Source: Patescibacteria group bacterium (lineage in GTDB: Bacteria > Patescibacteriota > Microgenomatia > UBA1406 > GWC2-37-13). Taken from it: a DNA stretch of 64,000 nt. The position numbers and the translations under genes are program-made. The notes beneath the pieces are model-generated. The model was not told where the DNA came from. It saw nothing but the letters and a program-made list of their open reading frames with translations, and ran no database searches. Location of the stretch: assembly GCA_026004435.1 (NCBI GenBank), contig BPJD01000002.1:1-64000 (forward strand), given 5' to 3'. This document shows, piece after piece, positions 1 to 64,000 of the stretch; position 1 is the first letter of the stretch; every line of letters begins with the position of its first letter.

Positions 1-1
1 A

Positions 2-532
2 ATAGGTATTGCTCTGGCTCATGAACTTAAGGCAAATGTACAAGTTGTAAGATTAGCCTGTCTGCTACATGATATAGGAAAAGTCGTTACAGATAAAGAG
101 GGTTCTCACATTGAGTTAGGCGTTGAAATACTAAAAAAACACAATATGCCGCAGGCTGTGATATCAGCTGTTGAGGCTCATCATGAGGATATTCCTTTTC
201 CGTCAGTAGAAGCAGTAATTGTGTATATAGCAGACGCAGTCTCTGGAGGCAGGCCAGGAGCTAGGCACGAAGACTTTGAAAATTATCTAAAACGAATCAA
301 AACAATAGAGGAGACTGCCAGAAAATTCAAAGGAGTAGCAGATGCTTATGCTTTGCAGGCAGGAAGAGAACTTAGAGTTATAGTCAAACCTGAAGATCTA
401 GATGACAACTCAGCTCTAATCTTAAGCCAAAAACTAAAAGAAGAGTTAGAGAAAAAATTTGATATCTTTCCGGGTCAGATTAAGATAACAGTAATACGAG
501 AGTTTAGAGCTGAAGCAGTAACCCAGATTTGA
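2..532 (+). CDS. rny: Ribonuclease Y, C-terminal part (truncated by window edge)
   Basis: RNase Y is a membrane-anchored endoribonuclease that starts mRNA decay. The open frame runs in from position 2, so the N-terminal membrane anchor, coiled coil and KH domain lie outside the window. The visible part holds the HD-domain core (LLHDIGK), a second metal-site segment (EAHHEDI) and the family's AADAxSxxRPGAR-like segment, here IADAVSGGRPGARHEDFENY. It ends with the conserved PGQIKITVIRE tail, and the stop is TGA. Family assignment is very secure from the tail. A shorter reading from the ATG at 146 would cut through the HD domain and is not a real start. Confidence 0.95.
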   Translation: MGIALAHELKANVQVVRLACLLHDIGKVVTDKEGSHIELGVEILKKHNMPQAVISAVEAHHEDIPFPSVEAVIVYIADAVSGGRPGARHEDFENYLKRIKTIEETARKFKGVADAYALQAGRELRVIVKPEDLDDNSALILSQKLKEELEKKFDIFPGQIKITVIREFRAEAVTQI

Positions 533-567
533 TACAGATTGTAACAAAAGGATAGTTTTTGTTAAGA

Positions 568-596
568 TTGACACAACAAGGTATTTGATGTATGCT
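568..596 (+). promoter_or_regulatory. Sigma-70-type promoter of the HU gene
   Basis: TTGACA at 568-573, a 17-nt spacer and TATGCT at 591-596 lie in the gap between rny and the HU gene and point at the latter. Confidence 0.75.
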
Positions 597-598
597 AT

Positions 599-619
599 AT
601 GACAATTAAAAATTGTCAT
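599..619. promoter_or_regulatory. Perfect 9-bp inverted repeat at the HU gene start site
   Basis: ATGACAATT, a 3-nt AAA loop and AATTGTCAT sit directly downstream of the -10 element, where transcription should begin. It could be a 5' mRNA hairpin or a repressor operator; the sequence does not decide between them. Confidence 0.5.
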
Positions 620-644
620 TAAAGAAAGGGGGTGAAACAAATAA

Positions 645-917
645 ATGTCTAAATCAGACCTTATCGTACAAGTGGCTAAAAAAACTGGTCTTACAGCCAG
701 AGCCGCTAAAGAAGCTGTAAACGCAGTCTTTGATGTTGTTGCAGACGCTTTAAAAAGAGGAGAAAAAGTTGTTGTTACAGGTTTTGGAACCTTTTTAGTC
801 AGATCTAGAGCTGCTAGAAAAGGAAGAAACCCTCAAACAGGCGAGGAGATGAGAATCCCTGCAACAAAGACTCCAGGCTTTACAGCAGGAAAAGCTTTAA
901 AGAAATTAGTCAAATAA
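645..917 (+). CDS. hup: HU family histone-like DNA-binding protein
   Basis: This is a small basic nucleoid protein of 90 residues, the usual HU length, that bends and compacts DNA as a dimer. The HU signature GFGTFLVRSRAARKGRNPQTG spans about residues 46-66, and the protein ends in the conserved PGFTAGKALKKLV. It has one of the few strong Shine-Dalgarno sites in the window (AAAGGGGG, 625-632), about 12 nt before the ATG. It is monocistronic: its own promoter lies upstream and an intrinsic terminator follows. The strong promoter and ribosome site fit high expression. Confidence 0.95.
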   Translation: MSKSDLIVQVAKKTGLTARAAKEAVNAVFDVVADALKRGEKVVVTGFGTFLVRSRAARKGRNPQTGEEMRIPATKTPGFTAGKALKKLVK

Positions 918-925
918 CATTGTAA

Positions 926-968
926 AACCTCTACAGATAGCAAAATCAGGCTCTGTAGAGGTTTTTTT
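926..968 (+). terminator. Rho-independent terminator after the HU gene
   Basis: A perfect 12-bp stem (926-937 with 952-963) is closed by a 14-nt loop and followed by a T-run to 968. Confidence 0.9.
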
Positions 969-1000
969 ATGCTATAATAAAAAAACCTAAACTAAAGCCA

Positions 1001-1522
1001 ATGCAAAAAACAATTACAGTCTTGCTTTTAACTATTGTCTTTTTGATAAGCCTCAATAGTTTAAAAGCACAAACACCAATAAGCCAGTTGTCTAGAAAAG
1101 TTTTTTACCAACTGCCTTATCCTGGAGTACTTCCAGACAACCCAGTTTATTTTTTAAAACAAATCAGAGATAAAATAAGTCTGTTTTTCACAGCAAAAGG
1201 ACAACCAAAAGCAGAAAAACTACTGCTTTACTCAGACAAAAAAATCTCAATGGCAAAAGAGCTTATGAAACGGGGTAAAGTAAAGCTATCACTCAAAACA
1301 GCAATCTCAGCAGAAGAAGAGTTTGCCAAATTATTAACTGAAATAAATGAGAATAATTTAACTGACCCTGAGTTTACCAGCAAAGTAAAACTCAGCAATG
1401 AAAAACACCAAGAAGTTATAATGCAGTTAATAGCAGACTCCCAACTGTCAGAAAACAATGAATTAGTCTCAAAGATACTTAATTTGATTAAAACAAACTC
1501 AACAGAAGCTACAAAAATATAA
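1001..1522 (+). CDS. Secreted DUF5667-like protein
   Basis: This is a 173-residue protein with an N-terminal signal peptide or anchor (about residues 1-23, ending LKAQ). Next comes the motif YPGVLPDNPVYFLKQIRDKI, typical of DUF5667 proteins of CPR bacteria, and then an alpha-helical C-terminal part rich in Lys and Glu. The function of the family is unknown; an extracytoplasmic location is inferred from the signal peptide. A TATAAT-like element lies about 20 nt upstream, just after the HU terminator. Its end overlaps the end of the convergent downstream gene by 14 nt. Confidence 0.75.
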   Translation: MQKTITVLLLTIVFLISLNSLKAQTPISQLSRKVFYQLPYPGVLPDNPVYFLKQIRDKISLFFTAKGQPKAEKLLLYSDKKISMAKELMKRGKVKLSLKTAISAEEEFAKLLTEINENNLTDPEFTSKVKLSNEKHQEVIMQLIADSQLSENNELVSKILNLIKTNSTEATKI

Positions 1523-2717
1523 AAATTAAAGAAAACAGATTCTGATTAAGGCTCAGGAAATAATGATCAAAAAGACCTAAAAACCCAATTATAAAAACAA
1601 AAGGAAGGTTTTTTTTCAAAAAGAAAAATACAGTCTTTTTAGACAACCAGAACTCTAACAGAACAAATAAAAAACCGACAAATCCAGTCTCTGCCAAGAA
1701 CAAAAAAAAGATATTATGGACAGGTTGTAGGAAGACAGTAGATCTTTCTGGAAATATATTAGCTAATGCTTTAAGATAGCCTCCTAAGCCCGATCCAAAC
1801 CAAAAAAAAGTTTTTAAAATTAAAAAACTATCACCAGCATAAACCAACCTCTCAGCTACAGAACTTGATAAAAAAGGAGTTAACAAAAAAACTAAACTAA
1901 AGATAACCAAGACAATAACTCTGGAAATAAAACAAAACCAACAGCTTAAGTTTTTGATAAAGTAGACAAAAAGAAGTAGAACCAAGCCTAAAATAGCTGT
2001 TTTGGAAAAACTTATTAGAACTAACCCAGAAGCTATTAAAACAGACAAAACTCTTAGTAATGAATCAAAACCAGTCTCAGGCTTTATCTTATACAACAGA
2101 AAAACAACCAGCATCAGCATAAACCCAGCCATTGAGTTAGGGTGCGAGAAGGTGGCATAAGGCCTTAGACGAAGTTCTTTATAAAAATAAACTAAAGCAG
2201 TATCTGCTCCAGTCAAAGACAAAGCCCTTTCACCTAAAAAATAAAAAACCGATCCAAAACTTTTACCAGCCAAAAACTGATAAACTGCCAAAAACAGCTG
2301 AGGTGCCAGCATAAAAAGAAGACTGATCAACAACAGTCTTTGGTTTAACAACTTTTCTTTTTTAAACTGCAGAACAGCAAAAATATAGCAGATTAAAGCA
2401 TAGATTAAAAACAATCTATAGGCTGTTGTAACTTTGTTTATTGAAAAAAAAAGATTTACAGCAGAAAAAAAAACAAACAACAAAACCTGTTTTTTCTTTG
2501 CCAAAGAGGCAATTTGTTTCAGATAAAAACTAATAAACAGCAAAATAATAAGCAAGGACAAAGATAACTGAACTGCTAGAAGATCTTTTCTTACGCCATT
2601 AACCAAAGCATACTCACCAAAAAAGTATTTGTTAAGCTGAGTAGGCAAAAAAATAATAGATGAATAAAACAATACTTGTTTAAAATAAGCCAGATTGATT
2701 TTCAGACGCAGTTTCAC
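1509..2717 (-). CDS. O-antigen ligase/polymerase family membrane protein
   Basis: This 402-residue polytopic membrane protein has about ten or more hydrophobic segments. The large loop contains RLRPYATFSHPNSMAGFML, the H-PN-AGF-type motif of the Wzy_C (O-antigen ligase) superfamily, and a later PVHNIFF segment also fits. Such proteins join or polymerise lipid-linked glycans on the outer face of the cytoplasmic membrane. The 5' end overlaps the 3' end of the upstream nuclease gene by 38 nt, so the two are probably co-transcribed. The acceptor is not predictable; in an organism with many membrane glycosyltransferases, a surface polysaccharide or glycoprotein is likely. Confidence 0.8.
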   Translation of the reverse strand: MKLRLKINLAYFKQVLFYSSIIFLPTQLNKYFFGEYALVNGVRKDLLAVQLSLSLLIILLFISFYLKQIASLAKKKQVLLFVFFSAVNLFFSINKVTTAYRLFLIYALICYIFAVLQFKKEKLLNQRLLLISLLFMLAPQLFLAVYQFLAGKSFGSVFYFLGERALSLTGADTALVYFYKELRLRPYATFSHPNSMAGFMLMLVVFLLYKIKPETGFDSLLRVLSVLIASGLVLISFSKTAILGLVLLLFVYFIKNLSCWFCFISRVIVLVIFSLVFLLTPFLSSSVAERLVYAGDSFLILKTFFWFGSGLGGYLKALANIFPERSTVFLQPVHNIFFLFLAETGFVGFLFVLLEFWLSKKTVFFFLKKNLPFVFIIGFLGLFDHYFLSLNQNLFSLIFIFL

Positions 2718-4020
2718 GATCTGTTTGATCTAAAACTTTTATTTTGCCAAAAACTCCATCATAACCAGCATCTAAACTAACCTTTCGCTGTCTTAAGTTG
2801 CTTATTGCTTTAGCTAAAACCGGTCCAGCAAAGGATGAGATCTCAGATAAACTCTTATCAAGCAAAATAGAGAACTCATCAGCAAAGTTTTCCAGCATTA
2901 AATTGTACTTTGCAAAAGCTTTTGTTTTTGATCTTTCAACTTCTTCTAAAACTTCAAGCAGAGGGACTAAAGACACAAACGGAAGCCTCTTTCCTTCTTT
3001 ATCTCTGACAAACACCACTCCATTACTGTTTTTCCTAAACTCTAAATCAGACTCTGTAATAACTCTTGAGGCAAGATTCCATACTCTGTCTTTAACACCA
3101 ATTATTAAAGGCTTATTACACTTAGGACAGATACCATTATGTTTTTTTACTTCTTCTGGCTCCAACTTAATCTGACAAGACCTATGGCCGCTTAAATGAT
3201 ACTTGCCTTCTTCAGGAAAAAACTCAATAGTATAGCTTAATTTTAGATTTGACGGCTCGCCTTTTATGGTTTTGTACAGATCAAAATAGTCAAAAGAATC
3301 ATAATCTTTAGCAAGAAAAAAAGTAGCTTCTCTGCCTAACTTTGGACCAGAATGAGCATCTGAAAAAGACAAAATTCTTCTGTGATCAAGATCAGCAATC
3401 TGCCAGTTCATAATCGGATCAGAAGAAAGACCTGTCTCAATAGCATAAACATATTTTTCATACTTGCCAAAAGCCTCAGAAACAGAGTCAAATCCAGACA
3501 TTGATCCAAATAAAGAAAAATGAGGTGTCCAGATATGAGCTGGAACAATCAAAGACTTGGGCTCTATCTCAAGCACAATCTCAGCAATCTGTTGAACTGT
3601 CAGACCAACAATTGGTCTGCCATCAGAGAATAGATTGCAACCTCGATTAATAAACTCAGTTCTTATTTTATCTGCAGACTGCAGGGAAGGCACAATCAAC
3701 AAAGTATGAATCCTGCGAACCTTATCAGCCTGCTTATAAATGCTTGAGATCTCTGTTGACAAAATAAACCTTGCCTTAAAGCCATAAATTAAATTTTTTT
3801 CCCGCAGAACCCTTTGTTTGAAACCAAAGATCCCCGGTCTGACCTCCTCAAGGTTTTTTTGAATCTCTTTAAACCATAATGGATGCGTCCAGTCACCAAC
3901 AGCAGTTAAGTTAATGCCTTTTTTCTCAGACCACTCAGCAATATGAAAAAGATCCATTTTAGAAGAAACAGCTCTGGAATACTTTGAATGAATCTGAAGA
4001 TCAGCAATAATCCTTACCAT
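2680..4020 (-). CDS. Endonuclease Q-like PHP-domain DNA repair nuclease
   Basis: This 446-residue protein starts with a PHP metal-binding phosphoesterase domain (ADLQIHSKYS near residue 6, later VPAHIWTPH and FSDAHSG). A small zinc-ribbon-like element with CPKC follows (ICPKCNKPLIIGVKDR, about residues 300-315). This order matches endonuclease Q, first described in Thermococcales, which nicks DNA 5' of deaminated bases such as uracil and hypoxanthine. Members are often mislabelled UvrD helicase, but no helicase motifs are present. It overlaps the O-antigen ligase gene downstream. The substrate is inferred from the family. Confidence 0.8.
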   Translation of the reverse strand: MVRIIADLQIHSKYSRAVSSKMDLFHIAEWSEKKGINLTAVGDWTHPLWFKEIQKNLEEVRPGIFGFKQRVLREKNLIYGFKARFILSTEISSIYKQADKVRRIHTLLIVPSLQSADKIRTEFINRGCNLFSDGRPIVGLTVQQIAEIVLEIEPKSLIVPAHIWTPHFSLFGSMSGFDSVSEAFGKYEKYVYAIETGLSSDPIMNWQIADLDHRRILSFSDAHSGPKLGREATFFLAKDYDSFDYFDLYKTIKGEPSNLKLSYTIEFFPEEGKYHLSGHRSCQIKLEPEEVKKHNGICPKCNKPLIIGVKDRVWNLASRVITESDLEFRKNSNGVVFVRDKEGKRLPFVSLVPLLEVLEEVERSKTKAFAKYNLMLENFADEFSILLDKSLSEISSFAGPVLAKAISNLRQRKVSLDAGYDGVFGKIKVLDQTDRETASENQSGLF

Positions 4021-4205
4021 AAACCAATTATAACAAAGTTAGACTAGTAGAGACTAAATTAAATAAATAACTTAAAAAAGCATAAATTATGCCTAAAACT
4101 TAAACCTTATCAATTCAACTAATTAATACAAAACTAAATCTGCTGATTTGACTTGAGTATCATAATTATTTGTTTCTTAGAGGTTGCTTTATTAACTAAA
4201 AATGT
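4021..4205. other. Intergenic gap between divergent genes
   Basis: This AT-rich gap separates the minus-strand nuclease gene from the next plus-strand gene. I see no ORF or RNA gene; it must hold the promoter of the nuclease operon, but no clear element stands out. Confidence 0.4.
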
Positions 4206-4211
4206 TATAAT
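4184..4211 (+). promoter_or_regulatory. Promoter of a probably leaderless gene
   Basis: TTGCTT (4184-4189), a 16-nt spacer and TATAAT (4206-4211) lie only 8 nt before the ATG at 4220. Transcription would therefore start at or next to the start codon. Confidence 0.55.
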
Positions 4212-4219
4212 TATTAACT

Positions 4220-4561
4220 ATGGGAGATTTTAACAAAATATTTGCCATTATTTTGGGCGGCATAATAACCATAGCTATATTGGTTTTTGTAATTAGCCGT
4301 TTGGCAAATGTATTTAAAGGAGCAAACTTCCAATTGCCAAAAGTTTTTCAGAACCAAACTGAACCAACGCCGACACCAACTCCATTTGAAACTATTATAG
4401 TGAACACAGATAATGATACAGAAAGCCCCACACCAACAGTTCCACAAAGAAGTGTTCAGGGAACAAATCAATACCCTGATACAGGACCTGAAAATTATAT
4501 ACTCCTGCTTACAGTAGCATTAATAAGTTTAGGAGTATATTTTAGAAGGCTTTCTTCCTAA
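4220..4561 (+). CDS. Small membrane protein with Thr/Pro linker and C-terminal anchor
   Basis: This 113-residue protein has an N-terminal hydrophobic segment (about residues 9-31), then an extracytoplasmic linker with a TPTPTPF run. It ends with YPDTGPENY, a hydrophobic stretch and FRRLSS. The end resembles a sortase-type PxTG-TM-basic tail, although the motif is not a canonical LPXTG and no sortase gene is in the window. An alternative is a bitopic protein with both ends in the membrane. The function is unknown. Confidence 0.65.
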   Translation: MGDFNKIFAIILGGIITIAILVFVISRLANVFKGANFQLPKVFQNQTEPTPTPTPFETIIVNTDNDTESPTPTVPQRSVQGTNQYPDTGPENYILLLTVALISLGVYFRRLSS

Positions 4562-4658
4562 AAAACCTTTTAAAAACAACTCATTAGCAGATAATCTAGC
4601 TAATTGATACCAGAGCAAAGATAATAAGATTTTAATCTTAATTTAAAGCCTTATGAAC

Positions 4659-5240
4659 TTAAAACATCGGCAGATCTAATAATTGCCCTATAAATCTGAC
4701 TATAAACACAGAGAACAAAGAGATAAATAAGCCTATTAATGCTCTGATAATAATCCGCTTGCCATAACTGATTTTTTCTGGGTTTCCAGATGAGGTAAGA
4801 ATTATAAAACCACCATAAATTAGATAAACAAAGGCAGCAACTCCGACAAGTCTGAAGATAATATTAAGAATTGACCCAACAACTTCTACTGCAGCTCCAG
4901 ACTCTTCAAACGAGGATAAATTAGTATTAATACAGCCTAAGAAAGTATAGATAGCTCCTTTTTTTCTGGCAGGAGGCTCTTTTGTCTCTTGGTCTATAAT
5001 TAAAGTCTTTCCATCAGGCTCATCAGGCACATTGCCACCGTAGACATCAGCGTAAAGGCACTCAGCACAGCTTTTCCAATCACTAGGCACTTGAGTGCCA
5101 CTAACACCTTCGCAGTAACCGCAAAAATCACAAGTTGCTTTAGGATCTATCTCCTGAGCATTAACAATCTGAAAAACAAAAAATCCAGACAACAAAACTA
5201 AAAAAAGGTAGAATATGTAAACACTTAAGTTTTTGTGCAT
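4659..5240 (-). CDS. TrbC/VirB2-like pilin-type membrane protein
   Basis: This 193-residue protein starts with a signal or anchor segment. A Cys-rich middle follows (CDFCGYC, then CAEC), then two C-terminal membrane helices separated by ILTSSGNPEKISYGKRI. The pattern GG...SSGNPEK..GKRII..ALIGL is typical of the TrbC/VirB2-like (type IV secretion pilin) family that is abundant in CPR genomes. No other type IV secretion genes are seen nearby, so a pilus role is not shown. It is divergent from the SpoIID-domain gene, with 13 bp between the start codons. Confidence 0.65.
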   Translation of the reverse strand: MHKNLSVYIFYLFLVLLSGFFVFQIVNAQEIDPKATCDFCGYCEGVSGTQVPSDWKSCAECLYADVYGGNVPDEPDGKTLIIDQETKEPPARKKGAIYTFLGCINTNLSSFEESGAAVEVVGSILNIIFRLVGVAAFVYLIYGGFIILTSSGNPEKISYGKRIIIRALIGLFISLFSVFIVRFIGQLLDLPMF

Positions 5241-5253
5241 ATAAAAATTATAT

Positions 5254-6966
5254 ATGATTAATCTTAAAAAAATTCTTTTGTTCTCAACAGTTTTATTAAT
5301 TGTCTTAACAACTCAGCCTTTAGTAAAGGCTGATGAACTTGATGAGATCAACAAACAGCTTGATAATCTAAAAAGACAGTTAGAGTTGTCAAAACAAGCA
5401 ACTGAGCCATTGCAGCAACAGCTTAGTCAGATCCAAACAAATCTTGAAAAAATTAAGAACGAAGTCTCAGCCATAACAACAGAACTTAATAAAAAAGAAC
5501 AGGATATTAAAACAGCAGAACTAAAGCTGATAAACCAAGAAAAACAACTAGAAGAAAAAGTGTATCAGCTGTACAAAAACCTAAACAAAACCGATCCTTT
5601 AATTTTTATTTTCTCAAGTAAAAACTTCAGCCAGTTTGCCAGACTTTATTTTTATCAAAATAAACTAATAGAAAAAGACAAAACAGAGATTATTAAGTTT
5701 TATTACTTAATCAAAAGAATAGAGCAAGAAAAACAGCACCTAGCCATACAGAAAGACAGATTAACAGAGATTAATAACAGACTAGATGAACAATCAAGTT
5801 TTTTAGCAGAAGAGATTAATAAAGCAAAAGCCTTTCAGTCTGACCTAATGAAAAAAATAGCAGAATTAAGCAAAAGACAAAAAGAATTATTAGCAGCAAG
5901 ATCTGGAAGTTTTTTTACCGCAAGCATTGGAGAGGTGCCGTTATCAGATGATCCTGCTTCAAGTCCAAACTTTAATCCGGGTTTTTCACCAGCCTTTGCC
6001 GCTTTTTCCTTTGGAGCCTATACTCACAGAAAAGGAATGAGTCAGTATGGGGCAAAAGGCAGAGCAGAGTCAGGACAAAACTACAAAGACATACTTAAAG
6101 CCTATTATGGCAAAGAACCAAAAGAAGTTGATACAGGAGGCAGTATCAGCGTAATAGGCCAAGGAGATCTAGATTTTGAAAATTATTATCTTATGGGTAT
6201 TGCTGAGATGCCAGCAAGTTTTCCTTTTGAGGCATTAAAAGCTCAGGCTGTAGCAGCCAGAACCTATGCCTACAGATACAAAACCTCAGGCTCAAGCATC
6301 TGCACCACACAGTCCTGCCAAGTATTTTTAAGATCAAAAGCAGATAACCCTCCAGAACTCTGGAAAAAAGCAGTAGCAGAAACAAAAGGCCAGATAATAG
6401 AAGGTGAGATAGGTTACTACTCATCAACAACAGGAGGATTTATAACAACAAGCGGCTGGGACACAGAGTGCGGCAGCCAAAACTGTTGGCCAGACTCAGC
6501 TTATGAAAAAAAAGCAGGCAGTCCTTGGTTTTATAAAGCTTGGTATAGAAAGTCTTATTTAACCTCATCTTCCAGCTGCAACAGATCACATCCTTGGCTG
6601 ACAGAAACAGAGCTGGCAGATATCTTAAACGCTTGGGTCGTAAGAAACAAAGGATCAGAACAAGATGTAGCCAGAATACTACCTGTAACAATAAAAGACT
6701 GTCCAATTGATGATTTTTCAGTCCAAGACAATCCCTTTTCAATCTCTGAGTTAAAGGACAAAGCCAACCAACTGGGCGGAGCCTACTCTAAAATTAGCAG
6801 TGTATTTGTAACCTTTAATTCTCAAGGATACACAGGCAGTGTAACCCTACAAACAGATAGAGGCACAGTAAGCATTTCTGGAGAAGAGTTTAAGACAATC
6901 TTTAACTTAAGAGCTCCTGGATATATCTCAATTCGCAATAGTCTTTATAATATTGAAAAAAAATAA
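5254..6966 (+). CDS. Secreted coiled-coil SpoIID/LytB-domain protein
   Basis: This 570-residue protein has a signal peptide (about residues 1-26), a long coiled coil (about 28-215) and a short linker. A SpoIID/LytB domain follows, starting near residue 250 with FSFGAYTHRKGMSQYGAKGR and continuing with AEMPASFPFEALKAQAVAARTYA. SpoIID proteins are peptidoglycan lytic transglycosylases that act on denuded glycan; the coiled-coil plus hydrolase layout resembles EnvC-like cell-separation factors. A role in wall remodelling is inferred. A TATAT-rich stretch lies directly before the ATG. Confidence 0.85.
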   Translation: MINLKKILLFSTVLLIVLTTQPLVKADELDEINKQLDNLKRQLELSKQATEPLQQQLSQIQTNLEKIKNEVSAITTELNKKEQDIKTAELKLINQEKQLEEKVYQLYKNLNKTDPLIFIFSSKNFSQFARLYFYQNKLIEKDKTEIIKFYYLIKRIEQEKQHLAIQKDRLTEINNRLDEQSSFLAEEINKAKAFQSDLMKKIAELSKRQKELLAARSGSFFTASIGEVPLSDDPASSPNFNPGFSPAFAAFSFGAYTHRKGMSQYGAKGRAESGQNYKDILKAYYGKEPKEVDTGGSISVIGQGDLDFENYYLMGIAEMPASFPFEALKAQAVAARTYAYRYKTSGSSICTTQSCQVFLRSKADNPPELWKKAVAETKGQIIEGEIGYYSSTTGGFITTSGWDTECGSQNCWPDSAYEKKAGSPWFYKAWYRKSYLTSSSSCNRSHPWLTETELADILNAWVVRNKGSEQDVARILPVTIKDCPIDDFSVQDNPFSISELKDKANQLGGAYSKISSVFVTFNSQGYTGSVTLQTDRGTVSISGEEFKTIFNLRAPGYISIRNSLYNIEKK

Positions 6967-7177
6967 AGTTTTACCCAGATGTTGACATACAATTGTTAGA
7001 ACAAGATGTTACAGTGCTTGCTTAACTTTTTAAATTAGAGTCTTTTTTTACCTCTTGGCATTAAATTAAACTAGCTATAGTAAAAACCCATCGCAAAAAT
7101 ACTTATCTAAATTAATAAACTTATTAAGAAATAAAAAAAGAGATTGGCAAAATAGATTAAGACAAAACAACAACTGC

Positions 7178-7206
7178 TTGACAACAAGAGTGTAAATGTT
7201 TATTAT
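7178..7206 (+). promoter_or_regulatory. dnaA promoter
   Basis: TTGACA (7178-7183), a 17-nt spacer and TATTAT (7201-7206). The start site would fall within the DnaA boxes at 7208-7226, which predicts repression of dnaA by its own product. Confidence 0.75.
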
Positions 7207-7207
7207 T

Positions 7208-7226
7208 TGTGGATAAGTTATCCACT
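7208..7226. promoter_or_regulatory. Inverted pair of DnaA boxes
   Basis: TGTGGATAA and TTATCCACT face each other with 1 bp between them, right after the dnaA -10 element. Confidence 0.75.
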
Positions 7227-7233
7227 TTTTATT

Positions 7234-8568
7234 ATGTTTTCGTTTTGGACTGATCTAATAACGAGTCTAGAAAACCAAAAGGAGCAGCATCCTATACTTT
7301 TTCCTATTCTAAAACAGCTTAAACCAGTAAAAATTGAGAAAAACAAACTATTTTTACAGACAGACAATAAAGGCGTACTTTATTTTTTAGAAAAGAGAAA
7401 AGAAGAAATCGAGCTTTTGATTAAAAATTTTTCAGATAAAGATTACAAAATTGACTTTACATTAAAACAAAACAAAAAACAAGCCAAAACAAAGCAAAAA
7501 ACACCTCCATTGATAGAGTACTCACTCTCATTATCAGCAAAACTAGTAAAAGCTAATTTAAATCCACGATTTACCTTTGAGAACTTTGCTGTAGCACCGA
7601 CAAATCAGGTTGCTTATGCTGCTTGCCAGTCTATTATCGAGACACCCGGAAAAGTATATAACCCTTTATTTCTCTACGGCGGAGTTGGAGTAGGCAAGAC
7701 CCATCTGGCTCAGGCAACAGGGATTAAAATTATTCAACAGCACAAAGATAAAAAAGTCCTTTTCTCTCCAGGAGACCAGTTTACCAATGAATTAATTCAA
7801 TCAATTCAGAATAGATCTACCAACAACTTTAGAAATAAATACAGATCGCTGGATGTCTTAATAATAGATGATGTCCAGTTTATAGCTGGAAAAACAGCTG
7901 TTCAAGAAGAGTTTTTTAATACCTTTAACTCAATAGTATCTGCCGGAGGCCAAATAATTTTAATCTCAGACAAACCTCCTTCTGAGATCAAAAAACTTGA
8001 ACAAAGACTAAGATCTCGTTTTATGGGAGGACTTATTGTTGACATTCAAAACCCAGATTTTGAGCTTCGCACCGCAATAGTTTTAATAAAAGCTCGTGAA
8101 AAAAACATACCTATTGATATTGAAGCAGCCAAACTAATCGCAGAGAATATTCAAGACACAAGAGGACTTGAGGGAACCTTAATCTCTATTTATGCTCAAG
8201 TGCTAAACAAATACCAACAGGATACTATAACTTTTGAGATTGTCAGCAATTACTTAAATAAAAACTTGGTCGTAAAAAAAACAGACATCTTAGATGTTAT
8301 AAAAACAGTAACAGCCTTTTACGGCATATCTGCAACTAAAATCAAAAGCTCTAGCAGAATCTCAGAGATTTCTTTAGCCAGACAAGTAATAATGTATATT
8401 GCCAGAGAAAAATTAAATTATAAATACGAAGATATAGCTGTTTCCTTAAGACGAAAAGATCATACAACTATAATGCACGGCGTGGATAAAATAAAAAAAA
8501 TGATAATAAAAAACCCTAATTTTAAAAAAGAAATTGATCAGATTCTGTCTCTTTTAGATCTAATTTAA
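7234..8568 (+). CDS. dnaA: Chromosomal replication initiator DnaA
   Basis: DnaA binds DnaA boxes as an ATP-bound oligomer and opens the origin. From the ATG at 7234 it has 444 residues. Domain I is followed by the AAA+ module with Walker A (GGVGVGKTHLAQA), Walker B (VLIIDDVQF) and an arginine-finger region (LRSRFMGGL). The C-terminal duplex-binding domain carries the signature RRKDHTTIMHGVDKI. I chose 7234 because the longer frame starts with TTG at 7207, inside the DnaA boxes and within about 1 nt of the -10 element. dnaN follows after about 120 bp. Confidence 0.95.
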   Translation: MFSFWTDLITSLENQKEQHPILFPILKQLKPVKIEKNKLFLQTDNKGVLYFLEKRKEEIELLIKNFSDKDYKIDFTLKQNKKQAKTKQKTPPLIEYSLSLSAKLVKANLNPRFTFENFAVAPTNQVAYAACQSIIETPGKVYNPLFLYGGVGVGKTHLAQATGIKIIQQHKDKKVLFSPGDQFTNELIQSIQNRSTNNFRNKYRSLDVLIIDDVQFIAGKTAVQEEFFNTFNSIVSAGGQIILISDKPPSEIKKLEQRLRSRFMGGLIVDIQNPDFELRTAIVLIKAREKNIPIDIEAAKLIAENIQDTRGLEGTLISIYAQVLNKYQQDTITFEIVSNYLNKNLVVKKTDILDVIKTVTAFYGISATKIKSSSRISEISLARQVIMYIAREKLNYKYEDIAVSLRRKDHTTIMHGVDKIKKMIIKNPNFKKEIDQILSLLDLI

Positions 8569-8690
8569 TCTTAAACATATAATCCACGATCTTATAAACA
8601 TAAAAACACTTTGCTTAAATATTAAATTGACAATCTAATCTCTATGTTATACACTTATACACATCATACTACTAATTCTAATTAATAAAT
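8569..8690. promoter_or_regulatory. dnaA-dnaN intergenic region with DnaA-box-like sites
   Basis: TTATACACT (8647-8655) and TTATACACA (8655-8663) are two tandem 9-mers, each one or two mismatches from the DnaA-box consensus and sharing one base. The surrounding gap is very AT-rich, so it could be a second half of the origin or a dnaN control region. Confidence 0.5.
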
Positions 8691-9803
8691 ATGACGATTA
8701 ATATAAAAAAAGATGTCTTAAAAGACAAACTTCAGTTCAGCAGTTTATTTACCAAAAATTCTTTGATACAACCAAGCTTAGGCAATATTATGTTTGTGTT
8801 TAAAAAAAATAAATTATTTATTTATGCCAGCAACTTATCTTCTTTTTATACAACATCTGTTTCTATAGAAACTGATTTAAAAGAACCAAAAGAGGTTGTG
8901 TTTGATCCAAAAAAGCTTATTGAGATTTTATCTTTTGTTCAGGATGATCAAGTAAGTTTTGTTTTAGATGATAAATATTTATCCTTTAAATCAAGCAATG
9001 TTAAGGCAAAATTTCCAGTATCTACAGCCAATCAGTACCCCCAGCCGCCAGAGATAAAAAATACAGTTGATTATAAAACAGCAGATCTTGTTTCCAGTAT
9101 TGAGTCTGTTTTGTTTTCTTCTGCAAATGATGATACAAAACCAGCATTAACAGGTATCAATTTTACAAAACAGGATGATAAACTCCTTATTGCTTCAACT
9201 GATGGTTTTAGGTTATCAGTTTTTTCAGCAGAGAATCTTGATTTTTCAAATTTGTCTCAGGACTCGGTTGTTATACCAGCTGAGTTTTTATCAGTAGTCT
9301 TAAGGCGAATCAAAGAAAAAAAGCAAGTTAAGCTTGGCTTTGATTCTAAAGAAAAACTGTTTTATTTTGGAGTAGAGGAGGATAATTTTTATACTCGTAT
9401 TATAGATGAGACCTTTCCTCCTTTTTTGCAGGTTATTCCTGAAAACTTTAATCTGTTTGTTGAGGTTGATAAGGAAAGCTTTATTAAAAATATTAAGATT
9501 GCCTCTGTTTTTGCCAAAGACTTTTCAAATGTTGTTGTGTTTGATATAGCCAAGAATGGTTTTAATATCTATCCAAGAAGCGATGAGTCAGAAGGTGACG
9601 GTGAGGTTTTTCAGTCAGCAAAAGTTAAAGGAGAGCCTTTAAAAATAGCCTTTAACTTTAAGTATGTTTTAGATTTTTTAAATAACATTAAAGGAGATAT
9701 AGTTGAGATTAATATTGTTTCGTCTCAGGCTCCTGCCCTTTTTAGAATAAAAGAGGATAAAAACTTTATTCACATTATAATGCCTGTAAAAATTAATGTT
9801 TAA
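8691..9803 (+). CDS. dnaN: DNA polymerase III beta subunit (sliding clamp)
   Basis: The clamp encircles DNA as a dimer and tethers the polymerase. The length of 370 residues is normal. Three repeated clamp domains are recognisable, including LTGINF and ASTDGFRLSVF in the middle domain and a C-terminal HIIMPVKI, which matches the usual MPMR(L/I) end apart from the Arg. It lies directly after dnaA, as in most bacteria. No Shine-Dalgarno site precedes the ATG at 8691. Confidence 0.93.
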   Translation: MTINIKKDVLKDKLQFSSLFTKNSLIQPSLGNIMFVFKKNKLFIYASNLSSFYTTSVSIETDLKEPKEVVFDPKKLIEILSFVQDDQVSFVLDDKYLSFKSSNVKAKFPVSTANQYPQPPEIKNTVDYKTADLVSSIESVLFSSANDDTKPALTGINFTKQDDKLLIASTDGFRLSVFSAENLDFSNLSQDSVVIPAEFLSVVLRRIKEKKQVKLGFDSKEKLFYFGVEEDNFYTRIIDETFPPFLQVIPENFNLFVEVDKESFIKNIKIASVFAKDFSNVVVFDIAKNGFNIYPRSDESEGDGEVFQSAKVKGEPLKIAFNFKYVLDFLNNIKGDIVEINIVSSQAPALFRIKEDKNFIHIIMPVKINV

Positions 9804-9816
9804 GTATTAAGCAGTT

Positions 9817-10677
9817 TTACAACTCAAAGATTCGAGTTTTTTTATCAACAGCTGGTTTTACATGAGATAAAAATCTTTCTGTGCTTGACAATCTCTTGTG
9901 CCCTACGATTTGAGCCACATACTCAATTGAGGCTCCGTTAGATAACTGATGAGCTATAAATGTGTTTCTTAGGTCATTGACTGTTGCGTTTTCTATGCCA
10001 ACATCATCAAAGCATCTGCTGATAATCTGCCTGATGTTTCTAATAAGCAGTGGTGTTCCTTTTCTGGTTACAAACAAGTGAGTATCTTTTGTTTGAGGTC
10101 TGACTTTAAGGTATTCTTCAATAGCTTTTTTTGCAGGCTCTGTTAGAGGTATTTCTCTTTCTGGAGTTGTGCCGTACTTTTTTATTATTAATGTGTTTTC
10201 TTTTATGTCATCAAGGTGAATATTAGCCAGCTCTCCTATCTTAAGTCCTGTTTGCAGAATTAGCTCGACCATAGCATAAGTTCTTGTATCTTTTTTAGCA
10301 TAGTCTCTTAATGCCATATACTCAAGTTTGCTTAAGATTCTTGGTGGGTTTATCTTTTGTTTTGGGTGCGCTACATCCAGTGCAGGATTGTATGTAATTA
10401 TACCCTCGTTTTTTAGAAACTTAAAAAAGGTTCGGATTGAGTTGAGTTTTCTTGAGGCTGATTTTTTTGTATAGTTGTTGTTTATAAGTTCATTAATAAA
10501 CTCTTCAATATGAGTTTTTTTAACTTCTCTTACATCCTCAATCTCTTTTTTAGTTAAGAACCCAATAAACTGCTCTAAATCTTTTTTGTAGGCAATTATA
10601 GTAAAGTTTGATTTGCCTTGTTCCTGCAGTGTTTTTATAAATTTGTCCAAAATTTTTGCTGGTGTCTCAGGTATCAT
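9817..10677 (-). CDS. Xer-type tyrosine recombinase homologue lacking catalytic residues
   Basis: This 286-residue protein has the complete Xer layout: an N-terminal SAM-like core-binding domain (about 1-90) and a C-terminal catalytic fold. Several hallmark residues are changed. The first Arg of the TGLRxxEL box is Lys146 (TGLKIGEL), the His of the HxLR box is Asn234 (NDLRNTF, Arg237 kept), and the nucleophilic Tyr is Phe269 (STERFLSHV). Gly259-His260 is kept. The frame is intact, so it is probably expressed but unable to cleave DNA in the normal way. A role as a DNA-binding or accessory protein is inference. It is convergent with dnaN, 13 bp away. Confidence 0.75.
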   Translation of the reverse strand: MIPETPAKILDKFIKTLQEQGKSNFTIIAYKKDLEQFIGFLTKKEIEDVREVKKTHIEEFINELINNNYTKKSASRKLNSIRTFFKFLKNEGIITYNPALDVAHPKQKINPPRILSKLEYMALRDYAKKDTRTYAMVELILQTGLKIGELANIHLDDIKENTLIIKKYGTTPEREIPLTEPAKKAIEEYLKVRPQTKDTHLFVTRKGTPLLIRNIRQIISRCFDDVGIENATVNDLRNTFIAHQLSNGASIEYVAQIVGHKRLSSTERFLSHVKPAVDKKTRIFEL

Positions 10678-10849
10678 AATATCAGCCTATAATATAACAT
10701 ACAAATATTAAAAAAACAATATATTTTTTGACCTATTGTAATTTTTAAATGCAGTTTATTTTTAACCTTAAGTAAAAGGTTGTTTTTATCTTAATTAGTT
10801 ATGCAATTTTTGATCTTGACATCTTTTTAAAAAAAGCCACAATATAAAT

Positions 10850-11554
10850 ATGGATAATATTTCACTGCTTAAGGAAAAAATAAAAAAATTAAGCCAGGAT
10901 TATCAAAAAGAAAAAAAGGAGAGAGAGTCAGCTGTTGAGTTGTCTGACAATGATCAAACTGCAAAACAACAAAGTTTGTCGGAGCAGTCAAATAAGATCA
11001 ATAAGACTCAGGCAGATGAATTAACTAATAAGAGACAACAGTTGGGGTCAGTCTTATATGAGTGGAGAGCTCCTTTAAGGCCTTATAAAAGATTCAACTT
11101 CAAGGTCTTAAGATTTTTTTTAGCCTTCACTTTGCTTATTGGTTTGTTGTTTTATTTGTTTAATGCGTACAGCCTGTTGTTGACTTTTATAACAGTAATA
11201 TTTTTAATCTTTGCTTTTTTAATAACACCTCCTCCTGCTGTTACAAACAGAATATCCTTATTTGGCATTGAAACAGGTGATTTAATTCTGCACTGGGAGA
11301 ACTTTAGTTTTTTTTATGTTGAAAAAAAGTTTGATTTTTTCATTATAAATTTGTTTTTGTACTCTCCTGTAGCAACCAAAATTATGTTGGTTGTTGAGTC
11401 TGAAGAAGAGAAGAACCTAATAGTTGATATCTTATCAAGTGTCTTGCCTTATAAGAAGAATGTAAACCGCAGTTTGTTTGATAAGTTTCTTGATTTCTTT
11501 GAGGAGTTAGTTGCAGATAATCAAGCTACATCAAAGCGAGTAGCTTCGTCTTAA
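10850..11554 (+). CDS. Membrane protein with N-terminal coiled coil, unknown function
   Basis: This 234-residue protein has a charged, coiled-coil-like N-terminus (about residues 1-65, Lys/Glu/Gln rich). Two adjacent membrane helices follow (about 83-127), then a cytoplasmic C-terminal domain of about 100 residues. The only distinct motif is WRAPLRPYKRFNFK just before the membrane hairpin. I do not recognise the family. The 3' end overlaps the convergent PIN-domain gene by 29 nt. Confidence 0.6.
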   Translation: MDNISLLKEKIKKLSQDYQKEKKERESAVELSDNDQTAKQQSLSEQSNKINKTQADELTNKRQQLGSVLYEWRAPLRPYKRFNFKVLRFFLAFTLLIGLLFYLFNAYSLLLTFITVIFLIFAFLITPPPAVTNRISLFGIETGDLILHWENFSFFYVEKKFDFFIINLFLYSPVATKIMLVVESEEEKNLIVDILSSVLPYKKNVNRSLFDKFLDFFEELVADNQATSKRVASS

Positions 11555-12152
11555 ACTCTTCTGCAGGAACTGTTTTTATGCCTAACCGTTTAGCCCAAGT
11601 AAGAACTCCTTCATCTGTTGTTGTCAGATAAGCATCAAGTTCTTTTGCCAATAGCAGTATATCAACATCTGTTGTGCTGTCTAAGAAATTTGTTCTTATG
11701 GCTTTTCTAAAACGATCTCTTAATTTATTGATTGTAGGGGCTAGAAAAAGCTCTTTTTCTGCTTTGCTGTCAAATTTGTTTTCTTGGTTTAAGGCAAGTT
11801 CAAAGATCTGCCTAATTTGCTCTTCAGATACTTTTAAAGCCCTAAAAGTTCTGTTTCTGATATCTTTAATTAATTCATAGATAAAATTGCCAGGAATCAT
11901 AATTTTTTCTCTTTCCGGAGTTTTGATAGTTACAAGAGAAAAAAAAGTCTTTAGTTCTTCAGGTTTTTCTTCAAAAAAACTGTTTATTTCTTCATAGACA
12001 GAGTGAGGTATAAAAAACTCAGCTCTTTGTTTTTTTGCTAATGATTCTATTAAAGGATTAAGTTTTGATAACAACTCTGTTGTGTTAGAGCCTAAATCCT
12101 TAATTTCTTCTAAGTTAAATAAAATGTTTGTATCAATTACGAATTTCTTCAT
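11526..12152 (-). CDS. PIN-domain protein of the RNA-ligase-partner type
   Basis: This is a 208-residue PIN-fold nuclease-like protein. It has the N-terminal acidic motif VIDTNILFN, a central acidic helix and the C-terminal pair STTDVDILLLAKELDA and TTDEGVLTWAKRLG. The DVD..LLAKEL..TTDEG pattern resembles the 'RNA ligase partner protein' family, usually encoded next to an ATP-dependent RNA ligase. Here the gene upstream (12155-12934), two bases away, has no ligase motif such as KxDG. The product could act in RNA processing or be a solitary PIN nuclease. Confidence 0.65.
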   Translation of the reverse strand: MKKFVIDTNILFNLEEIKDLGSNTTELLSKLNPLIESLAKKQRAEFFIPHSVYEEINSFFEEKPEELKTFFSLVTIKTPEREKIMIPGNFIYELIKDIRNRTFRALKVSEEQIRQIFELALNQENKFDSKAEKELFLAPTINKLRDRFRKAIRTNFLDSTTDVDILLLAKELDAYLTTTDEGVLTWAKRLGIKTVPAEEFKTKLLALM

Positions 12153-12154
12153 TA

Positions 12155-12934
12155 CTATATTTTATCATTTTTTATTTGTCCTAAGAACTCAATACTGGGT
12201 GATTTACTTGAGTGCTTGTGGTTTAGTTCAAAGATCGGCAACTTCTTATATTTATTGGTTATGGCTTCCCAAAAGATAAAATCAACCTCTGTTGTTAGCA
12301 TTTGGTAAAAAAAGATTTCATCAAGATCAGCAGAGTAGAGTGGTTTTATAGCTTTTTTGCCAAATAATAAATTAGACAAACTTTTAATTTTATTAAATAA
12401 CAACTTTTGATTAAAAATCAACAGATACAAAGTCTTTTTATAGAGATCTTTGATCATTGGATAAATTACATACTCTGTTTTGTTGATTATAATTGCTGAG
12501 AATTTATTAAAAACTTGAGCAAACTGCGGGTCAGAGTAAAATTTGTCTGGTGTTAAAATTAATTGATCTTTTTTGTAATTTTTATAACTAGCATTAATTA
12601 AATTGATAAAACAACATTGAGTGTCTTGGTTGTGTGTTATTAGATTTTTGCCGAATATGCTTGTGTAAATTTGCTTTATTTTGTTTTTGTCAAGCTCAAA
12701 ACCATAGCTGTCTATGGTTTTATTTAGGCTAAAAAATATTCCTAGATCACCTCCGAGAAACAGCAGCTGGAGGTTGTTTTCAAACAAGGTTACAGGGTTT
12801 GAGTCAATGCAGTAAACAGGGCTTTCAGACTGCTTACTTTTGTATAAGAGATTATCTAAGTTTGCTTCTAATAATTTTTTTGTAACCATATTTTTTATGC
12901 TTCTATTATTATAGAATCTGATTAGTTTGTTCAA
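12155..12934 (-). CDS. Hypothetical protein, probably co-transcribed with the PIN gene
   Basis: This 259-residue soluble protein is rich in Lys, Asn, Ile and Phe, with no membrane segment, signal peptide or recognisable motif. Two bases separate its stop from the start of the PIN gene downstream, so they probably share an mRNA. The C-terminus contains EVDFIFWEAITNKYKKLPIF, which could be a nuclease-like or scaffold element, but I cannot assign it. Confidence 0.5.
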   Translation of the reverse strand: MNKLIRFYNNRSIKNMVTKKLLEANLDNLLYKSKQSESPVYCIDSNPVTLFENNLQLLFLGGDLGIFFSLNKTIDSYGFELDKNKIKQIYTSIFGKNLITHNQDTQCCFINLINASYKNYKKDQLILTPDKFYSDPQFAQVFNKFSAIIINKTEYVIYPMIKDLYKKTLYLLIFNQKLLFNKIKSLSNLLFGKKAIKPLYSADLDEIFFYQMLTTEVDFIFWEAITNKYKKLPIFELNHKHSSKSPSIEFLGQIKNDKI

Positions 12935-13036
12935 TAAATTATATAGCTAAATCTTAGTTTTTTATACAGAGTTTTGATCTCTTTGTTTTATAGCCTCCTT
13001 CAATTAGTTGCTCTATTTTTATATATTTTTTACTGC

Positions 13037-13065
13037 TTGACACACAAGGTGTAGTGGTTTATTCT
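13037..13065 (+). promoter_or_regulatory. nrdR-nrdJ promoter with internal inverted repeat
   Basis: TTGACA (13037-13042), a 17-nt spacer and TATTCT (13060-13065). The spacer region carries ACAC-AAG-GTGT, a short perfect inverted repeat resembling half of an NrdR box, which would allow NrdR to control its own operon. Confidence 0.55.
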
Positions 13066-13093
13066 ATGTTTGAACTCTAAATAAGTTTTAGAT

Positions 13094-13537
13094 ATGAAAT
13101 GTGTTTTTTGCTTAAACAGAACTACTGAGGTTGTGGAAACGCGCATTATAAATGATGGTTTAGTTATTAGAAGAAGAAGAAAATGCACTAAGTGCCAAAA
13201 ACGGTTTACGACCTATGAAAGGCTGGAGGTTTCTCCGGTTTTGGTGATAAAAAGAGATGGCAGAAGAGAAAAGTTTGATGAGCAAAAAATAAGGCAGGGA
13301 ATAATTAAAGCCAGTGAAAAGACTCAGATAACTAATGAAGATATAGATGAGATAGTTGATAAGGTCTGGAATAAAATAAGGCAGAGCAACTCAACTGAGA
13401 TAAAAAGTGTTCAGATAGGCAGGATAATTGCAGAGGAGTTGAAGAAAAAAGACAGAATAGCTTATATTAGATTTGCCAGTGTGTTTAAAAGATTTGTAGA
13501 TATAGAGGACTTAAGCAATGAAATAAAAAAGTTATAA
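13094..13537 (+). CDS. nrdR: Transcriptional regulator NrdR
   Basis: NrdR is an ATP/dATP-sensing repressor of ribonucleotide reductase genes. The 147-residue protein has the N-terminal zinc ribbon (CVFC at Cys3/Cys6 and CTKC about 30 residues on, then RFTTYER). An ATP-cone follows (VIKRDGRREKFDEQKI ... YIRFASVFKRF). It sits 16 bp before nrdJ in the same direction, the classic arrangement for direct control. An inverted repeat lies in the promoter. Confidence 0.95.
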   Translation: MKCVFCLNRTTEVVETRIINDGLVIRRRRKCTKCQKRFTTYERLEVSPVLVIKRDGRREKFDEQKIRQGIIKASEKTQITNEDIDEIVDKVWNKIRQSNSTEIKSVQIGRIIAEELKKKDRIAYIRFASVFKRFVDIEDLSNEIKKL

Positions 13538-13553
13538 ATTAAAAAAATTTTTT

Positions 13554-15896
13554 ATGAAACTATCTGATATACAAACAAAGGTCTTTTTAGATAGATATTC
13601 ACTTAAGAATCCAAAAGGAGAACCTGTTGAGAAAACACCTGAGGAACTTTGGAGAAGAGTAGCCAAAGCAATTGCCAGTAATGAAAAAACTGCAAAACTA
13701 AGAAAAGAATGGGAAAAAAACTACTACTGGGCAATGCAGGACTTTAAGTATGTTCCAGGAGGCAGGATATTAACAGGAGCAGGAACAGGTTATGGCGTTA
13801 CTTTTTACAATTGTTTTGTAATTCCATCACCCCAAGATTCGCGAGGAGGTATAGTTGATTGTCTAAAGAATATGATTGAGATTATGTCTCGTGGTGGAGG
13901 AGTTGGTATTAATCTATCTACTTTAAGACCAAGAGGATCAAGGGTTCTAAAGGTTAATGGGTTCTCTTCAGGTCCTATGAACTGGGCTGAGCTGTTTTCT
14001 CTGGCAACAAGAGATATTATTCAGCAGGGAGGTTCTAGAAGAGGTGCTTTAATGTTAATGTTGTGGGATTGGCACCCAGATATTGAAGAGTTTATAACTG
14101 TAAAGCAGGATCTAAACAGAATTAATGGTGCAAACTTATCTGTCTGCGTTTCAGATAAATTTATGGAAGCTGTTAGAAAAGATCAAGACTGGCAGTTAGT
14201 TTTTCCGGACACTACAGATCCAGAGTATGATGAGCTTTGGGATGGAGATATTGAAAAGTGGAAAAAATTAGGCAAAAAAGTAATTGTTCACAAAACAGTA
14301 AAGGCTAAAAAGATCTGGGATCTAATTGCAGAGGCGGCATGGAAGTCTGCTGAGCCTGGAGTTGTTTTTATGGAAAGATACAATAAACTTTATAATAATT
14401 GGTACTGGAATAAAGTAATCTGCGTTAATCCTTGTGGAGAAGAGGGACTTCCAGCCTGGGGAGTTTGTAATCTAGGCTCTGTAAACTTATCTGCTTTAGT
14501 AAAGGGTGATGGCATTAACTCTGAGGCAGAGTTTGATTTTGATTTGTTGAAAAAAATTGTACGCATAGGTGTTAGGTTTCAGGACAGTGTTATTGATCTA
14601 GATAATTATTTTTTTGAAGGAATTAGAAAGACTCAGCTTGAAGGAGAGAGAAGAATTGGATTAGGCACAATGGGTTTGGCTGATGCTTTAATCAAACTTA
14701 GAATAAGATATGGATCACAAGAGTCTTTAAAGTTTATAGATAAAGTTTATAAGATTATACGAGATGAGGCTTACAGAGAGTCTGCTAAATTAGCTAAAGA
14801 AAAGGGAAGTTTTCCTAAATTTGATAAAGAAAAGTACCTCAAAGGAGGTTTTGTTAAGCAGCTGCCAGTCTCGATTAAAAAGGAAATTGCAAAGAATGGC
14901 ATTAGAAATTCCTTATTGTTAATGCAGGCTCCTACAGGCTCAACCTCGTTATTTGCTGCTACAAGCTCTGGAATTGAGCCTGTCTTTGAGTTTGAGTTTT
15001 TGCGCAAAGACAGATTAGGAGAACATATCATAAGACACCCATTATGGGAGAAATGGTATAACAAACATAAACAAGATTATGACACTGGAAAAATAGCAAA
15101 ACCTGACTATTTTGTTTCATCAAATGACTTAACGCCAGAAGATCATGTTAGAGTGCAGGCTGTTATTCAAAAATATGTAGATGCTTCTATTTCCAAAACA
15201 GTAAATGCTCCCAACAGCTATACTGTAGATGATGTTAAAAAACTTTATAATTTAGCTTATGATCTGGGCTGTAAAGGTATTACTTTCTATAGAGAAGGAT
15301 CAAGAGATGCTGTTTTAGAAAGACTTGACAAAAAAGCAGAGGAGAAAAAAGAGGATAACCAGCCAAAGATTAAGCCACGGCCAATGGTTGTATCTGGAAC
15401 AACTTATAAAGTTAATACACCTGTAGGCACAGCCTTTGTTACTATAAACACAGACCCTGATAATGAATCTGAACCATTGGAAATTTTTATTAATGTAGGG
15501 AAAGCTGGATCAGATGTTGCGGCAATGGCAGAAGGATTAGGCAGAGTTATCTCTTTATTCTTAAGATCATCGTCTAAACTTGAGCCAAAAGAAAAGGTTA
15601 AGGAATTAATTAAGGAGTTAAAGGATATAGGTGGAGCTCGGGCTTTAGGTTTTGGCCAGAACAAGATAAGAAGTTTGCCGGATGCTGTTGCTAAGGTTTT
15701 ATCAACTCATTATAAAATTAAGGCAAATGGTTCTGCTAAAAACTATGATTTGCCTTTGTTGGTAAACTCACAAACGCAGGAGAGTTTAATTAAAAACGAG
15801 AGCTCTTTTGACCTTTGTCCAAGCTGCGGCGAGTTTAATTTTGTCCATGAAGAAGGTTGTAAAAAATGTTACTCCTGCGGACATAGTGAGTGTTAA
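13554..15896 (+). CDS. nrdJ: Adenosylcobalamin-dependent ribonucleotide reductase (class II)
   Basis: This enzyme reduces ribonucleotides to deoxyribonucleotides using a radical made from coenzyme B12. It has 780 residues. The catalytic barrel includes FYNCFV (Cys87), GGGVGIN, the active-site loop NPCGEEGLP (Asn292, Cys294, Glu296) and QAPTGSTSLFAATSSGIEP. The C-terminal TSCPD-like region ends with a zinc-ribbon-like tail (CPSC ... CKKCYSCGHSEC) that probably re-reduces the active site. No small radical subunit is present. It lies between nrdR and pduO with 6 bp to the latter, so B12 activation and use are encoded together. Confidence 0.95.
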   Translation: MKLSDIQTKVFLDRYSLKNPKGEPVEKTPEELWRRVAKAIASNEKTAKLRKEWEKNYYWAMQDFKYVPGGRILTGAGTGYGVTFYNCFVIPSPQDSRGGIVDCLKNMIEIMSRGGGVGINLSTLRPRGSRVLKVNGFSSGPMNWAELFSLATRDIIQQGGSRRGALMLMLWDWHPDIEEFITVKQDLNRINGANLSVCVSDKFMEAVRKDQDWQLVFPDTTDPEYDELWDGDIEKWKKLGKKVIVHKTVKAKKIWDLIAEAAWKSAEPGVVFMERYNKLYNNWYWNKVICVNPCGEEGLPAWGVCNLGSVNLSALVKGDGINSEAEFDFDLLKKIVRIGVRFQDSVIDLDNYFFEGIRKTQLEGERRIGLGTMGLADALIKLRIRYGSQESLKFIDKVYKIIRDEAYRESAKLAKEKGSFPKFDKEKYLKGGFVKQLPVSIKKEIAKNGIRNSLLLMQAPTGSTSLFAATSSGIEPVFEFEFLRKDRLGEHIIRHPLWEKWYNKHKQDYDTGKIAKPDYFVSSNDLTPEDHVRVQAVIQKYVDASISKTVNAPNSYTVDDVKKLYNLAYDLGCKGITFYREGSRDAVLERLDKKAEEKKEDNQPKIKPRPMVVSGTTYKVNTPVGTAFVTINTDPDNESEPLEIFINVGKAGSDVAAMAEGLGRVISLFLRSSSKLEPKEKVKELIKELKDIGGARALGFGQNKIRSLPDAVAKVLSTHYKIKANGSAKNYDLPLLVNSQTQESLIKNESSFDLCPSCGEFNFVHEEGCKKCYSCGHSEC

Positions 15897-15902
15897 TTTG
15901 CT

Positions 15903-16442
15903 ATGCCAAAGCTGTATACTAAAACAGGAGACTCTGGCACAAGCAGTTTGTTTTCTGGAAAAAGACTGAGTAAATCAGATAGAGTATTTGAGGCTTTAGG
16001 ACAAGTAGATGAACTTAATGCTTTAATAAGTTTAGGTTTGTCTAAAAACTATTTTAAAAAATTTAAAAATATTTTGCTTAAGATTCAGCATACAAACTAT
16101 CTGATAATGGCAGTTCTGGCAGGTGACAAAAGACCTATAGTTGAGTTAAAGGAGTTAATAGATAAGATTGAACAAAATATAGATTTTATCTTGTCAAAAA
16201 AGAATTTAGGCTTTAGGTTTTTATTGTTTAACACTAGTCTTGTTTCTGCTGAAGCTAATTTTTTAAGAGTTTCTGCAAGAAAAACAGAACGAGTTTTGGT
16301 CTCTTTTTTTAAAAAAAATCAACAGATAGACAACAGGACTAAACTGTTGATTTTATCTTATATAAACAGATTGTCAGATTTTTTCTTTGCGGTTGCTGTT
16401 TGGTATGATGAAGAAAAAACAGAATTGACTAGAGAAATTTAA
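15903..16442 (+). CDS. pduO: PduO-type ATP:cob(I)alamin adenosyltransferase
   Basis: This enzyme converts cob(I)alamin to adenosylcobalamin. The 179-residue protein begins with the family signature YTKTGDSGTSSLF, SKSDRVFEALGQVDELNA, and has the ATP-binding Arg motif RVSARKTERVLV near residue 123. It starts 6 bp after nrdJ and so provides the cofactor for the B12-dependent reductase in the same operon. No other cobalamin synthesis gene is seen, which suggests salvage of external B12. Confidence 0.92.
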   Translation: MPKLYTKTGDSGTSSLFSGKRLSKSDRVFEALGQVDELNALISLGLSKNYFKKFKNILLKIQHTNYLIMAVLAGDKRPIVELKELIDKIEQNIDFILSKKNLGFRFLLFNTSLVSAEANFLRVSARKTERVLVSFFKKNQQIDNRTKLLILSYINRLSDFFFAVAVWYDEEKTELTREI

Positions 16443-16443
16443 C

Positions 16444-16472
16444 TTGCTGAGTTCTTCTTCAAACATTATACT
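16444..16472 (+). promoter_or_regulatory. Promoter of a probably leaderless gene
   Basis: TTGCTG (16444-16449), a 17-nt spacer and TATACT (16467-16472), with only 8 nt to the ATG at 16481. Confidence 0.55.
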
Positions 16473-16480
16473 TATTAAGT

Positions 16481-16897
16481 ATGGTAAACTATACACACAT
16501 TGATGTAAAAAAGATACAAGAAAAATTCTATGCTGTCTCAGCTGGCGGTAAAGAAGGTTTTGCTCCTTTTGATTCTAAACAAGAGGTTTCTGCTGATTCT
16601 TCCAGTGTAGAGCAAGAACTTAATATAGAAAATAGAGTAGAGGTTAGACAAGAAGAGATTAAAGTAGATGACAGCTTAACAAAATTTGGTTTAAAACCAG
16701 TAAAGGTTGAGTTTGAAGATAATCAATCAAACAATCTTAATTTTGGAGTTAGTGATGATAAGATCTGGCAAGGTTTGCATGCTCCTGTAAACTCATCTTT
16801 GCGTTGGTTTTCAGAGTTTGTGGTCTATATATTGAAAAAGTTTAATATCAAGCTAAAAAAAGTTAATGGAAAGGTTGTTCGGGTATTGTCAGATTAA
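16481..16897 (+). CDS. Hypothetical protein with acidic linker
   Basis: This 138-residue protein has a short N-terminal segment (YTHIDVKKIQEKFYAV) and an acidic, probably disordered middle (about residues 35-80). A C-terminal part with a WFSEFVVYILKKFNIKLKK amphipathic helix follows. There is no signal peptide and no family I recognise. It has its own promoter and is convergent with the thioredoxin gene. Confidence 0.5.
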   Translation: MVNYTHIDVKKIQEKFYAVSAGGKEGFAPFDSKQEVSADSSSVEQELNIENRVEVRQEEIKVDDSLTKFGLKPVKVEFEDNQSNNLNFGVSDDKIWQGLHAPVNSSLRWFSEFVVYILKKFNIKLKKVNGKVVRVLSD

Positions 16898-16913
16898 CTA
16901 AATTCACTAAGTA

Positions 16914-17234
16914 TTAGATTACTTTTTCTATTTCTTCTAGGAATCCGTTTTTATCTCTTGCTCCTATAAACTCAGCGACTTTATTGCCGTCTTTGAAGAT
17001 CATAAAGGTTGGGATTGACATTACTGAGTATTGTTGGGCTAGATTCTGATTCTCGTCAACATTAATTTTTACAAATTTAAGTTTGTCTTTTAACTCTTCT
17101 GACAATTCTTCAAATATAGGAGCTGTAATTTTACAGGGTCCGCACCAGTCTGCGTAAAAATCTACAATAACTGGTACTTTAGATTCTATGACTTCTTTTT
17201 GAAAGTTGTCTGTAGTTATCTTTACAACTGACAT
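16914..17234 (-). CDS. trxA: Thioredoxin
   Basis: This is a 106-residue thiol-disulfide oxidoreductase with the active site WCGPCK and the conserved cis-Pro loop (SIPTFMIFKDG). The start is set at the ATG at 17232-17234, where the usual thioredoxin N-terminus begins (MSVVKITTDNF). A longer frame to 17465 would add 77 residues of low-complexity sequence with no match to the family, so I reject it. It can donate electrons to the class II ribonucleotide reductase, whose gene is nearby. Confidence 0.93.
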   Translation of the reverse strand: MSVVKITTDNFQKEVIESKVPVIVDFYADWCGPCKITAPIFEELSEELKDKLKFVKINVDENQNLAQQYSVMSIPTFMIFKDGNKVAEFIGARDKNGFLEEIEKVI

Positions 17235-17465
17235 ACCTAGATAAGTATAACAAAGATTATATATTTGTAAAGTATTTTTTTTAAAACTATGTGTTTTGGT
17301 ATTACATTGAGGTGTTAATGTATTAAAATCAATATATATGCAGTACAGATATTTTAGAGTTTTAGCAAAACAATTAATTATTCTGTTGCCGTTCTTATTT
17401 GTTTTTGACTGGTTTTTTATTAAAGAAAGAAGTCTTTTTTTACTATTAAAATTTTTAAATCTCAT
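17235..17465. other. Gap between divergent trxA and a membrane-protein gene
   Basis: This 231-bp AT-rich gap is open in the trxA frame, but the translation looks non-coding (many Asn, Lys, Tyr and Thr, no motif). It must hold both promoters; no clear consensus element was found. Confidence 0.35.
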
Positions 17466-17762
17466 ATGAATATAAAATTTTTAAAGTTCTTTTTCGATGA
17501 AAAAGATGTTTTTATGCTTGTTTTTGCTATTGTGGTAATTTTTTTTAATCTTTTAAAGATTGATCCCGGTCCTTTTGACAATAGATCACTAATAGTTGTT
17601 GTCTTGTTTGGGTTATTTACTCGCTCTTTGGTTTCTGCAATAAGGTATGATAAGTACTTTTACATAATGCTAATAGGTTTGTTTTTAAGTTTGTTTTTCT
17701 CACCTTACACTGTTGGTTTGTATTTAACAGTAGCTTTAATATGGTACTCAAAAACAGTCTAG
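17466..17762 (+). CDS. Small polytopic membrane protein
   Basis: This 98-residue protein has three hydrophobic segments (about residues 13-32, 39-56 and 65-95) and a charged start. No motif is recognised. Its end overlaps the next gene by 22 nt, which suggests translational coupling with the secreted Cys-rich protein. Confidence 0.5.
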   Translation: MNIKFLKFFFDEKDVFMLVFAIVVIFFNLLKIDPGPFDNRSLIVVVLFGLFTRSLVSAIRYDKYFYIMLIGLFLSLFFSPYTVGLYLTVALIWYSKTV

Positions 17763-18772
17763 TTTTTTTTTCTGGCGCAGTAATTTTTTTGTTTGGTTAT
17801 TTTTTAGTCTCAGCTCAGTCTTTAGAGCCTTACTGCAAGGATGGTTATTATGAGATTCCAAATGAGCCTATTTGCAGTAGAGCTCCTAACTGCGATGGTT
17901 ATGGTTATGATAAAACAGCAGAACTGCCTTATCCTAATCCTCAGGCTTGTATGGGAGACGGTAATAATAGATTTGGCTGTGATGGTTGGGTGCCTTTATG
18001 TTGCTATGAGGTTGCCAGAACAGGAGACTTTACCAAATGCGTGGGTTACTGGGAAAGGCTTTGGTGCTCTCCTTATCAGTGTGATGCTGCCAGAGATAAT
18101 GGCGCAAGCGATGATCAGTGTGGCGGCAGTTGTATGTGTGGTCATGCTTTTAAGTCTTACTGCGGCAAAAGACCTGCTTTACCATTAGAAGATAGATTGT
18201 CAGGAAAATACAGTTATGGAACTCGAATAAATCTGCCAACTCCGACTGCTGTGCCAACACCAACGCTGACTTTAGCTCCTACACAAGCTCCAATACCGAC
18301 AGAGAGCAGACCTTATGTTACTGTTGTTTACAGTATTCCAACTTTAACTCCAGTGCCTACTGAGGTTTTTTATGGTTTGAATCCAACTCCTACCCAGTTG
18401 ACTATACAGCCGACTAGTACGCCAACACCAACTCCTGCTAAAAAAACAAGCGGTATACCAAGCTGGTTTTTTGATCAAGATCAGCAGCAGGCTGGTTCAA
18501 GTCCTAAACTTAGTCCAACTCCTGTTAAAAATACAAAGAAACCCAGAAGAAGTTTGTTAGAGTATCTAAAACAGAGAAAAGAAAAGGTAAATGTCAGTCT
18601 AAAGATTGATTATAAAGTTGTTGCTCCTGTTGATGCTGGAATCAATAAGGTTCAAGAAGCCAAAGATGCTGCAATATCTTTTGACAAAAAAATTGCAAAC
18701 AGAATTGATAATTATATTAAAGAGTTAATCTTTAAGTTTCTGCCTGAAAACATAATTTTTTTTCTTAAATAA
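17741..18772 (+). CDS. Secreted Cys-rich protein with Thr/Pro linker
   Basis: This 343-residue protein has a signal peptide (about residues 1-25, ending SAQS). A Cys-rich globular part (about 28-145) contains more than a dozen Cys residues, including CDGWVPLCCYEV and CGGSCMCG, so it is probably disulfide-bonded outside the cell. A long Pro/Thr linker with repeated TPTPT units (about 165-235) and a basic amphipathic C-terminus follow. The family is unknown. It shares one base with the start codon of the next gene (ATAATGG junction), so the two are coupled. Confidence 0.6.
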   Translation: MVLKNSLVFFSGAVIFLFGYFLVSAQSLEPYCKDGYYEIPNEPICSRAPNCDGYGYDKTAELPYPNPQACMGDGNNRFGCDGWVPLCCYEVARTGDFTKCVGYWERLWCSPYQCDAARDNGASDDQCGGSCMCGHAFKSYCGKRPALPLEDRLSGKYSYGTRINLPTPTAVPTPTLTLAPTQAPIPTESRPYVTVVYSIPTLTPVPTEVFYGLNPTPTQLTIQPTSTPTPTPAKKTSGIPSWFFDQDQQQAGSSPKLSPTPVKNTKKPRRSLLEYLKQRKEKVNVSLKIDYKVVAPVDAGINKVQEAKDAAISFDKKIANRIDNYIKELIFKFLPENIIFFLK

Positions 18773-20484
18773 TGGTTAAGTTGTTTAGGCATTTTGTATT
18801 TGGTTTAATTTTGTTTTTTGTTTTAACCGGGCCTGTGTTAGGTTTGTCAAAAAACAAGTTTGGTATACATCTGGCAAGACCAGAGCCTGAAGAAGCAGCT
18901 AAAGCAGCAAGATTAGTAAACGGATCAGGAGGAGAGTGGGGTTATGTTACTGTTGTTATGCAAAGGAATGAGTTGGATCAGGCTCATTGGCAGAGTTTTT
19001 TTGATGAGTTAAGAAGAAATAAGTTAATTCCAATTGTTAGGCTGGCTGAAGAGCCAGATGGAAGTGTTTGGAAAAAACCGGATAAAAAATCTGCGGCTGA
19101 TTGGGTTGCTTTTCTCAATAGTTTAAACTGGGTTGTTAAAGACAGATACATTATTTTGTTTAATGAGCCAAACCATGCCGCAGAATGGGGAGGCAGAGTT
19201 GATCCTCAGGATTATGCTGATACTGCCTTGGAGTTTGCTAAACAATTAAAACAAGCAGACAACAACTATTTTATAATGTTGGCTGGGATTGATCTGGCAG
19301 CTCCTGATGCTATGCCAAACTATATGTCTGCAGAAAAATTTATCTCAGCTGTTATTAAGCGGATAGGCAAGGATAATTTTGAAACATACTTTTCAGGCTG
19401 GTCGAGCCATTCTTATCCAAATCCAAACTTTTCAGCAACAGTTTACAAAACCGGCAGATTAAGCATACAAGGCTATAACTGGGAGCTTAATTTATTAAGA
19501 TCTTTGGGAATAGATAAAGACTTGCCTGTTTTTATAACAGAAACTGGCTGGAAAATGGGTGCAGGCATTACTGAGTCTTTGTTGTCAGAGTATTATGAGT
19601 ATGCCTTTGACCAGGTATGGCTGCCTGACAGTCGTGTAGCTGCTGTAACGCCTTTTATTTTAAATTACCATACCCAGCCTTTTGCCTCTTTTTCTTGGCA
19701 GAAGCCTAATCAGTCTGAGTTTTATGAGTTCTACTATAAAATCTTAAACCTGCCAAAAGAAAAAGGGGAGCCTGAGATTGTTGATTCTGCTCAGATTAAG
19801 GGCTATGTTGGAAAAAAACTAATAGCAAACTCTCATTATAGATTTAAGGTTGAGCTGACAAACACTGGTCAGAAGATTTGGAATTTAAAGGATTATGCTT
19901 TAAGTTTAGTTTCTAAAGATGGACAGGATCTCTCTGAGTTTTTTGATTATAGATTTACTAAAATTCCAAATCTTGAACCTAATCAGAGTTCAGTTGTGTA
20001 TCTTGACTTGGTTACAAAAAAATCAGGAGTAAAGTTTGACCTTCAGCTTGTCTTAAGGGATAGCAAAAATACTAATATTGCAAAAACAGAGTTTTGGTCA
20101 TTAGAAGTAGCAAGATCTCCTTCTTTGTTAATTTCATTAGGTTTGTTTCCTAAGTTTTATAAACCAACAACAGAGGTAGAACTGCAGATCTTTGATACAA
20201 ACGATACATTAGTTTTTAAAAAGAAACCTGTTAAGATTATTAAGGGAGAAGGATTTGTTGATCAAATCTTTAATATTGAGTATGATAAACAGTATAGGGT
20301 AGTTGTTTTAAAGGAGTATTATTTGCCAAGACAGAGTTTTGTTGTGTTTAGAACAGATCAACAGCAGGTTAATTTTAAATCTTTGCTGCCATTAGACTTT
20401 GATGCAGACGGAGCTTTTGAGGTTTTGGATTTGGCCAAGACCTTTTTTAGTTTAAAAGCCTTAGCCAGATGGATGCCTTTTTAA
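18772..20484 (+). CDS. Secreted clan GH-A-like glycoside hydrolase
   Basis: This 570-residue protein has a signal peptide (about 1-24) and a TIM-barrel domain (about 27-330). Two acidic catalytic candidates are at the right places for clan GH-A: NEP in YIILFNEPNH (acid/base) and Glu in VFITETGWKMG (nucleophile). A C-terminal beta-rich part (about 345-550) ends with a DFDADGAFEVLDL segment that looks like a dockerin-type calcium motif. The exact family and substrate are open. It is coupled to the Cys-rich secreted protein upstream. Confidence 0.7.
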   Translation: MVKLFRHFVFGLILFFVLTGPVLGLSKNKFGIHLARPEPEEAAKAARLVNGSGGEWGYVTVVMQRNELDQAHWQSFFDELRRNKLIPIVRLAEEPDGSVWKKPDKKSAADWVAFLNSLNWVVKDRYIILFNEPNHAAEWGGRVDPQDYADTALEFAKQLKQADNNYFIMLAGIDLAAPDAMPNYMSAEKFISAVIKRIGKDNFETYFSGWSSHSYPNPNFSATVYKTGRLSIQGYNWELNLLRSLGIDKDLPVFITETGWKMGAGITESLLSEYYEYAFDQVWLPDSRVAAVTPFILNYHTQPFASFSWQKPNQSEFYEFYYKILNLPKEKGEPEIVDSAQIKGYVGKKLIANSHYRFKVELTNTGQKIWNLKDYALSLVSKDGQDLSEFFDYRFTKIPNLEPNQSSVVYLDLVTKKSGVKFDLQLVLRDSKNTNIAKTEFWSLEVARSPSLLISLGLFPKFYKPTTEVELQIFDTNDTLVFKKKPVKIIKGEGFVDQIFNIEYDKQYRVVVLKEYYLPRQSFVVFRTDQQQVNFKSLLPLDFDADGAFEVLDLAKTFFSLKALARWMPF

Positions 20485-20491
20485 TTAGTAC

Positions 20492-21160
20492 TTAATCTAA
20501 AAGTTTTTTTATATTTTTTAGTTTGTTTCTTACTTCATTCTTGCTTCTGCAGTCTGCAAAATAACTGCCTAGGCAAACACCATAGATTAGATCTTTTAAC
20601 TCAGACAGATACTGAGCAGCTGTTTTGTCATTTATACCGCCGTCTAAAAAAATTTTAGGCTTTGATTTGTCCTGAAGTTTATAGATACTGTTTAATACAT
20701 AGGGAATAAAAGGAGAACCTTGAAACCCAGGATTAACGGTTAGGATTAAAACTGCTTCAAGATCTGTTTGTTTTTTATACAGCTGAAGAACATTTTCTAT
20801 TTCATCAGTTGGGTCAAGATACAAATAAATCTGTTTTAAGCCAAAATGCTTTTTGTAGGCGCTTAAATCAGGAAAAGTTTTAAAGGGGATAAAGATATTG
20901 TTTATGTTATAACCAGAGTCTTTTAGATTGTTGATTTGTTTAAGGTTTCTGTCAATTTCTTCAGTCATAAGATGCAGATCTAATCTAAATTTTTTTAGAA
21001 GTTCCACTTTTTGCAGATCTATTAGTTGCAGAGTAGTGTTATTAACTAAAGTATTATCAGCAATATCAATATGCAGTACAGAGAAAATGTTGGTGTAAAG
21101 TCTGAGTTTTTTTGTTAAATCTTTCTGATTTTTTTCAAGCAAAGCAGGTATAATTTGCAT
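20492..21160 (-). CDS. Ribulose-phosphate 3-epimerase-like protein
   Basis: This 222-residue TIM-barrel protein has epimerase features: an N-terminal IIPALLEK (like the SPSIL start of Rpe), VLHIDIADNT, DLHLM and LILTVNPGFQGSPFI (like MxVNPGFxGQ). KIFLDGGINDKTA (like DGGI) is followed by GSYFA. It probably interconverts ribulose-5-phosphate and xylulose-5-phosphate, but it is divergent and another sugar phosphate is possible. I chose the ATG at 21158-21160 because the sequence before it, up to 21367, shows no family similarity and overlaps the divergent gene. Confidence 0.75.
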   Translation of the reverse strand: MQIIPALLEKNQKDLTKKLRLYTNIFSVLHIDIADNTLVNNTTLQLIDLQKVELLKKFRLDLHLMTEEIDRNLKQINNLKDSGYNINNIFIPFKTFPDLSAYKKHFGLKQIYLYLDPTDEIENVLQLYKKQTDLEAVLILTVNPGFQGSPFIPYVLNSIYKLQDKSKPKIFLDGGINDKTAAQYLSELKDLIYGVCLGSYFADCRSKNEVRNKLKNIKKLLD

Positions 21161-21182
21161 TAATAAATTGTACAAAAACTTA

Positions 21183-22325
21183 ATGAAAAAAACATACTTG
21201 CTGATTAGCCTGTTAGTTTTATCAGTTTTTTTATTTATTTGGTTAAGCGGTTTTGAAAAAAAGATTAGTTTAAACTCCAGTAGTAGGGAGGACTTTTCAG
21301 GTATAGAAATCTCTGGTAACAGCCAAGAAACTATTACTTCTTCTGTAAGAAAAACTAAAAAAGACAATGAAAAAAGAGAGTGTTTGCTACTCCCCTACTG
21401 GATAAATCCCAGTAGGGGAGAGGAGTTGTCTGAAAAAGAGGTTTTTTATTTTGGAATTGCTTTTGATTCTGCGGGAAATGTTTTGAATGATTCTGGGTAC
21501 AATAAAATTCAAAGCCTTGACTTAAGTGTTTTTAAAAAGCCAAAAATAGTAGTAAGAATGCTTGATGAAAAGGTGAGCGCAAAAATTCTATCGGATAATA
21601 ATTTGCGGGAAAAAGCAGTTTTCAGCCTTAAAGAATTTACGACATTTAATGAGGAGTTTTATGGGATTGTTTTAGACCTTGAGTTTTCACCTGTTTTTTA
21701 CGATTTTTTGTCAGAAAATATTTCTTTATTTGTAAAAGAATTAAGACAAATGACTCAGGAACAAAACTTAAGTTTTGAGATCATTTTATTTGCTGATAAC
21801 TTTTACAGACAAAGGCCGTATGATGTTGCAGTTATAGCTGATAATGTTGATCAAATCTGGATTATGGCTTATGATTTTTCCAAAAAAACAGGTTTGCCAG
21901 GCCCCAACTTTCCTTTGTTAGGCAAGGAGGTTTATGGTTATGACCTTGTTACAGCTGTAACTGAGTTTCAGAACAGTATGAGTGAGCCTGAAAAGTTAGG
22001 TGTAATCTTTGGCTTGTTTGGCTACGAGTGGGTGGTGGATGATGAGAATAGGCCTTTAAATCAAGCAAAAGCTTTAACAGCAAAGCAGATTAACCAAAAT
22101 TATGTCGTAAATTGTGATGCCAATAAAGACTGCAGTCTCAGGGAGGATCCTTTATCTTACGAAAAAATAATTGAGTTAAGCAACATAAGTTTGCCTGATG
22201 AGCCTGATTATGTTTATCGCAAGCTCCTCTACTTTGATGACCTGTCTACTGTAGCAAACAAAAGAAAAAAAATTGAGCAGTTGGGAGTAAATGACTTTTG
22301 TTTTTGGGCTTATGGGTATTATTAA
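21183..22325 (+). CDS. Membrane-anchored GH18-like glycosidase-fold protein
   Basis: This protein has 380 residues from the ATG at 21183. An N-terminal anchor or signal segment (about 3-25) and a Ser-rich linker are followed by a TIM-barrel-like domain. Its motifs are of GH18 type: FYGIVLDLEF (where GH18 has DxxDxDxE; only D-L-E is clear), VDQIWIMAYDF and a terminal FCFWAYGYY. This resembles spore-coat SleL/YdhD-type relatives of chitinases. Because the catalytic motif is incomplete, activity is uncertain. A TTG at 21168 could extend it by five residues. Confidence 0.6.
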   Translation: MKKTYLLISLLVLSVFLFIWLSGFEKKISLNSSSREDFSGIEISGNSQETITSSVRKTKKDNEKRECLLLPYWINPSRGEELSEKEVFYFGIAFDSAGNVLNDSGYNKIQSLDLSVFKKPKIVVRMLDEKVSAKILSDNNLREKAVFSLKEFTTFNEEFYGIVLDLEFSPVFYDFLSENISLFVKELRQMTQEQNLSFEIILFADNFYRQRPYDVAVIADNVDQIWIMAYDFSKKTGLPGPNFPLLGKEVYGYDLVTAVTEFQNSMSEPEKLGVIFGLFGYEWVVDDENRPLNQAKALTAKQINQNYVVNCDANKDCSLREDPLSYEKIIELSNISLPDEPDYVYRKLLYFDDLSTVANKRKKIEQLGVNDFCFWAYGYY

Positions 22326-22381
22326 CTCAATTAAAAAATCAACTCTTGACATCAACAAAGAAAAAATATATCTTTATAAAT

Positions 22382-23350
22382 ATGGGTGAAGTTTTTTTAA
22401 ATGTAGTTTTATTGTTTCTTACTTCTTTTGTTGTTTATAAAGCAGCTGCGTTTTTTGTGCAGGCTTTGGTAAATTTGTCTAAAAGAACCAGGTTAAGCAA
22501 GTTTTTTTTAGCAGCATTTTTTGTTGGCATAGCAACCTCTTTGCCAGAGATTTTCATTGCAGTAATCTCAACTGTTGCAGGATACCCTGTCTTGGCTATT
22601 GGCAATGCCTTAGGCTCTAATATTGCCAATCTTAGTTTGATAATTCCTTTGATTGTCCTTATTATTAATAAGGATCTAAGGATAGATTTAGAGTCTTTTT
22701 CGTTTAGGCATTCTCTGTTTGTTCTTACAGCAACAGTTTTGCCGTTTTCTTTAATTTTAGACAGGTCTCTAAGTTTAATGGATGCCTTTTTTCTTATTAT
22801 TATGTTTTTTCTCTACTCTAGTTATATTTTTTATTATAAAAATGAAAAAGTTGGTATTTTTTCCTTCTTAGAAAAAATTAAGGACCTTTTTGTTGAAAAG
22901 CATTTTTGGAAGGATGTCTTTGTTTTGGTTTTTTCTGTTTTAACTCTTATTTTAGGTTCATATGTAATTGTAAAATTAGCCGGAGTATTGTCAGATCAGG
23001 TTGGTTTGGGCTATCTTGAGATTGGAGCCGTTTTGGTTGCTGTTGGTACTTCTTTGCCTGAGTTTTTTGTTGGTTTGTCTGCTTTTCGCAAAAAGGAGGC
23101 AGATATTGTTTTTGGGGAGATCTTAGGTTCTTTGGTAACAAATGCTAATTTGGTTGTTGGTTTGTCTGCTTTGCGAAATCAAGTTGTTTTAGTAGATCTG
23201 ACAAGCTATACTTTAATGACAATGTTTTTGTTTTTTATTATGGTGCTTTTTTATATCTTTTCTCTAACTCAGAAAAGGCTTAAGAGATCTGAGGCTGCTG
23301 TTTTATTAATTGTCTATGCTTTGTTTGTCTTTTTGATTCGTCTGGTATGA
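22382..23350 (+). CDS. Calcium/sodium (cation) antiporter, CaCA family
   Basis: This 322-residue membrane exchanger has about ten helices. The two alpha repeats of the family are clear: GIATSLPEIFIAVIST with GNALGSNIANLSLI in the first half, and AVGTSLPEFFVGLSA with GEILGSLVTNANLVVG in the second. It probably exports Ca2+ in exchange for Na+ or H+ (YrbG-like). The start is placed at the ATG at 22382; the upstream extension overlaps the previous gene and adds no conserved sequence. Its stop overlaps the rnhA start (ATGA), so they are coupled. Confidence 0.9.
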   Translation: MGEVFLNVVLLFLTSFVVYKAAAFFVQALVNLSKRTRLSKFFLAAFFVGIATSLPEIFIAVISTVAGYPVLAIGNALGSNIANLSLIIPLIVLIINKDLRIDLESFSFRHSLFVLTATVLPFSLILDRSLSLMDAFFLIIMFFLYSSYIFYYKNEKVGIFSFLEKIKDLFVEKHFWKDVFVLVFSVLTLILGSYVIVKLAGVLSDQVGLGYLEIGAVLVAVGTSLPEFFVGLSAFRKKEADIVFGEILGSLVTNANLVVGLSALRNQVVLVDLTSYTLMTMFLFFIMVLFYIFSLTQKRLKRSEAAVLLIVYALFVFLIRLV

Positions 23351-23775
23351 AGTTAAAGGTTTTTACTGACGGTGGAGCCCGCGGCAATCCAGGTCCTGCG
23401 GCAGTGGGGTTCTTAATTTATGAAAACAGCAACAATCAAGATAAGCTGTTAGTTAAAGCAAGCAAGTATATAGGAAAAAGCACAAACAATAAAGCTGAGT
23501 ACACAGCCTTGTTGTCAGCGTTGAGATGGATCTTGGATAATCTTGGCAAAAAAAGTATTTTTGAGATTGAGTTTTTTTTAGATTCGCAGTTAGTCTGCCA
23601 TCAGTTAAATGGTTTATATAAAATAAAGGATAAACAGCTTGAGAATCTTGTTGCAAAGATTAGATTCTTGGAAAAACAACTTAACACTAATATCAGGTAT
23701 ACTCATATTCCTAGGATTCAGAATAAAGATGCGGATTTGTTGGTTAATCAGGCACTTGATTCTGCAGAGTCTTAA
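23347..23775 (+). CDS. rnhA: Ribonuclease HI family protein
   Basis: RNase HI removes RNA from RNA-DNA hybrids. The 142-residue protein has the motif FTDGGARGNPGPAAVG (Asp8), KAEYTAL (Glu51), FLDSQLV (Asp79) and a last acidic residue in IQNKDADLLVNQA. These are the four DEDD residues of the fold. It overlaps the antiporter gene by 4 nt. The short form, without the basic protrusion of E. coli RNase HI, is common in CPR and archaea. Confidence 0.9.
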   Translation: MKLKVFTDGGARGNPGPAAVGFLIYENSNNQDKLLVKASKYIGKSTNNKAEYTALLSALRWILDNLGKKSIFEIEFFLDSQLVCHQLNGLYKIKDKQLENLVAKIRFLEKQLNTNIRYTHIPRIQNKDADLLVNQALDSAES

Positions 23776-23823
23776 ACCTAATGTTTTTTAGTGTGGTATA
23801 ATCTCAAATATCTGTTTGCTTAA

Positions 23824-23911
23824 GCCGCGGTGCTGGAATTGGTAGACAGGCAGGACTTAAAATCCTGTGTCCCTTAAGGACGTGTGGGTTCGACTCCCAC
23901 CCGCGGCACCA
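23824..23911 (+). tRNA. tRNA-Leu (TAA)
   Basis: It has a 7-bp acceptor stem (GCCGCGG with CCGCGGC), an anticodon loop CTTAAAA with anticodon TAA, a long variable arm as in Leu tRNAs, and the T-loop GGTTCGACTCC. The 3' CCA is encoded (23909-23911). A TATAAT-like element lies just upstream. Confidence 0.95.
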
Positions 23912-23923
23912 AACTTTGCAGTT

Positions 23924-24190
23924 ATGAAAGTTATAAGAAAAAAGTGTTGGCCGGAGTATTTTGAAATGATTCTTTCTGGCAGAAAAAAGTTTGAGCTTCG
24001 TCTTAATGACTTTAAAGTTAAGCCCGGTGACATATTAGTTTTAGAAGAATGGGATCCTCAAAAAAAAGCATACACAGGCAGGAAAATAAAGAAAAAAGTA
24101 ACTTATGTTTTAAGGTTTAAACTTAATGATCTGTTTTGGCCTGAAAAGGATATTAAGACTAAAGGCTTGCAGATTATATCATTAGAGTAA
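23924..24190 (+). CDS. Small ASCH/DUF3850-like (PUA-fold) protein
   Basis: This 88-residue protein begins VIRKKCWPEYFEMILSGRKK and continues with FELRLNDFKVKPGDILVLEEW. That is the ASCH-type pattern (W..yFe.il.GrKkfElRl.d...gD.l.l.e). ASCH domains bind RNA or modified nucleotides. The start at 23924 lies 12 nt after the tRNA-Leu; the longer frame from 23867 would run through the tRNA and is rejected. A decayed ASCH-like gene also occurs at 58.3 kb. Confidence 0.75.
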   Translation: MKVIRKKCWPEYFEMILSGRKKFELRLNDFKVKPGDILVLEEWDPQKKAYTGRKIKKKVTYVLRFKLNDLFWPEKDIKTKGLQIISLE

Positions 24191-24270
24191 TTGTTAATTT
24201 TTTGGCTAATCTAGAAAGTTTTTGTTTTAATAAACTAATTTTTTCTTACTTTCAAGTATAACCTTTTTGA

Positions 24271-24882
24271 TTATTTTTTAACATTAATTATTTTAATGTT
24301 TTTCAGCAGGCTGTTTCCATTTTCATCAACAGTTATCTCTGCCAAAAGATACTTGTTCGGATTTGTTGAGTATTTTTCTCCTGAGTTTTCAGGGATAAAG
24401 TAATTTTCTATACCGTACTCAATATGATAGATATATTCTTGATAATCTTTTGTTATCTGGTTAATAGTTATGTCTTTAATAATTCCTTTAATAAAAACAA
24501 ACTCATTAGGGTCAGGCTTTTCTTTGGTAAAAGCAGCAGCCTGCCACTCTCCACCAACTTTTATCAGTCTTGTGTATACAGTATCTTTTCTTTTTAAATC
24601 TAATGTTTTTTGTCGTGTGTCTACAATTGTTTCTTTGGTTGGTTTAGAGATATAATATGTTTCAGATAGTTTAGACAAGTTTGGGTACTCCAGAACAAGA
24701 TAATCTCCTCTTAACGGGCTTCTTGGATCAACCAACTCTGCCCTAAGGTAGATTGTTGTTTTTGTTGCTAAGATCAATTTAGGTAGGACGATAGCTAATA
24801 TAATCGCTAGCTGAATCAGCACAGCAATAACAAACCTTTGATTATATGTAAGCCTAGTTTTAGACATTTTGATTGGTTTCAA
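24271..24882 (-). CDS. GDYXXLXY-domain protein
   Basis: This 203-residue protein has an N-terminal membrane segment (about residues 15-37). An extracytoplasmic domain with RSPLRGDYLVLEY follows, the defining motif of the GDYXXLXY family. Such proteins are nearly always encoded beside a DUF2157 membrane protein, as here: the upstream gene overlaps it by 23 nt. The function of the pair is unknown. Confidence 0.85.
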   Translation of the reverse strand: MKPIKMSKTRLTYNQRFVIAVLIQLAIILAIVLPKLILATKTTIYLRAELVDPRSPLRGDYLVLEYPNLSKLSETYYISKPTKETIVDTRQKTLDLKRKDTVYTRLIKVGGEWQAAAFTKEKPDPNEFVFIKGIIKDITINQITKDYQEYIYHIEYGIENYFIPENSGEKYSTNPNKYLLAEITVDENGNSLLKNIKIINVKK

Positions 24883-26542
24883 CTTGTTTTATTAACTTAA
24901 CTCTAATTTTTTGCATAATAAAGGCTAATAAAATCAAAACAAACCCAGTTATGATAGTAAATAATCCTCTAGATATTAAGCTTTCAAATAAAGTAAAGTA
25001 TTTTATAAAAAGAGCTAAGAATAATAGAATCACAGCTAGGTTTATCAGCAGATTGTTTTTATAAATATAACCTAAAATTAACAGTAAAATATTGTGGGCA
25101 AAAAAGTAAATATTAAGGACTAAATACAGCATTAATCCAGCGGTAGTCAAAGATCTATCAATATAGGTTTTTCTAACTACAACAGTTGTTTCTGGAGACA
25201 AAAAGATTAAGGCAATTATTAATAAAAGAACAAGCGTAATAATAAAGTTAAAAACATTGATTCTGTTTTTAATTGTTAAGTACAGACTTAGGATTAGTGG
25301 TAAGACGAACAGCACAATAAGCGTTGTTCTAATGTTTGCTAAATGCATAAATATAGACTTCTCCCTTAAAAACATCTGTATTCTAAAGATAGTATCTAAG
25401 CTTGATAATTTAAACAATAGAGTAAAGATAATCAGGTTTGAAAAGATTAAATAAAACAGCCGCAGTCTATCTGACTTTTTCAGCAGTAGCCCTAACTGCC
25501 AAAATACAAGTCCTAAAAGGATTCCTGAGAAATAAATCAAAATATCGTTTGTCTGATAATATCTAATTGTTGCAGTTGTGTTATTTAGAGTTTGTTCATT
25601 GGAAAAAATTAATGACAGCCAGAAAAATGAGAGTATTATAGCAAAAACTTGGTTTAGTCTTGACTTTGTCAGATGAGTAAAGAAAAAACTGTAGATAACA
25701 AACACAAGCAGTAAAGTGGTTTTACTAATGTGAAGATCGTAAAGTAAAAACAAATTTATTAACAAATATGAAAGATAAAGGTTGCAAGCAAGAATATTTA
25801 TTGGTTTTACAAAAAAGTTATTGATTTTGCTGTTATCATCAGTAGTTTTGTTCAGATAAAAAACTGTAAAGATAAGCAGAGCAAAACTCAAAGTTGTCAG
25901 GTATAAGGTGTTGTTGTCTATAGTTAAAAAATTTGGCTCAAAGAAAAATGTAACTGCATTGGCGCCAAATACTGTGCTTGTTATTGCCGCAACTACAGTG
26001 TTTAGCTTCAGCAGAATTGTTTTGTTAGTAATGACAGCAGCTGCAAAGATGCCTAAAAACCAAAGATTTAAGCCGTCAATCCAGTTTGTGTTTATATTAA
26101 AGGTTTGGCCTAAAAGAAAGATGTTTGCTCCGTAAACAATGTTTGCCAATAAAATTAAAGAATCAGCCAGTTTTTTATACTGAGTTCTTTTTTCAAAAAA
26201 CCAAGCTAAGTATTTAGTCAAGATCAGCAAAGAAGTTAGTATGATAACCTTAAAGGTCTTGCTTAACGCTTGCCAGTTTGAGCTTATAAGCAGAAATATT
26301 CCTGCTCCTATAAAAACAGCTCCTACAATACCAAAGATGCTGATTAATTTATTTTGCAGGTTTTCGTATCTGTTGGCTTTTAGACTGTTTTTATATGCTT
26401 TGTCAATAATATTTAGCTTTAAGCCAGAGTTTAACAGTTGAAGATAGATCTCTTCTTTTGTTTTACCGTTTGCGATTAGGTTTTTTATCGTTACTCTAAG
26501 ATCTTGTTCCTTAATATTAGATATTGGGTTATTGGCAGACAT
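24860..26542 (-). CDS. DUF2157-type polytopic membrane protein
   Basis: This 560-residue protein starts with a cytoplasmic helical region (about 1-60) and continues with about fifteen hydrophobic helices. The N-terminal membrane part GIVGAVFIGAGIFLLISSNW is the characteristic DUF2157 motif (G..l...Gi.lf...NW). It overlaps the GDYXXLXY gene downstream, the standard partner. The function is not known. Confidence 0.8.
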   Translation of the reverse strand: MSANNPISNIKEQDLRVTIKNLIANGKTKEEIYLQLLNSGLKLNIIDKAYKNSLKANRYENLQNKLISIFGIVGAVFIGAGIFLLISSNWQALSKTFKVIILTSLLILTKYLAWFFEKRTQYKKLADSLILLANIVYGANIFLLGQTFNINTNWIDGLNLWFLGIFAAAVITNKTILLKLNTVVAAITSTVFGANAVTFFFEPNFLTIDNNTLYLTTLSFALLIFTVFYLNKTTDDNSKINNFFVKPINILACNLYLSYLLINLFLLYDLHISKTTLLLVFVIYSFFFTHLTKSRLNQVFAIILSFFWLSLIFSNEQTLNNTTATIRYYQTNDILIYFSGILLGLVFWQLGLLLKKSDRLRLFYLIFSNLIIFTLLFKLSSLDTIFRIQMFLREKSIFMHLANIRTTLIVLFVLPLILSLYLTIKNRINVFNFIITLVLLLIIALIFLSPETTVVVRKTYIDRSLTTAGLMLYLVLNIYFFAHNILLLILGYIYKNNLLINLAVILLFLALFIKYFTLFESLISRGLFTIITGFVLILLAFIMQKIRVKLIKQVETNQNV

Positions 26543-26628
26543 ATAATTTAATTGTATATCTGCCTATTTTTCTTTGCAATATATTAAGGTCTTGATCTGC
26601 AGTTGTTTTTTAGTTATTATGTTGTCTA

Positions 26629-26982
26629 ATGGAAAAGAAATTTTGGCTGTTTTTCTTTATTTTTATGTTTTGTGTTCTAAGTTATTCCTTAATTAAAGGT
26701 GTTTTTGTCTACTTTGATCGAAAAAATGTTCTGGAAGCGCTTAACTTAATTTATCAAAAAGAACAGGAAAAGAATATAAAACTAAAGACGCAGGAAAAGT
26801 TTGCGGAAAACCCTTTTTATATTGAGAAAATAGCAAGAGAACAGCTGCAGTATACAAAAAAAGGAGAGAAGGTTGTTGTTATAAATTACAATGATTTTTT
26901 AGCAGAGATTAAAGATACAAACGAGCAAGATGTTGGCAAATCAGTCTGGAGAATGTGGCTGAGTTTGGTGTTTAGTAATTGA
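26629..26982 (+). CDS. FtsB/DivIC-like septum formation initiator
   Basis: This 117-residue bitopic protein has a short cytoplasmic start, one membrane helix (about 4-26) and a coiled coil (about 34-55). The motif ENPFYIEKIAREQLQYTKKGE is diagnostic of the FtsB/DivIC family (DP.yiE..AR..lg...pgE). These proteins link FtsL and FtsQ to septal cell-wall synthesis. No other division gene is adjacent. Confidence 0.85.
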   Translation: MEKKFWLFFFIFMFCVLSYSLIKGVFVYFDRKNVLEALNLIYQKEQEKNIKLKTQEKFAENPFYIEKIAREQLQYTKKGEKVVVINYNDFLAEIKDTNEQDVGKSVWRMWLSLVFSN

Positions 26983-27013
26983 TTTTTTGTTTAATTTTTA
27001 ATATAGTCATAAT

Positions 27014-29071
27014 ATGACTAGAACAAAGCTGTTTTTTGTTGTTTTGTTTTTGGTGTTTAGCCTTTTTGCAGTAATCTCTGCTTCTTGGTTTTTATCAGAT
27101 AAACAACAATCTTTTGATCAAAGTTCTTCTGCTCAAACAGCAAACAACTCTAGCAGATATAACATAGTTTTTATAGTTGCCGATGATATGCCTTATAATC
27201 TATTTAATGTCTACAATAATATATCAGATAATCCTTGGATTGATAACAATATTGAACAGCAAAGGTATCAGGTATCTGTTCAGACTCCTAATTTAGCCAG
27301 ACTTAGTCGTGAGGGAGTTTATTTTAATAAAATGTATGTCTCAATGCCTGAGTGTGTGCCGTCCCGAGGAGCTGTTTTAACAGGTAAATACGCTCATATG
27401 AGCGGCATTGATTCCAATACTTCAGGTTTTAATATTCAAAGAAACAAAGACAACTTGGTTCAGGTGCTAAAAAACAATGGCTACTTTAATTATTTTATTG
27501 GCAAATGTCATTTAGGCTCAGATTATTATGAAGGAGCCTCAAATAGTCGTCAAGCTGTTAATAGACAGAATCCTGCTGATATATTTAAATTTTTGCAGTC
27601 AGTAGGTTTTGATGATGTTGTTTCGTTAATTCCAGATCAAGGTTATGTTTTTGATTGGTATAACTATCAAGTTGCCAGAAATGGAGCCTCGGCCGAAAGC
27701 ATTAACCCTGCTACAATGGGGTCTGAAGCAAGAGCTTATATTACTAATTTCTTAACCAATGAGGCAATTGCCAAGATTAGAACAGCCCGCCAGCCATTTA
27801 TGATGTGGTTGGCTCATGTAACTCCTCATGCCTTGCATTTTGGAACAGAAGATGAAGCCTCTGAAAATACTAATAATCTGCCTCCTTATATTAAATCACA
27901 GACAAAGATCAGAGGCTCTGCTGGCTATAGATATCAGATTAATGATCTGTACCAGCCTCCAAGTTTTAATGCTGGTTTGGCAGATAAACCAATAATCCAA
28001 AGAGATTCTTATCCTGCTTTAGTCTATCAGATTGAAAAAAATAATATTAAAAGGCGTTATCAGGTTGCACATGAGATGGTTAACAATCTAGACACAAGAA
28101 TTGGCGATTTGTTTAAGGCTCTGCAGGAATCTGGAAAACTTGATAATACAATAATTGTTTTTTTTAGTGATAATGGCATCTTGTTTGGTGAGCATAGTAT
28201 GTATCTAAAAGGTCCTGCTTTTTATGAAGAGCTTGTTAGGACACCTTTAATTATCTGGTTTCCGCCAAGTTTAAGATCTAGGTTTAGACAAGGAACAATC
28301 TCTGCTTTAGCTTCTAATATAGATATTGCTCCGACTGTTTTAGATATCTTGAACTTAACTGTGCCAAATGCTATGCAGGGTGTTTCTCAGAAACCAGTTC
28401 TTGAGGGCAGGTCAGTTAAGGTTAGAGACTCGGTTTTGTTGGAGTTTCAGGACTGGGTGCATGGCAAGTATCCTATGAGAGGCATTGTTACTGACGATGG
28501 TTATAAATTTACTCATTATCTTGCTACATCAATTCCCAAACTCTGTGCTAAAGGATTAGATTATTATCAAACTTGCACTCAAGGAGGCAGCTACTCAGGT
28601 AAAGATATGGAGTTTTATGATTTGACTAAAGATCCTTTTGAGTTAAACAACATACTTTATGATAGTAATACTGCCTCTGTAGCTATAGATAACAAGTATA
28701 ACCAGATGATAAGAAGCAACTCTGTTTATAGAGAGGTATTGCTAAAGGTGGGCAGAGAGATGGCCTACCAGCAGACACTAACCAATGATCCTTATAGAGG
28801 AAATATTATGAACTTAAATTACAGAAAACTAACTAACACCTCAGGCCAGTTGAGTTTTACCACAGATAGTTTCAGCATTGCAGAGGTTCAGTATAGACAG
28901 AGCAACTGTTCTAGTTGTCAGACTTATAGGGTTGTTGTTGACAGGCTAAGCAAAACGCATAATATAAGACTTAATAATCTTGAAGTTGGCAAAAGATATG
29001 ATATCAAGGTTTATGCAATAAACTTAAATGTCAATGGCGCTTACAAAGAAATTAATATTTTAGTAAGATAA
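27014..29071 (+). CDS. Membrane-anchored or secreted sulfatase
   Basis: This 685-residue protein has an N-terminal signal or anchor (about residues 5-28). The sulfatase domain begins YNIVFIVADDMPYNLF with the metal-binding Asp pair. The modification motif CVPSR (Cys114-Arg118), followed by GAVLTGKYAHMSGI, is of the Cys type that is converted to formylglycine, although no maturation enzyme is in the window. FFSDNGILFGEH supplies the remaining metal ligands. The last 90 residues look like a fibronectin III-type domain with CSSC. Two GH130 genes follow within 12 bp, suggesting a joint role in breaking down a sulfated glycan. Confidence 0.85.
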   Translation: MTRTKLFFVVLFLVFSLFAVISASWFLSDKQQSFDQSSSAQTANNSSRYNIVFIVADDMPYNLFNVYNNISDNPWIDNNIEQQRYQVSVQTPNLARLSREGVYFNKMYVSMPECVPSRGAVLTGKYAHMSGIDSNTSGFNIQRNKDNLVQVLKNNGYFNYFIGKCHLGSDYYEGASNSRQAVNRQNPADIFKFLQSVGFDDVVSLIPDQGYVFDWYNYQVARNGASAESINPATMGSEARAYITNFLTNEAIAKIRTARQPFMMWLAHVTPHALHFGTEDEASENTNNLPPYIKSQTKIRGSAGYRYQINDLYQPPSFNAGLADKPIIQRDSYPALVYQIEKNNIKRRYQVAHEMVNNLDTRIGDLFKALQESGKLDNTIIVFFSDNGILFGEHSMYLKGPAFYEELVRTPLIIWFPPSLRSRFRQGTISALASNIDIAPTVLDILNLTVPNAMQGVSQKPVLEGRSVKVRDSVLLEFQDWVHGKYPMRGIVTDDGYKFTHYLATSIPKLCAKGLDYYQTCTQGGSYSGKDMEFYDLTKDPFELNNILYDSNTASVAIDNKYNQMIRSNSVYREVLLKVGREMAYQQTLTNDPYRGNIMNLNYRKLTNTSGQLSFTTDSFSIAEVQYRQSNCSSCQTYRVVVDRLSKTHNIRLNNLEVGKRYDIKVYAINLNVNGAYKEINILVR

Positions 29072-29082
29072 ATAGCTGTAGT

Positions 29083-30276
29083 ATGTTTTTTGAAGATAAA
29101 AATAGATACAACTCTAGCTTTAAGTACTTTGCCTTGCTAAAAGACTGGATAAGAAAAGAAAAAAATAAACTGATTGAGACTAAGACAGGCTTGAGCAGTT
29201 TTATCTGCAAGATCAAGTTTCTGGACAAGTTTAATCAGAACCCAATTATTGAACCGAGTGATAATGACTGGGAGAGTTGGCAGACCTTTAATCCCGGAGT
29301 AGTAAATATTAATAATAAGATTCATATAATCTATAGAGCTGTAGGTTCAGATGGTGTCTCCAGGCTGGGTTATGCAGTTTCAAATGATGGTTTTACTATA
29401 CAAAACAGGTTAAGTTACCCTGTTTTTGAGCATAAAGATTTCTCCAGCAGTGGTTCTTATATTAACTACTCTTTAAGTTCTGGAAGTTCATTGGGAGGAG
29501 CTGAAGATCCAAGACCTGTTTATTTTAAGGAAGATAATAGAATCTATATGACTTATACTGCGTTATACAATGGTTTGCGTGTTGGTTTCACTTCAATAGC
29601 AGTCTCTGATTTCCTAAATCAAAGGTGGTTGTGGACAAAACCGATATATCTTTCTCCGCCTAATCAGGTTCATAAAAACTGGGTTTTATTTCCAGAGAAG
29701 ATAAATGGCTATTATGTTTTTCTAACCAGTATTACGCCGGAGATTGTACTGCATCGCAGAAAAACCTTGTTTTTCAGAAAAAATGAGTATATCTCAAGTT
29801 ATTATGATACTACTTTAGGTAGGTCATGGCTGTCTCCCAGAGGCTGGGAGACTAGAGTCAGGGCTGTTGGACCTGTTCCGATAAAAACAAAGTATGGCTG
29901 GTTGGTGTTTTACCATGCAATGGATAATAAAGATCCTGATAAGTATAAAGTAGGAGCTATGCTGCTTGATTTAAATAATCCTAAAAACATAATAGCCAGA
30001 TCTCCGGTTCCTGTGTTGGAGCCTGATACTTTATATGAACTTAATGGCAATAAGCCCGGAATTGTTTATGCTTCTGCTGCAGTTGTTTTTGAAGGCATCT
30101 TAATTATTTATTATGGCGCTTCTGATAATTATATTGCTATAGCTTTTGCTAATCTTGAAAGTTTTTTGCAGGATCTGTTAAGGTATAGAAAACCTAAAAT
30201 AGAGTCTAATAAGTTATTAAAAAAATCAAAATATGCTGGTAACACGATATCAACACAACCCGATTTTATTACCTGA
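29083..30276 (+). CDS. GH130-type mannoside phosphorylase/hydrolase
   Basis: This 397-residue protein has a five-bladed beta-propeller. GH130 enzymes cleave beta-mannosides, mostly by phosphorolysis. Family marks are NPIIEPSDNDWESWQTFNPG at the start of the propeller, HIIYRAVGSDGVSRLGYA, GGAEDPRPVYF and GWLVFYHAMD. The propeller begins near residue 45 after a charged leader; no signal peptide is evident. Its end overlaps the next gene by 44 nt. The exact substrate and mode are not predictable here. Confidence 0.85.
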   Translation: MFFEDKNRYNSSFKYFALLKDWIRKEKNKLIETKTGLSSFICKIKFLDKFNQNPIIEPSDNDWESWQTFNPGVVNINNKIHIIYRAVGSDGVSRLGYAVSNDGFTIQNRLSYPVFEHKDFSSSGSYINYSLSSGSSLGGAEDPRPVYFKEDNRIYMTYTALYNGLRVGFTSIAVSDFLNQRWLWTKPIYLSPPNQVHKNWVLFPEKINGYYVFLTSITPEIVLHRRKTLFFRKNEYISSYYDTTLGRSWLSPRGWETRVRAVGPVPIKTKYGWLVFYHAMDNKDPDKYKVGAMLLDLNNPKNIIARSPVPVLEPDTLYELNGNKPGIVYASAAVVFEGILIIYYGASDNYIAIAFANLESFLQDLLRYRKPKIESNKLLKKSKYAGNTISTQPDFIT

Positions 30277-32149
30277 TAAAACCAATTACTGGGAAGGTAA
30301 AGGCGTTTTTAATGCTTCTCCAATCCAAAAAGACAATAAAATCTATATTTTGTATAGAGCTTTATCATTAAAGCATTTTCATAATCTGACAAATCTGGAG
30401 ATGGAGATCTCAAGCATTGGTTTGGCTGAAAGCTCTGATGGCCTTAATTTTGAAAAAAGAAGAGAGTTTATTACTCCAGACTCAGAGTTTGATATGTATG
30501 GCTGTGAAGATCCTAGAGTTACTTTTTTTGAGGGCAAGTATTATATTTTTTACACAGCCTTGTCTGGTTATCCTTTTTCAAAAGAAAATATTAAGGTTGG
30601 TTGCGCTGTCAGCTCTGACCTGAAAAGTATTGAGTATAAAAAACTAGTTACGCCTTTTAATGCTAAGGCAATGACTTTATTTCCTGAAAGAGTTGGAGGA
30701 AAAATCTGGGCAGCTTTAACTTTAGATACAGACAGCCGTCCAGCGCGTTTTTGTGTTGTTGGTTTTGAGAGTCTTGATCAGTTTTTTGATACTGATTTTT
30801 GGACAGAAATCTATAATAATAAAGAAAGATATACCTTAAACCTGTTAAAAAGAGACAATGACCATTTAGAGGTTGGATCACAACCTATTAAGACAGAAAA
30901 GGGCTGGTTAATATTTTATTCATATATTTACAATTACTTTACTGATCAGCCAGACTTTGCTGTTGAAGCTGTTTTGCTGTCTTTAGATAATCCGTCAGTT
31001 CTTTTGGACAAACTTGAGTATCCGTTATTAACTGCTGAGGAGTATTATGAGAGTTATGGTTATGTGCCTAATGTTGTTTTTCCTTCAGGAGCTTTAGATA
31101 AAAAAGACAGTATTTATCTATATTACAGTTCTGCAGATACAGGTGTCTCAGTTGCGTTTGTAAATAAAAACCTTCTGTTAAATAAGCTGTTTAAATCAAA
31201 AGAGCAACGGCCGTATTTTAAACGAGTCTCAGATGAACCTTTGTTAACTCCAAGATCAGGCTATGACTGGGAGTCTCAGGCTGTTTTTAACCCTGCGTCC
31301 TTATTAATAGACGACAAAATTTATATAGTTTATAGAGCTATGTCTTCTGATAACACATCTACAATGGGTTTGGCTATTTATAATAAGGATCTTAAGTTAG
31401 AGTATAGATCTGAGGAGCCAATTTATTGGCCAAGAACTGAGTATGAGAAAAAATTTATTCCTGGAGGCAACTCGGGCTGTGAGGATCCCAGATTAGTTTT
31501 GCTGGATGATACTATTTATTTGTTTTATACAGCTTATAACGGAAAAGAAGAGCCAAGAGCAGCTGTTGCTACTATCTCGGTTCAGGATTTTTTAAACCGC
31601 AATTGGAACTGGTCTGATCCATTAATTTTGTCTTATAAAAATGTCTCCAATAAGGATGTGTCTATGTTTCCTGAAAAAATAAAAAACAAGTTTTTAATAA
31701 TTCATAGAAGCGGCGGCATTGATATGGATCTGTCTTATCATAACAGTTTTGATGATTTTAAAAACAACATTTTCTTGGAAGAACAGATCTGGGTGCATCC
31801 AAGATCTGGAAGTTGGGACTCAGAAAAGGTTGGTTTGGCAAGCACTCCTTTTAAAACAGACAAAGGATGGGTTATCTTATATCATGGAGTATCAACTTAT
31901 GATAGACATTATAGAGTTGGCGCTGTTCTGGCAGATTCAGATGATCCGGAGAAGATACTAGGCAGGACCTTTTATCCTTTGTTTGAACCAGAGTTAAGCT
32001 GGGAAAAAGAAGGTATTGTTGCCAATGTAGTATTTCCCTGTGGGTCAGTGGTTATAGATGATAAAGTCTATATTTTCTACGGCGGTGCAGATAAGGTAAT
32101 AGGAGCAGCTTATCTAAGTCTAGATGCTTTGCTTGACAGTTTTTGTTGA
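30233..32149 (+). CDS. Tandem double GH130-domain protein
   Basis: This 638-residue protein contains two consecutive GH130 propellers. The first (about residues 1-315) has NPILLPDKTNYWEGKGVFN, YILYRAL, GCEDPRVTFFEGKYYIFYT and GWLIFYS. The second (about 325-638) has EPLLTPRSGYDWESQAVFNP, YIVYRAM, GCEDPRLVLLDDTIYLFYT and GWVILYHGV. Each copy is a full domain, so this is a fusion or internal duplication, not a frameshift. With the gene upstream it gives three GH130 domains in a row. It overlaps that gene by 44 nt, so they share an operon. No export signal is seen. Confidence 0.85.
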   Translation: MLVTRYQHNPILLPDKTNYWEGKGVFNASPIQKDNKIYILYRALSLKHFHNLTNLEMEISSIGLAESSDGLNFEKRREFITPDSEFDMYGCEDPRVTFFEGKYYIFYTALSGYPFSKENIKVGCAVSSDLKSIEYKKLVTPFNAKAMTLFPERVGGKIWAALTLDTDSRPARFCVVGFESLDQFFDTDFWTEIYNNKERYTLNLLKRDNDHLEVGSQPIKTEKGWLIFYSYIYNYFTDQPDFAVEAVLLSLDNPSVLLDKLEYPLLTAEEYYESYGYVPNVVFPSGALDKKDSIYLYYSSADTGVSVAFVNKNLLLNKLFKSKEQRPYFKRVSDEPLLTPRSGYDWESQAVFNPASLLIDDKIYIVYRAMSSDNTSTMGLAIYNKDLKLEYRSEEPIYWPRTEYEKKFIPGGNSGCEDPRLVLLDDTIYLFYTAYNGKEEPRAAVATISVQDFLNRNWNWSDPLILSYKNVSNKDVSMFPEKIKNKFLIIHRSGGIDMDLSYHNSFDDFKNNIFLEEQIWVHPRSGSWDSEKVGLASTPFKTDKGWVILYHGVSTYDRHYRVGAVLADSDDPEKILGRTFYPLFEPELSWEKEGIVANVVFPCGSVVIDDKVYIFYGGADKVIGAAYLSLDALLDSFC

Positions 32150-32185
32150 ATTTTTAATCTGTTTTATATATAATTAAACTGCTTT

Positions 32186-32252
32186 GCGGGGTAGTGTACG
32201 GCGCACAGGAGGCTCATAATCTCCTAGGCTAGGTTCGACTCCTAGCCCCGCA
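32186..32252 (+). tRNA. tRNA-Met (CAT)
   Basis: The acceptor stem pairs GCGGGGT with GCCCCGC, the anticodon stem GGAGG with TCTCC, and the loop CTCATAA gives anticodon CAT. The T-arm carries GGTTCGACTCC. No CCA is encoded. The sequence does not show whether it is an elongator, or a CAT tRNA modified to read Ile codons; it lacks the three G-C pairs of an initiator anticodon stem. Confidence 0.85.
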
Positions 32253-32300
32253 ACAAAAACTTCTTGTTTTAATCTAATTCATACTATAAAATGTAGATGT

Positions 32301-32618
32301 ATGACTTGGGACCAATGTTTAATAAATGGTGAGATTCCCACTTTAGCCTGTTTGGAGGTTGTAATCGGCAAGATAGTTTCTTTTAGCAGTTGGGTGTTTT
32401 TAACAGCTTTATTTGTTATGATTGTAATCGGCGCCTATCAGTATCTTACTGCTTTTGGATCAGAGGATAAGATGTCAAAGGCTCGTTCTACGCTAAAGTT
32501 TGCTTTTATTGGTTTGCTAATTTATCTTGGTTCTTTTTTGATAATTAGAGTTATAGGTCTGCTTTTCTTGGAAAATCCAGAACAGCTTTGGCAGATTAAT
32601 TTAATTAATCCCAACTGA
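32301..32618 (+). CDS. TrbC/VirB2-like pilin-type membrane protein
   Basis: This 105-residue protein has two membrane helices (about residues 28-52 and 66-90) joined by a short loop, YLTAFGSEDKMSKARSTLKF. This follows the same plan as the pilin-like proteins at 4.7, 34.8 and 35.2 kb (G-x-E/D-D-K-x-x-x-AR). It starts with Cys-containing sequence and no long signal peptide. It stands alone between two tRNA genes. Confidence 0.65.
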   Translation: MTWDQCLINGEIPTLACLEVVIGKIVSFSSWVFLTALFVMIVIGAYQYLTAFGSEDKMSKARSTLKFAFIGLLIYLGSFLIIRVIGLLFLENPEQLWQINLINPN

Positions 32619-32713
32619 TTAGGTATTTAAACTACACTGTCTTGTTTTATTAATAAATGAAAACCAGTTAAAATAGGATATAATATCAAAAGTCTATTTT
32701 TAAAATAGTTTAA

Positions 32714-32797
32714 GCCGCGGTGGCGGAATGGCAGACGCGTAGGTCTCAAAAACCTATTTCCGTTAAGGAAGTGTGGGTTCGACTCCCACCCGCGGCA
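32714..32797 (+). tRNA. tRNA-Leu (CAA)
   Basis: The acceptor stem pairs GCCGCGG with CCGCGGC, the anticodon stem TAGGT with ACCTA, and the loop CTCAAAA gives CAA. It has a long variable arm and the T-loop GGTTCGACTCC. No CCA is encoded. It is closely similar to the Leu(TAA) tRNA at 23.8 kb in its acceptor and T arms. Confidence 0.93.
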
Positions 32798-32861
32798 CTT
32801 GAGATGGTTAGCATTTGATCTGTTCTGCTATACTTTAGATATAACAACTTTAATTAGGTTT

Positions 32862-32972
32862 ATGTTTAGTCGCTTAATTGGTTACACTAAGGTTATAAGC
32901 TCTTTTGTTGTTTTTTCAAGCAAAAAAGTATTTGATGAGATTGTTAAGGCTTTTTTTAAGGGTTGTTGTTAG
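32862..32972 (+). CDS. Possible 36-residue ORF
   Basis: This small frame lies between tRNA-Leu and the end of thrS. Its translation has a hydrophobic middle and a basic, Cys-Cys end (FFKGCC). No ribosome site or homology is visible, so it may be chance. Confidence 0.2.
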   Translation: MFSRLIGYTKVISSFVVFSSKKVFDEIVKAFFKGCC

Positions 32973-32977
32973 TCTTT

Positions 32978-34786
32978 TTAGGTCAGATTATACTGCTTGG
33001 TTCTGTTTAAGTCTTTAAATTTTTTTATAGCTTCTGGGAGTTTTATATTTTTCATTTGTTTGCCTCCTCTTAATCTTATTGTTACTGTTTTATTTTCAGC
33101 TTCTTGTTGTCCTAGTATTAGACAAACAGGAACTTTTTCAAGCTCAGCATTGCGGATCTTTTCTGACAAAGTTTGGTTCTTAAGGTTGTTAAAGATCCTA
33201 AAGTTGTGTTTTTTTAGTTCAGCTTCAATTTCTTGGCTATACTCAGCTTGTTTTTCTGAAATTGGCAGTATATTAATCTGAACAGGACTTAACCAAAAAG
33301 GCAGTTTTCCTGCAGTGTGTTCAAGTAAGATTGAGATAAATCTTTCCATACTGCCCATAATAGCACAGTGGATCATAACTATTGGTTCTTTTTCTGATGC
33401 TTCGTTAATGCAGTATAAACCAAATCTTTCAGGCATATTTCTGTCTATTTGTATTGTAGCAACCTGCCACTCTCTTTTAAGTGAGTCTCTCAGCATAAAA
33501 TCAATCTTTGGTCCGTAAAAAGCTGCTTCACCATAGGCTGTATAGTGTTTTAGTTGTTTTTTTTCAGCTATAGCTTTAAGTTGAGCCTCTGTTTTTTCCC
33601 AGATTGATCTTTCTCCTAAATAGTTGTCTGGTTTTTCTGGATCAGAGAATGACAACCTGACTTCGAGTTGAAAGTTAAAGGTTGTATAAAACTCCTCTAC
33701 TATATTCCAGATTATATCAACCTCTTGCTCTAACTGTGTCTCTCTGCAAAAAACATGAGCATCATCTTGTGTTATGCACAAAACTCGGGACAGTCCTAGC
33801 AGTTCTCCGCTTTGTTCGTCTCTGTAAACCATTGTTGTGTTGCAGTATCTTTGAGGCAGATCTCTGTAGCTGTTTTCTTTTCTTGCAAAGATCTGAATAT
33901 GATGCGGACAGTTCATTGGCTTGATTGCATACTCATTTTTTTCTCTGGTTATAATCTTAAAAAGATCATCTTTATACTTATCCCAGTGTCCGCTGATTTC
34001 GTACAATGCTTTTTTAGTTAGATGCGGAATCTCAACTTTTTCATAATTATATTTTCTTCTTAAGTTCCAGACAAAGTTGTCAAGCTCTGTTCGTATAACT
34101 GTTCCTTTTGGTGTCCAAAGAGGCAGTCCCGGCCCAACAAGATCTGAGAAAACAAAAAGATCCAGTTGTTTGCCTAAGTGTCTGTGGTCTCTTTCTTTGG
34201 CTTGTTCAATAAGTGTAAGATACTCATCTAGTTGTTTTTGGGACTGAAAGGCTGTGCCGTAGATTCTAGTAAGCATCTGTCTGCTGCTGTCTCCTTTCCA
34301 GTAGGCTCCTGCAATCTTGGTTAATTTAAAAACCTTGATCTCATCGGTTGAGTTAAGGTGCGGGCCTTTGCATAAGTCAATAAACTCTCCCATTGTATAA
34401 ACTGATACTTTGTCTTTTTTTCCAAAGTCATCTCTTTTGCCTGTTTGGATCTCCTGTATTAGTTCTAATTTATAGGGCTGGTCTTTAAAAATATCTCTGG
34501 CTTGTTCTACTGATATCCAGTCTTGTGTTATTTTGTAATTGCCCTGTTTAAGTTGCTGCATTTTTGCTTCTATTACTTCAAGAACCTTGTCATTGATTGT
34601 TTCAATGCCTTGTTTTTTTAAGACAGATAGATCTGCTGATGAAAAATCAAAGTCATAGTAAAAGCCGTCTTCTATAACAGGTCCTATGGCAATCTTTACT
34701 CCGGGAAATAATTTTAATACAGCATAAGCAAGCAGATGGGCAGTAGAGTGTCTTAGTTTGTAAAGATCATCAGCTTGATTGGACAT
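32978..34786 (-). CDS. thrS: Threonyl-tRNA synthetase (without N-terminal TGS domain)
   Basis: The protein charges tRNA-Thr. It has 602 residues, shorter than the usual 640, because it starts directly at the editing region: RHSTAHLLAYAV carries the editing-site HxxxH, and CKGPHL follows. The class II catalytic core has KPMNCPHHIQIF (zinc Cys), YRDEQSGELLGLSRV and the motif 3 region. The C-terminal anticodon-binding domain begins near LSPVQINILPIS. The missing TGS (ubiquitin-like) domain is seen in several reduced lineages. No frameshift is visible upstream that would restore it. Confidence 0.93.
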   Translation of the reverse strand: MSNQADDLYKLRHSTAHLLAYAVLKLFPGVKIAIGPVIEDGFYYDFDFSSADLSVLKKQGIETINDKVLEVIEAKMQQLKQGNYKITQDWISVEQARDIFKDQPYKLELIQEIQTGKRDDFGKKDKVSVYTMGEFIDLCKGPHLNSTDEIKVFKLTKIAGAYWKGDSSRQMLTRIYGTAFQSQKQLDEYLTLIEQAKERDHRHLGKQLDLFVFSDLVGPGLPLWTPKGTVIRTELDNFVWNLRRKYNYEKVEIPHLTKKALYEISGHWDKYKDDLFKIITREKNEYAIKPMNCPHHIQIFARKENSYRDLPQRYCNTTMVYRDEQSGELLGLSRVLCITQDDAHVFCRETQLEQEVDIIWNIVEEFYTTFNFQLEVRLSFSDPEKPDNYLGERSIWEKTEAQLKAIAEKKQLKHYTAYGEAAFYGPKIDFMLRDSLKREWQVATIQIDRNMPERFGLYCINEASEKEPIVMIHCAIMGSMERFISILLEHTAGKLPFWLSPVQINILPISEKQAEYSQEIEAELKKHNFRIFNNLKNQTLSEKIRNAELEKVPVCLILGQQEAENKTVTIRLRGGKQMKNIKLPEAIKKFKDLNRTKQYNLT

Positions 34787-34815
34787 TTCTCTATTATAGC
34801 ATATCTTTTCTATTG

Positions 34816-35169
34816 TTATGACTCCCAGTTAATAGCTCCTTTTTCAAGAAGAACCGGGATTTTAATATCACAGGAAATGCCAAAACAAATATTTTGCTGA
34901 AACACAATTTGTTCCAGAGTCCAGGCAATAGCCAGAACAGCAACGATCATAATCAAGCCAATGACAGCGGCAGTTATTTTTTTTCTGGCACCAGAGATTT
35001 TATCATCATCACCGCCGGAGGAGAGCCACTCAAAAGCGCCCATAATCAGGTAGTAAAGAGCAACAAGAGCGGCAATGGTAAAAAATAGCTTAACAGCAAA
35101 TGAAAGAATAGTAACCAAACTAATTTGTGGAATTCCTTCTATTAATTCAGTTGGTGCTGTGTTGTTCAT
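34816..35169 (-). CDS. TrbC/VirB2-like pilin-type membrane protein, copy 2
   Basis: This 117-residue protein has two membrane helices around the loop EWLSSGGDDDKISGARKKIT. It is followed by WTLEQIVFQQNICFGISCDI, which contains two Cys residues. It is almost identical to the neighbour at 35196-35627 over about 85 residues. The N-terminus lacks the signal-peptide-like stretch of that neighbour and has a short NNTAPTELIEGIPQ leader instead. It is 26 bp downstream of the paralogue and probably co-transcribed with it. Confidence 0.7.
   Translation of the reverse strand: MNNTAPTELIEGIPQISLVTILSFAVKLFFTIAALVALYYLIMGAFEWLSSGGDDDKISGARKKITAAVIGLIMIVAVLAIAWTLEQIVFQQNICFGISCDIKIPVLLEKGAINWES
34853..35102. 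repeat. Near-identical tandem duplication, copy A
   Basis: About 250 bp match 35218-35467 at a constant offset of 365 bp, with roughly ten base differences and no gaps. They cover the conserved part of two pilin-like genes. Confidence 0.9.
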
Positions 35170-35195
35170 TTTGATATTATATTAATTTATTCTAA

Positions 35196-35627
35196 TTATT
35201 GGCTATTTTGCCAGAGAACCGGGATCTTAATATCACAGGAAATACCAAAACAAATATTTTGCTGAAACACAATTTGTTCCAGAGTCCAGGCAATAGCCAG
35301 AACAGCAACGATCATAATCAAGCCAATGACAGCAGCAGTTATTTTTTTTCTGGCACCAGAGATTTTATCATCATCACCGCCGGAGGAGAGCCACTCAAAA
35401 GCGCCCATAATCAGGTAGTAGAGAGCAACAAGAGCGGCAATAGTAAAAAACAGCTTGATTGCAAATGATAATACGCTGACAAGTTTAATCTCAGGTAAAA
35501 CGCCTGTTGCTCCTATTGTTGCAACAGTTATTGCAGATACTGGTCTTGCAAGAAAGTATAGTAAACTGCCTAAGATAAGATAACCAATTTTTTTGTTTTT
35601 AAACATTTTTATTTTTAAAAATTTCAT
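35196..35627 (-). CDS. TrbC/VirB2-like pilin-type membrane protein, copy 1
   Basis: This 143-residue protein has a basic start and a signal-peptide-like helix (about residues 10-33). It then has the same two-helix core as the downstream paralogue (EWLSSGGDDDKISGARKKIT) and the same NICFGISCDI end. The full-length N-terminus suggests it is the ancestral copy and the other a partial duplicate. The function as a pilin is inferred only from the fold family. Confidence 0.7.
   Translation of the reverse strand: MKFLKIKMFKNKKIGYLILGSLLYFLARPVSAITVATIGATGVLPEIKLVSVLSFAIKLFFTIAALVALYYLIMGAFEWLSSGGDDDKISGARKKITAAVIGLIMIVAVLAIAWTLEQIVFQQNICFGISCDIKIPVLWQNSQ
35218..35467. repeat. Near-identical tandem duplication, copy B
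   Basis: This is the partner of 34853-35102. Most differences between the copies are silent or conservative, which points to recent duplication or gene conversion. Confidence 0.9.
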
Positions 35628-35777
35628 AATTAAAAAATTTATAAATTAAGTGGCACCTCTTTAAATTAGGACTCTTTGTTAACTTTATCATTTTAAAAAG
35701 ATCTACTTTTTATGATTAAAGATTACTATTAAATTTTAAGTTTGTCAAGCGATTGTTTTAGTCTATTTAGATCCAAA

Positions 35778-35821
35778 ATTGATTTTGTTATACTAATTTA
35801 TTGATTTTGTTATACTAATTT
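35778..35821. repeat. Tandem 22-bp direct repeat with duplicated -10 element
   Basis: Two perfect head-to-tail copies (35778-35799 and 35800-35821) each contain TTATACTAAT. The second TATACT (35811-35816) is 6 nt before the ATG of the PAP2 gene, so it may serve a leaderless mRNA. Confidence 0.7.
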
Positions 35822-35822
35822 T

Positions 35823-36530
35823 ATGATTAAAGTTTTTTTAACAGAACCATCTGTTTTTTTAAAGTATTGTCTGGCAAAAGGATTGAAGGACTATTATATT
35901 ATTTTTGGACTGGTTTTTCTGTTATTGTTTTTAGTTTTTAGCTGGCTGGTTCATCTTGATTTATTAACTAAGTTAGATTGGTTTGCTTTATTTGCAGCTC
36001 AGAGCATTACTCCGGTTTCTTTTGATCTTTTTTTTTCTTTTTTGAGTGTTATCGGAAGTTTTGAGGTTTATACTTTAATTGCATTAATAAGTTTTGTTTA
36101 TTATAAAAAAATTATTCAGAGTTTTTATTTTTTTATTCTTTATGGACTTGGCCATATTATTGAGATTTTTAGTAAAAGCTTTATTCATCATCCCGGACCT
36201 GCGTCCGAGTTTTTAAGGTTTAATTTTCCTTTTCATTTGTTAAGTGCCAAGTTTCATCCGGGTTTTGCTTATCCTTCTGGTCATTCTATGAGGACTGTTT
36301 TTCTGGTTTTGTTGGTGATTTGGTGCTGTTTTTTTTATATTAAGTCAACTGGGTTAAGATTCACTATCGTTTTTTTATCTTTGTTATATATGTTAGCAGT
36401 GCTCTACAGTAGGGTTAGTTTGGCAGAGCATTGGTTAAGTGATGTTATAGGAGGCAGTTTGCTGGGTGTATCTTTGTCTTGTTTTATGTTTGCAGTTTTT
36501 AGTTTTTATGAAAAGCATTCAGATCATTAA
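35823..36530 (+). CDS. PAP2-family membrane phosphatase
   Basis: This 235-residue protein has about six membrane helices and the three-part PAP2 signature: KSFIHHPGP (like KxxxxxxRP, with His in place of Arg), YPSGHSMRT (PSGH) and SRVSLAEHWLSDVIGG (SRxxxxxHxxxD). Such enzymes dephosphorylate lipid phosphates such as undecaprenyl pyrophosphate or phosphatidic acid at the outer membrane face. The last 23 nt overlap the start of the next gene. Confidence 0.85.
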   Translation: MIKVFLTEPSVFLKYCLAKGLKDYYIIFGLVFLLLFLVFSWLVHLDLLTKLDWFALFAAQSITPVSFDLFFSFLSVIGSFEVYTLIALISFVYYKKIIQSFYFFILYGLGHIIEIFSKSFIHHPGPASEFLRFNFPFHLLSAKFHPGFAYPSGHSMRTVFLVLLVIWCCFFYIKSTGLRFTIVFLSLLYMLAVLYSRVSLAEHWLSDVIGGSLLGVSLSCFMFAVFSFYEKHSDH

Positions 36531-37356
36531 ATCAGACGGAAGCAAACAAAGGTATAAAAGACGCAAGCTAATTAAGTCTTTAATCAATTCCGGAGTTAAA
36601 AGAGATCTGGCTGACAAGATTGCTAAAGAGATTGAACAAAGGTTGTCTGGAGAAACTATAACTTCATCAGCCTTGTATCAACTGGCTTATGATCTTGTAA
36701 AAGAAAGGTCGTTTGGTCTGCATCTGAATTACAATTTAAAGACTGCTTTGTTTCGTCTTGGTCCTACAGGTTATCCGTTTGAAAAGTTCGTTGCCTCGGT
36801 TTTATCCAGTTATGGTTATAGTGTTGAAACAGATGTTGTTCTGCAGGGCAGTTGCGTGTCTCATGAGATTGATGTGTTGGCAGAGAAAAAAGACAAGGTG
36901 TTTTTTGTTGAGTCAAAGTTTCATAACTCAGCCAGCTCTAAAACCAATGTAAAAACTACATTGTATATTTATGCCCGTTATCTTGATCTTACTGAGAACT
37001 CTGAGAATACTAATAGGTGGTATGGCAAGGCTCTTAACCCCTGGATTTTTACTAATACAAAATTTACCCAAGATGCTGTAAAATATGCCCTTTGCAAGGG
37101 GTTCAGGCTGACTTCATGGAATTATCCTGAAAAGAATAATTTAGCCAAAATTATTGAGAGAAAATTTTTGCATCCTATAACTATTTTTTCCGATATAGAT
37201 GAATTTGTTTTTCAGCAAGCCTTTGCCAAAGGTGTTGTTACTTTAAAAGACTTTGTTGACAAGCCGGATTTAGCTCAAGAAGTCTTTGCAGACAAGTATG
37301 TGTCTCTAAAACTTCAGGTGCAGTCTTTATTGTCTTCTTTTAGCTCGCCTGTTTAA
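36508..37356 (+). CDS. ATP-cone domain fused to a PD-(D/E)XK nuclease-like domain
   Basis: This 282-residue protein has an N-terminal ATP-cone (about residues 1-85: IIKSDGSKQRYKRRKLIKSL). This nucleotide-sensing module is best known from NrdR and ribonucleotide reductases. The C-terminal domain begins with GPTGYPFEKFVASVLSSYGY and has HEIDVLAEKKDKVFFVESKF, the D...ExK core of Mrr-like restriction endonucleases. No methyltransferase lies nearby. A nucleotide-regulated nuclease is an inference. I chose the ATG at 36508, since the longer start has no conserved sequence; it still overlaps the PAP2 gene. Confidence 0.75.
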   Translation: MKSIQIIKSDGSKQRYKRRKLIKSLINSGVKRDLADKIAKEIEQRLSGETITSSALYQLAYDLVKERSFGLHLNYNLKTALFRLGPTGYPFEKFVASVLSSYGYSVETDVVLQGSCVSHEIDVLAEKKDKVFFVESKFHNSASSKTNVKTTLYIYARYLDLTENSENTNRWYGKALNPWIFTNTKFTQDAVKYALCKGFRLTSWNYPEKNNLAKIIERKFLHPITIFSDIDEFVFQQAFAKGVVTLKDFVDKPDLAQEVFADKYVSLKLQVQSLLSSFSSPV

Positions 37357-38540
37357 AATCCTAGAGCAGAGATGCCGGGCAGACTGCCTTTTTCAATAAA
37401 CTCCAGCATTGCTCCTCCTCCGGTTGAGATATGATCTATTTTGTCAAGATACTCCTTTTTTGATATAGCCGCTAAAGTGTCTCCACCGCCGACAATAGTA
37501 ACAGCTGGTGTGTTTTCACAGATTGAGTAATAGATAAAGTCAGTTCCTTGTCTGTAGTTTGGGTTTTCTATATAACCTACAGGCCCGTTCCAGACAATAG
37601 TTTTTGACTGCATTATTATTGATCCAAATTTAGCCTTTGTTTCTGGTCCTATATCTAAAATAGATCTTGTCTCAGTAGGTTTTATTTGTTCTATTTTAAC
37701 TACTTCTCCAGCTGTCTTGCTGTCATCTGGAAAACCTAGAACAACATCTTCAGGCAGAATAATTGCTGTTCTAGTTTTGGCTGATTTAAACAGTATTTTT
37801 CTTGCTGTCTCTACAAAGTCATACTCATACAGGCTTTTGCCTATCTTAAGTCCTTGGGCAGACAGAAAGGTGTTGGCAATGCCTCCTCCGATAAGCAGAT
37901 AGTCAGAGATCTCCAGTAGTTTGTCTATAAGCATAATCTTCGTTGAGATCTTTGCTCCTCCTAAGATGGCTGTAAAAGGTTTGTGTTTTTCTGTAAAGAC
38001 ATACTTGTTTATTGTTTCAATTTCTTTTTTTAAAAGCAGACCGCCGTATGAGGGCAGGTACTCTGTAACTCCAACAGTTGATGCATTGACTCTGTGGCTT
38101 ACGCCAAAAGCATCATTGACATAAACATCTGCCAGTTCTGCCAATTTCTTGCTGAAACCAGGATCGTTGTTTGACTCTCCTTTGTAGAATCTAATATTTT
38201 CAAGTACATAAATTGTTGGTTCTTTTTGATGTTTTATTTTATTTTTTTCTGTTAGAAAATCATTGATAAGCTCAATATTGGTATTAGGCAGATACTCTTT
38301 TAACCTTTCTACTACTGGTTTTAGTGAGTATTTAGGGTCTCGTTTTTCCGGTCTATCAAGGTGGGATACCAGAATAATTGTATTGTTTCTTCTTAACAGA
38401 TGCTCAATAGTCTCAAGACTCTGCTTAATTCTATAATCATCTGCTATTTGAAAGTCTTTAGTAAGCGTTACATTAAAATCTACTCTAAGCAAGACTTTTT
38501 TGTTTGAGATGTCTGTTTGGTCAATATATTGTACTGCCAT
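37353..38540 (-). CDS. pgk: Phosphoglycerate kinase
   Basis: The enzyme interconverts 1,3-bisphosphoglycerate and 3-phosphoglycerate with ADP/ATP. The length of 395 residues is normal. Motifs are KVLLRVDFNVTL, LVSHLDRPEK, LENIRFYKGE, VNDAFGVSHR, AILGGAKISTK and the C-terminal GGGDTLAAI and STGGGAMLEFIEKG. It is the last gene of the fba-fbp-gap-pgk set, 24 bp after gap. Its end overlaps the end of the convergent nuclease gene by 4 nt. Confidence 0.96.
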   Translation of the reverse strand: MAVQYIDQTDISNKKVLLRVDFNVTLTKDFQIADDYRIKQSLETIEHLLRRNNTIILVSHLDRPEKRDPKYSLKPVVERLKEYLPNTNIELINDFLTEKNKIKHQKEPTIYVLENIRFYKGESNNDPGFSKKLAELADVYVNDAFGVSHRVNASTVGVTEYLPSYGGLLLKKEIETINKYVFTEKHKPFTAILGGAKISTKIMLIDKLLEISDYLLIGGGIANTFLSAQGLKIGKSLYEYDFVETARKILFKSAKTRTAIILPEDVVLGFPDDSKTAGEVVKIEQIKPTETRSILDIGPETKAKFGSIIMQSKTIVWNGPVGYIENPNYRQGTDFIYYSICENTPAVTIVGGGDTLAAISKKEYLDKIDHISTGGGAMLEFIEKGSLPGISALGF

Positions 38541-38564
38541 AGTTGCTAAAACTTCATAAAACTG

Positions 38565-39578
38565 TTATAACGATTGAGCTAATCTGTCTACGAGCTCAAC
38601 TAAACGGTTGGAATAGCCCCACTCATTGTCGTACCAGCCGCAGATTGTTATCTGAGTTTGGTCAACAACTTTGGTGTAATTGGCATCAAAGATCGACGAG
38701 TAGGATGAGCCTATGTAATCGCTTGAGACTAAAGGTTTATCCTCATACTTGAGTATGCCTGCAAGTGTTGTCTCTGATAAAGTTTTGAATGTCTGGTTAA
38801 CTTCTTCAACAGTTGTTGGTTTTTCAACCTCTGCTGTTATGATTGTAAATGACACTGTTGGTACAGGTACTCTAACTGCCATGCCATCAATTTTTCCTTT
38901 AAGGTGGGGTAGTGTTTTGACTACAGCCTCGGCTGCTCCTGTTGTTGTAGGTACGATGTTTAGACCTGCGGCCCTTGATCTTGTTGCGTCTTTGCCGGCA
39001 TCATCAAGCAATGGTTGAGTTGAGGTATAAGCATGGGCAGTTACTAAAAAGCCTTTTTTTACCTTAAAGTTCAAATCAAGTCCTAAAAAAAGAGGCGAGG
39101 CAGAGTTGGTTGTGCAGGAAGCATTGGAGATGATTTGGTAATTATTTTCCAGCTCTTTATCATTAACGCCTAAAACTATATGAGGTGTCTCGTTATCTTT
39201 TGCAGGAGCTGATAAAACTACCTTCTGCACAGTTCCGTGAAGGTGTCCTTTTAAAGCTTCAGATGTTGTAAATGCTCCTGTGGCATCAACCACTATCTGA
39301 ACATTATGTTCTTGCCAAGGAATTTCATTAGGATTAGAGTAATTATACGCAGTTATAGCATTTCCATCTACAATAATCTTATTATCTTCAACAGTTACTT
39401 CTTTATCGTAGGTCCTGTAGACAGAGTCGTATTTTAGCAGATAGGCAAGTTCTTTAGCCTGACTTTTTCTTGTGTTTACAGCTGTAATTTGAAAATTGTA
39501 ATTGCCAGAAAAAGCAATTCTGGCAAAGGCTCTGCCGATTCTGCCAAATCCATTAAGACCAACATTAATTTTTTTCAT
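38565..39578 (-). CDS. gap: Glyceraldehyde-3-phosphate dehydrogenase
   Basis: The 337-residue enzyme oxidises glyceraldehyde-3-phosphate. It has the NAD-binding NGFGRIGRAFARI, the catalytic SNASCTTNSASPL (Cys), TAHAYTSTQPLLD, TGAAEAVVKTLP and the C-terminal WYDNEWGYSNR. It lies between fbp and pgk, with 24 bp to pgk and 17 bp to fbp, so it is part of one operon. Confidence 0.96.
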   Translation of the reverse strand: MKKINVGLNGFGRIGRAFARIAFSGNYNFQITAVNTRKSQAKELAYLLKYDSVYRTYDKEVTVEDNKIIVDGNAITAYNYSNPNEIPWQEHNVQIVVDATGAFTTSEALKGHLHGTVQKVVLSAPAKDNETPHIVLGVNDKELENNYQIISNASCTTNSASPLFLGLDLNFKVKKGFLVTAHAYTSTQPLLDDAGKDATRSRAAGLNIVPTTTGAAEAVVKTLPHLKGKIDGMAVRVPVPTVSFTIITAEVEKPTTVEEVNQTFKTLSETTLAGILKYEDKPLVSSDYIGSSYSSIFDANYTKVVDQTQITICGWYDNEWGYSNRLVELVDRLAQSL

Positions 39579-39595
39579 AGTTTTTTAAGTTGAAA

Positions 39596-40546
39596 CTAAT
39601 AATAATTTAACTCCTTGATACTTCCTGCCATAAAATCTGCTTTGTTATGAACTGTTTTGTTTGATAATTTTATTTTAGTTGCTGATGTTTTGACTTTACC
39701 TCCTAATTTATTAATTATAAAGCTAAAAGGCAGAATCTCAAAAACTACTCTAAGTTTGCCTGTTTGATTGGTTTTAGTAAAAGGATAAAGAAAAACACCT
39801 CCTTGGAGAATTGTTCTGTGCATATCAGCAACAAGAGTGCCTACATATCTTAAGCTGTATTTTTGTTGTTTTAGCTTATTAAGGTATGTCTTGTCTTTGT
39901 CATAAAAATCATTAATATAAGCCTCATTGACACTGTAGTCTGTTCCTTTATCAGGCAGTTTTAAGTTTTCTTTAGCAAGAAAAAAATTGCCTGTGGCAGA
40001 GTCAAGCAGAAAAAGTGCAGACCTTACCTTGTCAACATACAAAAGCACTGTGGCTGAGCTGTATAGACAGTAGCCTGCGCAGACTATGTTTCCAGTTGAA
40101 AGCTGATTGTCTTTTGTCTTTTTATATAGGCAAAAAATGCTTCCGGAGGGCAGGTGAATCTGAGATTGTTTTGAGCCGTCAATTGGATCTATACTGAGTA
40201 TATAGCTTGAGTCTTTGTTAAGATAAGTAATTGTTTCGTCTTCTTCTGAAGCAAAAGCATAGAGCAGTTTGCTGTTTTTGAAGGCCTTGCCAAAGACTGA
40301 GTTGGCAAAAACATCAAGTTTTGCCATAAGGTCGCCTGAGGCATTAAGGCTGGTGTTATAACCTAACAGGTCGGCTAAACCTATGTTTCTTACATACCCT
40401 GAGATAGTTTTGCAGCAGTCTTGAATATAATTTAGAATCAGCGAATAGTTCCCTTTGGTTTTAGTTAAAGGCTCTTGGTTTAAAAGCAAAAACTCATTAA
40501 AACTTGTTAGTTTGTGTTGTTGAGTTGCAAACATCTTTTTAGGCAA
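39596..40546 (-). CDS. fbp: Class I fructose-1,6-bisphosphatase
   Basis: The 316-residue enzyme removes the C1 phosphate from fructose-1,6-bisphosphate. Visible motifs are LDVFAN, the metal-binding [20 protein letters not shown], and [20 protein letters not shown] with the AMP/substrate-site residues. [16 protein letters not shown] is at the C-terminus. Its presence beside the aldolase gene points to a gluconeogenic flow toward hexose phosphates. It overlaps the aldolase gene by 8 nt. Confidence 0.9.
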
Positions 40547-41600
40547 TTGTTATTTTTTTCTCCAGATAAACATCCTGAATAGCATTAAGAATCTTAATTC
40601 CTTCTGCCAATGGTTTTTGAAAGACCTTCCTGCCTGAGATTAACCCCATTCCGCCTGCTCTTTTATTAATAACAGCTGTTCTTACAGCTTCTGCTAAATC
40701 GCTTTCACCAGAAGCTCCTCCGGAGTTGATTAAGCCGATCTTTCCCATATAGCAGTTAGCTACCTGCCATCTGACTAAATCAATTGGATGATCAGTTGTT
40801 AATTTCTCATAAACTAAAGGATCTGTTTTGCCGAAGTTCAAAGCAGTGTAGCCATTATTTTTGTCTGCTTGTTTTTGTTTTATAATATCAGCCTCAATTG
40901 TAGCTGATAAATAATTTGCCTGTCCTGTAAGATCAGCTGATGTATGATAGTCCTGATCATCTTTTACAAATGCTTTGTTTCTTAAATAAGCCCAGAGAAT
41001 AGTTGCCATACCAAGCTCGTGGGCATACTCAAAGGCTTCTGACACTTCCTGTATCTGTCTTCTGCTTTCAGCTGAACCAAAGTAAATAGTTGCTCCTACT
41101 GCAGCTGCTCCTAAGTTATAAGCTTGGTCGATGCTGGCAAATAATGTCTGGTTATGGACATTAGGATAAGACAAAAGCTCATTATGATTTATCTTGACAA
41201 TAAAAGGAATTTTATGGGCAAACTTTCTAGAGACTAGTCCTAAAACTCCAAGAGTTGAGGCAACAGCATTACAGCCACCTTCAATAGCCAACTTGACTAT
41301 GTTTTCAGGATCAAAGTAATCAATGTTTTTGGCAAAGGCAGATGCGCCTGAGTGTTCAACTCCTTGATCTACAGGCAGAATAGATAAATAACCAGTGTTT
41401 TTTAATCTACCGTGACTAAAAATTCTTTGTAGATTGGTTAAAACTCGGCTGTTTCTGTCAGATAAGCCAAAAACTTGATCTACAAAATCTGGGTTGGGCA
41501 GAGTTAATTTTTCTTTAGGTATTGTTGTGCAGGTGTGGTTGAGTAACTTGTCTGTTTCTGAACCTAAGTAGGACTCAATATGAGAAAAAATATCTGTCAT
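40539..41600 (-). CDS. fbaB: Class I fructose-bisphosphate aldolase (FbaB/DhnA type)
   Basis: The 353-residue Schiff-base aldolase joins or splits triose phosphates. It has [37 protein letters not shown] (candidate active-site Lys region) and [12 protein letters not shown], the phosphate-binding loop. It is the first gene of the fbaB-fbp-gap-pgk operon and overlaps fbp. A good promoter lies about 70 bp upstream on the same strand. Confidence 0.93.
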
Positions 41601-41666
41601 AGTTTGTATATTAATTTTTAATAACTAAATCTTAAACTTAATTTTTTAAAATTACAACTATCATAC

Positions 41667-41694
41667 ATTATCATACTTTTATTGGAGTTGTCAA
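41667..41694 (-). promoter_or_regulatory. Promoter of the fbaB-fbp-gap-pgk operon
   Basis: On the minus strand, TTGACA (41694-41689), a 16-nt spacer and GATAAT (41672-41667) give a leader of about 60 nt. Confidence 0.65.
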
Positions 41695-41708
41695 GGGTTA
41701 AATCTTAA

Positions 41709-41737
41709 TTGACAAAATAAGTTTTTTCACCTAAAAT
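41709..41737 (+). promoter_or_regulatory. Promoter of the membrane-protein/trmD pair
   Basis: TTGACA (41709-41714), a 17-nt spacer and TAAAAT (41732-41737) lie 11 nt before the ATG at 41749, so the leader would be very short. Confidence 0.65.
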
Positions 41738-41748
41738 TATAGAACAAG

Positions 41749-42021
41749 ATGGATTTTAGTAATGCTTTTTTAGCAGGCATTTTAGGCGGGCTGATCAGAG
41801 GAGTTGTTGGAATTGTTAAGTATTTTGAGAAGAACCAGAAGAACAGTAAAATCAACTGGTGGTATCTTTTTTTCTCTCTTTTTACTGCGGGTTTGGTTGG
41901 GGGGTTTGCAGGAGTTTTTGCTAATCACAGCTGGGAGTTTGCTTTTTTAGCAGGCTACGCTGGTACAGATTTTCTTGAAGGTCTTTATAAAATAAGGTTA
42001 CAGCAAAAATTCGAGATTTAG
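41749..42021 (+). CDS. Small membrane protein upstream of trmD
   Basis: This 90-residue protein has two hydrophobic Gly-rich segments (about residues 7-23 and 42-70), with AGILGGLIRGVVGIVKYF in the first. The family is not recognised. It is 5 bp before trmD and shares its promoter. Confidence 0.55.
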   Translation: MDFSNAFLAGILGGLIRGVVGIVKYFEKNQKNSKINWWYLFFSLFTAGLVGGFAGVFANHSWEFAFLAGYAGTDFLEGLYKIRLQQKFEI

Positions 42022-42026
42022 CATTT

Positions 42027-42782
42027 ATGCGTTTTACTGTTATAACTCTTTTCCCAGAAATTATTGCTAACTTTACTAAGTTTAGTGTGTTAGGAAGAGC
42101 TCTTGACTCAGGTTTGCTTGAGTTAAATCTAGTTCAGTTAAGAGAGTTTGCCAAAGATAAGCACAGAACAGTAGATGATGCGCCTTATGGTGGAGGAGCA
42201 GGAATGGTAATTAAACCAGATATTGTTTTTGAGGCTCTGCAGTCAGCAAAATTGGGTTTAGATAAAGAAAAGACAGTTTTGTTGTCTCCAGCTGGATACA
42301 GATTTGATCAAAGCAAGGCAAAGGAGTTTTCAGGGCTTGAGCATTTAATTCTAATCTCAAGCAATTATGAAGGAGTTGATGCTAGAGTAGAAAAATATGT
42401 TGATGAAACTGTTTCTATTGGAGATTATGTTTTGTCCAATGGAGAGCTGGCTGCTGCTGTTGTTATTGATGCTGTATCAAGGTTGGTTCCCGGAGTTTTA
42501 GGCAATAGTTCTTCCTCTGATTATGACTCATTTTTTGAGGTTGAGGTAGCTGAGTTAATAAATATAATTGGCAAGAATACAGTATTGAAAAAACTGCAGG
42601 CTAAAGGAGTGACTAGGGTTAAACTGTTAGATTACCCCAGCTTTACAAGGCCTCAGGAGTTTAGGGGAGATAAGGTCCCTGAGGTGTTGTTGTCTGGAAA
42701 TCATTTAGAAATTAAAAGATGGCGGGTTAAGCAAGCTTTTTTAAGAACTGTAAAGATAAGGCCTGATCTTTTAGGTTTGTAG
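42027..42782 (+). CDS. trmD: tRNA (guanine-N1)-methyltransferase TrmD
   Basis: The enzyme makes m1G37 in tRNAs with G36 and prevents frameshifting. It has 251 residues. The SPOUT trefoil-knot motifs are clear: VDDAPYGGGAGMVIKPDI, SSNYEGVDARV, VSIGDYVLSNGELAA and YPSFTRPQEFRG...VPEVLLSGNH. Its 3' end overlaps the convergent glycosyltransferase by 12 nt. Confidence 0.96.
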   Translation: MRFTVITLFPEIIANFTKFSVLGRALDSGLLELNLVQLREFAKDKHRTVDDAPYGGGAGMVIKPDIVFEALQSAKLGLDKEKTVLLSPAGYRFDQSKAKEFSGLEHLILISSNYEGVDARVEKYVDETVSIGDYVLSNGELAAAVVIDAVSRLVPGVLGNSSSSDYDSFFEVEVAELINIIGKNTVLKKLQAKGVTRVKLLDYPSFTRPQEFRGDKVPEVLLSGNHLEIKRWRVKQAFLRTVKIRPDLLGL

Positions 42783-43883
42783 CTTTTTTGAGATTAGTTC
42801 TAATATGTTTTGTTTGAAATTGTCAAAGCTAAACTTTTCAGCTGTTTTTCTGGCATTAAGTTTCATCTGGGTTAACTTATCTTTGTTTAGTGTCTGAAAG
42901 GCTTTTATTTGTTCAATTAAAGACTCTGGCTCAAGTTTTTCAAAAAATAAACCGTTATGATTATGAATTAAGTATTCTTTTACGCCTCCTGATTTGTAGG
43001 CTATAACTGGCAGAGATCTTCCTAGAGCCTCAACTGGTGCAATGCCAAACTCTTCGTCTTGGCTGGCAAAAACAAAGGCTTTAGCATTTTCATATAAAGA
43101 TTCCAGTTGCTTGTCTGAGACATTGCCTGCAAAAACGATATTGTTTTTGGCTAAAGATTTTAAGTACTTTAGATCTTTTCCTATGCCTACTATGATTAGG
43201 TTTAGTTGAAGTTTGTTAAAGGCTTTAATAATTAGATCAATGTTTTTTGCTTTAGCTAACCTTGATACAGTAAGGTAATAGTCTTCGGTTTTTGAAGCAT
43301 TAAGTTTAGTTGGTATGTTAACTGGTGGGTAGATTACTTCAGACTCTCTGCGATAGAACTTGGCTATACGCAGTTGAGTTTCACGAGAGTTTGCTATTAA
43401 TATATCTGGCCTTTGAGAGGCAAGAAAGTCATACTGTCTTAAGAATTGGTTGACGATTAATCCATAAACTTTTACCACAGCGTATTTTTGCCAGTTTATA
43501 GCTGTTTGGTAATAATAAAGAAATCTTGGAGGGTGGTGGATATAGGAAATATGTAGTGTTTGAGGCTTTGTAATTATGCCTTTGCACATCCAAGATCCTG
43601 TTGATGAGATGACCAAATCATACTCTGAAAAATCAAAGCTTTCCCAGATTAAGGGTGTTAGAAATCTTAGGGGTGAGTAGTAATACTTTAGAATTGGCAG
43701 TCTGCCAAACCATGATTCAGTAATGTTTAGATCCTTAAACAAGTTTTTATGCTTGCCTAATCTGTTTAAGTCTGCTGTTGAGGTATAGATGTCTGCTTTA
43801 GGAAAAATCTTGATTAAGGCACATAACACTCTTTCTGCGCCGCCAAACTCTAGCAATTGGTCATGAACTATTGCTGTTTTCAT
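42771..43883 (-). CDS. Family 4 glycosyltransferase
   Basis: This 370-residue GT-B-fold enzyme starts IVHDQLLEFGGAERVLCALI, typical of GT4. It has the C-terminal donor-site motif VFASQDEEFGIAPVEALGRSLPVIAYKSGGVKEYL (E..G...E). It is soluble or peripheral, with no membrane helix. The substrate is unknown; it is likely part of surface glycan synthesis. It is divergent from tatD, with 17 bp between the start codons. Confidence 0.9.
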   Translation of the reverse strand: MKTAIVHDQLLEFGGAERVLCALIKIFPKADIYTSTADLNRLGKHKNLFKDLNITESWFGRLPILKYYYSPLRFLTPLIWESFDFSEYDLVISSTGSWMCKGIITKPQTLHISYIHHPPRFLYYYQTAINWQKYAVVKVYGLIVNQFLRQYDFLASQRPDILIANSRETQLRIAKFYRRESEVIYPPVNIPTKLNASKTEDYYLTVSRLAKAKNIDLIIKAFNKLQLNLIIVGIGKDLKYLKSLAKNNIVFAGNVSDKQLESLYENAKAFVFASQDEEFGIAPVEALGRSLPVIAYKSGGVKEYLIHNHNGLFFEKLEPESLIEQIKAFQTLNKDKLTQMKLNARKTAEKFSFDNFKQNILELISKKLQT

Positions 43884-43887
43884 AAAG

Positions 43888-43893
43888 TATAAT
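43888..43893 (+). promoter_or_regulatory. -10 element of tatD (leaderless)
   Basis: A perfect TATAAT lies 7 nt before the ATG at 43901. The -35 is weak (TGAACT, 43864-43869). The mRNA would start at or beside the start codon. Confidence 0.5.
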
Positions 43894-43900
43894 TATATCT

Positions 43901-44731
43901 ATGTTTGACACGCATTGCCATCTTAACTTCAAAGTCTTTAGTAATAACTTAGATCAAGTAATTAAAGAATCTGCAGACTATGGGGTTAGGTATTTTATGA
44001 TTCCCGGCACTGATGAGCAAACCAGCAGACAAGCAGTGCAAATAAGTTTAAAGTATAAAAATGCATATTGTTCTGTAGGTTTGCATCCGCACCATATCTA
44101 CAATCTTGTTCAAAAAAATATTGGTATTGCAGAAGCTGATGTTATAGGATTTATAACTGAGCTTTCTGAGTTTGATTCTGTCAAGGCTATAGGAGAGATT
44201 GGGTTTGACAAGCATTTATATAAAAAAACCAAGTATCAAGATTATAAAGTAACTGAAAAATTTTTAGTTTATCAAAAAGTTTTGTTTGAGAGACAGTTAA
44301 GGTTAAGTCTGCAGTTAAGCAAAAGTTTAATTATTCATTGCAGAGAAGCAGAGGAGGATCTGCTTGAAGCTTTAGCTTCTTTGTGGGACAAAAAATTAGA
44401 AAAGCAGATTGTTTTTCACTGTTGCCCTGCAAGCAAAGATCTGCTTGATTTTGCTATTGAGCACAGAGTCTTTATAGGTGTTGATGGAGATGTTACCTAT
44501 GATCCTAGAAAACAGGCATTTATAAAAAAAGTTCCTTTGGATCTGCTTGTAATAGAAACAGACTCTCCTTTTATCACACCAGAGCCTGTAAGATCACAGG
44601 TTAGGTTTCCTAATACACCTGCAAATTTGATTCACATTGCCAAAATCTGCGCTTATTTAAAAGATATAAAACTTGAAAAATTAATTGAGATTACTACAGA
44701 GAATGGATTAACTCTATTTAACATTAATTAA
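43901..44731 (+). CDS. tatD: TatD-family metal-dependent deoxyribonuclease
   Basis: This 276-residue TIM-barrel hydrolase has the metal-site motifs FDTHCHLN, VGLHPHH, GEIGFDKH, IIHCREAEEDL, VFHCC and VIETDSPFITPEP. TatD proteins are 3'-5' exonucleases active on damaged DNA. It runs toward the CRISPR array, and its stop is 39 bp from the distal end of the array. Confidence 0.92.
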   Translation: MFDTHCHLNFKVFSNNLDQVIKESADYGVRYFMIPGTDEQTSRQAVQISLKYKNAYCSVGLHPHHIYNLVQKNIGIAEADVIGFITELSEFDSVKAIGEIGFDKHLYKKTKYQDYKVTEKFLVYQKVLFERQLRLSLQLSKSLIIHCREAEEDLLEALASLWDKKLEKQIVFHCCPASKDLLDFAIEHRVFIGVDGDVTYDPRKQAFIKKVPLDLLVIETDSPFITPEPVRSQVRFPNTPANLIHIAKICAYLKDIKLEKLIEITTENGLTLFNIN

Positions 44732-44770
44732 ATTTTTTTATTTTGGTCTTTAATTTGATAGTTTAATTAG

Positions 44771-45308
44771 GCCTTTTAGTTCCTAACTTTCGATGAGGGC
44801 ATTTTAAATAATTGCCTTTTAGTTCCTAACTTTCGATGACAAACTTTTAAGGAATATGCCTTTTAGTTCCTAACTTTCGATGAGTTGAATTTAAGATTAA
44901 AGCCTTTTAGTTCCTAACTTTCGATGAAGCAAACTTAATCTTTGCGCCTTTTAGTTCCTAACTTTCGATGCAACTCGGCAATTTAACTGCCTTTTAGTTC
45001 CTAACTTTCGATGAAGTCATAGAACTATCTGCCTTTTAGTTCCTAACTTTCGATGCAATTGATTCTAAATTAAGCCTTTTAGTTCCTAACTTTCGATGAA
45101 AAATCTCCAAGTATGCCTTTTAGTTCCTAACTTTCGATGATGTGAAATTACGGTTGTAGCCTTTTAGTTCCTAACTTTCGATGCGTTACATTGTAAATTG
45201 CCTTTTAGTTCCTAACTTTCGATGTGGTTTTATATTGTTAGCCTTTTAGTTCCTAACTTTCGATGAATAATCGTACATTTGTTGCCTTTTAGTTCCTAAC
45301 TTTCGATG
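44771..45308 (-). CRISPR. Type V-D CRISPR array, 13 repeats and 12 spacers
   Basis: There are thirteen identical 25-nt repeats, starting at 44771, 44814, 44858, 44902, 44946, 44989, 45031, 45074, 45115, 45159, 45200, 45241 and 45284. The twelve spacers are, from left to right, 18, 19, 19, 19, 18, 17, 18, 16, 19, 16, 16 and 18 nt. On the minus strand the repeat begins CATCGAAAG, contains the small hairpin AGTT-AGG-AACT and ends AAAAGGC. A repeat of about 25 nt ending in AAGGC and spacers of 17-19 nt are, as I recall, hallmarks of Cas12d (CasY) arrays. The promoter at 45309-45337 fits minus-strand transcription, so the leader-proximal (newest) spacer is the one at 45266-45283. All repeats are intact, with no degenerate end. 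Confidence 0.97.
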
Positions 45309-45337
45309 AGTATATCAAATTTTTAGCATATTTTCAA
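45309..45337 (-). promoter_or_regulatory. CRISPR array promoter abutting the first repeat
   Basis: On the minus strand, TTGAAA (45337-45332), a 17-nt spacer and TATACT (45314-45309) end exactly where the first repeat begins (45308). Transcription would start about seven bases into the first repeat. Confidence 0.75.
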
Positions 45338-45356
45338 TCTGTTTTGCAACTTTGAC

Positions 45357-45386
45357 TTGAAATTTTTCTGTCTTTATTTATATAAT
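45357..45386 (+). promoter_or_regulatory. cas1 promoter
   Basis: TTGAAA (45357-45362), an 18-nt spacer and TATAAT (45381-45386) lie 13 nt before the TTG start of cas1. Confidence 0.6.
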
Positions 45387-45399
45387 TTTAGATAGATTT

Positions 45400-46461
45400 T
45401 TGATCTTTAGCATTTGTTTTTTTAATTTGGTAAAAATAGCTAAATTTTATATCTGGCTTCCTTATTTGAGTAATATTAAGGTTTATCCTAAGTCTGTTTA
45501 TTTTGAGTATAAGGGAGGTGAGCTTAATATTGATTGGGTTAGGATTCATTCTGTTATGATCTATGGTCATTCTGTTGATTTGCCTTGTGATTTTTTGTAT
45601 AAGTGTTGTTTTTATAAAATTCCTGTTGTTGTCCATAGGAGAAATGTTTCTAGGGCTGTTTTTATTTGTTCTAACTTATCTGGAGATTCTGAAAATATTT
45701 TAAGCAGGCAAATTTTATTCCGTAATAATGAGAAGAAAAAAGCATATATAGCAAAAAAGCTGCTTTTGGCAAAGTTCAAAAGTATGTCTTGGTTAGTCCC
45801 TTATAGAAGTGATTATTTGTATAAAGTTTTTAATATTGATGAGATGATGGCTTTTGAGGCTTATCATGCCAGAAAGTATTGGAGAGAATTTTTTAGGCTA
45901 TTAGGAGTTAATGTTAATCGCAGGATAAATGACTCTGTTTATAAAAAAACATTAGATGCTGTCTCAAAATTTTTGTCTGGTATTATGTTACGATGGATTG
46001 TTTTTCATAATCTTAGTCCTTACCATGGTTTTTTACATAAACCTGTTGATTATCCGGCTCTAGTTTATGATTTGATAGAACCTTATAGGGGTTTCTTTGA
46101 TAAGGTCGTTTTCAATGTATTTGTTAAGTTTAAACAGTCAGGAGTTAATCTTGATAAAGCTTTGTCAGCGTCAATTGATGAGATTAAAGAGTTTTTGTCT
46201 TATAAAGTTTATGTTTCTGCAACAAGACAGGTGGTTGGATTTAAAGAACTTTTGCATGGTATTGTTTTGTCATTGAGAACTTATTTGTTGAGCAATACGA
46301 AAAGATTTATTGTTCCTATGCCATCTAAACCAAAGGGTGGTCGGCCAATTAATGCAGGTTATAAATTATATGGTGGTAATGCAGGTATTACTAATTTCTG
46401 GCCGAACACAAAACAGTTTGTTAAGTCTTTTGAGGAAGTTTATTTTAATTTAGATTTCTAA
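45400..46461 (+). CDS. cas1: CRISPR integrase Cas1 (stand-alone)
   Basis: Cas1 inserts new spacers at the leader-repeat junction. The 353-residue protein has the N-terminal beta domain (about 15-90) and the alpha-helical catalytic domain. Metal-site candidates are Glu153 (EAYHARKYW), His209 (SPYHGFLH) and Asp224/Glu227 (YDLIEPYR). No cas2 or cas4 exists nearby, as in type V-C/V-D systems. In those, Cas1 alone acts as a mini-integrase for 17-19-bp fragments, which fits the short spacers here. No ATG start is available: the frame opens with TTG at 45400 (or TTG at 45427). Its last 12 nt overlap the end of convergent cas12d. Confidence 0.95.
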   Translation: MIFSICFFNLVKIAKFYIWLPYLSNIKVYPKSVYFEYKGGELNIDWVRIHSVMIYGHSVDLPCDFLYKCCFYKIPVVVHRRNVSRAVFICSNLSGDSENILSRQILFRNNEKKKAYIAKKLLLAKFKSMSWLVPYRSDYLYKVFNIDEMMAFEAYHARKYWREFFRLLGVNVNRRINDSVYKKTLDAVSKFLSGIMLRWIVFHNLSPYHGFLHKPVDYPALVYDLIEPYRGFFDKVVFNVFVKFKQSGVNLDKALSASIDEIKEFLSYKVYVSATRQVVGFKELLHGIVLSLRTYLLSNTKRFIVPMPSKPKGGRPINAGYKLYGGNAGITNFWPNTKQFVKSFEEVYFNLDF

Positions 46462-49400
46462 CATATTTAAGTTCTTCTTTTGGAATTTTTCTAACATCTC
46501 TATTGTTTCTGTAAAGTATTTTACTTTTATGCTGTTATTTTTTTCTTTCTTGCTTATGTTAATATACCCTCTTAATGCCATTATAAATGCTGCTTGCTTA
46601 TCTGCGTCTGATATTCTGTTGCATTTTGAATTAGGACAAACAAATACTGCGCTGTTTCCTCTTGTTTTTCTTATTTGCTCCAATTTTGTTATGTCAGTTC
46701 CTTTTTCTCTTAATAAATTTAGAACAGCTGAGTTTTGGCTTATCGGAGGTCGAGCAAAGTCTTTTATAATTTTTTGTATTTCTTTTAGAGAATCTTCTGA
46801 TGTTTTTATTTTAGGAACTGTTTTACTGTAAGCATAAAGTTTTATATTTTTTGACTTAAATTCTATTTCAAGTATGTGTTTGTTGGTTTGATGCCTGGTA
46901 ATGTTGACTTCTTTTAAATCAGATATAGAGATCTCATAAAGACTTCTGTTGCAGTAACTGCAAGTGTAGCTGGATGCATATGAGCTTAGGTGTCTGCCTG
47001 GGTATGGAGCTCTTTTGCCCCAAATATGATCATGGTAAATGTTTGTTTTTGTTTTTTCATCATATACATCTGATTTTTTTACTGTTGCGTATATTTTTGT
47101 AGTTCTTCCGCTTCCTGTTTCAAAATTTGAGATTGAGTATTCATATATGATATAGCTGGGCTTGTATTTTATCAGTAGATTGTGAATTTTATTTCTTAAT
47201 GAACCAATAGCTGTTTCTCTGACTTTTGCTACTGTGTTTGTTTTAACATTGAAGTAGCCTTTCCTTGCTTTTTTTTGTATCTCTGAAAATTGATCTTTAA
47301 TTTTTGCTATATTTGGTTCGTGAATAAAACCTGATGTCAAGATATTTATTGTGTTTTCTTCGACTTTTATTATGCAGTAAGCTAAGCCATACTCTCCAAC
47401 ATCTATACCAATTATTGGCCTTGATAACGAATTTTTGTCTTCTTGTAGTTCTTTTAGAGACTGTGTTGTTTTGTCGCTTTCTAAGTTAAAAGGAATATTT
47501 AGGTAAAGTTTTGTTTTTTTGCTGTTTGTTTCTTTAAATTGAGGCAGTCCTGTGTGCAAGTCCCAGTTTATTTTATATTCTTTTTCTAATATAAAGCTCC
47601 ATTCTCCTAATTTTATTTTGCTGGTTTTCCATTTTCTGCTTTTGTATAGAAAGTTGTCTAAAAACTGTGTTTGGTAGTATGAAGAGTTGATTACAAATGA
47701 GTTGTTTAGCTCAGATAAGTCTATTTCCTTAAGTTGGTAACTGTCTTTTTTGAGAGTAATTACATTGATTTTTGTGCTTTTGCTGTTGTTTTTGTCTAAA
47801 CTAATTACATATCTGTGCTGATTTGATATGATCTGGGGTAATAGTTGCTTGTTTAGTTTTTCTTTAATTAGGTTTGAGGTTAGGTATATTGGATAGTCTT
47901 TGTCTGTGGCAATAGACTGGATTGTGTACTTAGCTAAATACTTTTCTTGAGTGTAAATAGTCGCAGAGCCCCTTATCGCTGAAAGTATGAATGCCTGATT
48001 AGTATAGTTGTAATCTGACATTTTAATTTTATTATCATTGAGTAATTCAATGTATTTCTTTGCATCTGTAAAGAGTTTAGGTATTTGAATGTTATCTTTT
48101 GGGATCGAGTTTAATTTGGTTAGTTTTGCAAGTTTTGCTATTATGTGTCTTGATAAATCAATAAAATCTAAAAGCCGGTTTTTGTTTGTTAGTAGTTGTG
48201 CTTCTTGTGTGTTTAGTTGGTTTATTAATTTTTCTAATATTTCTGAATAATTTTCTAGGTTTTGTTTGGTTATGCTAAAGACAGTTTGAGTGCCTTTTTT
48301 ATACGGATTTTGTATAAATGAGTATTTTTCTGTTTTGTTTTCTTTGATGATTTTTATAATTTCAGGGTTAATTCCTTTTAAAATCTCTTCGTAAAGTTCG
48401 TTAAACTCTTTGGAGTTTATTGATTTTGTCTTAATTTTGTTTAATATGAATTCTAATGTGTTTCTGAGTTCTTGTTCGTCTGCTAATTTGTTTTTATCCA
48501 AGTGGTTTTTTAGAAAGTTAATTTGTCGTTGGATATATGCAATACCTTGTTTAAGTATTGGAATAGTTTCTTTAAATATTCTTTCATTTCTTTTGTAGAT
48601 TGATTGACCATAAAATGTCATTGGTTTGTATATTCTATTAAAATAATTTTCTATTTTTTCTTTGGCTTTGTCATTGTCTTTTAGGTTTTTTTGAAAATAA
48701 AAATTGATTTGCTTTTTAAAATCTCCGATTAAAGAATTAATTATTTGACTATTTTCTGGTTCTAAAAACATGTCGGAGTTCTTATTAATTATATTTTGGA
48801 TTTGTTGGACTTTTTCTATTAATTCTTTTGCTTCTTGATCGTTGTTGGTTTCCAGCTCCTTTATTAAACTTTTTAAGTTTTCCTTAAAAATTTCAATCTG
48901 ATTTCTTATTTGTCCCTTTCGTTCTGACATATTTGAAAACCAGCTCTGTACTTTCCCAAAGTTCATTCGGTATTTACTCCAGTTTTTAATCTTTGGCATA
49001 CTTGTTTTTCCAAGTTTTTTTGCTTTTTCTGCAAGATAAGCAAGTGCTTTTTTTACTTTGTCTTTTTCTTGATCGCTATAGTTGTAGATTTTATCTAGTG
49101 CTTTTAATATGTCTTCTAATTTGTTTTGCTGTAGAAATGTTAAGATTTTTCCAAAATAGTTTGATAAACCGTTAAAGTTTTTGTCTGTGAGTAATATGTT
49201 GTTAAGTTCTTCTTTAATTTTTGTTTTTTTTAGTTTTTGCTGCAACCATAGTTTTCTTTTATTAATTAGTTCCTCTACTGTTATGTCGTTGTTGAGGTCT
49301 TCGATTAAATCTGGAACTATTACGAATGTCAATTTCTCTAAAGGCTTTCTGGGCATATAGTCATAAAGTTTTTGTTTGTCTAAATTAAAATACTCTTTCC

Positions 49401-49992
49401 AAAAGTTTATTTGTTGATTTTGGTTTAGTTTTAGTTGGCCTTTTTCATCAAAGATGGCCTCTAGGATAAAGTTAATTGTGTTTTCTGCTAATTTTTTGTC
49501 AGCTTGCTCTTGTATCATCTCCTCTAATTTTTTCTTATAAGATGCTTTTGTTGTTTTGCTTCTTATTTCTTCTGTTAGGATAAGATTGTTTTTGATTTGT
49601 TTGGGTTCGAAAATTTTAAGTTCATCTTTAGCATTTTCAAGGATTTTGTCAATTATGCTTTTTTCCTGCTTTATTTTTGATTGGACAAAGTATATTAGGT
49701 TAAATAATGATGACTGCCAAATAACGCCTGCTTTTAATGAATCTATCCAGAAATTTATTATTGTGTAAAAATCTTTTTTATTAACATAGTAGTCATAATA
49801 GTCGTTTAGGTTAACACATCCTCTTATCTTATGGTCATCATTTATTATTTTTTCTGAGATTGTTGTTAGATCTTTATTTGTGTTGTCATATGGCGTAATA
49901 GGGTATTTAATGCTTCTTATTATAGCTCTATGAGATATCTGGAGTCTTTTGTTATGCAGTTTGTATCCTAATGTGTTAAATTTGTCGTGCAT
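46450..49992 (-). CDS. cas12d: CRISPR effector nuclease Cas12d (CasY)
   Basis: This is an RNA-guided DNA endonuclease with a single RuvC site. From the ATG at 49992 it has 1180 residues; a TTG at 50034 would give 1194. It aligns by eye with CasY proteins I remember, in the N-terminal GYKLHNKRLQ...RSIKYPI, in SSYYQTQFLDNFL before the nuclease and throughout the RuvC part. In 1194 numbering the catalytic residues are Asp878 (GIDVGEYG), Glu965 (IIYEYSISN) and Asp1145 (ISDADKQAAF). A zinc-finger-like insert has Cys1025/1028 (CSYC) and Cys1133/1138 (CPNSKC). All are intact, so it should be active. The ATG is preferred because the region upstream holds the structured RNA and its second anti-repeat, which the TTG start would overlap. 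The gene is convergent with cas1. Confidence 0.95.
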   Translation of the reverse strand: MHDKFNTLGYKLHNKRLQISHRAIIRSIKYPITPYDNTNKDLTTISEKIINDDHKIRGCVNLNDYYDYYVNKKDFYTIINFWIDSLKAGVIWQSSLFNLIYFVQSKIKQEKSIIDKILENAKDELKIFEPKQIKNNLILTEEIRSKTTKASYKKKLEEMIQEQADKKLAENTINFILEAIFDEKGQLKLNQNQQINFWKEYFNLDKQKLYDYMPRKPLEKLTFVIVPDLIEDLNNDITVEELINKRKLWLQQKLKKTKIKEELNNILLTDKNFNGLSNYFGKILTFLQQNKLEDILKALDKIYNYSDQEKDKVKKALAYLAEKAKKLGKTSMPKIKNWSKYRMNFGKVQSWFSNMSERKGQIRNQIEIFKENLKSLIKELETNNDQEAKELIEKVQQIQNIINKNSDMFLEPENSQIINSLIGDFKKQINFYFQKNLKDNDKAKEKIENYFNRIYKPMTFYGQSIYKRNERIFKETIPILKQGIAYIQRQINFLKNHLDKNKLADEQELRNTLEFILNKIKTKSINSKEFNELYEEILKGINPEIIKIIKENKTEKYSFIQNPYKKGTQTVFSITKQNLENYSEILEKLINQLNTQEAQLLTNKNRLLDFIDLSRHIIAKLAKLTKLNSIPKDNIQIPKLFTDAKKYIELLNDNKIKMSDYNYTNQAFILSAIRGSATIYTQEKYLAKYTIQSIATDKDYPIYLTSNLIKEKLNKQLLPQIISNQHRYVISLDKNNSKSTKINVITLKKDSYQLKEIDLSELNNSFVINSSYYQTQFLDNFLYKSRKWKTSKIKLGEWSFILEKEYKINWDLHTGLPQFKETNSKKTKLYLNIPFNLESDKTTQSLKELQEDKNSLSRPIIGIDVGEYGLAYCIIKVEENTINILTSGFIHEPNIAKIKDQFSEIQKKARKGYFNVKTNTVAKVRETAIGSLRNKIHNLLIKYKPSYIIYEYSISNFETGSGRTTKIYATVKKSDVYDEKTKTNIYHDHIWGKRAPYPGRHLSSYASSYTCSYCNRSLYEISISDLKEVNITRHQTNKHILEIEFKSKNIKLYAYSKTVPKIKTSEDSLKEIQKIIKDFARPPISQNSAVLNLLREKGTDITKLEQIRKTRGNSAVFVCPNSKCNRISDADKQAAFIMALRGYINISKKEKNNSIKVKYFTETIEMLEKFQKKNLNMLEI

Positions 49993-50012
49993 CAGTTTTT
50001 TTAAGTTTTTGT

Positions 50013-50087
50013 GAGCTCTTGCAGTAAAAGGCAACGATCTGCAAATGCGGATCGGGAAACCGCAAGAGCTCTGAGTTAGGAACTCAT
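50013..50087 (-). ncRNA. Candidate scoutRNA/tracr-like RNA with two anti-repeats
   Basis: This structured element sits between the cas12d promoter and cas12d. Read on the minus strand it opens with the hairpin TGAGTT-CCT-AACTCA (50086-50072), whose AGTTCCTAACT (50084-50074) is an 11-nt exact complement of the crRNA repeat, positions 8-18. A perfect 10-bp stem follows (50071-50062 with 50022-50013). It encloses a CGATC/GATCG hairpin and a loop with GCCTTTTA (50032-50025), an 8-nt exact complement of the repeat's 3' end (positions 18-25). Cas12d is known to need a short-complementarity RNA (scoutRNA). No terminator separates this element from cas12d, so it may be cut out of the cas12d leader. 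Confidence 0.75.
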
Positions 50088-50091
50088 CTTT

Positions 50092-50120
50092 ATTATATAT
50101 TTATTGTGATTTTTTGTCAA
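50092..50120 (-). promoter_or_regulatory. Consensus promoter of the scoutRNA-cas12d unit
   Basis: On the minus strand, TTGACA (50120-50115), exactly 17 nt, and TATAAT (50097-50092) form a perfect sigma-70 consensus. The start site falls at about 50087-50084, the first bases of the structured RNA. Confidence 0.85.
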
Positions 50121-50133
50121 TTGTTTGTATAAT
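50104..50133 (+). promoter_or_regulatory. Promoter of the GT2 gene
   Basis: TTGTGA (50104-50109), an 18-nt spacer and TATAAT (50128-50133) read away from cas12d toward the ATG at 50150. It overlaps the cas12d promoter on the other strand. Confidence 0.5.
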
Positions 50134-50149
50134 TTATATTAGTTTGAGT

Positions 50150-51088
50150 ATGAATAGAAAAGATTTTTTAGTTAGTATTGTTATTCCTGTTTATAATGAA
50201 GAACAGGCTTTGCCTAAACTTTTTCCTCGTTTACTGCCTGTTATTGAAAAGTATAACTATGAGTTGATCTTTGTTAATGACGGCTCTAAAGACAGCTCTG
50301 ATGCAATTATCAAAAATATTGCTAAGTCTAATAAAAGAGTTAAGCTGATCTCTTTTCAAAGAAACTTTGGCCATCAAATTGCTTTGTCTTGCGGTTATGA
50401 TTTTGCTAAGGGAGATTGTGTTATAACTCTAGATGCTGATCTTCAGGATCCGCCAGAGGTTATTGATAAAATGATTGCCAAGTGGCAGGAAGGGTTTGAG
50501 ATTGTTTATGGCCAGAGGCTTGACAGACAAACTGATTCCTTTTTTAAAAGAACTACTGCTGATTTTTTTTATAAGTTTATGAATTATTTGTCTGATGTAA
50601 AGATTCCTCAGCACGTTGCTGATTTTAGGCTTTTGGATAAAAAAGTCGTTGAGTTTTTAAGGGGATTAAAAGAAAGGTCAAGGTTTTTGCGAGGTTTAGT
50701 AGTTTGGCCTGGGTTTAAATCTGCAATAGTCAGTTACAGACGAGAAAAAAGGTCTGCAGGCAAAACGCATTATAGTCTAAGAAAAATGCTGTCTTTTGCT
50801 TTTGAGGGAATTATTTCTTTTTCTACAAGGCCTTTGCAGCTGGCTACCTATTTAGGATTTATCAGCGCTTTTTTAGGCTTTATTGGTATTATTTATGCTG
50901 TTATTGGCAAGTTTGTTTTTTCTCATTACTGGGTTACTGGCTGGACTGCTTTGTTTGTCAGCATTATGTTTATGGGAGGCGTTCAGCTTATTGCCATAGG
51001 TATAATAGGGGAGTATGTTGGTAAAATTTATAAAGAGGTTCAAGAAAGACCTTTGTACTTAGTAAAAGAAAAAGTTAATTTAGATTAG
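50150..51088 (+). CDS. Family 2 glycosyltransferase (DPM1/GtrB-like)
   Basis: This 312-residue protein has a GT-A domain with VSIVIPVYNEEQALPKLFP, FVNDGSKDSSD, ITLDADLQDPPE (DxD) and DFRLLDKKVV. Two C-terminal membrane helices follow (about residues 225-290), ending GIIGEYVGKIYKEVQERPLYLV. Such enzymes transfer a sugar to polyprenyl phosphate, giving a donor for membrane glycosyltransferases such as the GT39-like proteins at 61-64 kb. The start is the ATG at 50150; the TTG at 50114 lies inside the promoter. Confidence 0.92.
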   Translation: MNRKDFLVSIVIPVYNEEQALPKLFPRLLPVIEKYNYELIFVNDGSKDSSDAIIKNIAKSNKRVKLISFQRNFGHQIALSCGYDFAKGDCVITLDADLQDPPEVIDKMIAKWQEGFEIVYGQRLDRQTDSFFKRTTADFFYKFMNYLSDVKIPQHVADFRLLDKKVVEFLRGLKERSRFLRGLVVWPGFKSAIVSYRREKRSAGKTHYSLRKMLSFAFEGIISFSTRPLQLATYLGFISAFLGFIGIIYAVIGKFVFSHYWVTGWTALFVSIMFMGGVQLIAIGIIGEYVGKIYKEVQERPLYLVKEKVNLD

Positions 51089-51089
51089 T

Positions 51090-51251
51090 ATGCTTATGTT
51101 ATTGTTGTCAAGGCTTAAGTTTGTGATGTTGGTTATCGGCTTAGTTTTGTTTATTTATTTTATGTATAAGTTTTTTACAAGAGATAAGCAGTTTTTATCT
51201 CCTGTGCCAATTGATAATGGCATTAAGGTTATTCAGTTGAAGTCATCTTAG
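51090..51251 (+). CDS. Short single-span membrane protein
   Basis: This 53-residue protein has a basic turn, one membrane helix (about residues 11-27) and a short C-terminal tail ending VIQLKSS. It starts one base after the GT2 stop and ends 13 bp before recJ, so it sits inside an apparent operon. The function is unknown. Position and hydrophobic pattern support it as a real gene. Confidence 0.45.
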   Translation: MLMLLLSRLKFVMLVIGLVLFIYFMYKFFTRDKQFLSPVPIDNGIKVIQLKSS

Positions 51252-51264
51252 CTTAGTTTGTGTA

Positions 51265-52929
51265 ATGAAAAAAATTCTTTGGAAAAAAGATTTATCTGTA
51301 GTTGGCGGTCTGTCTGCAGAGTTAGTTTATAAGGAGTTGGTTCAGTTAAGGGATCTTCAGGAGTTGTCAGATAAAGACTTTCAGGAGGCTGATTTATTAA
51401 GTCTTGGTTTTGAGTCTGAGGCAAATGTTTTGTTTGAGTTGTTGTCATTTGTAAAAAAAAAGAATAAAAAGATTGTTGTTTATACTGATTATGATGCAGA
51501 TGGTATAACAGGAGGGGCTATAATGTGGGAGACTTTATATCTTTTGGGGTTTGATGTTATGCCTTATGTGCCTGATAGAAAAACTGAGGGGTATGGGTTT
51601 TCAATTCAGGGTCTTGCGTATATAAAAAAGAGGTATGACCCGGGTTTGATAATTAGTGTTGATCATGGAATCTCTGCAAAGGAAAAGATAGCGTATGCTA
51701 AAACCAAACTTGGGATTCCTATTGTTGTAACTGATCATCATCTAAAGCCAAAGTCTTTGCCAGATTCAGCAGAAGCAGTAATTCATATGGATTTTCTTTC
51801 TGGTTCTGGCGTGAGTTTTTTTACTGCAAGGTCTATTATGAGAAAGTTTGCTAAAAAAAACAATGATGAAGTAATTAATAACTTTGAGGTTGATTACCCT
51901 GTTCTTGCCAGTATTGGCACTGTTGCTGATCTTGTTCCTCTTGTTGGACTTTCTCGTTTGTTGGTAAAAAAAGGCTTGTTTAATTTTTCAAGAGTAAAAA
52001 GAGTAGGATTAAGACAGTTGTTGAAAAACTCAGGCATTGATAATAAAAAAATTTCTCCGTATGAGATCGGTTTTATTATTGCTCCAAGAATAAATGCCGC
52101 AGGCAGAATTGAGTCTGGTTTGACTGCTTTGCAGCTGCTTTGCACTAAAAGTTTAAAGCGAGCTGCTGTATTGGCTTATAAGTTAGGACAATTAAATAAA
52201 CATAGGCAGGACTTGGTTGAGTTGTTTTTTAAACAGGTTGAGTCAAAGTATGCTGATCTTGACAAACTGCCTAAAATTATTATTGAGTATAACTCTGAGT
52301 TGGATGAGGGTATTATAGGGTTAATAGCTTCAAGATTAGTTGAGAAGTTTTATCGTCCAAGTATTGTTTTTACAGACTCAGATGGATTTATAAAAGCGTC
52401 TGCCAGATCTGTTGAGGATTTTCATATTACTAATTTTTTAAGAAAATCAGGTGAGCTGTTGGTTGAGGTTGGCGGCCATAGCCAGGCCGCTGGCTTAAAA
52501 GTCGCCAAAGAAAAGTTTAAAGAGCTTAAGTCATTATTGATTAACTTAGCTGATCAAGAGATACAAGCTGATATGCTGATAAAAAAAACTGTCGTTGATT
52601 TTAAAATTAATCTTGATCAGTTATCTGAATCTTTGTTTTTTAAGATTATGGAGCTAGAACCTTTTGGAATAGGCAATCCTAGACCTAGTTTTTATTCAAG
52701 GGTTAAGGTTGTTTCTGCAAGTTTGTTTGGCAAAAATAATGAGCATACGAAGTTATTAATAACAGATGGCACTGCGCAGATTGAGGCTTTAGCTTTTAGA
52801 AACGAGGAGCTGTTTTTTAAGGTTCACAGAGATGATCAGCTGGATATAGCTTATACTTTGAGTTTAGACAAATGGAAAGACAAAACATATCTAAAAGCAT
52901 TATTGCTTGATTATGAGTTTGTAAGGTGA
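51265..52929 (+). CDS. recJ: Single-stranded-DNA-specific exonuclease RecJ
   Basis: This 554-residue DHH-family 5'-3' exonuclease acts in recombination and base-excision repair. It has DYDADGITGGAIMW, SVDHGIS, VTDHHLKP (the DHH motif), GTVADLVPL, PRINAAGRIESGLTALQLL and GGHSQAAGLKV from the DHHA1 domain. The C-terminal OB-like domain includes LEPFGIGNPRPSFYSR. The length is normal. Confidence 0.95.
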   Translation: MKKILWKKDLSVVGGLSAELVYKELVQLRDLQELSDKDFQEADLLSLGFESEANVLFELLSFVKKKNKKIVVYTDYDADGITGGAIMWETLYLLGFDVMPYVPDRKTEGYGFSIQGLAYIKKRYDPGLIISVDHGISAKEKIAYAKTKLGIPIVVTDHHLKPKSLPDSAEAVIHMDFLSGSGVSFFTARSIMRKFAKKNNDEVINNFEVDYPVLASIGTVADLVPLVGLSRLLVKKGLFNFSRVKRVGLRQLLKNSGIDNKKISPYEIGFIIAPRINAAGRIESGLTALQLLCTKSLKRAAVLAYKLGQLNKHRQDLVELFFKQVESKYADLDKLPKIIIEYNSELDEGIIGLIASRLVEKFYRPSIVFTDSDGFIKASARSVEDFHITNFLRKSGELLVEVGGHSQAAGLKVAKEKFKELKSLLINLADQEIQADMLIKKTVVDFKINLDQLSESLFFKIMELEPFGIGNPRPSFYSRVKVVSASLFGKNNEHTKLLITDGTAQIEALAFRNEELFFKVHRDDQLDIAYTLSLDKWKDKTYLKALLLDYEFVR

Positions 52930-52968
52930 ATTTGTCTTTGAGTCTTTACTTTAAAGCCTTTTTCTGTA

Positions 52969-52974
52969 TATAAT
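52969..52974 (+). promoter_or_regulatory. -10 element of a probably leaderless surface-protein gene
   Basis: TATAAT lies 6 nt before the ATG at 52981, with a weak TTTACT 18 nt further upstream. Confidence 0.5.
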
Positions 52975-52980
52975 TTCGTT

Positions 52981-54978
52981 ATGGATTTAGATAAGGACAA
53001 GCAGTTGTTTCTTCTTTTGTTTTTTCCTATTGCTTTTGTTTTTTTAGTGTTTAGTTTTATTGCTGTTATAAGCAATGATTTGTTATTTTTTTTGCCTAAA
53101 GCAGAGGAGGATGTGATCTTTTATAAAGACTCTTCTAATCCTCCTTTTTTGTTTTTTTTCAACTCTTATAATAATAATGAGTTTATGTGTTTTCAAAGAG
53201 AAAACAGAGAGGCAGGTCAGGTAGATAAGTCTGTGCCTTGGGATGCTTGGCTAATAAATAAAACAGAGAACTGTACTGATACTTGGAGGTGGTTGTTTAA
53301 TCGTGCTGGCACAACGCCTAATCTGCCTGCAGATAAAACAGGTTATGTAAACTTGTGTCGAACTCCTAAGTATGATCAGAGTGTTTGTTTGTCTAAAGTA
53401 AGGCCGCAACAGCCTACTTCTACTTCACAGTCTGATACTGATTCAGAGTCTGCACCAACCTTGACTCCAACACTTGTTCCAGCTAATAATCAGGGCTTAA
53501 ATTCAACTGCAGGTAATACTTTATCTAATCCAACCCCAACTCCTGCGTCAGCAACAAATACTGCTCAGCTTTGTTTTTACAATACAGCAGAGATTTACAT
53601 TGATTGCACAAAAGATAGAAATAACTGCATTTTTTCAACACATATTAAATTTAATAACGATGACTTAAGTTTAAAGAATCGAGGAAGCATAAAGTTGGAA
53701 AGAAGCAGTAATAACAACTCTTATAAACATATTGCCGGACCTAATGTCTGGCCAAAAGATTCATCAAAATTTAACTACTCTCCAGAGTGGACAGGTGGAA
53801 ATATAAAACTTCCTTTAGACAGATCAGACAACTCAAGTGTAACTATTTACTGGAAAGGAAAGTTTGATGGTTGTGTTGGAGGCAATAATGCAGAACAGGA
53901 AGATATTGTCAGCTGTACTTTTGCAGTCAGATCAGGTACTCCGGTTGTTTCTGGAGATGGTTGTTATGTTAAAGAAGTTGTAGTTGAACAATCTAGAGTT
54001 AATACTGCAGATAATGAAGAGACAGCAAATGCAAATGCAAGACAAGACGAACAAAACAGCTCACAGACTAATGTGTCCGGATCAGATAATAACTCTGGTC
54101 GTTCTGACCAGTCAGCCTCTAATAGGATTGGTTCTTCAGCTAGACAGCAGCCAACTGCCACGCCTACTCCTGCAAGGTTGGGTAATGTCTTTACTTTGAG
54201 GCAACAAAATGAGAGGATTAATAACTTGAGTACTTGCAGAGCAAATTGTCAGTCTTCTGAAACTGTTGAGACTGCTGTTAGGCGTTGCGAGTCTGGATCA
54301 GGGGGAAGTTACAGTTGTGTGCCTAAACCTAATCTTTGCTCTGCTGTTGTTTGCAGAGAAAAAGATGAAGGAGTTACTGTATATACAAAATTACTTACTA
54401 ATAACAATAATCAGGTTTATTATTTATACGGCTTAAATAACTGTACCGGAAGTTTTGAAAAATATATTAATCAAGATTCCTTAAGCAATTTTTGTGGCAA
54501 AACCAAAAGAGATATAAATGTCCAGTTTAAAAATTATGTTCTTAAGTTAATAAAAGATGGTAGTTTCCCAGAAGGCTTAAGAGTAGAAAAGGCACAACTT
54601 ATAGTCATTAGGGGGACCAACAGTTGGGAACTAGAACAAATATTAAATTTTATTCAGGCGTCTTATATTTTAGTTGATGAAAAAAGTAAAAAAGACCTTA
54701 AGTTTTTAACTTTATATGAGCCTGGATCTAATTCTTTTCAGATAAATATTAATGGTTTTGACTTTACTCTTGCTGACAAATACAGAATCAACCCAAACTC
54801 AAGAGATGCTACAGAGAATAACCAGTTTTCCTTATTTCTAATACTGGAATTTAATAAGCAGATAACTCTAAACTCAATCACTAGCTCAACAATTTATATT
54901 AATTTGGGTCAGATTGGTTATAAAACAAAATATGTGTTTGAGGGTGCTTATGTCTCAGACAATGTCACAAAAAATTAG
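52981..54978 (+). CDS. Large membrane-anchored surface protein
   Basis: This 665-residue protein has an N-terminal membrane helix (about residues 12-36). A long extracytoplasmic part follows, with several Cys pairs and two low-complexity linkers: Ser/Thr/Pro-rich near 140-195 and Asn/Ser/Gln-rich near 345-400. The C-terminal part (about 410-665) is probably beta-rich. No enzyme motif is evident. The composition fits a cell-surface or adhesion protein. It heads a run of four short-spaced surface-protein genes. Confidence 0.6.
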   Translation: MDLDKDKQLFLLLFFPIAFVFLVFSFIAVISNDLLFFLPKAEEDVIFYKDSSNPPFLFFFNSYNNNEFMCFQRENREAGQVDKSVPWDAWLINKTENCTDTWRWLFNRAGTTPNLPADKTGYVNLCRTPKYDQSVCLSKVRPQQPTSTSQSDTDSESAPTLTPTLVPANNQGLNSTAGNTLSNPTPTPASATNTAQLCFYNTAEIYIDCTKDRNNCIFSTHIKFNNDDLSLKNRGSIKLERSSNNNSYKHIAGPNVWPKDSSKFNYSPEWTGGNIKLPLDRSDNSSVTIYWKGKFDGCVGGNNAEQEDIVSCTFAVRSGTPVVSGDGCYVKEVVVEQSRVNTADNEETANANARQDEQNSSQTNVSGSDNNSGRSDQSASNRIGSSARQQPTATPTPARLGNVFTLRQQNERINNLSTCRANCQSSETVETAVRRCESGSGGSYSCVPKPNLCSAVVCREKDEGVTVYTKLLTNNNNQVYYLYGLNNCTGSFEKYINQDSLSNFCGKTKRDINVQFKNYVLKLIKDGSFPEGLRVEKAQLIVIRGTNSWELEQILNFIQASYILVDEKSKKDLKFLTLYEPGSNSFQININGFDFTLADKYRINPNSRDATENNQFSLFLILEFNKQITLNSITSSTIYINLGQIGYKTKYVFEGAYVSDNVTKN

Positions 54979-54993
54979 TTTTTAATATTAACT

Positions 54994-55329
54994 ATGTTTA
55001 ACTTAAAAAATAAATTTAGTAAGAAAACAGTTTTGGCAATAATTTGTTTGACTTTGTTATTAATCTTTACTTTACTGCTGACAACTTATTTGTTTACACC
55101 TTATTCAGGTTCGTTGACTCCTGGTTTTCAGGCTTTAATAGATAAGTATTTTGCTAAAACAGAAAAAGAGCCAAAAATTATTACAGTTGGCGATTCGGCT
55201 AAAGCTATACAAAAAGATGACCAGGTTATAATAATTGAGTATAATTTAACTGAAGGTTCAGTTACTGGGGGTGAGTTAGACGGTCAGAAAGTGATTATTA
55301 TAGATCCTTATGGATCAGAAAAAAAATAA
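54994..55329 (+). CDS. Small membrane-anchored protein
   Basis: This 111-residue protein has a basic start, one membrane helix (about residues 12-34) and an outside tail of about 75 residues with VIIIEYNLTEGSVTGGELDG. No family is recognised. It is 15 bp downstream of the large surface protein, so probably in the same mRNA. Confidence 0.5.
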   Translation: MFNLKNKFSKKTVLAIICLTLLLIFTLLLTTYLFTPYSGSLTPGFQALIDKYFAKTEKEPKIITVGDSAKAIQKDDQVIIIEYNLTEGSVTGGELDGQKVIIIDPYGSEKK

Positions 55330-55365
55330 TAGCAATTTGCTTAAAAATTTGATTAAATAAAGTAT

Positions 55366-55662
55366 ATGTATATTGGTCCTTTTTTTATTGATACCAAAGA
55401 AATATTTTTGATACTAGCGACTATTTTGGTTGTGCTGGCAAGGTATCTTAACTGGCAGTTGTGGTGGTTTGATTCATCTGCTTTATTAACTATATTGATT
55501 CTGATTTTATTAACCAAAGGTCTACTGCCTGCTTTGCACAATGAAAACTTTTTGATACTATCGTTGGCTGCAGTGTTCTTGACAATTTATTTGTCTGTTT
55601 TTCAGGTAATTTTATTTTTTATTATTGGTTTTGCTTTATTTAGAATATTTAGAATTATTTAA
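55366..55662 (+). CDS. Small polytopic membrane protein
   Basis: This 98-residue protein has three hydrophobic segments (about residues 8-25, 33-50 and 60-98). It contains few charges and no motif, so the function is unknown. It is 3 bp before the next surface-protein gene. Confidence 0.45.
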   Translation: MYIGPFFIDTKEIFLILATILVVLARYLNWQLWWFDSSALLTILILILLTKGLLPALHNENFLILSLAAVFLTIYLSVFQVILFFIIGFALFRIFRII

Positions 55663-55665
55663 AAA

Positions 55666-56487
55666 ATGGAAACTGGAAGTTCAGGATTAAATCAACCTGC
55701 AGGACAAAGTTCAGCAAAGCCTAGTTTTGCCGGGCATATAGTTGAAGAGGTGCGTATCTTTTCTGGCAAAAAAATTGTTCGTGTAGCAATAGGTTTAGCA
55801 GCTGTATTAGCTGTTTTGGGAATTGTTTTTTTTGTTTATACCGGCGGTTTTACTAAGGCTGGTGACCAAAAACCAACAGATGTTGTAATTGCCAATATTA
55901 CTGAAGGGTCAGCTCAGATAACTTGGAAAACAGCTATTGCTGTGCAGTCTGTTGTTGAGTATGGCACTACGCCAACAGCATTGAACTTTTTTGCTCCAGA
56001 GACCGAAAAAACTACTGACCATAAGGTAGATCTAACATTATTATCTCCTGAAACTACTTATTATTTTCAGATCAGAGTCGGCGATACTATCTATGATAAT
56101 GCTGGTGTTCCTTGGAGCTTTACTACAAAGTCTAAGACTCAAAGCAACAATCAGACTACTCCAAGTCCAACTCCTAATAATGCTAATGGAAGTAATACAG
56201 ATTCAGATAATTCTCAATCAGTTCCTACACCAACGCCTACACCGTATCAAAGTTTTAAGTTAGAATCAGACTCTAATCAAGTTAAGGAGTGTAACTATAC
56301 CAGTTGTAATCAGATTAGATCCAATTTAGGCAGAGGTTGTACCTTAAAGCAATATTTAGATTGTAAGAAAAAAGAAGAGAGTTTATCTGAAACATCAGGG
56401 TCAAATTCAGAAAATGAAGCCTCTGCAACTGAAGCAGTGTCTCCGTCACCAACACCAACAACAGAACCAACACCAACATCAAGTTAA
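55666..56487 (+). CDS. Membrane-anchored fibronectin III-like protein with Thr/Pro linkers
   Basis: This 273-residue protein has a cytoplasmic start, one membrane helix (about residues 42-62) and a fibronectin III-like domain (about 70-162: ANITEGSAQITWKT, VVEYGTTPT, LSPETTYYFQIRVGD, PWSFTTK). Next come a Ser/Thr/Asn linker, a small Cys-bearing segment (CNYTSC ... CTLKQYLDC) and a TPTPT tail. A surface-exposed binding role is likely but not proven. Confidence 0.65.
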   Translation: METGSSGLNQPAGQSSAKPSFAGHIVEEVRIFSGKKIVRVAIGLAAVLAVLGIVFFVYTGGFTKAGDQKPTDVVIANITEGSAQITWKTAIAVQSVVEYGTTPTALNFFAPETEKTTDHKVDLTLLSPETTYYFQIRVGDTIYDNAGVPWSFTTKSKTQSNNQTTPSPTPNNANGSNTDSDNSQSVPTPTPTPYQSFKLESDSNQVKECNYTSCNQIRSNLGRGCTLKQYLDCKKKEESLSETSGSNSENEASATEAVSPSPTPTTEPTPTSS

Positions 56488-56504
56488 TAGTTTTAGGGAA
56501 AAAT

Positions 56505-57125
56505 ATGGTTATTCAGGAAATTAAGTCTTTAGCAATTCCAGATATCAAGGTAATAAGGTATAAAAGATTCTCTGATCACCGCGGCTATTTTACTGAGACT
56601 TATCGTCAGTTTCAGTTTAAGGAGGAGTTTTTAAAAGACTTTGAGATTCATCAGATAAACGAAAGCAGATCTCAGGCTAATGTGGTTAGAGGTTTGCATA
56701 TTCAGTGGAATCCTTATATGGGAAAGTTGGTAAGAACACTATACGGTCATATGGTTGATTTAGTGGTTGATGTCAGGCTTGGTTCTCCAACCTTTGGTAA
56801 GGGAATAATGTATGATATGCCGGCAAGATTAGATGAGGATTATGGCGAATGGATCTGGGTGCCTGTTGGCTTTGTTCATGGAAACTACTATCTGCAGGAG
56901 TCTGCAATAGAGTATTTTTGTACTGGTTGGTGGAGCCCTGAAACAGAGGCAGGAATTAATCCTTATGATAATGGTATTGACTGGAGTTTGGCAGACGAAA
57001 AATTGGTTGATCAGTTTTTTAAGTTAAAAGACAAAGCAATTATGTCTGATAAAGATAAGAACGGACTGAGCCTGTCTGATTGGAAAAAATCAAAAGGAGC
57101 CAGCCAGTTTGTTTACAAAAGTTAA
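56505..57125 (+). CDS. rfbC: dTDP-4-dehydrorhamnose 3,5-epimerase family protein
   Basis: This 206-residue cupin-fold epimerase makes dTDP-L-rhamnose precursors. Motifs are RYKRFSDHRGYFTETYRQ, INESRSQANVVRGLHIQWN (catalytic His), MVDLVVDVRLGSPTFG and WIWVPVGFVHGNYYLQE. The other rhamnose genes are not in the window, so another deoxysugar is possible. It lies at the end of the surface-protein cluster and before the decaying region. Confidence 0.85.
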   Translation: MVIQEIKSLAIPDIKVIRYKRFSDHRGYFTETYRQFQFKEEFLKDFEIHQINESRSQANVVRGLHIQWNPYMGKLVRTLYGHMVDLVVDVRLGSPTFGKGIMYDMPARLDEDYGEWIWVPVGFVHGNYYLQESAIEYFCTGWWSPETEAGINPYDNGIDWSLADEKLVDQFFKLKDKAIMSDKDKNGLSLSDWKKSKGASQFVYKS

Positions 57126-57527
57126 TCAAACAACATAATGAAGGTTTACAATTAATAAAAAGATTCTTTATATGTTCAATTGGATAATCAATTAAACAGA
57201 AAAAGGTAAAGTAAAACTTAACTTATACATTTAATTTGCATTATAAAAATTTAAGATGACTTTTTTATTAGTAGATCAAGAACTAATTATGCAGGACAAG
57301 TGGAGCGATTTTAGGTGGGCAAGCTGGTTAGGCATCCTGGAATTTCCAGATCTAATCCTTAAATCTACAAAGCAACTTTTAGTTTTTGCCTAAAACCTCC
57401 CGTTCTTATTATAACCTACAGAGGCGATTACAGAGGAGATGATATAATCTTGTGCCATTGTTGTTGACTCTAGGACTTTATGTTTTTATAGCTTCTAACT
57501 GAATTTAATTGTTAAATAAATAACAAA
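57126..57527. other. Non-coding stretch with a possible 45-residue ORF
   Basis: This is 400 bp of AT-rich DNA. The only open frame with a start is 57256-57393 (45 residues, containing FRWASWLGILEFPDLI), which lacks a ribosome site and any recognisable family; it may be a gene relic. Confidence 0.3.
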
Positions 57528-57810
57528 ATGAAAAAATTATACTTTGCCACATCAAATAAATGTAGGTTCGGGCAAGCAAAGAAGTATGTTGCTAAAAGAG
57601 TTAGCTTAAAGCAATTTGACGCCGATTTACTCTAAGAAAGTTTTATTTCAGAAAATCACAGCTGATACTTTATCAAGATATTTTTATTGCTTAGAGGGGA
57701 TTCTTAACTTGGTTCTTATAGTTGTGAAAATAGATACTCTTTTTCAGGAATGGCGAAAGGAAAGAGGGTTACCATTGCTCCATATGAGATTCAATGACTT
57801 CGACAAATAA
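57528..57810 (+). pseudogene. Decayed Ham1/RdgB-like NTP pyrophosphatase
   Basis: The first 35 codons read MKKLYFATSNKCRFGQAKKY, the typical start of Ham1-family house-cleaning pyrophosphatases (FATxNKxKfxEak). A TAA at 57633-57635 ends the frame. A second frame follows to 57810 with possible further remnants (VVKIDTLFQEW, like the EDTxLxxExL region), but this part is weak. The full enzyme would need about 190 residues. Family call from the N-terminus is fairly good; the right-hand limit is uncertain. Confidence 0.55.
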
Positions 57811-57929
57811 AATGCTTAACAAGTACCTGAAAAAAAATAATACCAAAAGAAATGTTTAATGATCTCAATTTGAATACAGCAAACCCTGGTCAGCTGAGTT
57901 TGTGATAAGTTGATAAGTATTGTTGCCCG

Positions 57930-58295
57930 TATATTCTTAGGGCGAAAGATACGGTATTTGTACTGGATGGTTTACTAAGACAGATAACAGAGGCAGAGAG
58001 ATTAATCTAATGGGCTAGAGAAAATGGTGTGCGAATAGACTTGGCTTTGTATTTAGTTGTTAGAGAAAATATTGGATTACAAAGAGTATTCTTACTAACC
58101 AACGAAGGTAGACTTGAGACACAAGAACACTATAGAACAAGAGTTTTGACATACTTTGAGCAGAGAAGTCAATTTGCAGCAGTTTTTGATTCTTATGCAA
58201 AAAGGTCGTTCACTCTTGATACATCAGATATTTCTCCTGTTTCTCCTGAAGGAATAAAGTTAAAATTATTAGAATTTGTAGTTAACAATTTTTGA
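57930..58295 (+). pseudogene. Decayed adenylate-kinase-like gene
   Basis: The reading frame gives DTVFVLDGLLRQITEAERLI, a stop (TAA at 58008-58010), then WARENGVRIDLALYLVV. The rest continues without a break to 58295. This follows the adenylate kinase pattern of F(I/V)LDGFPRTxxQAExL, then the VIxLxVP strand, the lid region and the YxxxxxPVxxYY helix. The P-loop half cannot be found upstream, where stops and frameshifts are frequent. A small unrelated ORF read from 58029 would only be the tail of this relic. Confidence 0.5.
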
Positions 58296-58319
58296 GGGTA
58301 GTAAAATAGACTTCAAGTT

Positions 58320-58658
58320 ATGAAGACAAGACCTAAAATACTCTGGATAAAAAGACAATTTCCTGAGGAGATTGTTGAGGGCAAAAAGACAGTTGAGGTT
58401 CGGGTGGGCTACAGGAATATCCAATAATTAAAATCTGGCATCAGGTTTCTCTTAAACAAAGAGCATGAGATTGGAATTAAAGATGTAAGAAGGTATCCTA
58501 CTTTCTTTGAAATGTTAGAGCATGAGGAAGCTGAAAAAATTGTACCAGGAATGTCCAAGGACCAAATTTTTAAAGTGTTGAAAGGTTTATATCCGCCTTT
58601 TAATGACAAATTTGCAGTCTCTGCAATAGAATCCCCTAAAAGCAAACCTCAAAAGTAA
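58320..58658 (+). pseudogene. Frameshifted ASCH-domain protein gene
   Basis: The ATG frame reads MKTRPKILWIKRQFPEEIVE and GKKTVEVRVGY, an ASCH N-terminus, then stops at about 58427. The second half continues in another frame (VRRYPTFFEMLEHEEAEKIV, PGMSKDQIFKVLKGLYP), matching the ASCH pattern of a short Leu-Glu helix, PG and a terminal beta strand. So one frameshift splits an otherwise recognisable gene. An intact ASCH protein exists at 23.9 kb. Confidence 0.6.
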
Positions 58659-58713
58659 TTTTATTTTTTTGAAAAGTTAGAAAATCCTCTAATCTACTAC
58701 TCTATGTGGAATG

Positions 58714-58784
58714 CTGCCGGGCTAGGACTCGAACCTAGACTAAGCGGTCCAGAGCCGCTTGTGCTACCATTACACCACCCGGCA
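58714..58784 (-). tRNA. tRNA-Gln (CTG)
   Basis: On the minus strand, the acceptor stem TGCCGGG/CCCGGCA and the anticodon stem AGCGG/CCGCT with loop CTCTGGA give anticodon CTG. The T-arm has GGTTCGAGTCC. It is the first of a cluster of six minus-strand tRNAs. Confidence 0.92.
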
Positions 58785-58829
58785 AGATAATTTAATTAAT
58801 AACTCTTTTGCTTTTAATGCAGATTGTTG

Positions 58830-58915
58830 TGCCGGGGAGAGGACTTGAACCTCCACCTCCAATAACGGAGACAGCCTCCTCAAGGCTGCGCGTCTACCAA
58901 TTCCGCCACCCCGGC
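58830..58915 (-). tRNA. tRNA-Leu (GAG)
   Basis: On the minus strand, the acceptor GCCGGGG/CCCCGGC and the anticodon stem CAGCC/GGCTG with loop TTGAGGA give GAG. The long variable arm confirms a Leu tRNA. Confidence 0.93.
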
Positions 58916-59050
58916 ATTTTAAGGTACTAATTAAGTTTAATAGAGAATTTAATTATAGCATATGATAAGCCTTTTATTTTTACTAAAAACAAATACCTGT
59001 TTTAAGAATGATCTGTTGAATTTAATTTTTGCTCAAAATCATTATCAGGG

Positions 59051-59123
59051 TGAATCGCCGGGGAGTCGAACCCCGAACCTACCGGTTAAGAGCCGGTTGC
59101 TCTGCCAATTGAGCTAGCGATCC
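59051..59123 (-). tRNA. tRNA-Lys (CTT)
   Basis: On the minus strand, the acceptor GGATCGC/GCGATTC (one G-T pair) and the anticodon stem ACCGG/CCGGT with loop CTCTTAA give CTT. Confidence 0.93.
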
Positions 59124-59168
59124 TTTAGTATTTTTGCAGTATAACAGCGCTTTTGTAATAAAAAAATG

Positions 59169-59240
59169 AGCGGCGGACCGGATTCGAACCGGCGACCTTC
59201 TCCTTGGCAAGGAGACATTCTACCACTGAACTACCGCCGC
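59169..59240 (-). tRNA. tRNA-Gly (GCC)
   Basis: On the minus strand, the acceptor GCGGCGG/CCGCCGC and the anticodon stem TCTCC/GGAGA with loop TTGCCAA give GCC. The T-arm has GGTTCGAATCC. Confidence 0.93.
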
Positions 59241-59437
59241 AGATTAAGTTAAAAAAAATTTTACCAATATTTTACCAAATTGCAAAAATTATTTAGACTG
59301 AAGTGGTTAAATTTAAAGTTATTTAGTTTAAATTTAATTTAATTTTATCTTTTGCAGGCTTATTAGGTTGGTTGTCTTTATTTAGAAAAGTTCGTTCGTT
59401 AAGTTAGCTGTATTATAGTATAATTTAAAAACTCCAG
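59241..59437. other. Spacer inside the tRNA cluster
   Basis: This 197-bp AT-rich gap contains no ORF or RNA gene that I can see. It probably contains the promoter of the downstream (leftward) tRNAs. Confidence 0.4.
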
Positions 59438-59510
59438 TGAGCCCGCAGGGACTCGAACCCTGAACCAACGGCTTAAAAGGCCGTTGCTCTACCAGTTGAG
59501 CTACGGGCCC
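59438..59510 (-). tRNA. tRNA-Lys (TTT)
   Basis: On the minus strand, the acceptor GGGCCCG/CGGGCTC and the anticodon stem ACGGC/GCCGT with loop CTTTTAA give TTT. Confidence 0.93.
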
Positions 59511-59658
59511 AAAATGTAAAACTGCAACTAACTATTATAGCATAGATAAACTTAAATTTGTTTTTTTATTTAACAATAAGATTAACCATTTAGTTAGACA
59601 ATGTTTGAGTTTTGGCGTTGTTGAGTTGTTTGCTATATTTTATGTATATAATAATTAT

Positions 59659-60343
59659 ATGATTTTGTCTAAGAAAAAACGTTATCTTCAGATTGCTTTA
59701 AATTCAAGTTTAGATGATGCTGTCTCAATTCTTCGTCAACTGCCTGTTGATGAACGAATAATCTTAGAAAGCTGGAACTCCTCTAATTAAAAAGTATGGA
59801 ACAGTAGTAATTTCAGAGATAAAAAGCTATATGATTAACCGCCTTATTAGGCAGGGCTTGTCTTTTAAGCCTTATATTGTTGCTGATCTTAAGACTATGG
59901 ATAGAGGCGAGACTGAGGTTAGATTAGCTAAAGAGGCTGGAGCTTCGGCTGTTGTTGCTCTTGGCCAAGCCCCTATTGAGACCTTAGATGTGTTTATTGA
60001 GTCTTGTAGAAAGTATGGTCTGGATAGTATGATTGATATGATGAATGTTGATTATCCGAATAATATTCTTATGAAATTAAAAAACATTCCAGGTGTAGTG
60101 CTTTTGCATCGTGAAGTAGATGAGGAATCATTTAATAAAAACAAACCAATTCCTTATCTTCAGATAAATAAAATCTTAAGTTTTTATGGTGTTTTGATCT
60201 CAGTTGCAGGAGGAGATACAATTCGAGAAGTTTAAAGAGCAGTGTTTAATGGAGCTAATATAATTGTTGTTTGGAAAGAGTTCTATCATGTAACTGATGA
60301 TACAGGTAAGTTAGCAGAAGAGTTTTTAAAAGTAATTAAGTAA
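59659..60343 (+). pseudogene. Disrupted hexulose-6-phosphate synthase (HUMPS/OMPDC) gene
   Basis: The family start QIALNSSLDDAVSILRQL is in one frame. One extra base near 59770 shifts the next part, AGTPLIKKYGTVVISEIKSY, to another frame, which then runs on in phase through PYIVADLKTMDRGETEVRLA and ISVAGGDTIREV. An in-frame TAA at 60233-60235 interrupts it before the normal C-terminal part (GANIIVVWKEFYHV ... EEFLKVIK, ending at 60343). One frameshift and one stop show loss of function. The family makes or splits hexulose-6-phosphate and formaldehyde. Confidence 0.8.
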
Positions 60344-60359
60344 GTTTGTTTTATTTAAT

Positions 60360-61125
60360 TTAACTCTGCTTTGATAATTTTTTAAAGCCTTCAATAATCT
60401 CTATTGGCACAGCAAACACAACTGTATTGGCTGGATTTGCAGTTGTTGACTCAATGGTCTGAAGTGTTCGCAGTGAAACAGCTCCAGATGTTTTAAGTAT
60501 CTGCATTGCTTTGTTTAGGTTTTCAGCAGCAGCCAACCCACCTTATGATTTTATTATAGTCGCCCGTCTTTCTCGTTCTGCCTCTGCTTGTTTGGCCATA
60601 ACCCTTTTCATATCGCAGGCACTTCAATTTCCTGTATCTTTATTGCTGTTACATCAACTCCTTAATCGTTTGTTTCCTGATCAACTATGCTTTTTATTTC
60701 GTCAGCTATTTTTTTGTCTTTCTCCTAATAAAGTATCAAGCTCAACTCCTCCGATTACATCTATTAAGGTTGTTTGAGCATACTGGGTGATAGCGTAGAA
60801 GTGGTCTTGAATCTTTAGTATTGCACTTTCAGGTTTGGTTACCTAAAACTAAACTACAGCATTGACGCCAACAGGCACATTGTCTTTAGTGATAACCTCT
60901 TGTTGGGGAATATCTGCTGTAGTTGTTCTTACATAAACTTTAATAACTTTTTGAACAAAGGGTATAATAAAGTTGATTCCAGGGCTAATTGTATAAGAGT
61001 ATTTTACTAAGGTTAATACTATGCCTCTTTCATATTGTTTGATTATAACAACAAGGTTGGCTAAAAAGAAAATGGTAAATATTAACAGCAGAGCTAAGTT
61101 GACAATAATAAAATCAATATCTTAA
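60360..61125 (-). pseudogene. Decayed SPFH/band-7 (stomatin-like) gene
   Basis: Translation of the minus strand in several frames gives, in order, a membrane helix, KQYERGIVLTLVKYSYTISP, TTADIPQQEVITKDNVPVGV, AITQYAQTTLIDVIGGVELD, DMKRVMAKQAEAERERRA, AAENLNKAMQILKTSGAVSL and VPIEIIEGFKKLSKQS. This covers a complete stomatin-like protein of about 250 residues, but it is broken by several stops and frameshifts. The order is intact and the decay seems recent. Confidence 0.8.
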
Positions 61126-61203
61126 ATAAATCTTAAATAAATCTTAAATAACTTTTATTTTAATGTCAACAATAAGGTTAAGATGGATTAGATCGGGTCA
61201 ATT

Positions 61204-62715
61204 TTATCTTTTAGTAAAGACTAACCATTTTTTATGGTCAAGTTTGTCTTGGGACTCGCATTTTAAATCATAATCATTGGCATCAATGCCTAAGTTAATA
61301 TAGTCTAATTTTTGAATTATCACGATAGGATAATTTTTAAATTTTTCAATAAATTCTTGCTCATCGTAAAAAAATGTAGGATTTTTGTCTGAGTAATATA
61401 CAAAAGAGGGAGAGCCTCCGTAGATAAATGTTGTCTCTGTGTCTAGGTCGTTTTCTCTTAAAAATCTATAGTTTGCTCTATCTGATGTTTTCATAAGATA
61501 AGCAATCTTTTTTTCTGGTTCTTGTTTTACGCACTTTGCCAAAAAACTTCGTTCGTTTGTTTGCAGTCTATGTTGATAAAGATAGGTTTGTTTGATAAAC
61601 AAACTTATAGCAAGTATAAAAACAAAAACAGAGCTCAGTTTATAAATTAGTTTGTTTTTTATCTGGGCTAATAAATAGACAGCAATAATTGATAAAAAAG
61701 GCAAAATAAAAACAATATACCAATATATTTTGCTTTTGCTGATTATAAGCAGTGCCAGAAAAGGCACAAAAAACAAACTTAATAACTCAATGCTTTTAAG
61801 CTGATAAAATGTTCTTTTTAAATCTTTATTATTTAGTATGTTTCTGGCTAATTTATAAAATATTGTTGTAAAGCCTGCGGTGAACAGGATTGTTAAAATT
61901 TTTGAGTCGGTCCAGAGCAAATAAGGGTAGTAGAGAATACCTAAGTTGTTGCCAAAATGAGACTCAATAGGTTTGATAACTCTTTTGAAAATCTGATCGT
62001 AAAAATGAGCTTTTAGAAAATAATCTCCAAAGTTCAGATAAGCGTAGATGTACCATAGACTTGCTAAAAACACCTGAAGCAATAGCCGAAGAGCAAAGTT
62101 AAGCAGTTTTTTTAATGTTATATTTTTGTTTTTGTGAAAAAAATAAATAATCTCAAAGACTAGGGGAAAAAAGCCTACTAAAGATTTTGACCAAACTCCA
62201 AAGACTAAAAACAAAGTTTTGATCCAAAATTTGTCTATAAAATAAACATATCCTATCCAAGAAAGCCCAATAATAATATCTGTATTTAATATGCTCGATC
62301 GTTCAATATAGTTTTTTGAGCTTACTAGCAGTAATACTGCAAGTATGGCTAACTGTTTGTTCTTAATTGTCTTTAAGGTTAGTTTATAAGTTAATAAGAT
62401 TACAATAAAAGAAAAAAAGGTTATTATTAATCGCGCCGCTGTTTCTGAGTAGTTGAAAACTTTTAATGCAGCGGCTGTTATCAGATGCAGTAAAGGAGGC
62501 TTGTTCAGCCATATTTCTCCATTAAATGTTGTCTTGATTGTCTTGTTTTCTATAATTTCTTTAGACACCTGAGCATAGATGCCTTCATCCCAGTCATAAA
62601 AAGGTTGATTAGTTAGCTTAATTGTTCTAATTACTAGACCTAAAAAAATAAAGATAATTAACCAAATAAATATAATTTTTCTGTTAATCTTCTGATTTTT
62701 AAAAATATTTAACAT
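61204..62715 (-). CDS. GT39-type membrane glycosyltransferase
   Basis: This 503-residue protein has about eleven membrane helices. It follows the GT39/ArnT-like plan: YDWDEGIYAQVSKEIIENK in the first outside loop, with the catalytic Asp/Glu candidates, and LNKPPLLHLITA after it. The C-terminal outside domain (about 390-503) is soluble. Such enzymes use polyprenyl-phosphate sugars, which the GT2 enzyme at 50.2 kb could supply. It lies 3 bp after the next gene of the same type, so the two form an operon. Confidence 0.85.
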   Translation of the reverse strand: MLNIFKNQKINRKIIFIWLIIFIFLGLVIRTIKLTNQPFYDWDEGIYAQVSKEIIENKTIKTTFNGEIWLNKPPLLHLITAAALKVFNYSETAARLIITFFSFIVILLTYKLTLKTIKNKQLAILAVLLLVSSKNYIERSSILNTDIIIGLSWIGYVYFIDKFWIKTLFLVFGVWSKSLVGFFPLVFEIIYFFHKNKNITLKKLLNFALRLLLQVFLASLWYIYAYLNFGDYFLKAHFYDQIFKRVIKPIESHFGNNLGILYYPYLLWTDSKILTILFTAGFTTIFYKLARNILNNKDLKRTFYQLKSIELLSLFFVPFLALLIISKSKIYWYIVFILPFLSIIAVYLLAQIKNKLIYKLSSVFVFILAISLFIKQTYLYQHRLQTNERSFLAKCVKQEPEKKIAYLMKTSDRANYRFLRENDLDTETTFIYGGSPSFVYYSDKNPTFFYDEQEFIEKFKNYPIVIIQKLDYINLGIDANDYDLKCESQDKLDHKKWLVFTKR

Positions 62716-62718
62716 TCT

Positions 62719-64000
62719 TTAATTACTGTTGTCTATTAGTTGTAATAAAGTAGTTCTCTCGTTTGAGTTTGGTTTTTTATATTGTTTTAATAGTCTTGCT
62801 GACCAGTCTTCTGGTATCTCTTTAGTGTAGACCAGAACTATGAAAACATAGTTGTCTTTCAATTTGTCTTGGTTTTCAAGTATAGATTCTTTATTAAAAG
62901 GCCAGTAGCCTTTTATGCTGATGTTTTTATCGTTTGGTTTTTTTAAAGCCTCCAGCTGATCTCCTACTACGCCAAAGTTGCCTTCAGCCAAGATTATTAC
63001 AGGTTTTTCTTTTGCCTTTTCTCTGGCAAAGTCAAGAATATCTGTCAATCCCCAGCCTGCGGTTGAGCCTGTTAGATACTGTCCTTTATCTATCTGAGGG
63101 AAAGGAATGTTTTTTTGGTCAAATAAGATAGCATAATCAAACCTTAAGACCTGAAAGATAAATATAAACAAAACTGCAAATTTAATGTAAGCAAATCGTT
63201 TAAATAAAGATTTCTCACTTAAATAAAAAGCTGAAGGTATTAGCAATAACCCTGCTGTAAACAATAGGTATCTAGGAAATAATACTTTTGCAAAAAAAGC
63301 AATAGCAGTAATTGGAATAAATAACCAGATTAGCAAGTAGAAAAATAAGCCTTTATCTTTTTGAAACAACTTTATAAATCCAAGAATAACAAAAAAAGCA
63401 AAAGCAACGGTTGTTTCTGAAAAGATAAAGTAAGGAATTAATCTTATATTAGTAGGAAAACGGGAAAAAGGGTTCTGCAAAAACTCTTCAAAACTCATTA
63501 CAAAAGTGAGATTTTTTTGAGATACAAAATGGAAAAAGGGCGATAATCTTTGAATATTATAGATTATTAGAGCAACAACTGCAGCTGATGAGATTAGTAT
63601 ATAATAATTGATTGTTTTTTTAATAAACTTATTTTTAGTCTTTGAAAAGAGATGATTAATACCTAGCACAGGTGCTGTAAAAGCGCTTATTAAAGCCAGT
63701 CTTAGAGAAGACTTTGCCAACATAAAAAAACCTGCAGCTAAACCAAAGATTAAACTTGAATCAATTCTCTGCGTCTTCCAAATTAACAAAGATAAAAAAA
63801 ACAGCCAAATAAAGCCTGCGTTTACCATAGAGTCAGCCAGAGCCATACGGTCGTAGAATAAAAAGTAGGGTGTTGCTGTATAAAGAGTACTACCTAAATA
63901 GGCAGTTTTTTTGTCAAACAGATAAAACAAACAAAAAAAAATTCCGATTAAACTTAGGCTTCCTGAAAGAACACCAAATAGCCTGCCTGCTAGCAAAGGG
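62719..64000 (-). CDS. GT39-like membrane glycosyltransferase, N-terminus beyond the window
   Basis: The visible 425 residues begin inside a membrane protein. LAGRLFGVLSGSLSLIGIF and YDRMALADSMVNAGFIWLFF match the second and third helices of GT39-like proteins, while the first helix and the DE-containing loop must lie beyond position 64000. The frame is open through the window edge, so the TTG at 63996 is not a real start. The C-terminal outside domain includes IILAEGNFGVVGDQLEAL. Confidence 0.8.
   Translation of the reverse strand, partial: PLLAGRLFGVLSGSLSLIGIFFCLFYLFDKKTAYLGSTLYTATPYFLFYDRMALADSMVNAGFIWLFFLSLLIWKTQRIDSSLIFGLAAGFFMLAKSSLRLALISAFTAPVLGINHLFSKTKNKFIKKTINYYILISSAAVVALIIYNIQRLSPFFHFVSQKNLTFVMSFEEFLQNPFSRFPTNIRLIPYFIFSETTVAFAFFVILGFIKLFQKDKGLFFYLLIWLFIPITAIAFFAKVLFPRYLLFTAGLLLIPSAFYLSEKSLFKRFAYIKFAVLFIFIFQVLRFDYAILFDQKNIPFPQIDKGQYLTGSTAGWGLTDILDFAREKAKEKPVIILAEGNFGVVGDQLEALKKPNDKNISIKGYWPFNKESILENQDKLKDNYVFIVLVYTKEIPEDWSARLLKQYKKPNSNERTTLLQLIDNSN

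Follow-up and report, generated by a model that had tools for sequence, protein, structure and literature searches.

Two adjacent genes, here called A and B, carry three GH130 domains between them and form a conserved A-B unit that is, judged by sequence, widespread in CPR bacteria. All three domains retain a catalytic Asp and the lysine typical of beta-1,2-mannoside enzymes, and they represent three fixed active-site types. We consider it probable that A-B works in the cytoplasm as a set of beta-1,2-mannoside (oligomannan) enzymes through which mannose is exchanged with central metabolism via alpha-mannose-1-phosphate. CPR bacteria have few pathways, and a pair of enzymes retained in many of their lineages is therefore likely to matter to them.

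Layout and conservation of the A-B pair

In the window (the whole stretch of 64,000 nucleotides analysed), the open reading frames bear out the arrangement described in an earlier note, namely a sulfatase, a single GH130 gene and a fused double GH130 gene, with overlapping genes:

27014..29071, forward strand: S1-type sulfatase, 685 aa, Pfam PF00884
29083..30276, forward strand: gene A, single GH130, 397 aa, Pfam PF04041
30233..32149, forward strand: gene B, fused double GH130, 638 aa, Pfam PF04041 in two stretches
30233..31219, forward strand: domain B-N of gene B, residues 1-329
31208..32146, forward strand: domain B-C of gene B, residues 326-638

The sulfatase and A are separated by 11 bp, and B starts within A, giving a 44-bp overlap that is identical in the same-genus genome G001 (B start 12105, A end 12148). 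The sulfatase matched PF00884 (E=9.7e-46), and A and B matched PF04041 (E=4.8e-39 and 2.6e-88, respectively) with 134.6 and 296.5 bits against a curated cut-off of 26, which places both in GH130. Across the genome containing the window (885,411 bases, 98% complete), PF04041 matched three times and PF00884 once, in every case at this locus. Comparison with G001 gave dN/dS values of 0.075 for the sulfatase, 0.082 for A and 0.075 for B, indicating purifying selection; together with the newly fixed residues of the A and B-N domains described below, these values ruled out degeneration of the three genes.

We scanned genomes for B relatives using two patterns, [ED]x[YF]GCEDPR and TPFN[AS]KAM. The search thus partly presupposes conservation of E97, D98 and R100 and, for B-N, of K148-A149-M150; columns 166, 199, 200, 201 and 202 lie outside the patterns. 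The scan returned at least 511 stretches, of which the best 80 were checked and were all double GH130; fusions of this kind, which the earlier note had thought unusual, are thus common in CPR genomes. Gene A lay directly upstream of B at 72 of these best 80 loci, and six of the eight loci with no adjacent A have a short upstream flank. By record title, 53 of the 80 loci carry CPR names, 15 are called only 'bacterium' and 12 bear other labels (Dehalococcoidia, three; Nanoarchaeota and Omnitrophota, two each; Chloroflexi, Bacteroidetes, Jordarchaeum, Syntrophaceae and Babeliales). Horizontal acquisition, or misbinning, may have contributed to this distribution. We found no description of a fused double or three-site GH130 set in the open-licence literature, where most subscription papers are missing.

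Three active-site types

In a tree of the domains, each of the three classes was monophyletic (support 0.997, 1.0 and 0.70). According to PMC4599007, three basic residues bind phosphate in GH130 phosphorylases, and the lysine of the beta-1,2-mannoside type is tied to beta-1,2 linkages. From this statement and from their position, we infer that Arg166 and Lys200 would be phosphate binders.

In B-C (D418, K474, H491, R492, K532 and D620), Asp98, Lys148 and Arg166 were found in 93 of 93 sequences, and column 200 held Lys in 91 and Arg in two of the 93. These are the residues of a beta-1,2-mannoside phosphorylase, and by residue set B-C is a canonical member of that type. Its nearest solved relatives by both sequence and fold are Teth514_1788/1789 (7fip, Z 43.4, rmsd 1.4, 288 residues aligned). 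The predicted model of B, built with 13 sequences, had a pLDDT of 91.6 and a pTM of 0.58 and matched GH130 structures best; GDP-Man-dependent GT108 structures share its fold with a Z of 24-25.

B-N (D93, K145, T163, D210, H211 and E213) has the type motif 'KAM...L-T...DxxExG'. Asp98 and Lys148 were again present in 93 of 93 sequences, and Arg166 and Lys200 in none of the 93, so that B-N does not have the full residue set of a phosphorylase. The Arg166 column is Thr or Ser in 89 of 93. At the column of Glu268 of the mannosidase BT3780, a Glu was found in 93 of 93; D199 was present in 92 of 93. With different alignments of the loop, this Glu sits one or two residues from the Lys200 column. E213 of the window paired with BT3780 Glu268 in two alignments, a multiple alignment and hhalign, which suggests that B-N could be a beta-1,2-mannosidase using a single Glu as base and fused to the phosphorylase B-C. 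As reported in PMC4599007, BT3780 retains 0.4-0.5% activity in E268 mutants and 3.2% in E227Q, and because the E268 mutants lose more activity, the glutamate kept in B-N would be the more important of the two. However, the counterpart of Glu227, which in BT3780 adjoins the Arg166 column and is not on the column itself, is missing from B-N (a gap in hhalign), and the domain therefore lacks one of the two glutamates of BT3780. B-N also has one residue more than BT3780 in the segment that links the ExG motif to the prolines after it, and a cytoplasmic hydrolase beside a phosphorylase would waste the phosphate bond. We regard hydrolysis by B-N as conceivable, though rather doubtful.

Gene A encodes about 46 helical N-terminal residues and one GH130 domain (residues 44-375), with D142, K198, N199, W200, S216, V259 and R260 at the active site. 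The Asp and Lys are kept (D142 and K198), and S216 and V259 occupy the Arg166 and Lys200 columns; the aligned phosphate-site residues of a phosphorylase are thus absent, as are both base glutamates of the BT3780 type (Glu227 and Glu268). We compared 83 A sequences, 70 from the 80 loci (eight had no A and two partial sequences were dropped) and 13 further relatives, one of them cut by a contig end. The catalytic Asp was present in all 83; R166 and K200 were both kept in 28 and both lost in 55. The phosphate-site-lost sequences, including A of the window, form one clade (support 1.0) with W150 and R201 in 55 of 55 and the motif 'KNW...H-S/N...x-R-G'. The invariant Arg of this clade, R260 in the window, lies one residue past the lost Lys and might restore phosphate binding. 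The predicted model of A (16 sequences, pLDDT 77.2, pTM 0.77) matched GH130 structures best, and GT108 structures gave a Z of 20.

The loss of aligned phosphate-site residues from A and B-N, with the mannose site kept, would also fit domains that do not catalyze but bind or position beta-1,2-mannan for B-C, and some A genes carry an extra, hardly recognizable GH130-like domain at the N-terminus. Nevertheless, the catalytic Asp is kept (83 of 83 in A, 93 of 93 in B-N) and new residues have become fixed, which a binding site would not need, and we therefore think a purely binding role unlikely. The earlier note would have taken a loss of catalytic residues from the extra domains as refuting it, and such a loss is half borne out: the Asp is present in all three domains, and the aligned phosphate-site residues are gone from A and B-N. 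The note's idea that the three copies differ in role agrees with the differently specialized, conserved types; its suggestion of successive linkages does not, since the beta-1,2 lysine occurs in all three and it is the phosphate/nucleophile site that differs.

The adjacent sulfatase

The sulfatase has the motif CVPSR at residues 114-118 (Cys114), as does its counterpart in G001. DD, GKxxH, HxxPH and SDNG occur in both genomes and KxPA in the window's genome only; we take these to be the S1 sulfatase active-site motifs beyond CxPSR, and with them the protein has the motifs of an S1 formylglycine sulfatase. A fn3 match at its C-terminus was weak and below the cut-off.

The earlier note had suggested a joint role for the sulfatase and the GH130 domains in breaking down a mannan-like glycan that is sulfated and may come from the host surface. 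The genes are adjacent and co-directional in both genomes of the genus examined, the window's and G001, the only ones in which we saw a sulfatase beside the pair, and all are under purifying selection. Against this, the ORFs called at 80 other pair loci (the best 80 of at least 511) included no relative of the sulfatase, and in the same-family genome G031, which has the pair, the sulfatase relatives are on a different contig. By eye, the N-terminus of the sulfatase is hydrophobic, as expected of an exported protein, and those of A and B have no hydrophobic stretch. Near the sulfatase we identified neither an endo-mannanase nor a glycan importer. Searches of the window's genome, which is 98% complete, gave no match to the maturase family PF03781 and none at E<=1 to the maturase family TIGR03942; its three PF04055 ORFs look MiaB-, Elp3- and MtaB-like on reading their sequences without a family scan. 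Judged by these two known families, the maturase that an S1 sulfatase requires appears to be absent, though an unrecognized one, or one encoded in the part of the genome that is missing, may exist. On these grounds we set aside a sulfated-mannan utilization locus, which we judge very improbable. The sulfatase looks like a local neighbour rather than a part of the conserved A-B unit, and would be a separate extracytoplasmic gene of this genus lying upstream of it.

Mannose-phosphate neighbours and comparison with known systems

At least one mannose-phosphate-type neighbour was present at 40 of the best 80 of at least 511 loci. The clusters, each named from a single representative or, in the PMM-like case, from two, were cupin PF01050 (32 loci), PMM-like HAD (17), nucleotidyltransferase PF01467 (11) and HAD-IIB (8); the other 40 loci had none of the four, many of their contigs being short. 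In a sample of the phylum, a PF01050 or PF03332 match lay within 0.7 kb of the array in 6 of 14 array genomes. PF03332 was enriched in array genomes (6/14 vs 32/226, p=0.012) and PF01050 over its cut-off was not (4/14 vs 45/226, p=0.49; Fisher tests on loci that are not independent), so that adjacency alone supports PF01050. A binomial estimate of the adjacency presupposes independence as well, and we place no weight on it. The window's genome has no match to PF01050 or PF03332, and the argument from neighbours therefore rests on relatives; no mannose-phosphate neighbour is conserved at eight same-family units. The genome does carry PF02878 and PF10432 genes. Neither a mannan source nor a transporter or export gene was identified.

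The nucleotidyltransferase, fused to a PMM-like domain at one locus (L073), accompanied phosphate-site-lost A in 13 of 53 cases and kept A in none of 17 (three fusions counted, two of them inferred from length). This association, the retained mannose site without aligned phosphate-site residues in A and B-N, and the fold shared with GDP-Man-dependent GT108 structures (one entry title names an Asp-to-Asn inactive variant) would suit A and/or B-N being nucleotide-sugar beta-1,2-mannosyltransferases, as in Leishmania mannogen GT108, with B-C mobilizing the polymer in a bacterial reserve or capping cycle. GH130 structures, however, match the models of A and B far better than GT108 does, and no nucleotide-sugar site was recognized in either protein, which makes transfer from a nucleotide sugar improbable in our estimate.

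Our preferred reading of A-B as a beta-1,2-mannoside enzyme set would work as follows, with activities, compartment and direction of flux inferred. B-C, as a true beta-1,2-mannoside phosphorylase, would add mannoses or take them off one at a time. A and B-N, which share its catalytic Asp and beta-1,2 lysine, would bind the same type of mannose chain end as specialized partners; B-N, whose conserved Glu lies close to the phosphate position, would most likely be a mannosidase-like trimming site, and A a second, separately conserved site. Many CPR genomes appear to encode a mannose-6-phosphate isomerase, a phosphomannomutase-like HAD and a sugar-phosphate-type nucleotidyltransferase beside A-B, and in the window's genome PGI/PMI-type and PGM/PMM-type genes elsewhere could perform the first two steps. 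More speculatively, CPR bacteria might share a beta-1,2-mannan (mannogen-like) cycle, in which a fixed three-site GH130 set (the phosphorylase B-C and two undescribed active-site types, A and B-N, one of them building the chain from nucleotide sugar or cleaving it with water) would be supplied, in many lineages, from an isomerase-mutase-nucleotidyltransferase operon dedicated to it.

With its three nucleophile sites, each different and all on a single mannoside-binding fold, A-B would allow a direct test of how GH130 shifts among phosphorolysis, hydrolysis and transfer. It would likewise allow a direct test of whether beta-1,2-mannan serves CPR bacteria as a reserve or surface glycan. The pair is also a warning that not every GH130 domain in CPR genomes need be a phosphorylase.

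The Thermoanaerobacter X-514 proteins Teth514_1788/1789, described in PMC4264767 as GH130 1,2-beta-oligomannan and beta-1,2-mannobiose phosphorylases, resemble B-C in sequence, fold and the tested key residues, and resemble A-B in being two adjacent GH130 genes, theirs in a mannose-phosphate/GDP-mannose cluster. They differ in being separate and both phosphorylases, whereas A-B has three domains, two fused and two without aligned phosphate-site residues. The Bacteroides GH130 beta-1,2-mannosidases BT3780 and BACOVA_03624, described in PMC4599007, share with B-N the Asp, the beta-1,2 lysine and the glutamate of the Glu268 column; B-N, unlike them, has no Glu227 and is part of a fusion with a phosphorylase domain, and by eye it seems to lack a signal peptide. 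The Leishmania GT108 enzymes (MPT/MTP) have the propeller fold and form a beta-1,2-mannan set of several members, some sugar-nucleotide-dependent and others phosphorylases, in mannogen metabolism (PMC8950772), but both the sequences and the folds of A and B lie far nearer to GH130. The Microgenomates genome Ch65 likewise has two GH130 genes without signal peptides, read as intracellular; in the accessible part of that account (PMC7143001), domain architecture, residue types and neighbours are not described.

The sulfatase and GH130 genes of the window

A sulfatase followed by a single and a fused double GH130 protein had been read from the sequence, and the open reading frames (ORFs) and Pfam domains found at this locus agree with that reading:

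27014-29071, + strand: sulfatase ORF, PF00884 (Pfam)
29083-30276, + strand: gene A ORF (single GH130), one PF04041 stretch (Pfam)
30233-32149, + strand: gene B ORF (double GH130), two PF04041 stretches (Pfam)

The sulfatase and A are separated by 11 bp, and A and B overlap by 44 bp. Across the whole genome (G000; 885,411 bases, 98% complete), PF04041 matched three times and PF00884 once, always at this locus. The sulfatase-A-B order was identical in G001, the only genome of the same genus that was examined, with amino-acid identities of 79%, 84% and 85% and dN/dS values of 0.075, 0.082 and 0.075, respectively. Given this shared order and low dN/dS, all three look like working genes.

Active sites of the three GH130 domains

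We compared alignment columns (Teth514_1789 numbering) in 83 A domains and in 93 N-terminal (B-N) and 93 C-terminal (B-C) domains of B; the scan patterns favour some columns, so that conservation there is partly built in. Asp98 and Lys148 were kept throughout (83/83, 93/93 and 93/93). B-C carries the phosphorylase residue set, with His165-Arg166 in 93/93 and Lys (91) or Arg (2) in column 200, and passed every residue test applied for beta-1,2-mannoside phosphorylase. B-N and A belong to GH130, yet fail this residue test, and neither shows the full residue set of a BT3780-type hydrolase.

B-N has neither Arg166 (0/93; Thr in 61, Ser in 28, Ala in 4) nor Lys200 (0/93), and Asp199 is present in 92/93. 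Its column 202 is Glu in 93/93, where Glu268 of BT3780 sits, and profile-profile alignment gave the same pairing. Mutant data cited from PMC4599007 give residual BT3780 activities of 0.4-0.5% when Glu268 is mutated and 3.2% for E227Q, and B-N thus retains the more important of the two Glu residues. Arg166 and Lys200 were both kept in 28/83 A domains and both lost in 55/83. The latter form one clade (support 1.0) with Trp150 in 55/55, Asn149 in 54/55 and Arg201 in 55/55, and include A of G000 and G001 (window A residues W200 and R260). Arg201, adjoining the lost Lys200, may or may not replace it. Judged from these alignments, the changes in A and B-N represent fixed patterns and do not look like decay of the sites. 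The earlier note had named the catalytic Asp and the phosphate-binding residues as positions to check: the former is present in all three domains, and the aligned phosphate-site residues are missing from B-N and the window A.

In the structure model of B (pLDDT 91.6), the C-terminal half matched 7fip (Z 43.4, rmsd 1.4, 288 aligned) and the N-terminal half 1vkd (Z 36.2, rmsd 2.3, 288 aligned), with GT108 entries at Z 24-26. The A model (pLDDT 77.2) matched 9gph (Z 32.6, rmsd 2.7, 276 aligned) and GT108 6q4y (Z 20.1).

Distribution, descent and neighbours of the A-B pair

PF04041 matches were found in 28/57 relatives' genomes. For comparison we took the regions around GH130 genes from 15 other genomes and one further region around a sulfatase gene. 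Across the window and these regions, B was present in 13 genomes, with A adjoining in all (in G045 the contig end truncates A), and single GH130 genes in 3. A is short in G000 and G001 and long (512-640 aa) in 10 relatives; 8 of these 10 have an additional N-terminal stretch in which similarity to GH130 is weak and hardly recognisable (7 to 45 bits, custom profile), as at locus L049 7371-9257. A scan of named genomes matched at least 584 stretches, at least 511 encoding relatives. Among the best 80 of these at least 511, all 80 encoded a double GH130 and 72 had A directly upstream of B (55 short, 17 with a long N-extension); 53/80 carried CPR names in their record titles. In a phylum sample, PF04041 occurred in 39/240 genomes and the pair in 14 of the 39, judged from match rows. 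The A-B pair is widespread. In a MAG labelled Jordarchaeum (L093 1219-4377), an additional C-terminal part extends B to a 1052-aa ORF.

A, B-N and B-C domains were each monophyletic (support 0.997, 1.0 and 0.70), which suggests that the set of three sites is old and was passed on as a whole. In the midpoint-rooted joined-domain tree, G000 and G001 joined L069, a locus from a MAG that bears the label Campbellbacteria, with a support of 0.989; this group falls within a 28-member clade supported at 0.944. Eight same-family units together with G042, G045 and G054 fell in a separate clade of 15, with a support of only 0.551, and A keeps Arg and Lys in all 11. Horizontal acquisition of the pair by the window's genus is the likeliest reading.

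Mannose-phosphate-type genes adjoined many pairs. A PF01050 mannose-6-P isomerase cupin cluster was found at 32/80 loci (24 of 32 upstream of the pair, 31 on the same strand), a PMM-like HAD cluster (PF03332/PF08282) at 17/80, a nucleotidyltransferase (PF01467; rfaE domain II was its top NCBIfam hit, scoring under that model's cut-off) at 11/80 and a HAD-IIB protein at 8/80; at least one of the four was present at 40/80, and the complete order NTase-PMM-PMI-A-B was seen, for example, in L112. NTase and PMM-like HAD domains are fused in a single protein adjoining the pair at L073 7221-8498, and perhaps at L069 and L081, to go by length only. Genes of these four types were commoner with A lacking the phosphate-site residues (32/53) than with A keeping them (4/17; p=0.012, loci not independent). 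In the phylum sample, a PF01050 or PF03332 match lay within 0.7 kb of the pair in 6/14 pair-bearing genomes, which may overlap with the 80 loci. Presence of PF03332 was enriched in these genomes (6/14 vs 32/226, p=0.012) and that of PF01050 was not (4/14 vs 45/226, p=0.49). No conserved neighbours of these types surrounded the pair in the window's own family. G000 gave no PF01050 or PF03332 match; it has PF02878 and PF10432 genes, with PMM and PGI/PMI roles taken from family names alone.

The sulfatase, other window genes and known systems

The earlier note had placed the sulfatase in one unit with the GH130 genes. At the 80 other pair loci, blastp against the called ORFs found no sulfatase relative, and the sulfatase looks like a neighbour of the pair. 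It matched in 6/57 genomes (G000 and relatives), over almost its whole length in G000, G001 and the same-family G031 (two copies, 33-35% identity, on a different contig from its GH130 pair) and as short stretches only in G051, G027 and G020. The G031 copies (L061 5756-11890; 874- and 825-aa ORFs) form a tandem next to a protein with a cohesin domain; one carries CKASR, and in the other the corresponding position gives no [CS]x[PA]x[RK] match. G031 likewise gave no PF03781 match.

The window sulfatase has a hydrophobic N-terminus by eye, unlike A and B, and an intact CVPSR motif. The formylglycine-generating enzyme that the earlier note proposed seeking did not turn up in G000: there was no match to PF03781 (present in 4/57 genomes) or, at E<=1, to TIGR03942, which was detected in 14/14 known genomes used as a control, above cut-off in 2. 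The three PF04055 genes of G000 read, on inspection, as MiaB-, Elp3- and MtaB-like. With these searches negative and CVPSR intact, the sulfatase may go without maturation, depend on a maturase of an unrecognised kind, or rely on a gene that lies in the part of the genome not covered by the assembly.

The window also holds a Type V-D-like CRISPR locus (44767-50034), in which the repeat spacing implies very short spacers:

46450-50034, - strand: Cas12d match, 1194-aa protein (E=3.1e-118)
45400-46461, + strand: Cas1
44767-45333: repeat array; 12 in-register copies listed, 41-44 nt apart except for one spacing of 87

Two neighbouring small membrane proteins (34816-35169 and 35196-35627, - strand) have nearly identical cores, and the first matches T4SS_pilin; another weak T4SS_pilin match, just under cut-off, lies at 32301-32618 (+). 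A protein with weak GH5 resemblance and a lamin-tail-like match (18772-20484, +) and a GH18 protein (21168-22325, +) both have hydrophobic N-termini by eye and counterparts in G001.

The unit is predicted to work like a beta-1,2-mannoside phosphorylase system that has gained two further, uncharacterised sites. We found no description of a fused or three-site GH130 set in the open-licence literature searched. Two GH130 enzymes are mentioned for a Microgenomates genome, with a suggested intracellular use, in the portion of PMC7143001 drawn on here. The closest known arrangement, as far as the consulted text of PMC4264767 describes it, is that of Thermoanaerobacter, where two adjacent GH130 phosphorylases lie in a GDP-mannose gene cluster.

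What the first reader, a model, noticed from the sequence alone, without database searches (positions are those of the whole stretch)
50013..50120. Cas12d leader contains a scoutRNA candidate with a bipartite anti-repeat
A consensus TTGACA-17-TATAAT promoter starts a structured RNA directly upstream of cas12d. It carries two separate exact complements of the crRNA repeat: AGTTCCTAACT (11 nt) pairs with repeat positions 8-18 and GCCTTTTA (8 nt) with positions 18-25. A perfect 10-bp stem holds the second one in its loop. Scout RNAs of Cas12c/d are described as having only short complementarity (a conserved five-nucleotide element in Cas12d), so an additional 11-nt match would make this a form between scoutRNA and tracrRNA.
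Basis: partly seen in the sequence, partly recalled or inferred. Interest (0 to 1): 0.88.

Follow-up and report, generated by a model that had tools for sequence, protein, structure and literature searches.

The report
Cas12d guide RNA with covarying anti-repeat
Next to the gene for the CRISPR nuclease Cas12d in a tiny CPR bacterium lies a helper RNA that can base-pair with the CRISPR repeat at two places, and the longer pairing co-evolves with the repeat across a whole clade of relatives, which suggests that these 'short-complementarity' helper RNAs are in fact fuller tracrRNAs.

Summary
The 11-nt element is not chance. I collected 15 other Cas12d loci. In 12 of the 16, forming one clade of the Cas12d tree (100/98), an anti-repeat of 9-12 nt sits at the predicted RNA 5' end, in one register that starts at repeat position -8 or -9. 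It follows the repeat when the repeat changes: 9 of 12 pairs have changes on both sides, none on one side only. From three Dojkabacteria leaders (CACCACCTAA) I sought the repeat core in their genomes and found arrays with TTAGGTGGTG. The other four loci have a scout core, no clear anti-repeat, and (where the repeat is known) a repeat that folds into its own 6-bp hairpin. The layout equals that of Cas12c2 tracrRNA (R:AR-1 before stem 1, R:AR-2 in its loop), but with one continuous 9-12-bp R:AR-1. Best reading: a tracrRNA-like guide RNA, encoded as the 5' UTR of cas12d. New variant of a known kind; transcription and function untested.

The parts
50092..50120 (-). sigma-70-type promoter TTGACA (50120-50115), 17-nt spacer, TATAAT (50097-50092) of the guide RNA / cas12d leader
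   Evidence: 12/12 match; in relatives a -10-like box lies 5-7 nt before the first G of the anti-repeat (L035 by eye, L036 not clear)
50074..50084 (-). anti-repeat 1 (AR1) AGTTCCTAACT, pairs with crRNA repeat -18 to -8; preceded by the predicted +1 G at 50085
   Evidence: conserved in 12 loci and covarying with the repeat
50062..50071 (-). stem 1, 5' strand GAGCTCTTGC (extends to 50059 in the fold)
   Evidence: stem 1 strongly covarying in relatives
50035..50054 (-). stem 2 hairpin CGATC...GATCG after a GGTTTCC linker
   Evidence: linker and stem 2 present in relatives
50025..50032 (-). dock (AR2) GCCTTTTA, complement of crRNA repeat -8 to -1; GCCTT is the conserved part
50013..50022 (-). stem 1, 3' strand GCAAGAGCTC
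46450..49992 (-). cas12d (likely start ATG 49992; open frame reaches 50034); RuvC motifs GIDVGEYG, YEYSI and DADKQA kept
44771..45308 (-). CRISPR array, 13 copies of CATCGAAAGTTAGGAACTAAAAGGC (crRNA sense on the minus strand), 16-19-nt spacers
45309..45337 (-). promoter-like site TTGAAA-17-TATACT directly before the array (weak: two sites found in the region, 1.6 expected)
45400..46461 (+). cas1

Best explanation
It is the guide-RNA partner of this Cas12d, a scoutRNA that works as a tracrRNA. The RNA starts at the invariant G just before AR1 (50085). Stem 1, stem 2 and the linker form the scaffold that Cas12d holds. The dock GCCTT(TTA) in the stem-1 loop pairs with the last 5-8 nt of the crRNA repeat, and AR1 pairs as one continuous 11-bp duplex with repeat -18 to -8, replacing the hairpin that the repeats of other Cas12d form by themselves. 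The duplex would select and position the crRNA and may be a substrate for RNase III or for Cas12d's own processing. In this clade the RNA is also the 5' UTR of cas12d. Shown: sequence elements, their conservation, register and covariation. Inferred: transcription, 5' end, RNA-RNA pairing in the complex, role in maturation and cleavage.
For: AR1 with own repeat: 11, 11, 11, 11, 10, 10, 9, 10, 9, 12, 12, 10 nt exact, in one register. AR1:repeat helix: 9 of 12 pairs changed on both sides, 0 on one side only, 87% paired against 64% in shuffles and 25-47% when slid; random re-pairing of AR1s and repeats does as well in 16 of 100,000. A search with only TTAGG...AAAGGC fixed, made because Dojkabacteria leaders read CACCACCTAA, returned arrays with TTAGGTGGTG in all three genomes. 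In family B the AR1 change T to C matches a repeat A to G while breaking AR1's own hairpin, and in Dojkabacteria AR1 has no hairpin at all. Own repeat is bound at -12.8 kcal/mol by the window RNA, 0.0 if AR1 is removed (dock pseudoknot not modelled). Repeats without AR1 fold at -6.0 to -8.1, those with AR1 mostly at 0 to -3.3. Same layout and same -8 register as Cas12c2 R:AR-1 and R:AR-2. Stem 1 covaries. RNase III is encoded in the genome.
Against: No transcript or activity data. Covariation rests on few independent events: Dojkabacteria carry most of the double changes, and AR1s of families A, B and C also pair fairly well with each other's repeats (8-11 of 12, G-U counted). In L034, L016 and L036 one or two end pairs are lost. 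Repeats of A, B and C are partly palindromic, so AR1 is also a hairpin in most of them (-1.7 to -3.3 kcal/mol), a weaker competing fold. One Dojkabacteria repeat (L005) also self-folds at -5.2. The L016 repeat is a solo copy, not an array.
Confidence: 0.85

Rival explanations
1. AR1 is an antisense element in the cas12d mRNA leader: free pre-crRNA or crRNA pairs with it and tunes cas12d translation, mRNA stability or release of the scoutRNA, rather than forming part of the nuclease complex.
For: In the AR1 clade the RNA is directly followed by cas12d, 93-137 nt from AR1 to the start codon; in L016 stem 1 is followed by a T-run like a terminator, so scoutRNA and mRNA appear to share one promoter.
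Against: AR1 register matches a pairing seen in the Cas12c2 guide complex; the self-hairpin of the repeat is lost just where AR1 is present, which regulation does not require. Not exclusive of the best explanation.
Confidence: 0.1
2. AR1 is mainly a 5'-terminal hairpin (GAGTT-CCT-AACTC) that protects the RNA or is read by Cas12d; its match to the repeat reflects a shared palindrome.
For: AR1 of families A, B and C folds on itself; in L034 and L036 an end position keeps the hairpin pair at the expense of the repeat pair.
Against: The loop is always antisense (CCT), never the repeat's own AGG; in family B a change breaks the hairpin but fits the repeat; Dojkabacteria AR1 has no hairpin yet 10-12 bp with its repeat.
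Confidence: 0.04
3. AR1 is a chance match or a decayed inverted repeat left by array rearrangement, without function.
For: A single 11-nt match in one leader alone would be only moderately striking; the scout of outgroup loci lies at the array end.
Against: 0.08 expected in the window; same place, register and length in 12 loci with 9 different repeat/AR1 combinations.
Confidence: 0.01

Closest known systems
Type V-C Cas12c2 tracrRNA/scoutRNA (Kurihara et al. 2022, PMC9522604; PDB 7V93/7V94)
   Same: Anti-repeat just 5' of stem 1 pairing with repeat -11 to -8 (R:AR-1); dock in the stem-1 loop pairing with -4 to -1 (R:AR-2); stem 2 and linkers between.
   Different: In Cas12c2 R:AR-1 is 4 bp and -18 to -12 pairs with another segment at the RNA's 3' side (R:AR-3); here AR1 alone covers -18 to -8 as one 9-12-bp duplex and no 3' segment is needed.
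Type V-D Cas12d (CasY) scoutRNA (Harrington et al. 2020, not readable here)
   Same: Cas12d effector, GCCTT dock, stem-loop scaffold, repeat ending in AAGGC.
   Different: Described as only short complementarity; this clade adds a long covarying anti-repeat and its own promoter.
Two-duplex type V tracrRNAs (Cas12b, Cas12f1, Cas12g, Cas12l: long plus short R/AR; PMC11246509)
   Same: One long and one short repeat:anti-repeat duplex.
   Different: Not shown to be homologous in layout; here the long one is at the extreme 5' end and the short one is a dock in a loop.

Membership tests
Cas12d (type V-D) system | Cas12d effector above the curated cut-off with RuvC motifs | tested here: met
   NF033951 918 bits against 250; RuvC motifs
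Cas12d (type V-D) system | repeats of about 25 nt with short spacers, and cas1 | tested here: met
   13 copies, spacing 41-44; cas1
scoutRNA | structured untranslated RNA in the locus with a short dock complementary to the repeat end | tested here: met
   fold z -6.7; GCCTT dock in relatives
scoutRNA | only short (3-5 nt) complementarity to the repeat | tested here: not met
   additional 9-12-nt covarying anti-repeat
scoutRNA | transcribed and required for Cas12d cleavage | not testable with these tools
   no expression or biochemical data
tracrRNA | extensive anti-repeat that pairs with the crRNA repeat, kept by covariation | tested here: met
tracrRNA | needed for crRNA maturation (by RNase III in many systems) | not testable with these tools
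   RNase III gene present; need unknown
Cas12c2-type guide scaffold | R:AR-1 5' of stem 1 ending at -8, R:AR-2 dock in the stem-1 loop | tested here: met
   same layout and register by sequence
Cas12c2-type guide scaffold | separate R:AR-3 at the 3' side | tested here: inconclusive
   in the window -18 to -12 is already covered by AR1, and the two longest matches in the leader are AR1 and the dock; shorter third matches were not tested

The most novel reading that the evidence does not exclude
A clade of Cas12d has replaced the repeat's own hairpin by a trans anti-repeat and placed the tracrRNA as the 5' UTR of the effector mRNA, so that free crRNA and Cas12d sense and process the cas12d message through the same pairing (a built-in feedback between guide supply and nuclease synthesis).
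Probability: 0.2. Interest if true: 0.85.

Novelty: new variant of a known kind. Interest (0 to 1): 0.7.

Why it matters
No Cas12d structure was found in the PDB copy searched and its guide RNA is filed as 'short complementarity'. A second, long, covarying anti-repeat would change the guide design for this clade, bear on the naming conflict raised by the Cas12c2 structure, and give an evolutionary series: repeat hairpin with array-end scout, then trans anti-repeat with its own promoter. It yields single-experiment tests (scramble and compensate AR1) and a practical way of finding scoutRNAs, since AR1 predicts the repeat and the other way round.

Tried and rejected
A single-protein scan of genome contigs found nothing; the alignment query found 11 loci. 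Rfam has no match. The original scoutRNA paper and the Cas12c1 paper are not held, so the 'five-nucleotide' statement for Cas12d could not be checked at source. MAFFT did not align the 3' strand of stem 1 over all scouts, so stem 1 was tested on hand-paired strands, which inflates the percentage paired. I considered L037's CATCACCAA (9 nt, -14 to -6) as another AR1; it lies one spacer length after the last repeat and also reads as a decayed sense repeat, so it was not counted. The idea that AR1 is only a hairpin was tested and rejected.

Full report
What is there. The minus strand of 50120-50013 carries a consensus promoter, then GAGTTCCTAACTC, a 10-bp stem (13 bp in the fold) that encloses a GGTTTCC linker, a small hairpin and GCCTTTTA, and 20 nt later the ATG of cas12d. 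The effector is Cas12d; cas1 and a 13-copy array follow. The repeat, read on the minus strand, is CATCGAAAGTTAGGAACTAAAAGGC. The 11-mer is found only in the 13 repeats and here; 0.08 expected in the window.

Collecting relatives. Scans of Patescibacteria genomes with NF033951 and one genome-contig scan gave 15 further Cas12d loci that I could read. The leaders were compared, repeats found, and missing repeats sought by pattern.

Anti-repeat. In 12 of 16 loci a segment stands 5' of stem 1 that is the exact complement of 9-12 nt of the system's own repeat, always in the register that starts at -8 or -9. Four groups of repeat core are seen: AGTTAGGAACT (window, L035, L031, L033) with AGTTCCTAACT; GGTTAGGGAC or AGTTAGGGAC (L032, L038, L034) with GTCCCTAACC; GTTAGGAACC (L036; solo copy with TTAGGAACC for L016) with GGTTCCTAAC; and TTTAGGTGGTG or ATTAGGTGGTG (L005, L039, L012) with CACCACCTAA. 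For the last group I had only the leaders; a pattern that fixed TTAGG and AAAGGC alone returned arrays with TTAGGTGGTGAAAAGGC in the three genomes. Counted on the nine distinct combinations, 9 of 12 pairs change on both sides, none on one side only, 87% of cells pair, against 64% in shuffles and at most 47% when the register is slid. The sequences are related, so these are not independent events; the Dojkabacteria switch is the main one, and the A, B and C groups add single compensated positions.

Not a mere hairpin. In groups A, B and C AR1 can mostly fold on itself, since the repeat core is partly palindromic. But its loop is CCT, the antisense of the repeat's AGG; in group B a change fits the repeat and breaks the hairpin; in Dojkabacteria there is no hairpin.

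Clade and trade-off. On the Cas12d tree the 12 AR1 loci are one side of a branch with support 100/98; two outgroup branches are long and L016 is a fragment. In L002, L037 and L015 a scout core AAAGGGTTTCC...GCCTT lies at or just after the array end, no clear AR1 is seen, and the repeat forms a 6-bp hairpin of -6.0 to -8.1 kcal/mol; repeats of the AR1 clade fold at 0 to -3.3, one at -5.2. L003 has the scout but its repeat is unknown. I infer that a trans duplex has replaced the cis hairpin, or the other way round: the root is not known.

RNA 5' end. A -10 box lies 5-7 nt before the G that precedes AR1 in most of the 12 loci; L035 reads TATAAA at 7 nt by eye and L036 is unclear. So AR1 is most likely the very 5' end of the RNA. 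The start codon follows 93-137 nt after AR1, so the RNA is the 5' UTR of cas12d, apart from possible termination (L016 has a T-run after stem 1) or processing.

Mechanism. Cofolding gives -12.8 kcal/mol for the window RNA with its repeat and none without AR1; the dock forms a pseudoknot that this program cannot show (dock of 8 nt alone -8.2). The Cas12c2 cryo-EM structure has the same order of parts: R:AR-1 (-11 to -8) just 5' of stem 1 and R:AR-2 (-4 to -1) in the dock, plus R:AR-3 (-18 to -12) with a 3' segment (PMC9522604). Cas12c and Cas12d are related (and profile match to 7VYX and 7V93). The window RNA would therefore cover the regions of R:AR-1 and R:AR-3 with one continuous duplex. RNase III is encoded in the genome, so processing by it is possible.

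Novelty. No paper that I found in the library describes an anti-repeat in Cas12d RNA, but the key scoutRNA paper is not held and most subscription papers are missing, so prior description cannot be excluded. The kind (tracrRNA or scoutRNA of type V-C/V-D) is known; the long covarying 5' anti-repeat of a Cas12d clade is a variant that I could not find described.

Noticed in passing
L038 7338-10900 (G789): cas12d is broken by stop codons into two pieces, yet scout, AR1 and 30 repeats are kept; resembles the fragmented fCasY reported in PMC6509639.
   Followed up: no
L051 (G1198:C6): A divergent Cas12d-like open frame (366 bits with neighbours) with a repeat containing GTTTTAGAAACATCCTTTAAAAGAGAGGAGTAGAAAC at 70-71-nt spacing, unlike any other Cas12d repeat here.
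   Followed up: no
L012, about 5 to 30 nt before AR1: A sense copy of the repeat core (AAATTAGGTG, 10 nt) overlaps the promoter upstream of the anti-repeat, making an inverted repeat around the -10 box; could be chance or regulatory.
   Followed up: no
L002 115-200 and L037 around 8045-8180 (oriented with cas12d): The scout core starts at the position of the last or a decayed array repeat, whose 3' end (AAAGGG) serves as the 5' strand of stem 1; suggests that scoutRNAs arose from an array end.
   Followed up: partly
L045 (G843:C43:27096-27111, minus): A lone repeat-like sequence CATTGAAATTTAGGAACCAAAAGGC without an array, in the genome whose cas12d leader carries the matching anti-repeat.
   Followed up: partly
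window 45400-46461: cas1 stands alone beside the array; no cas2 was identified among the open reading frames listed around it.
   Followed up: no
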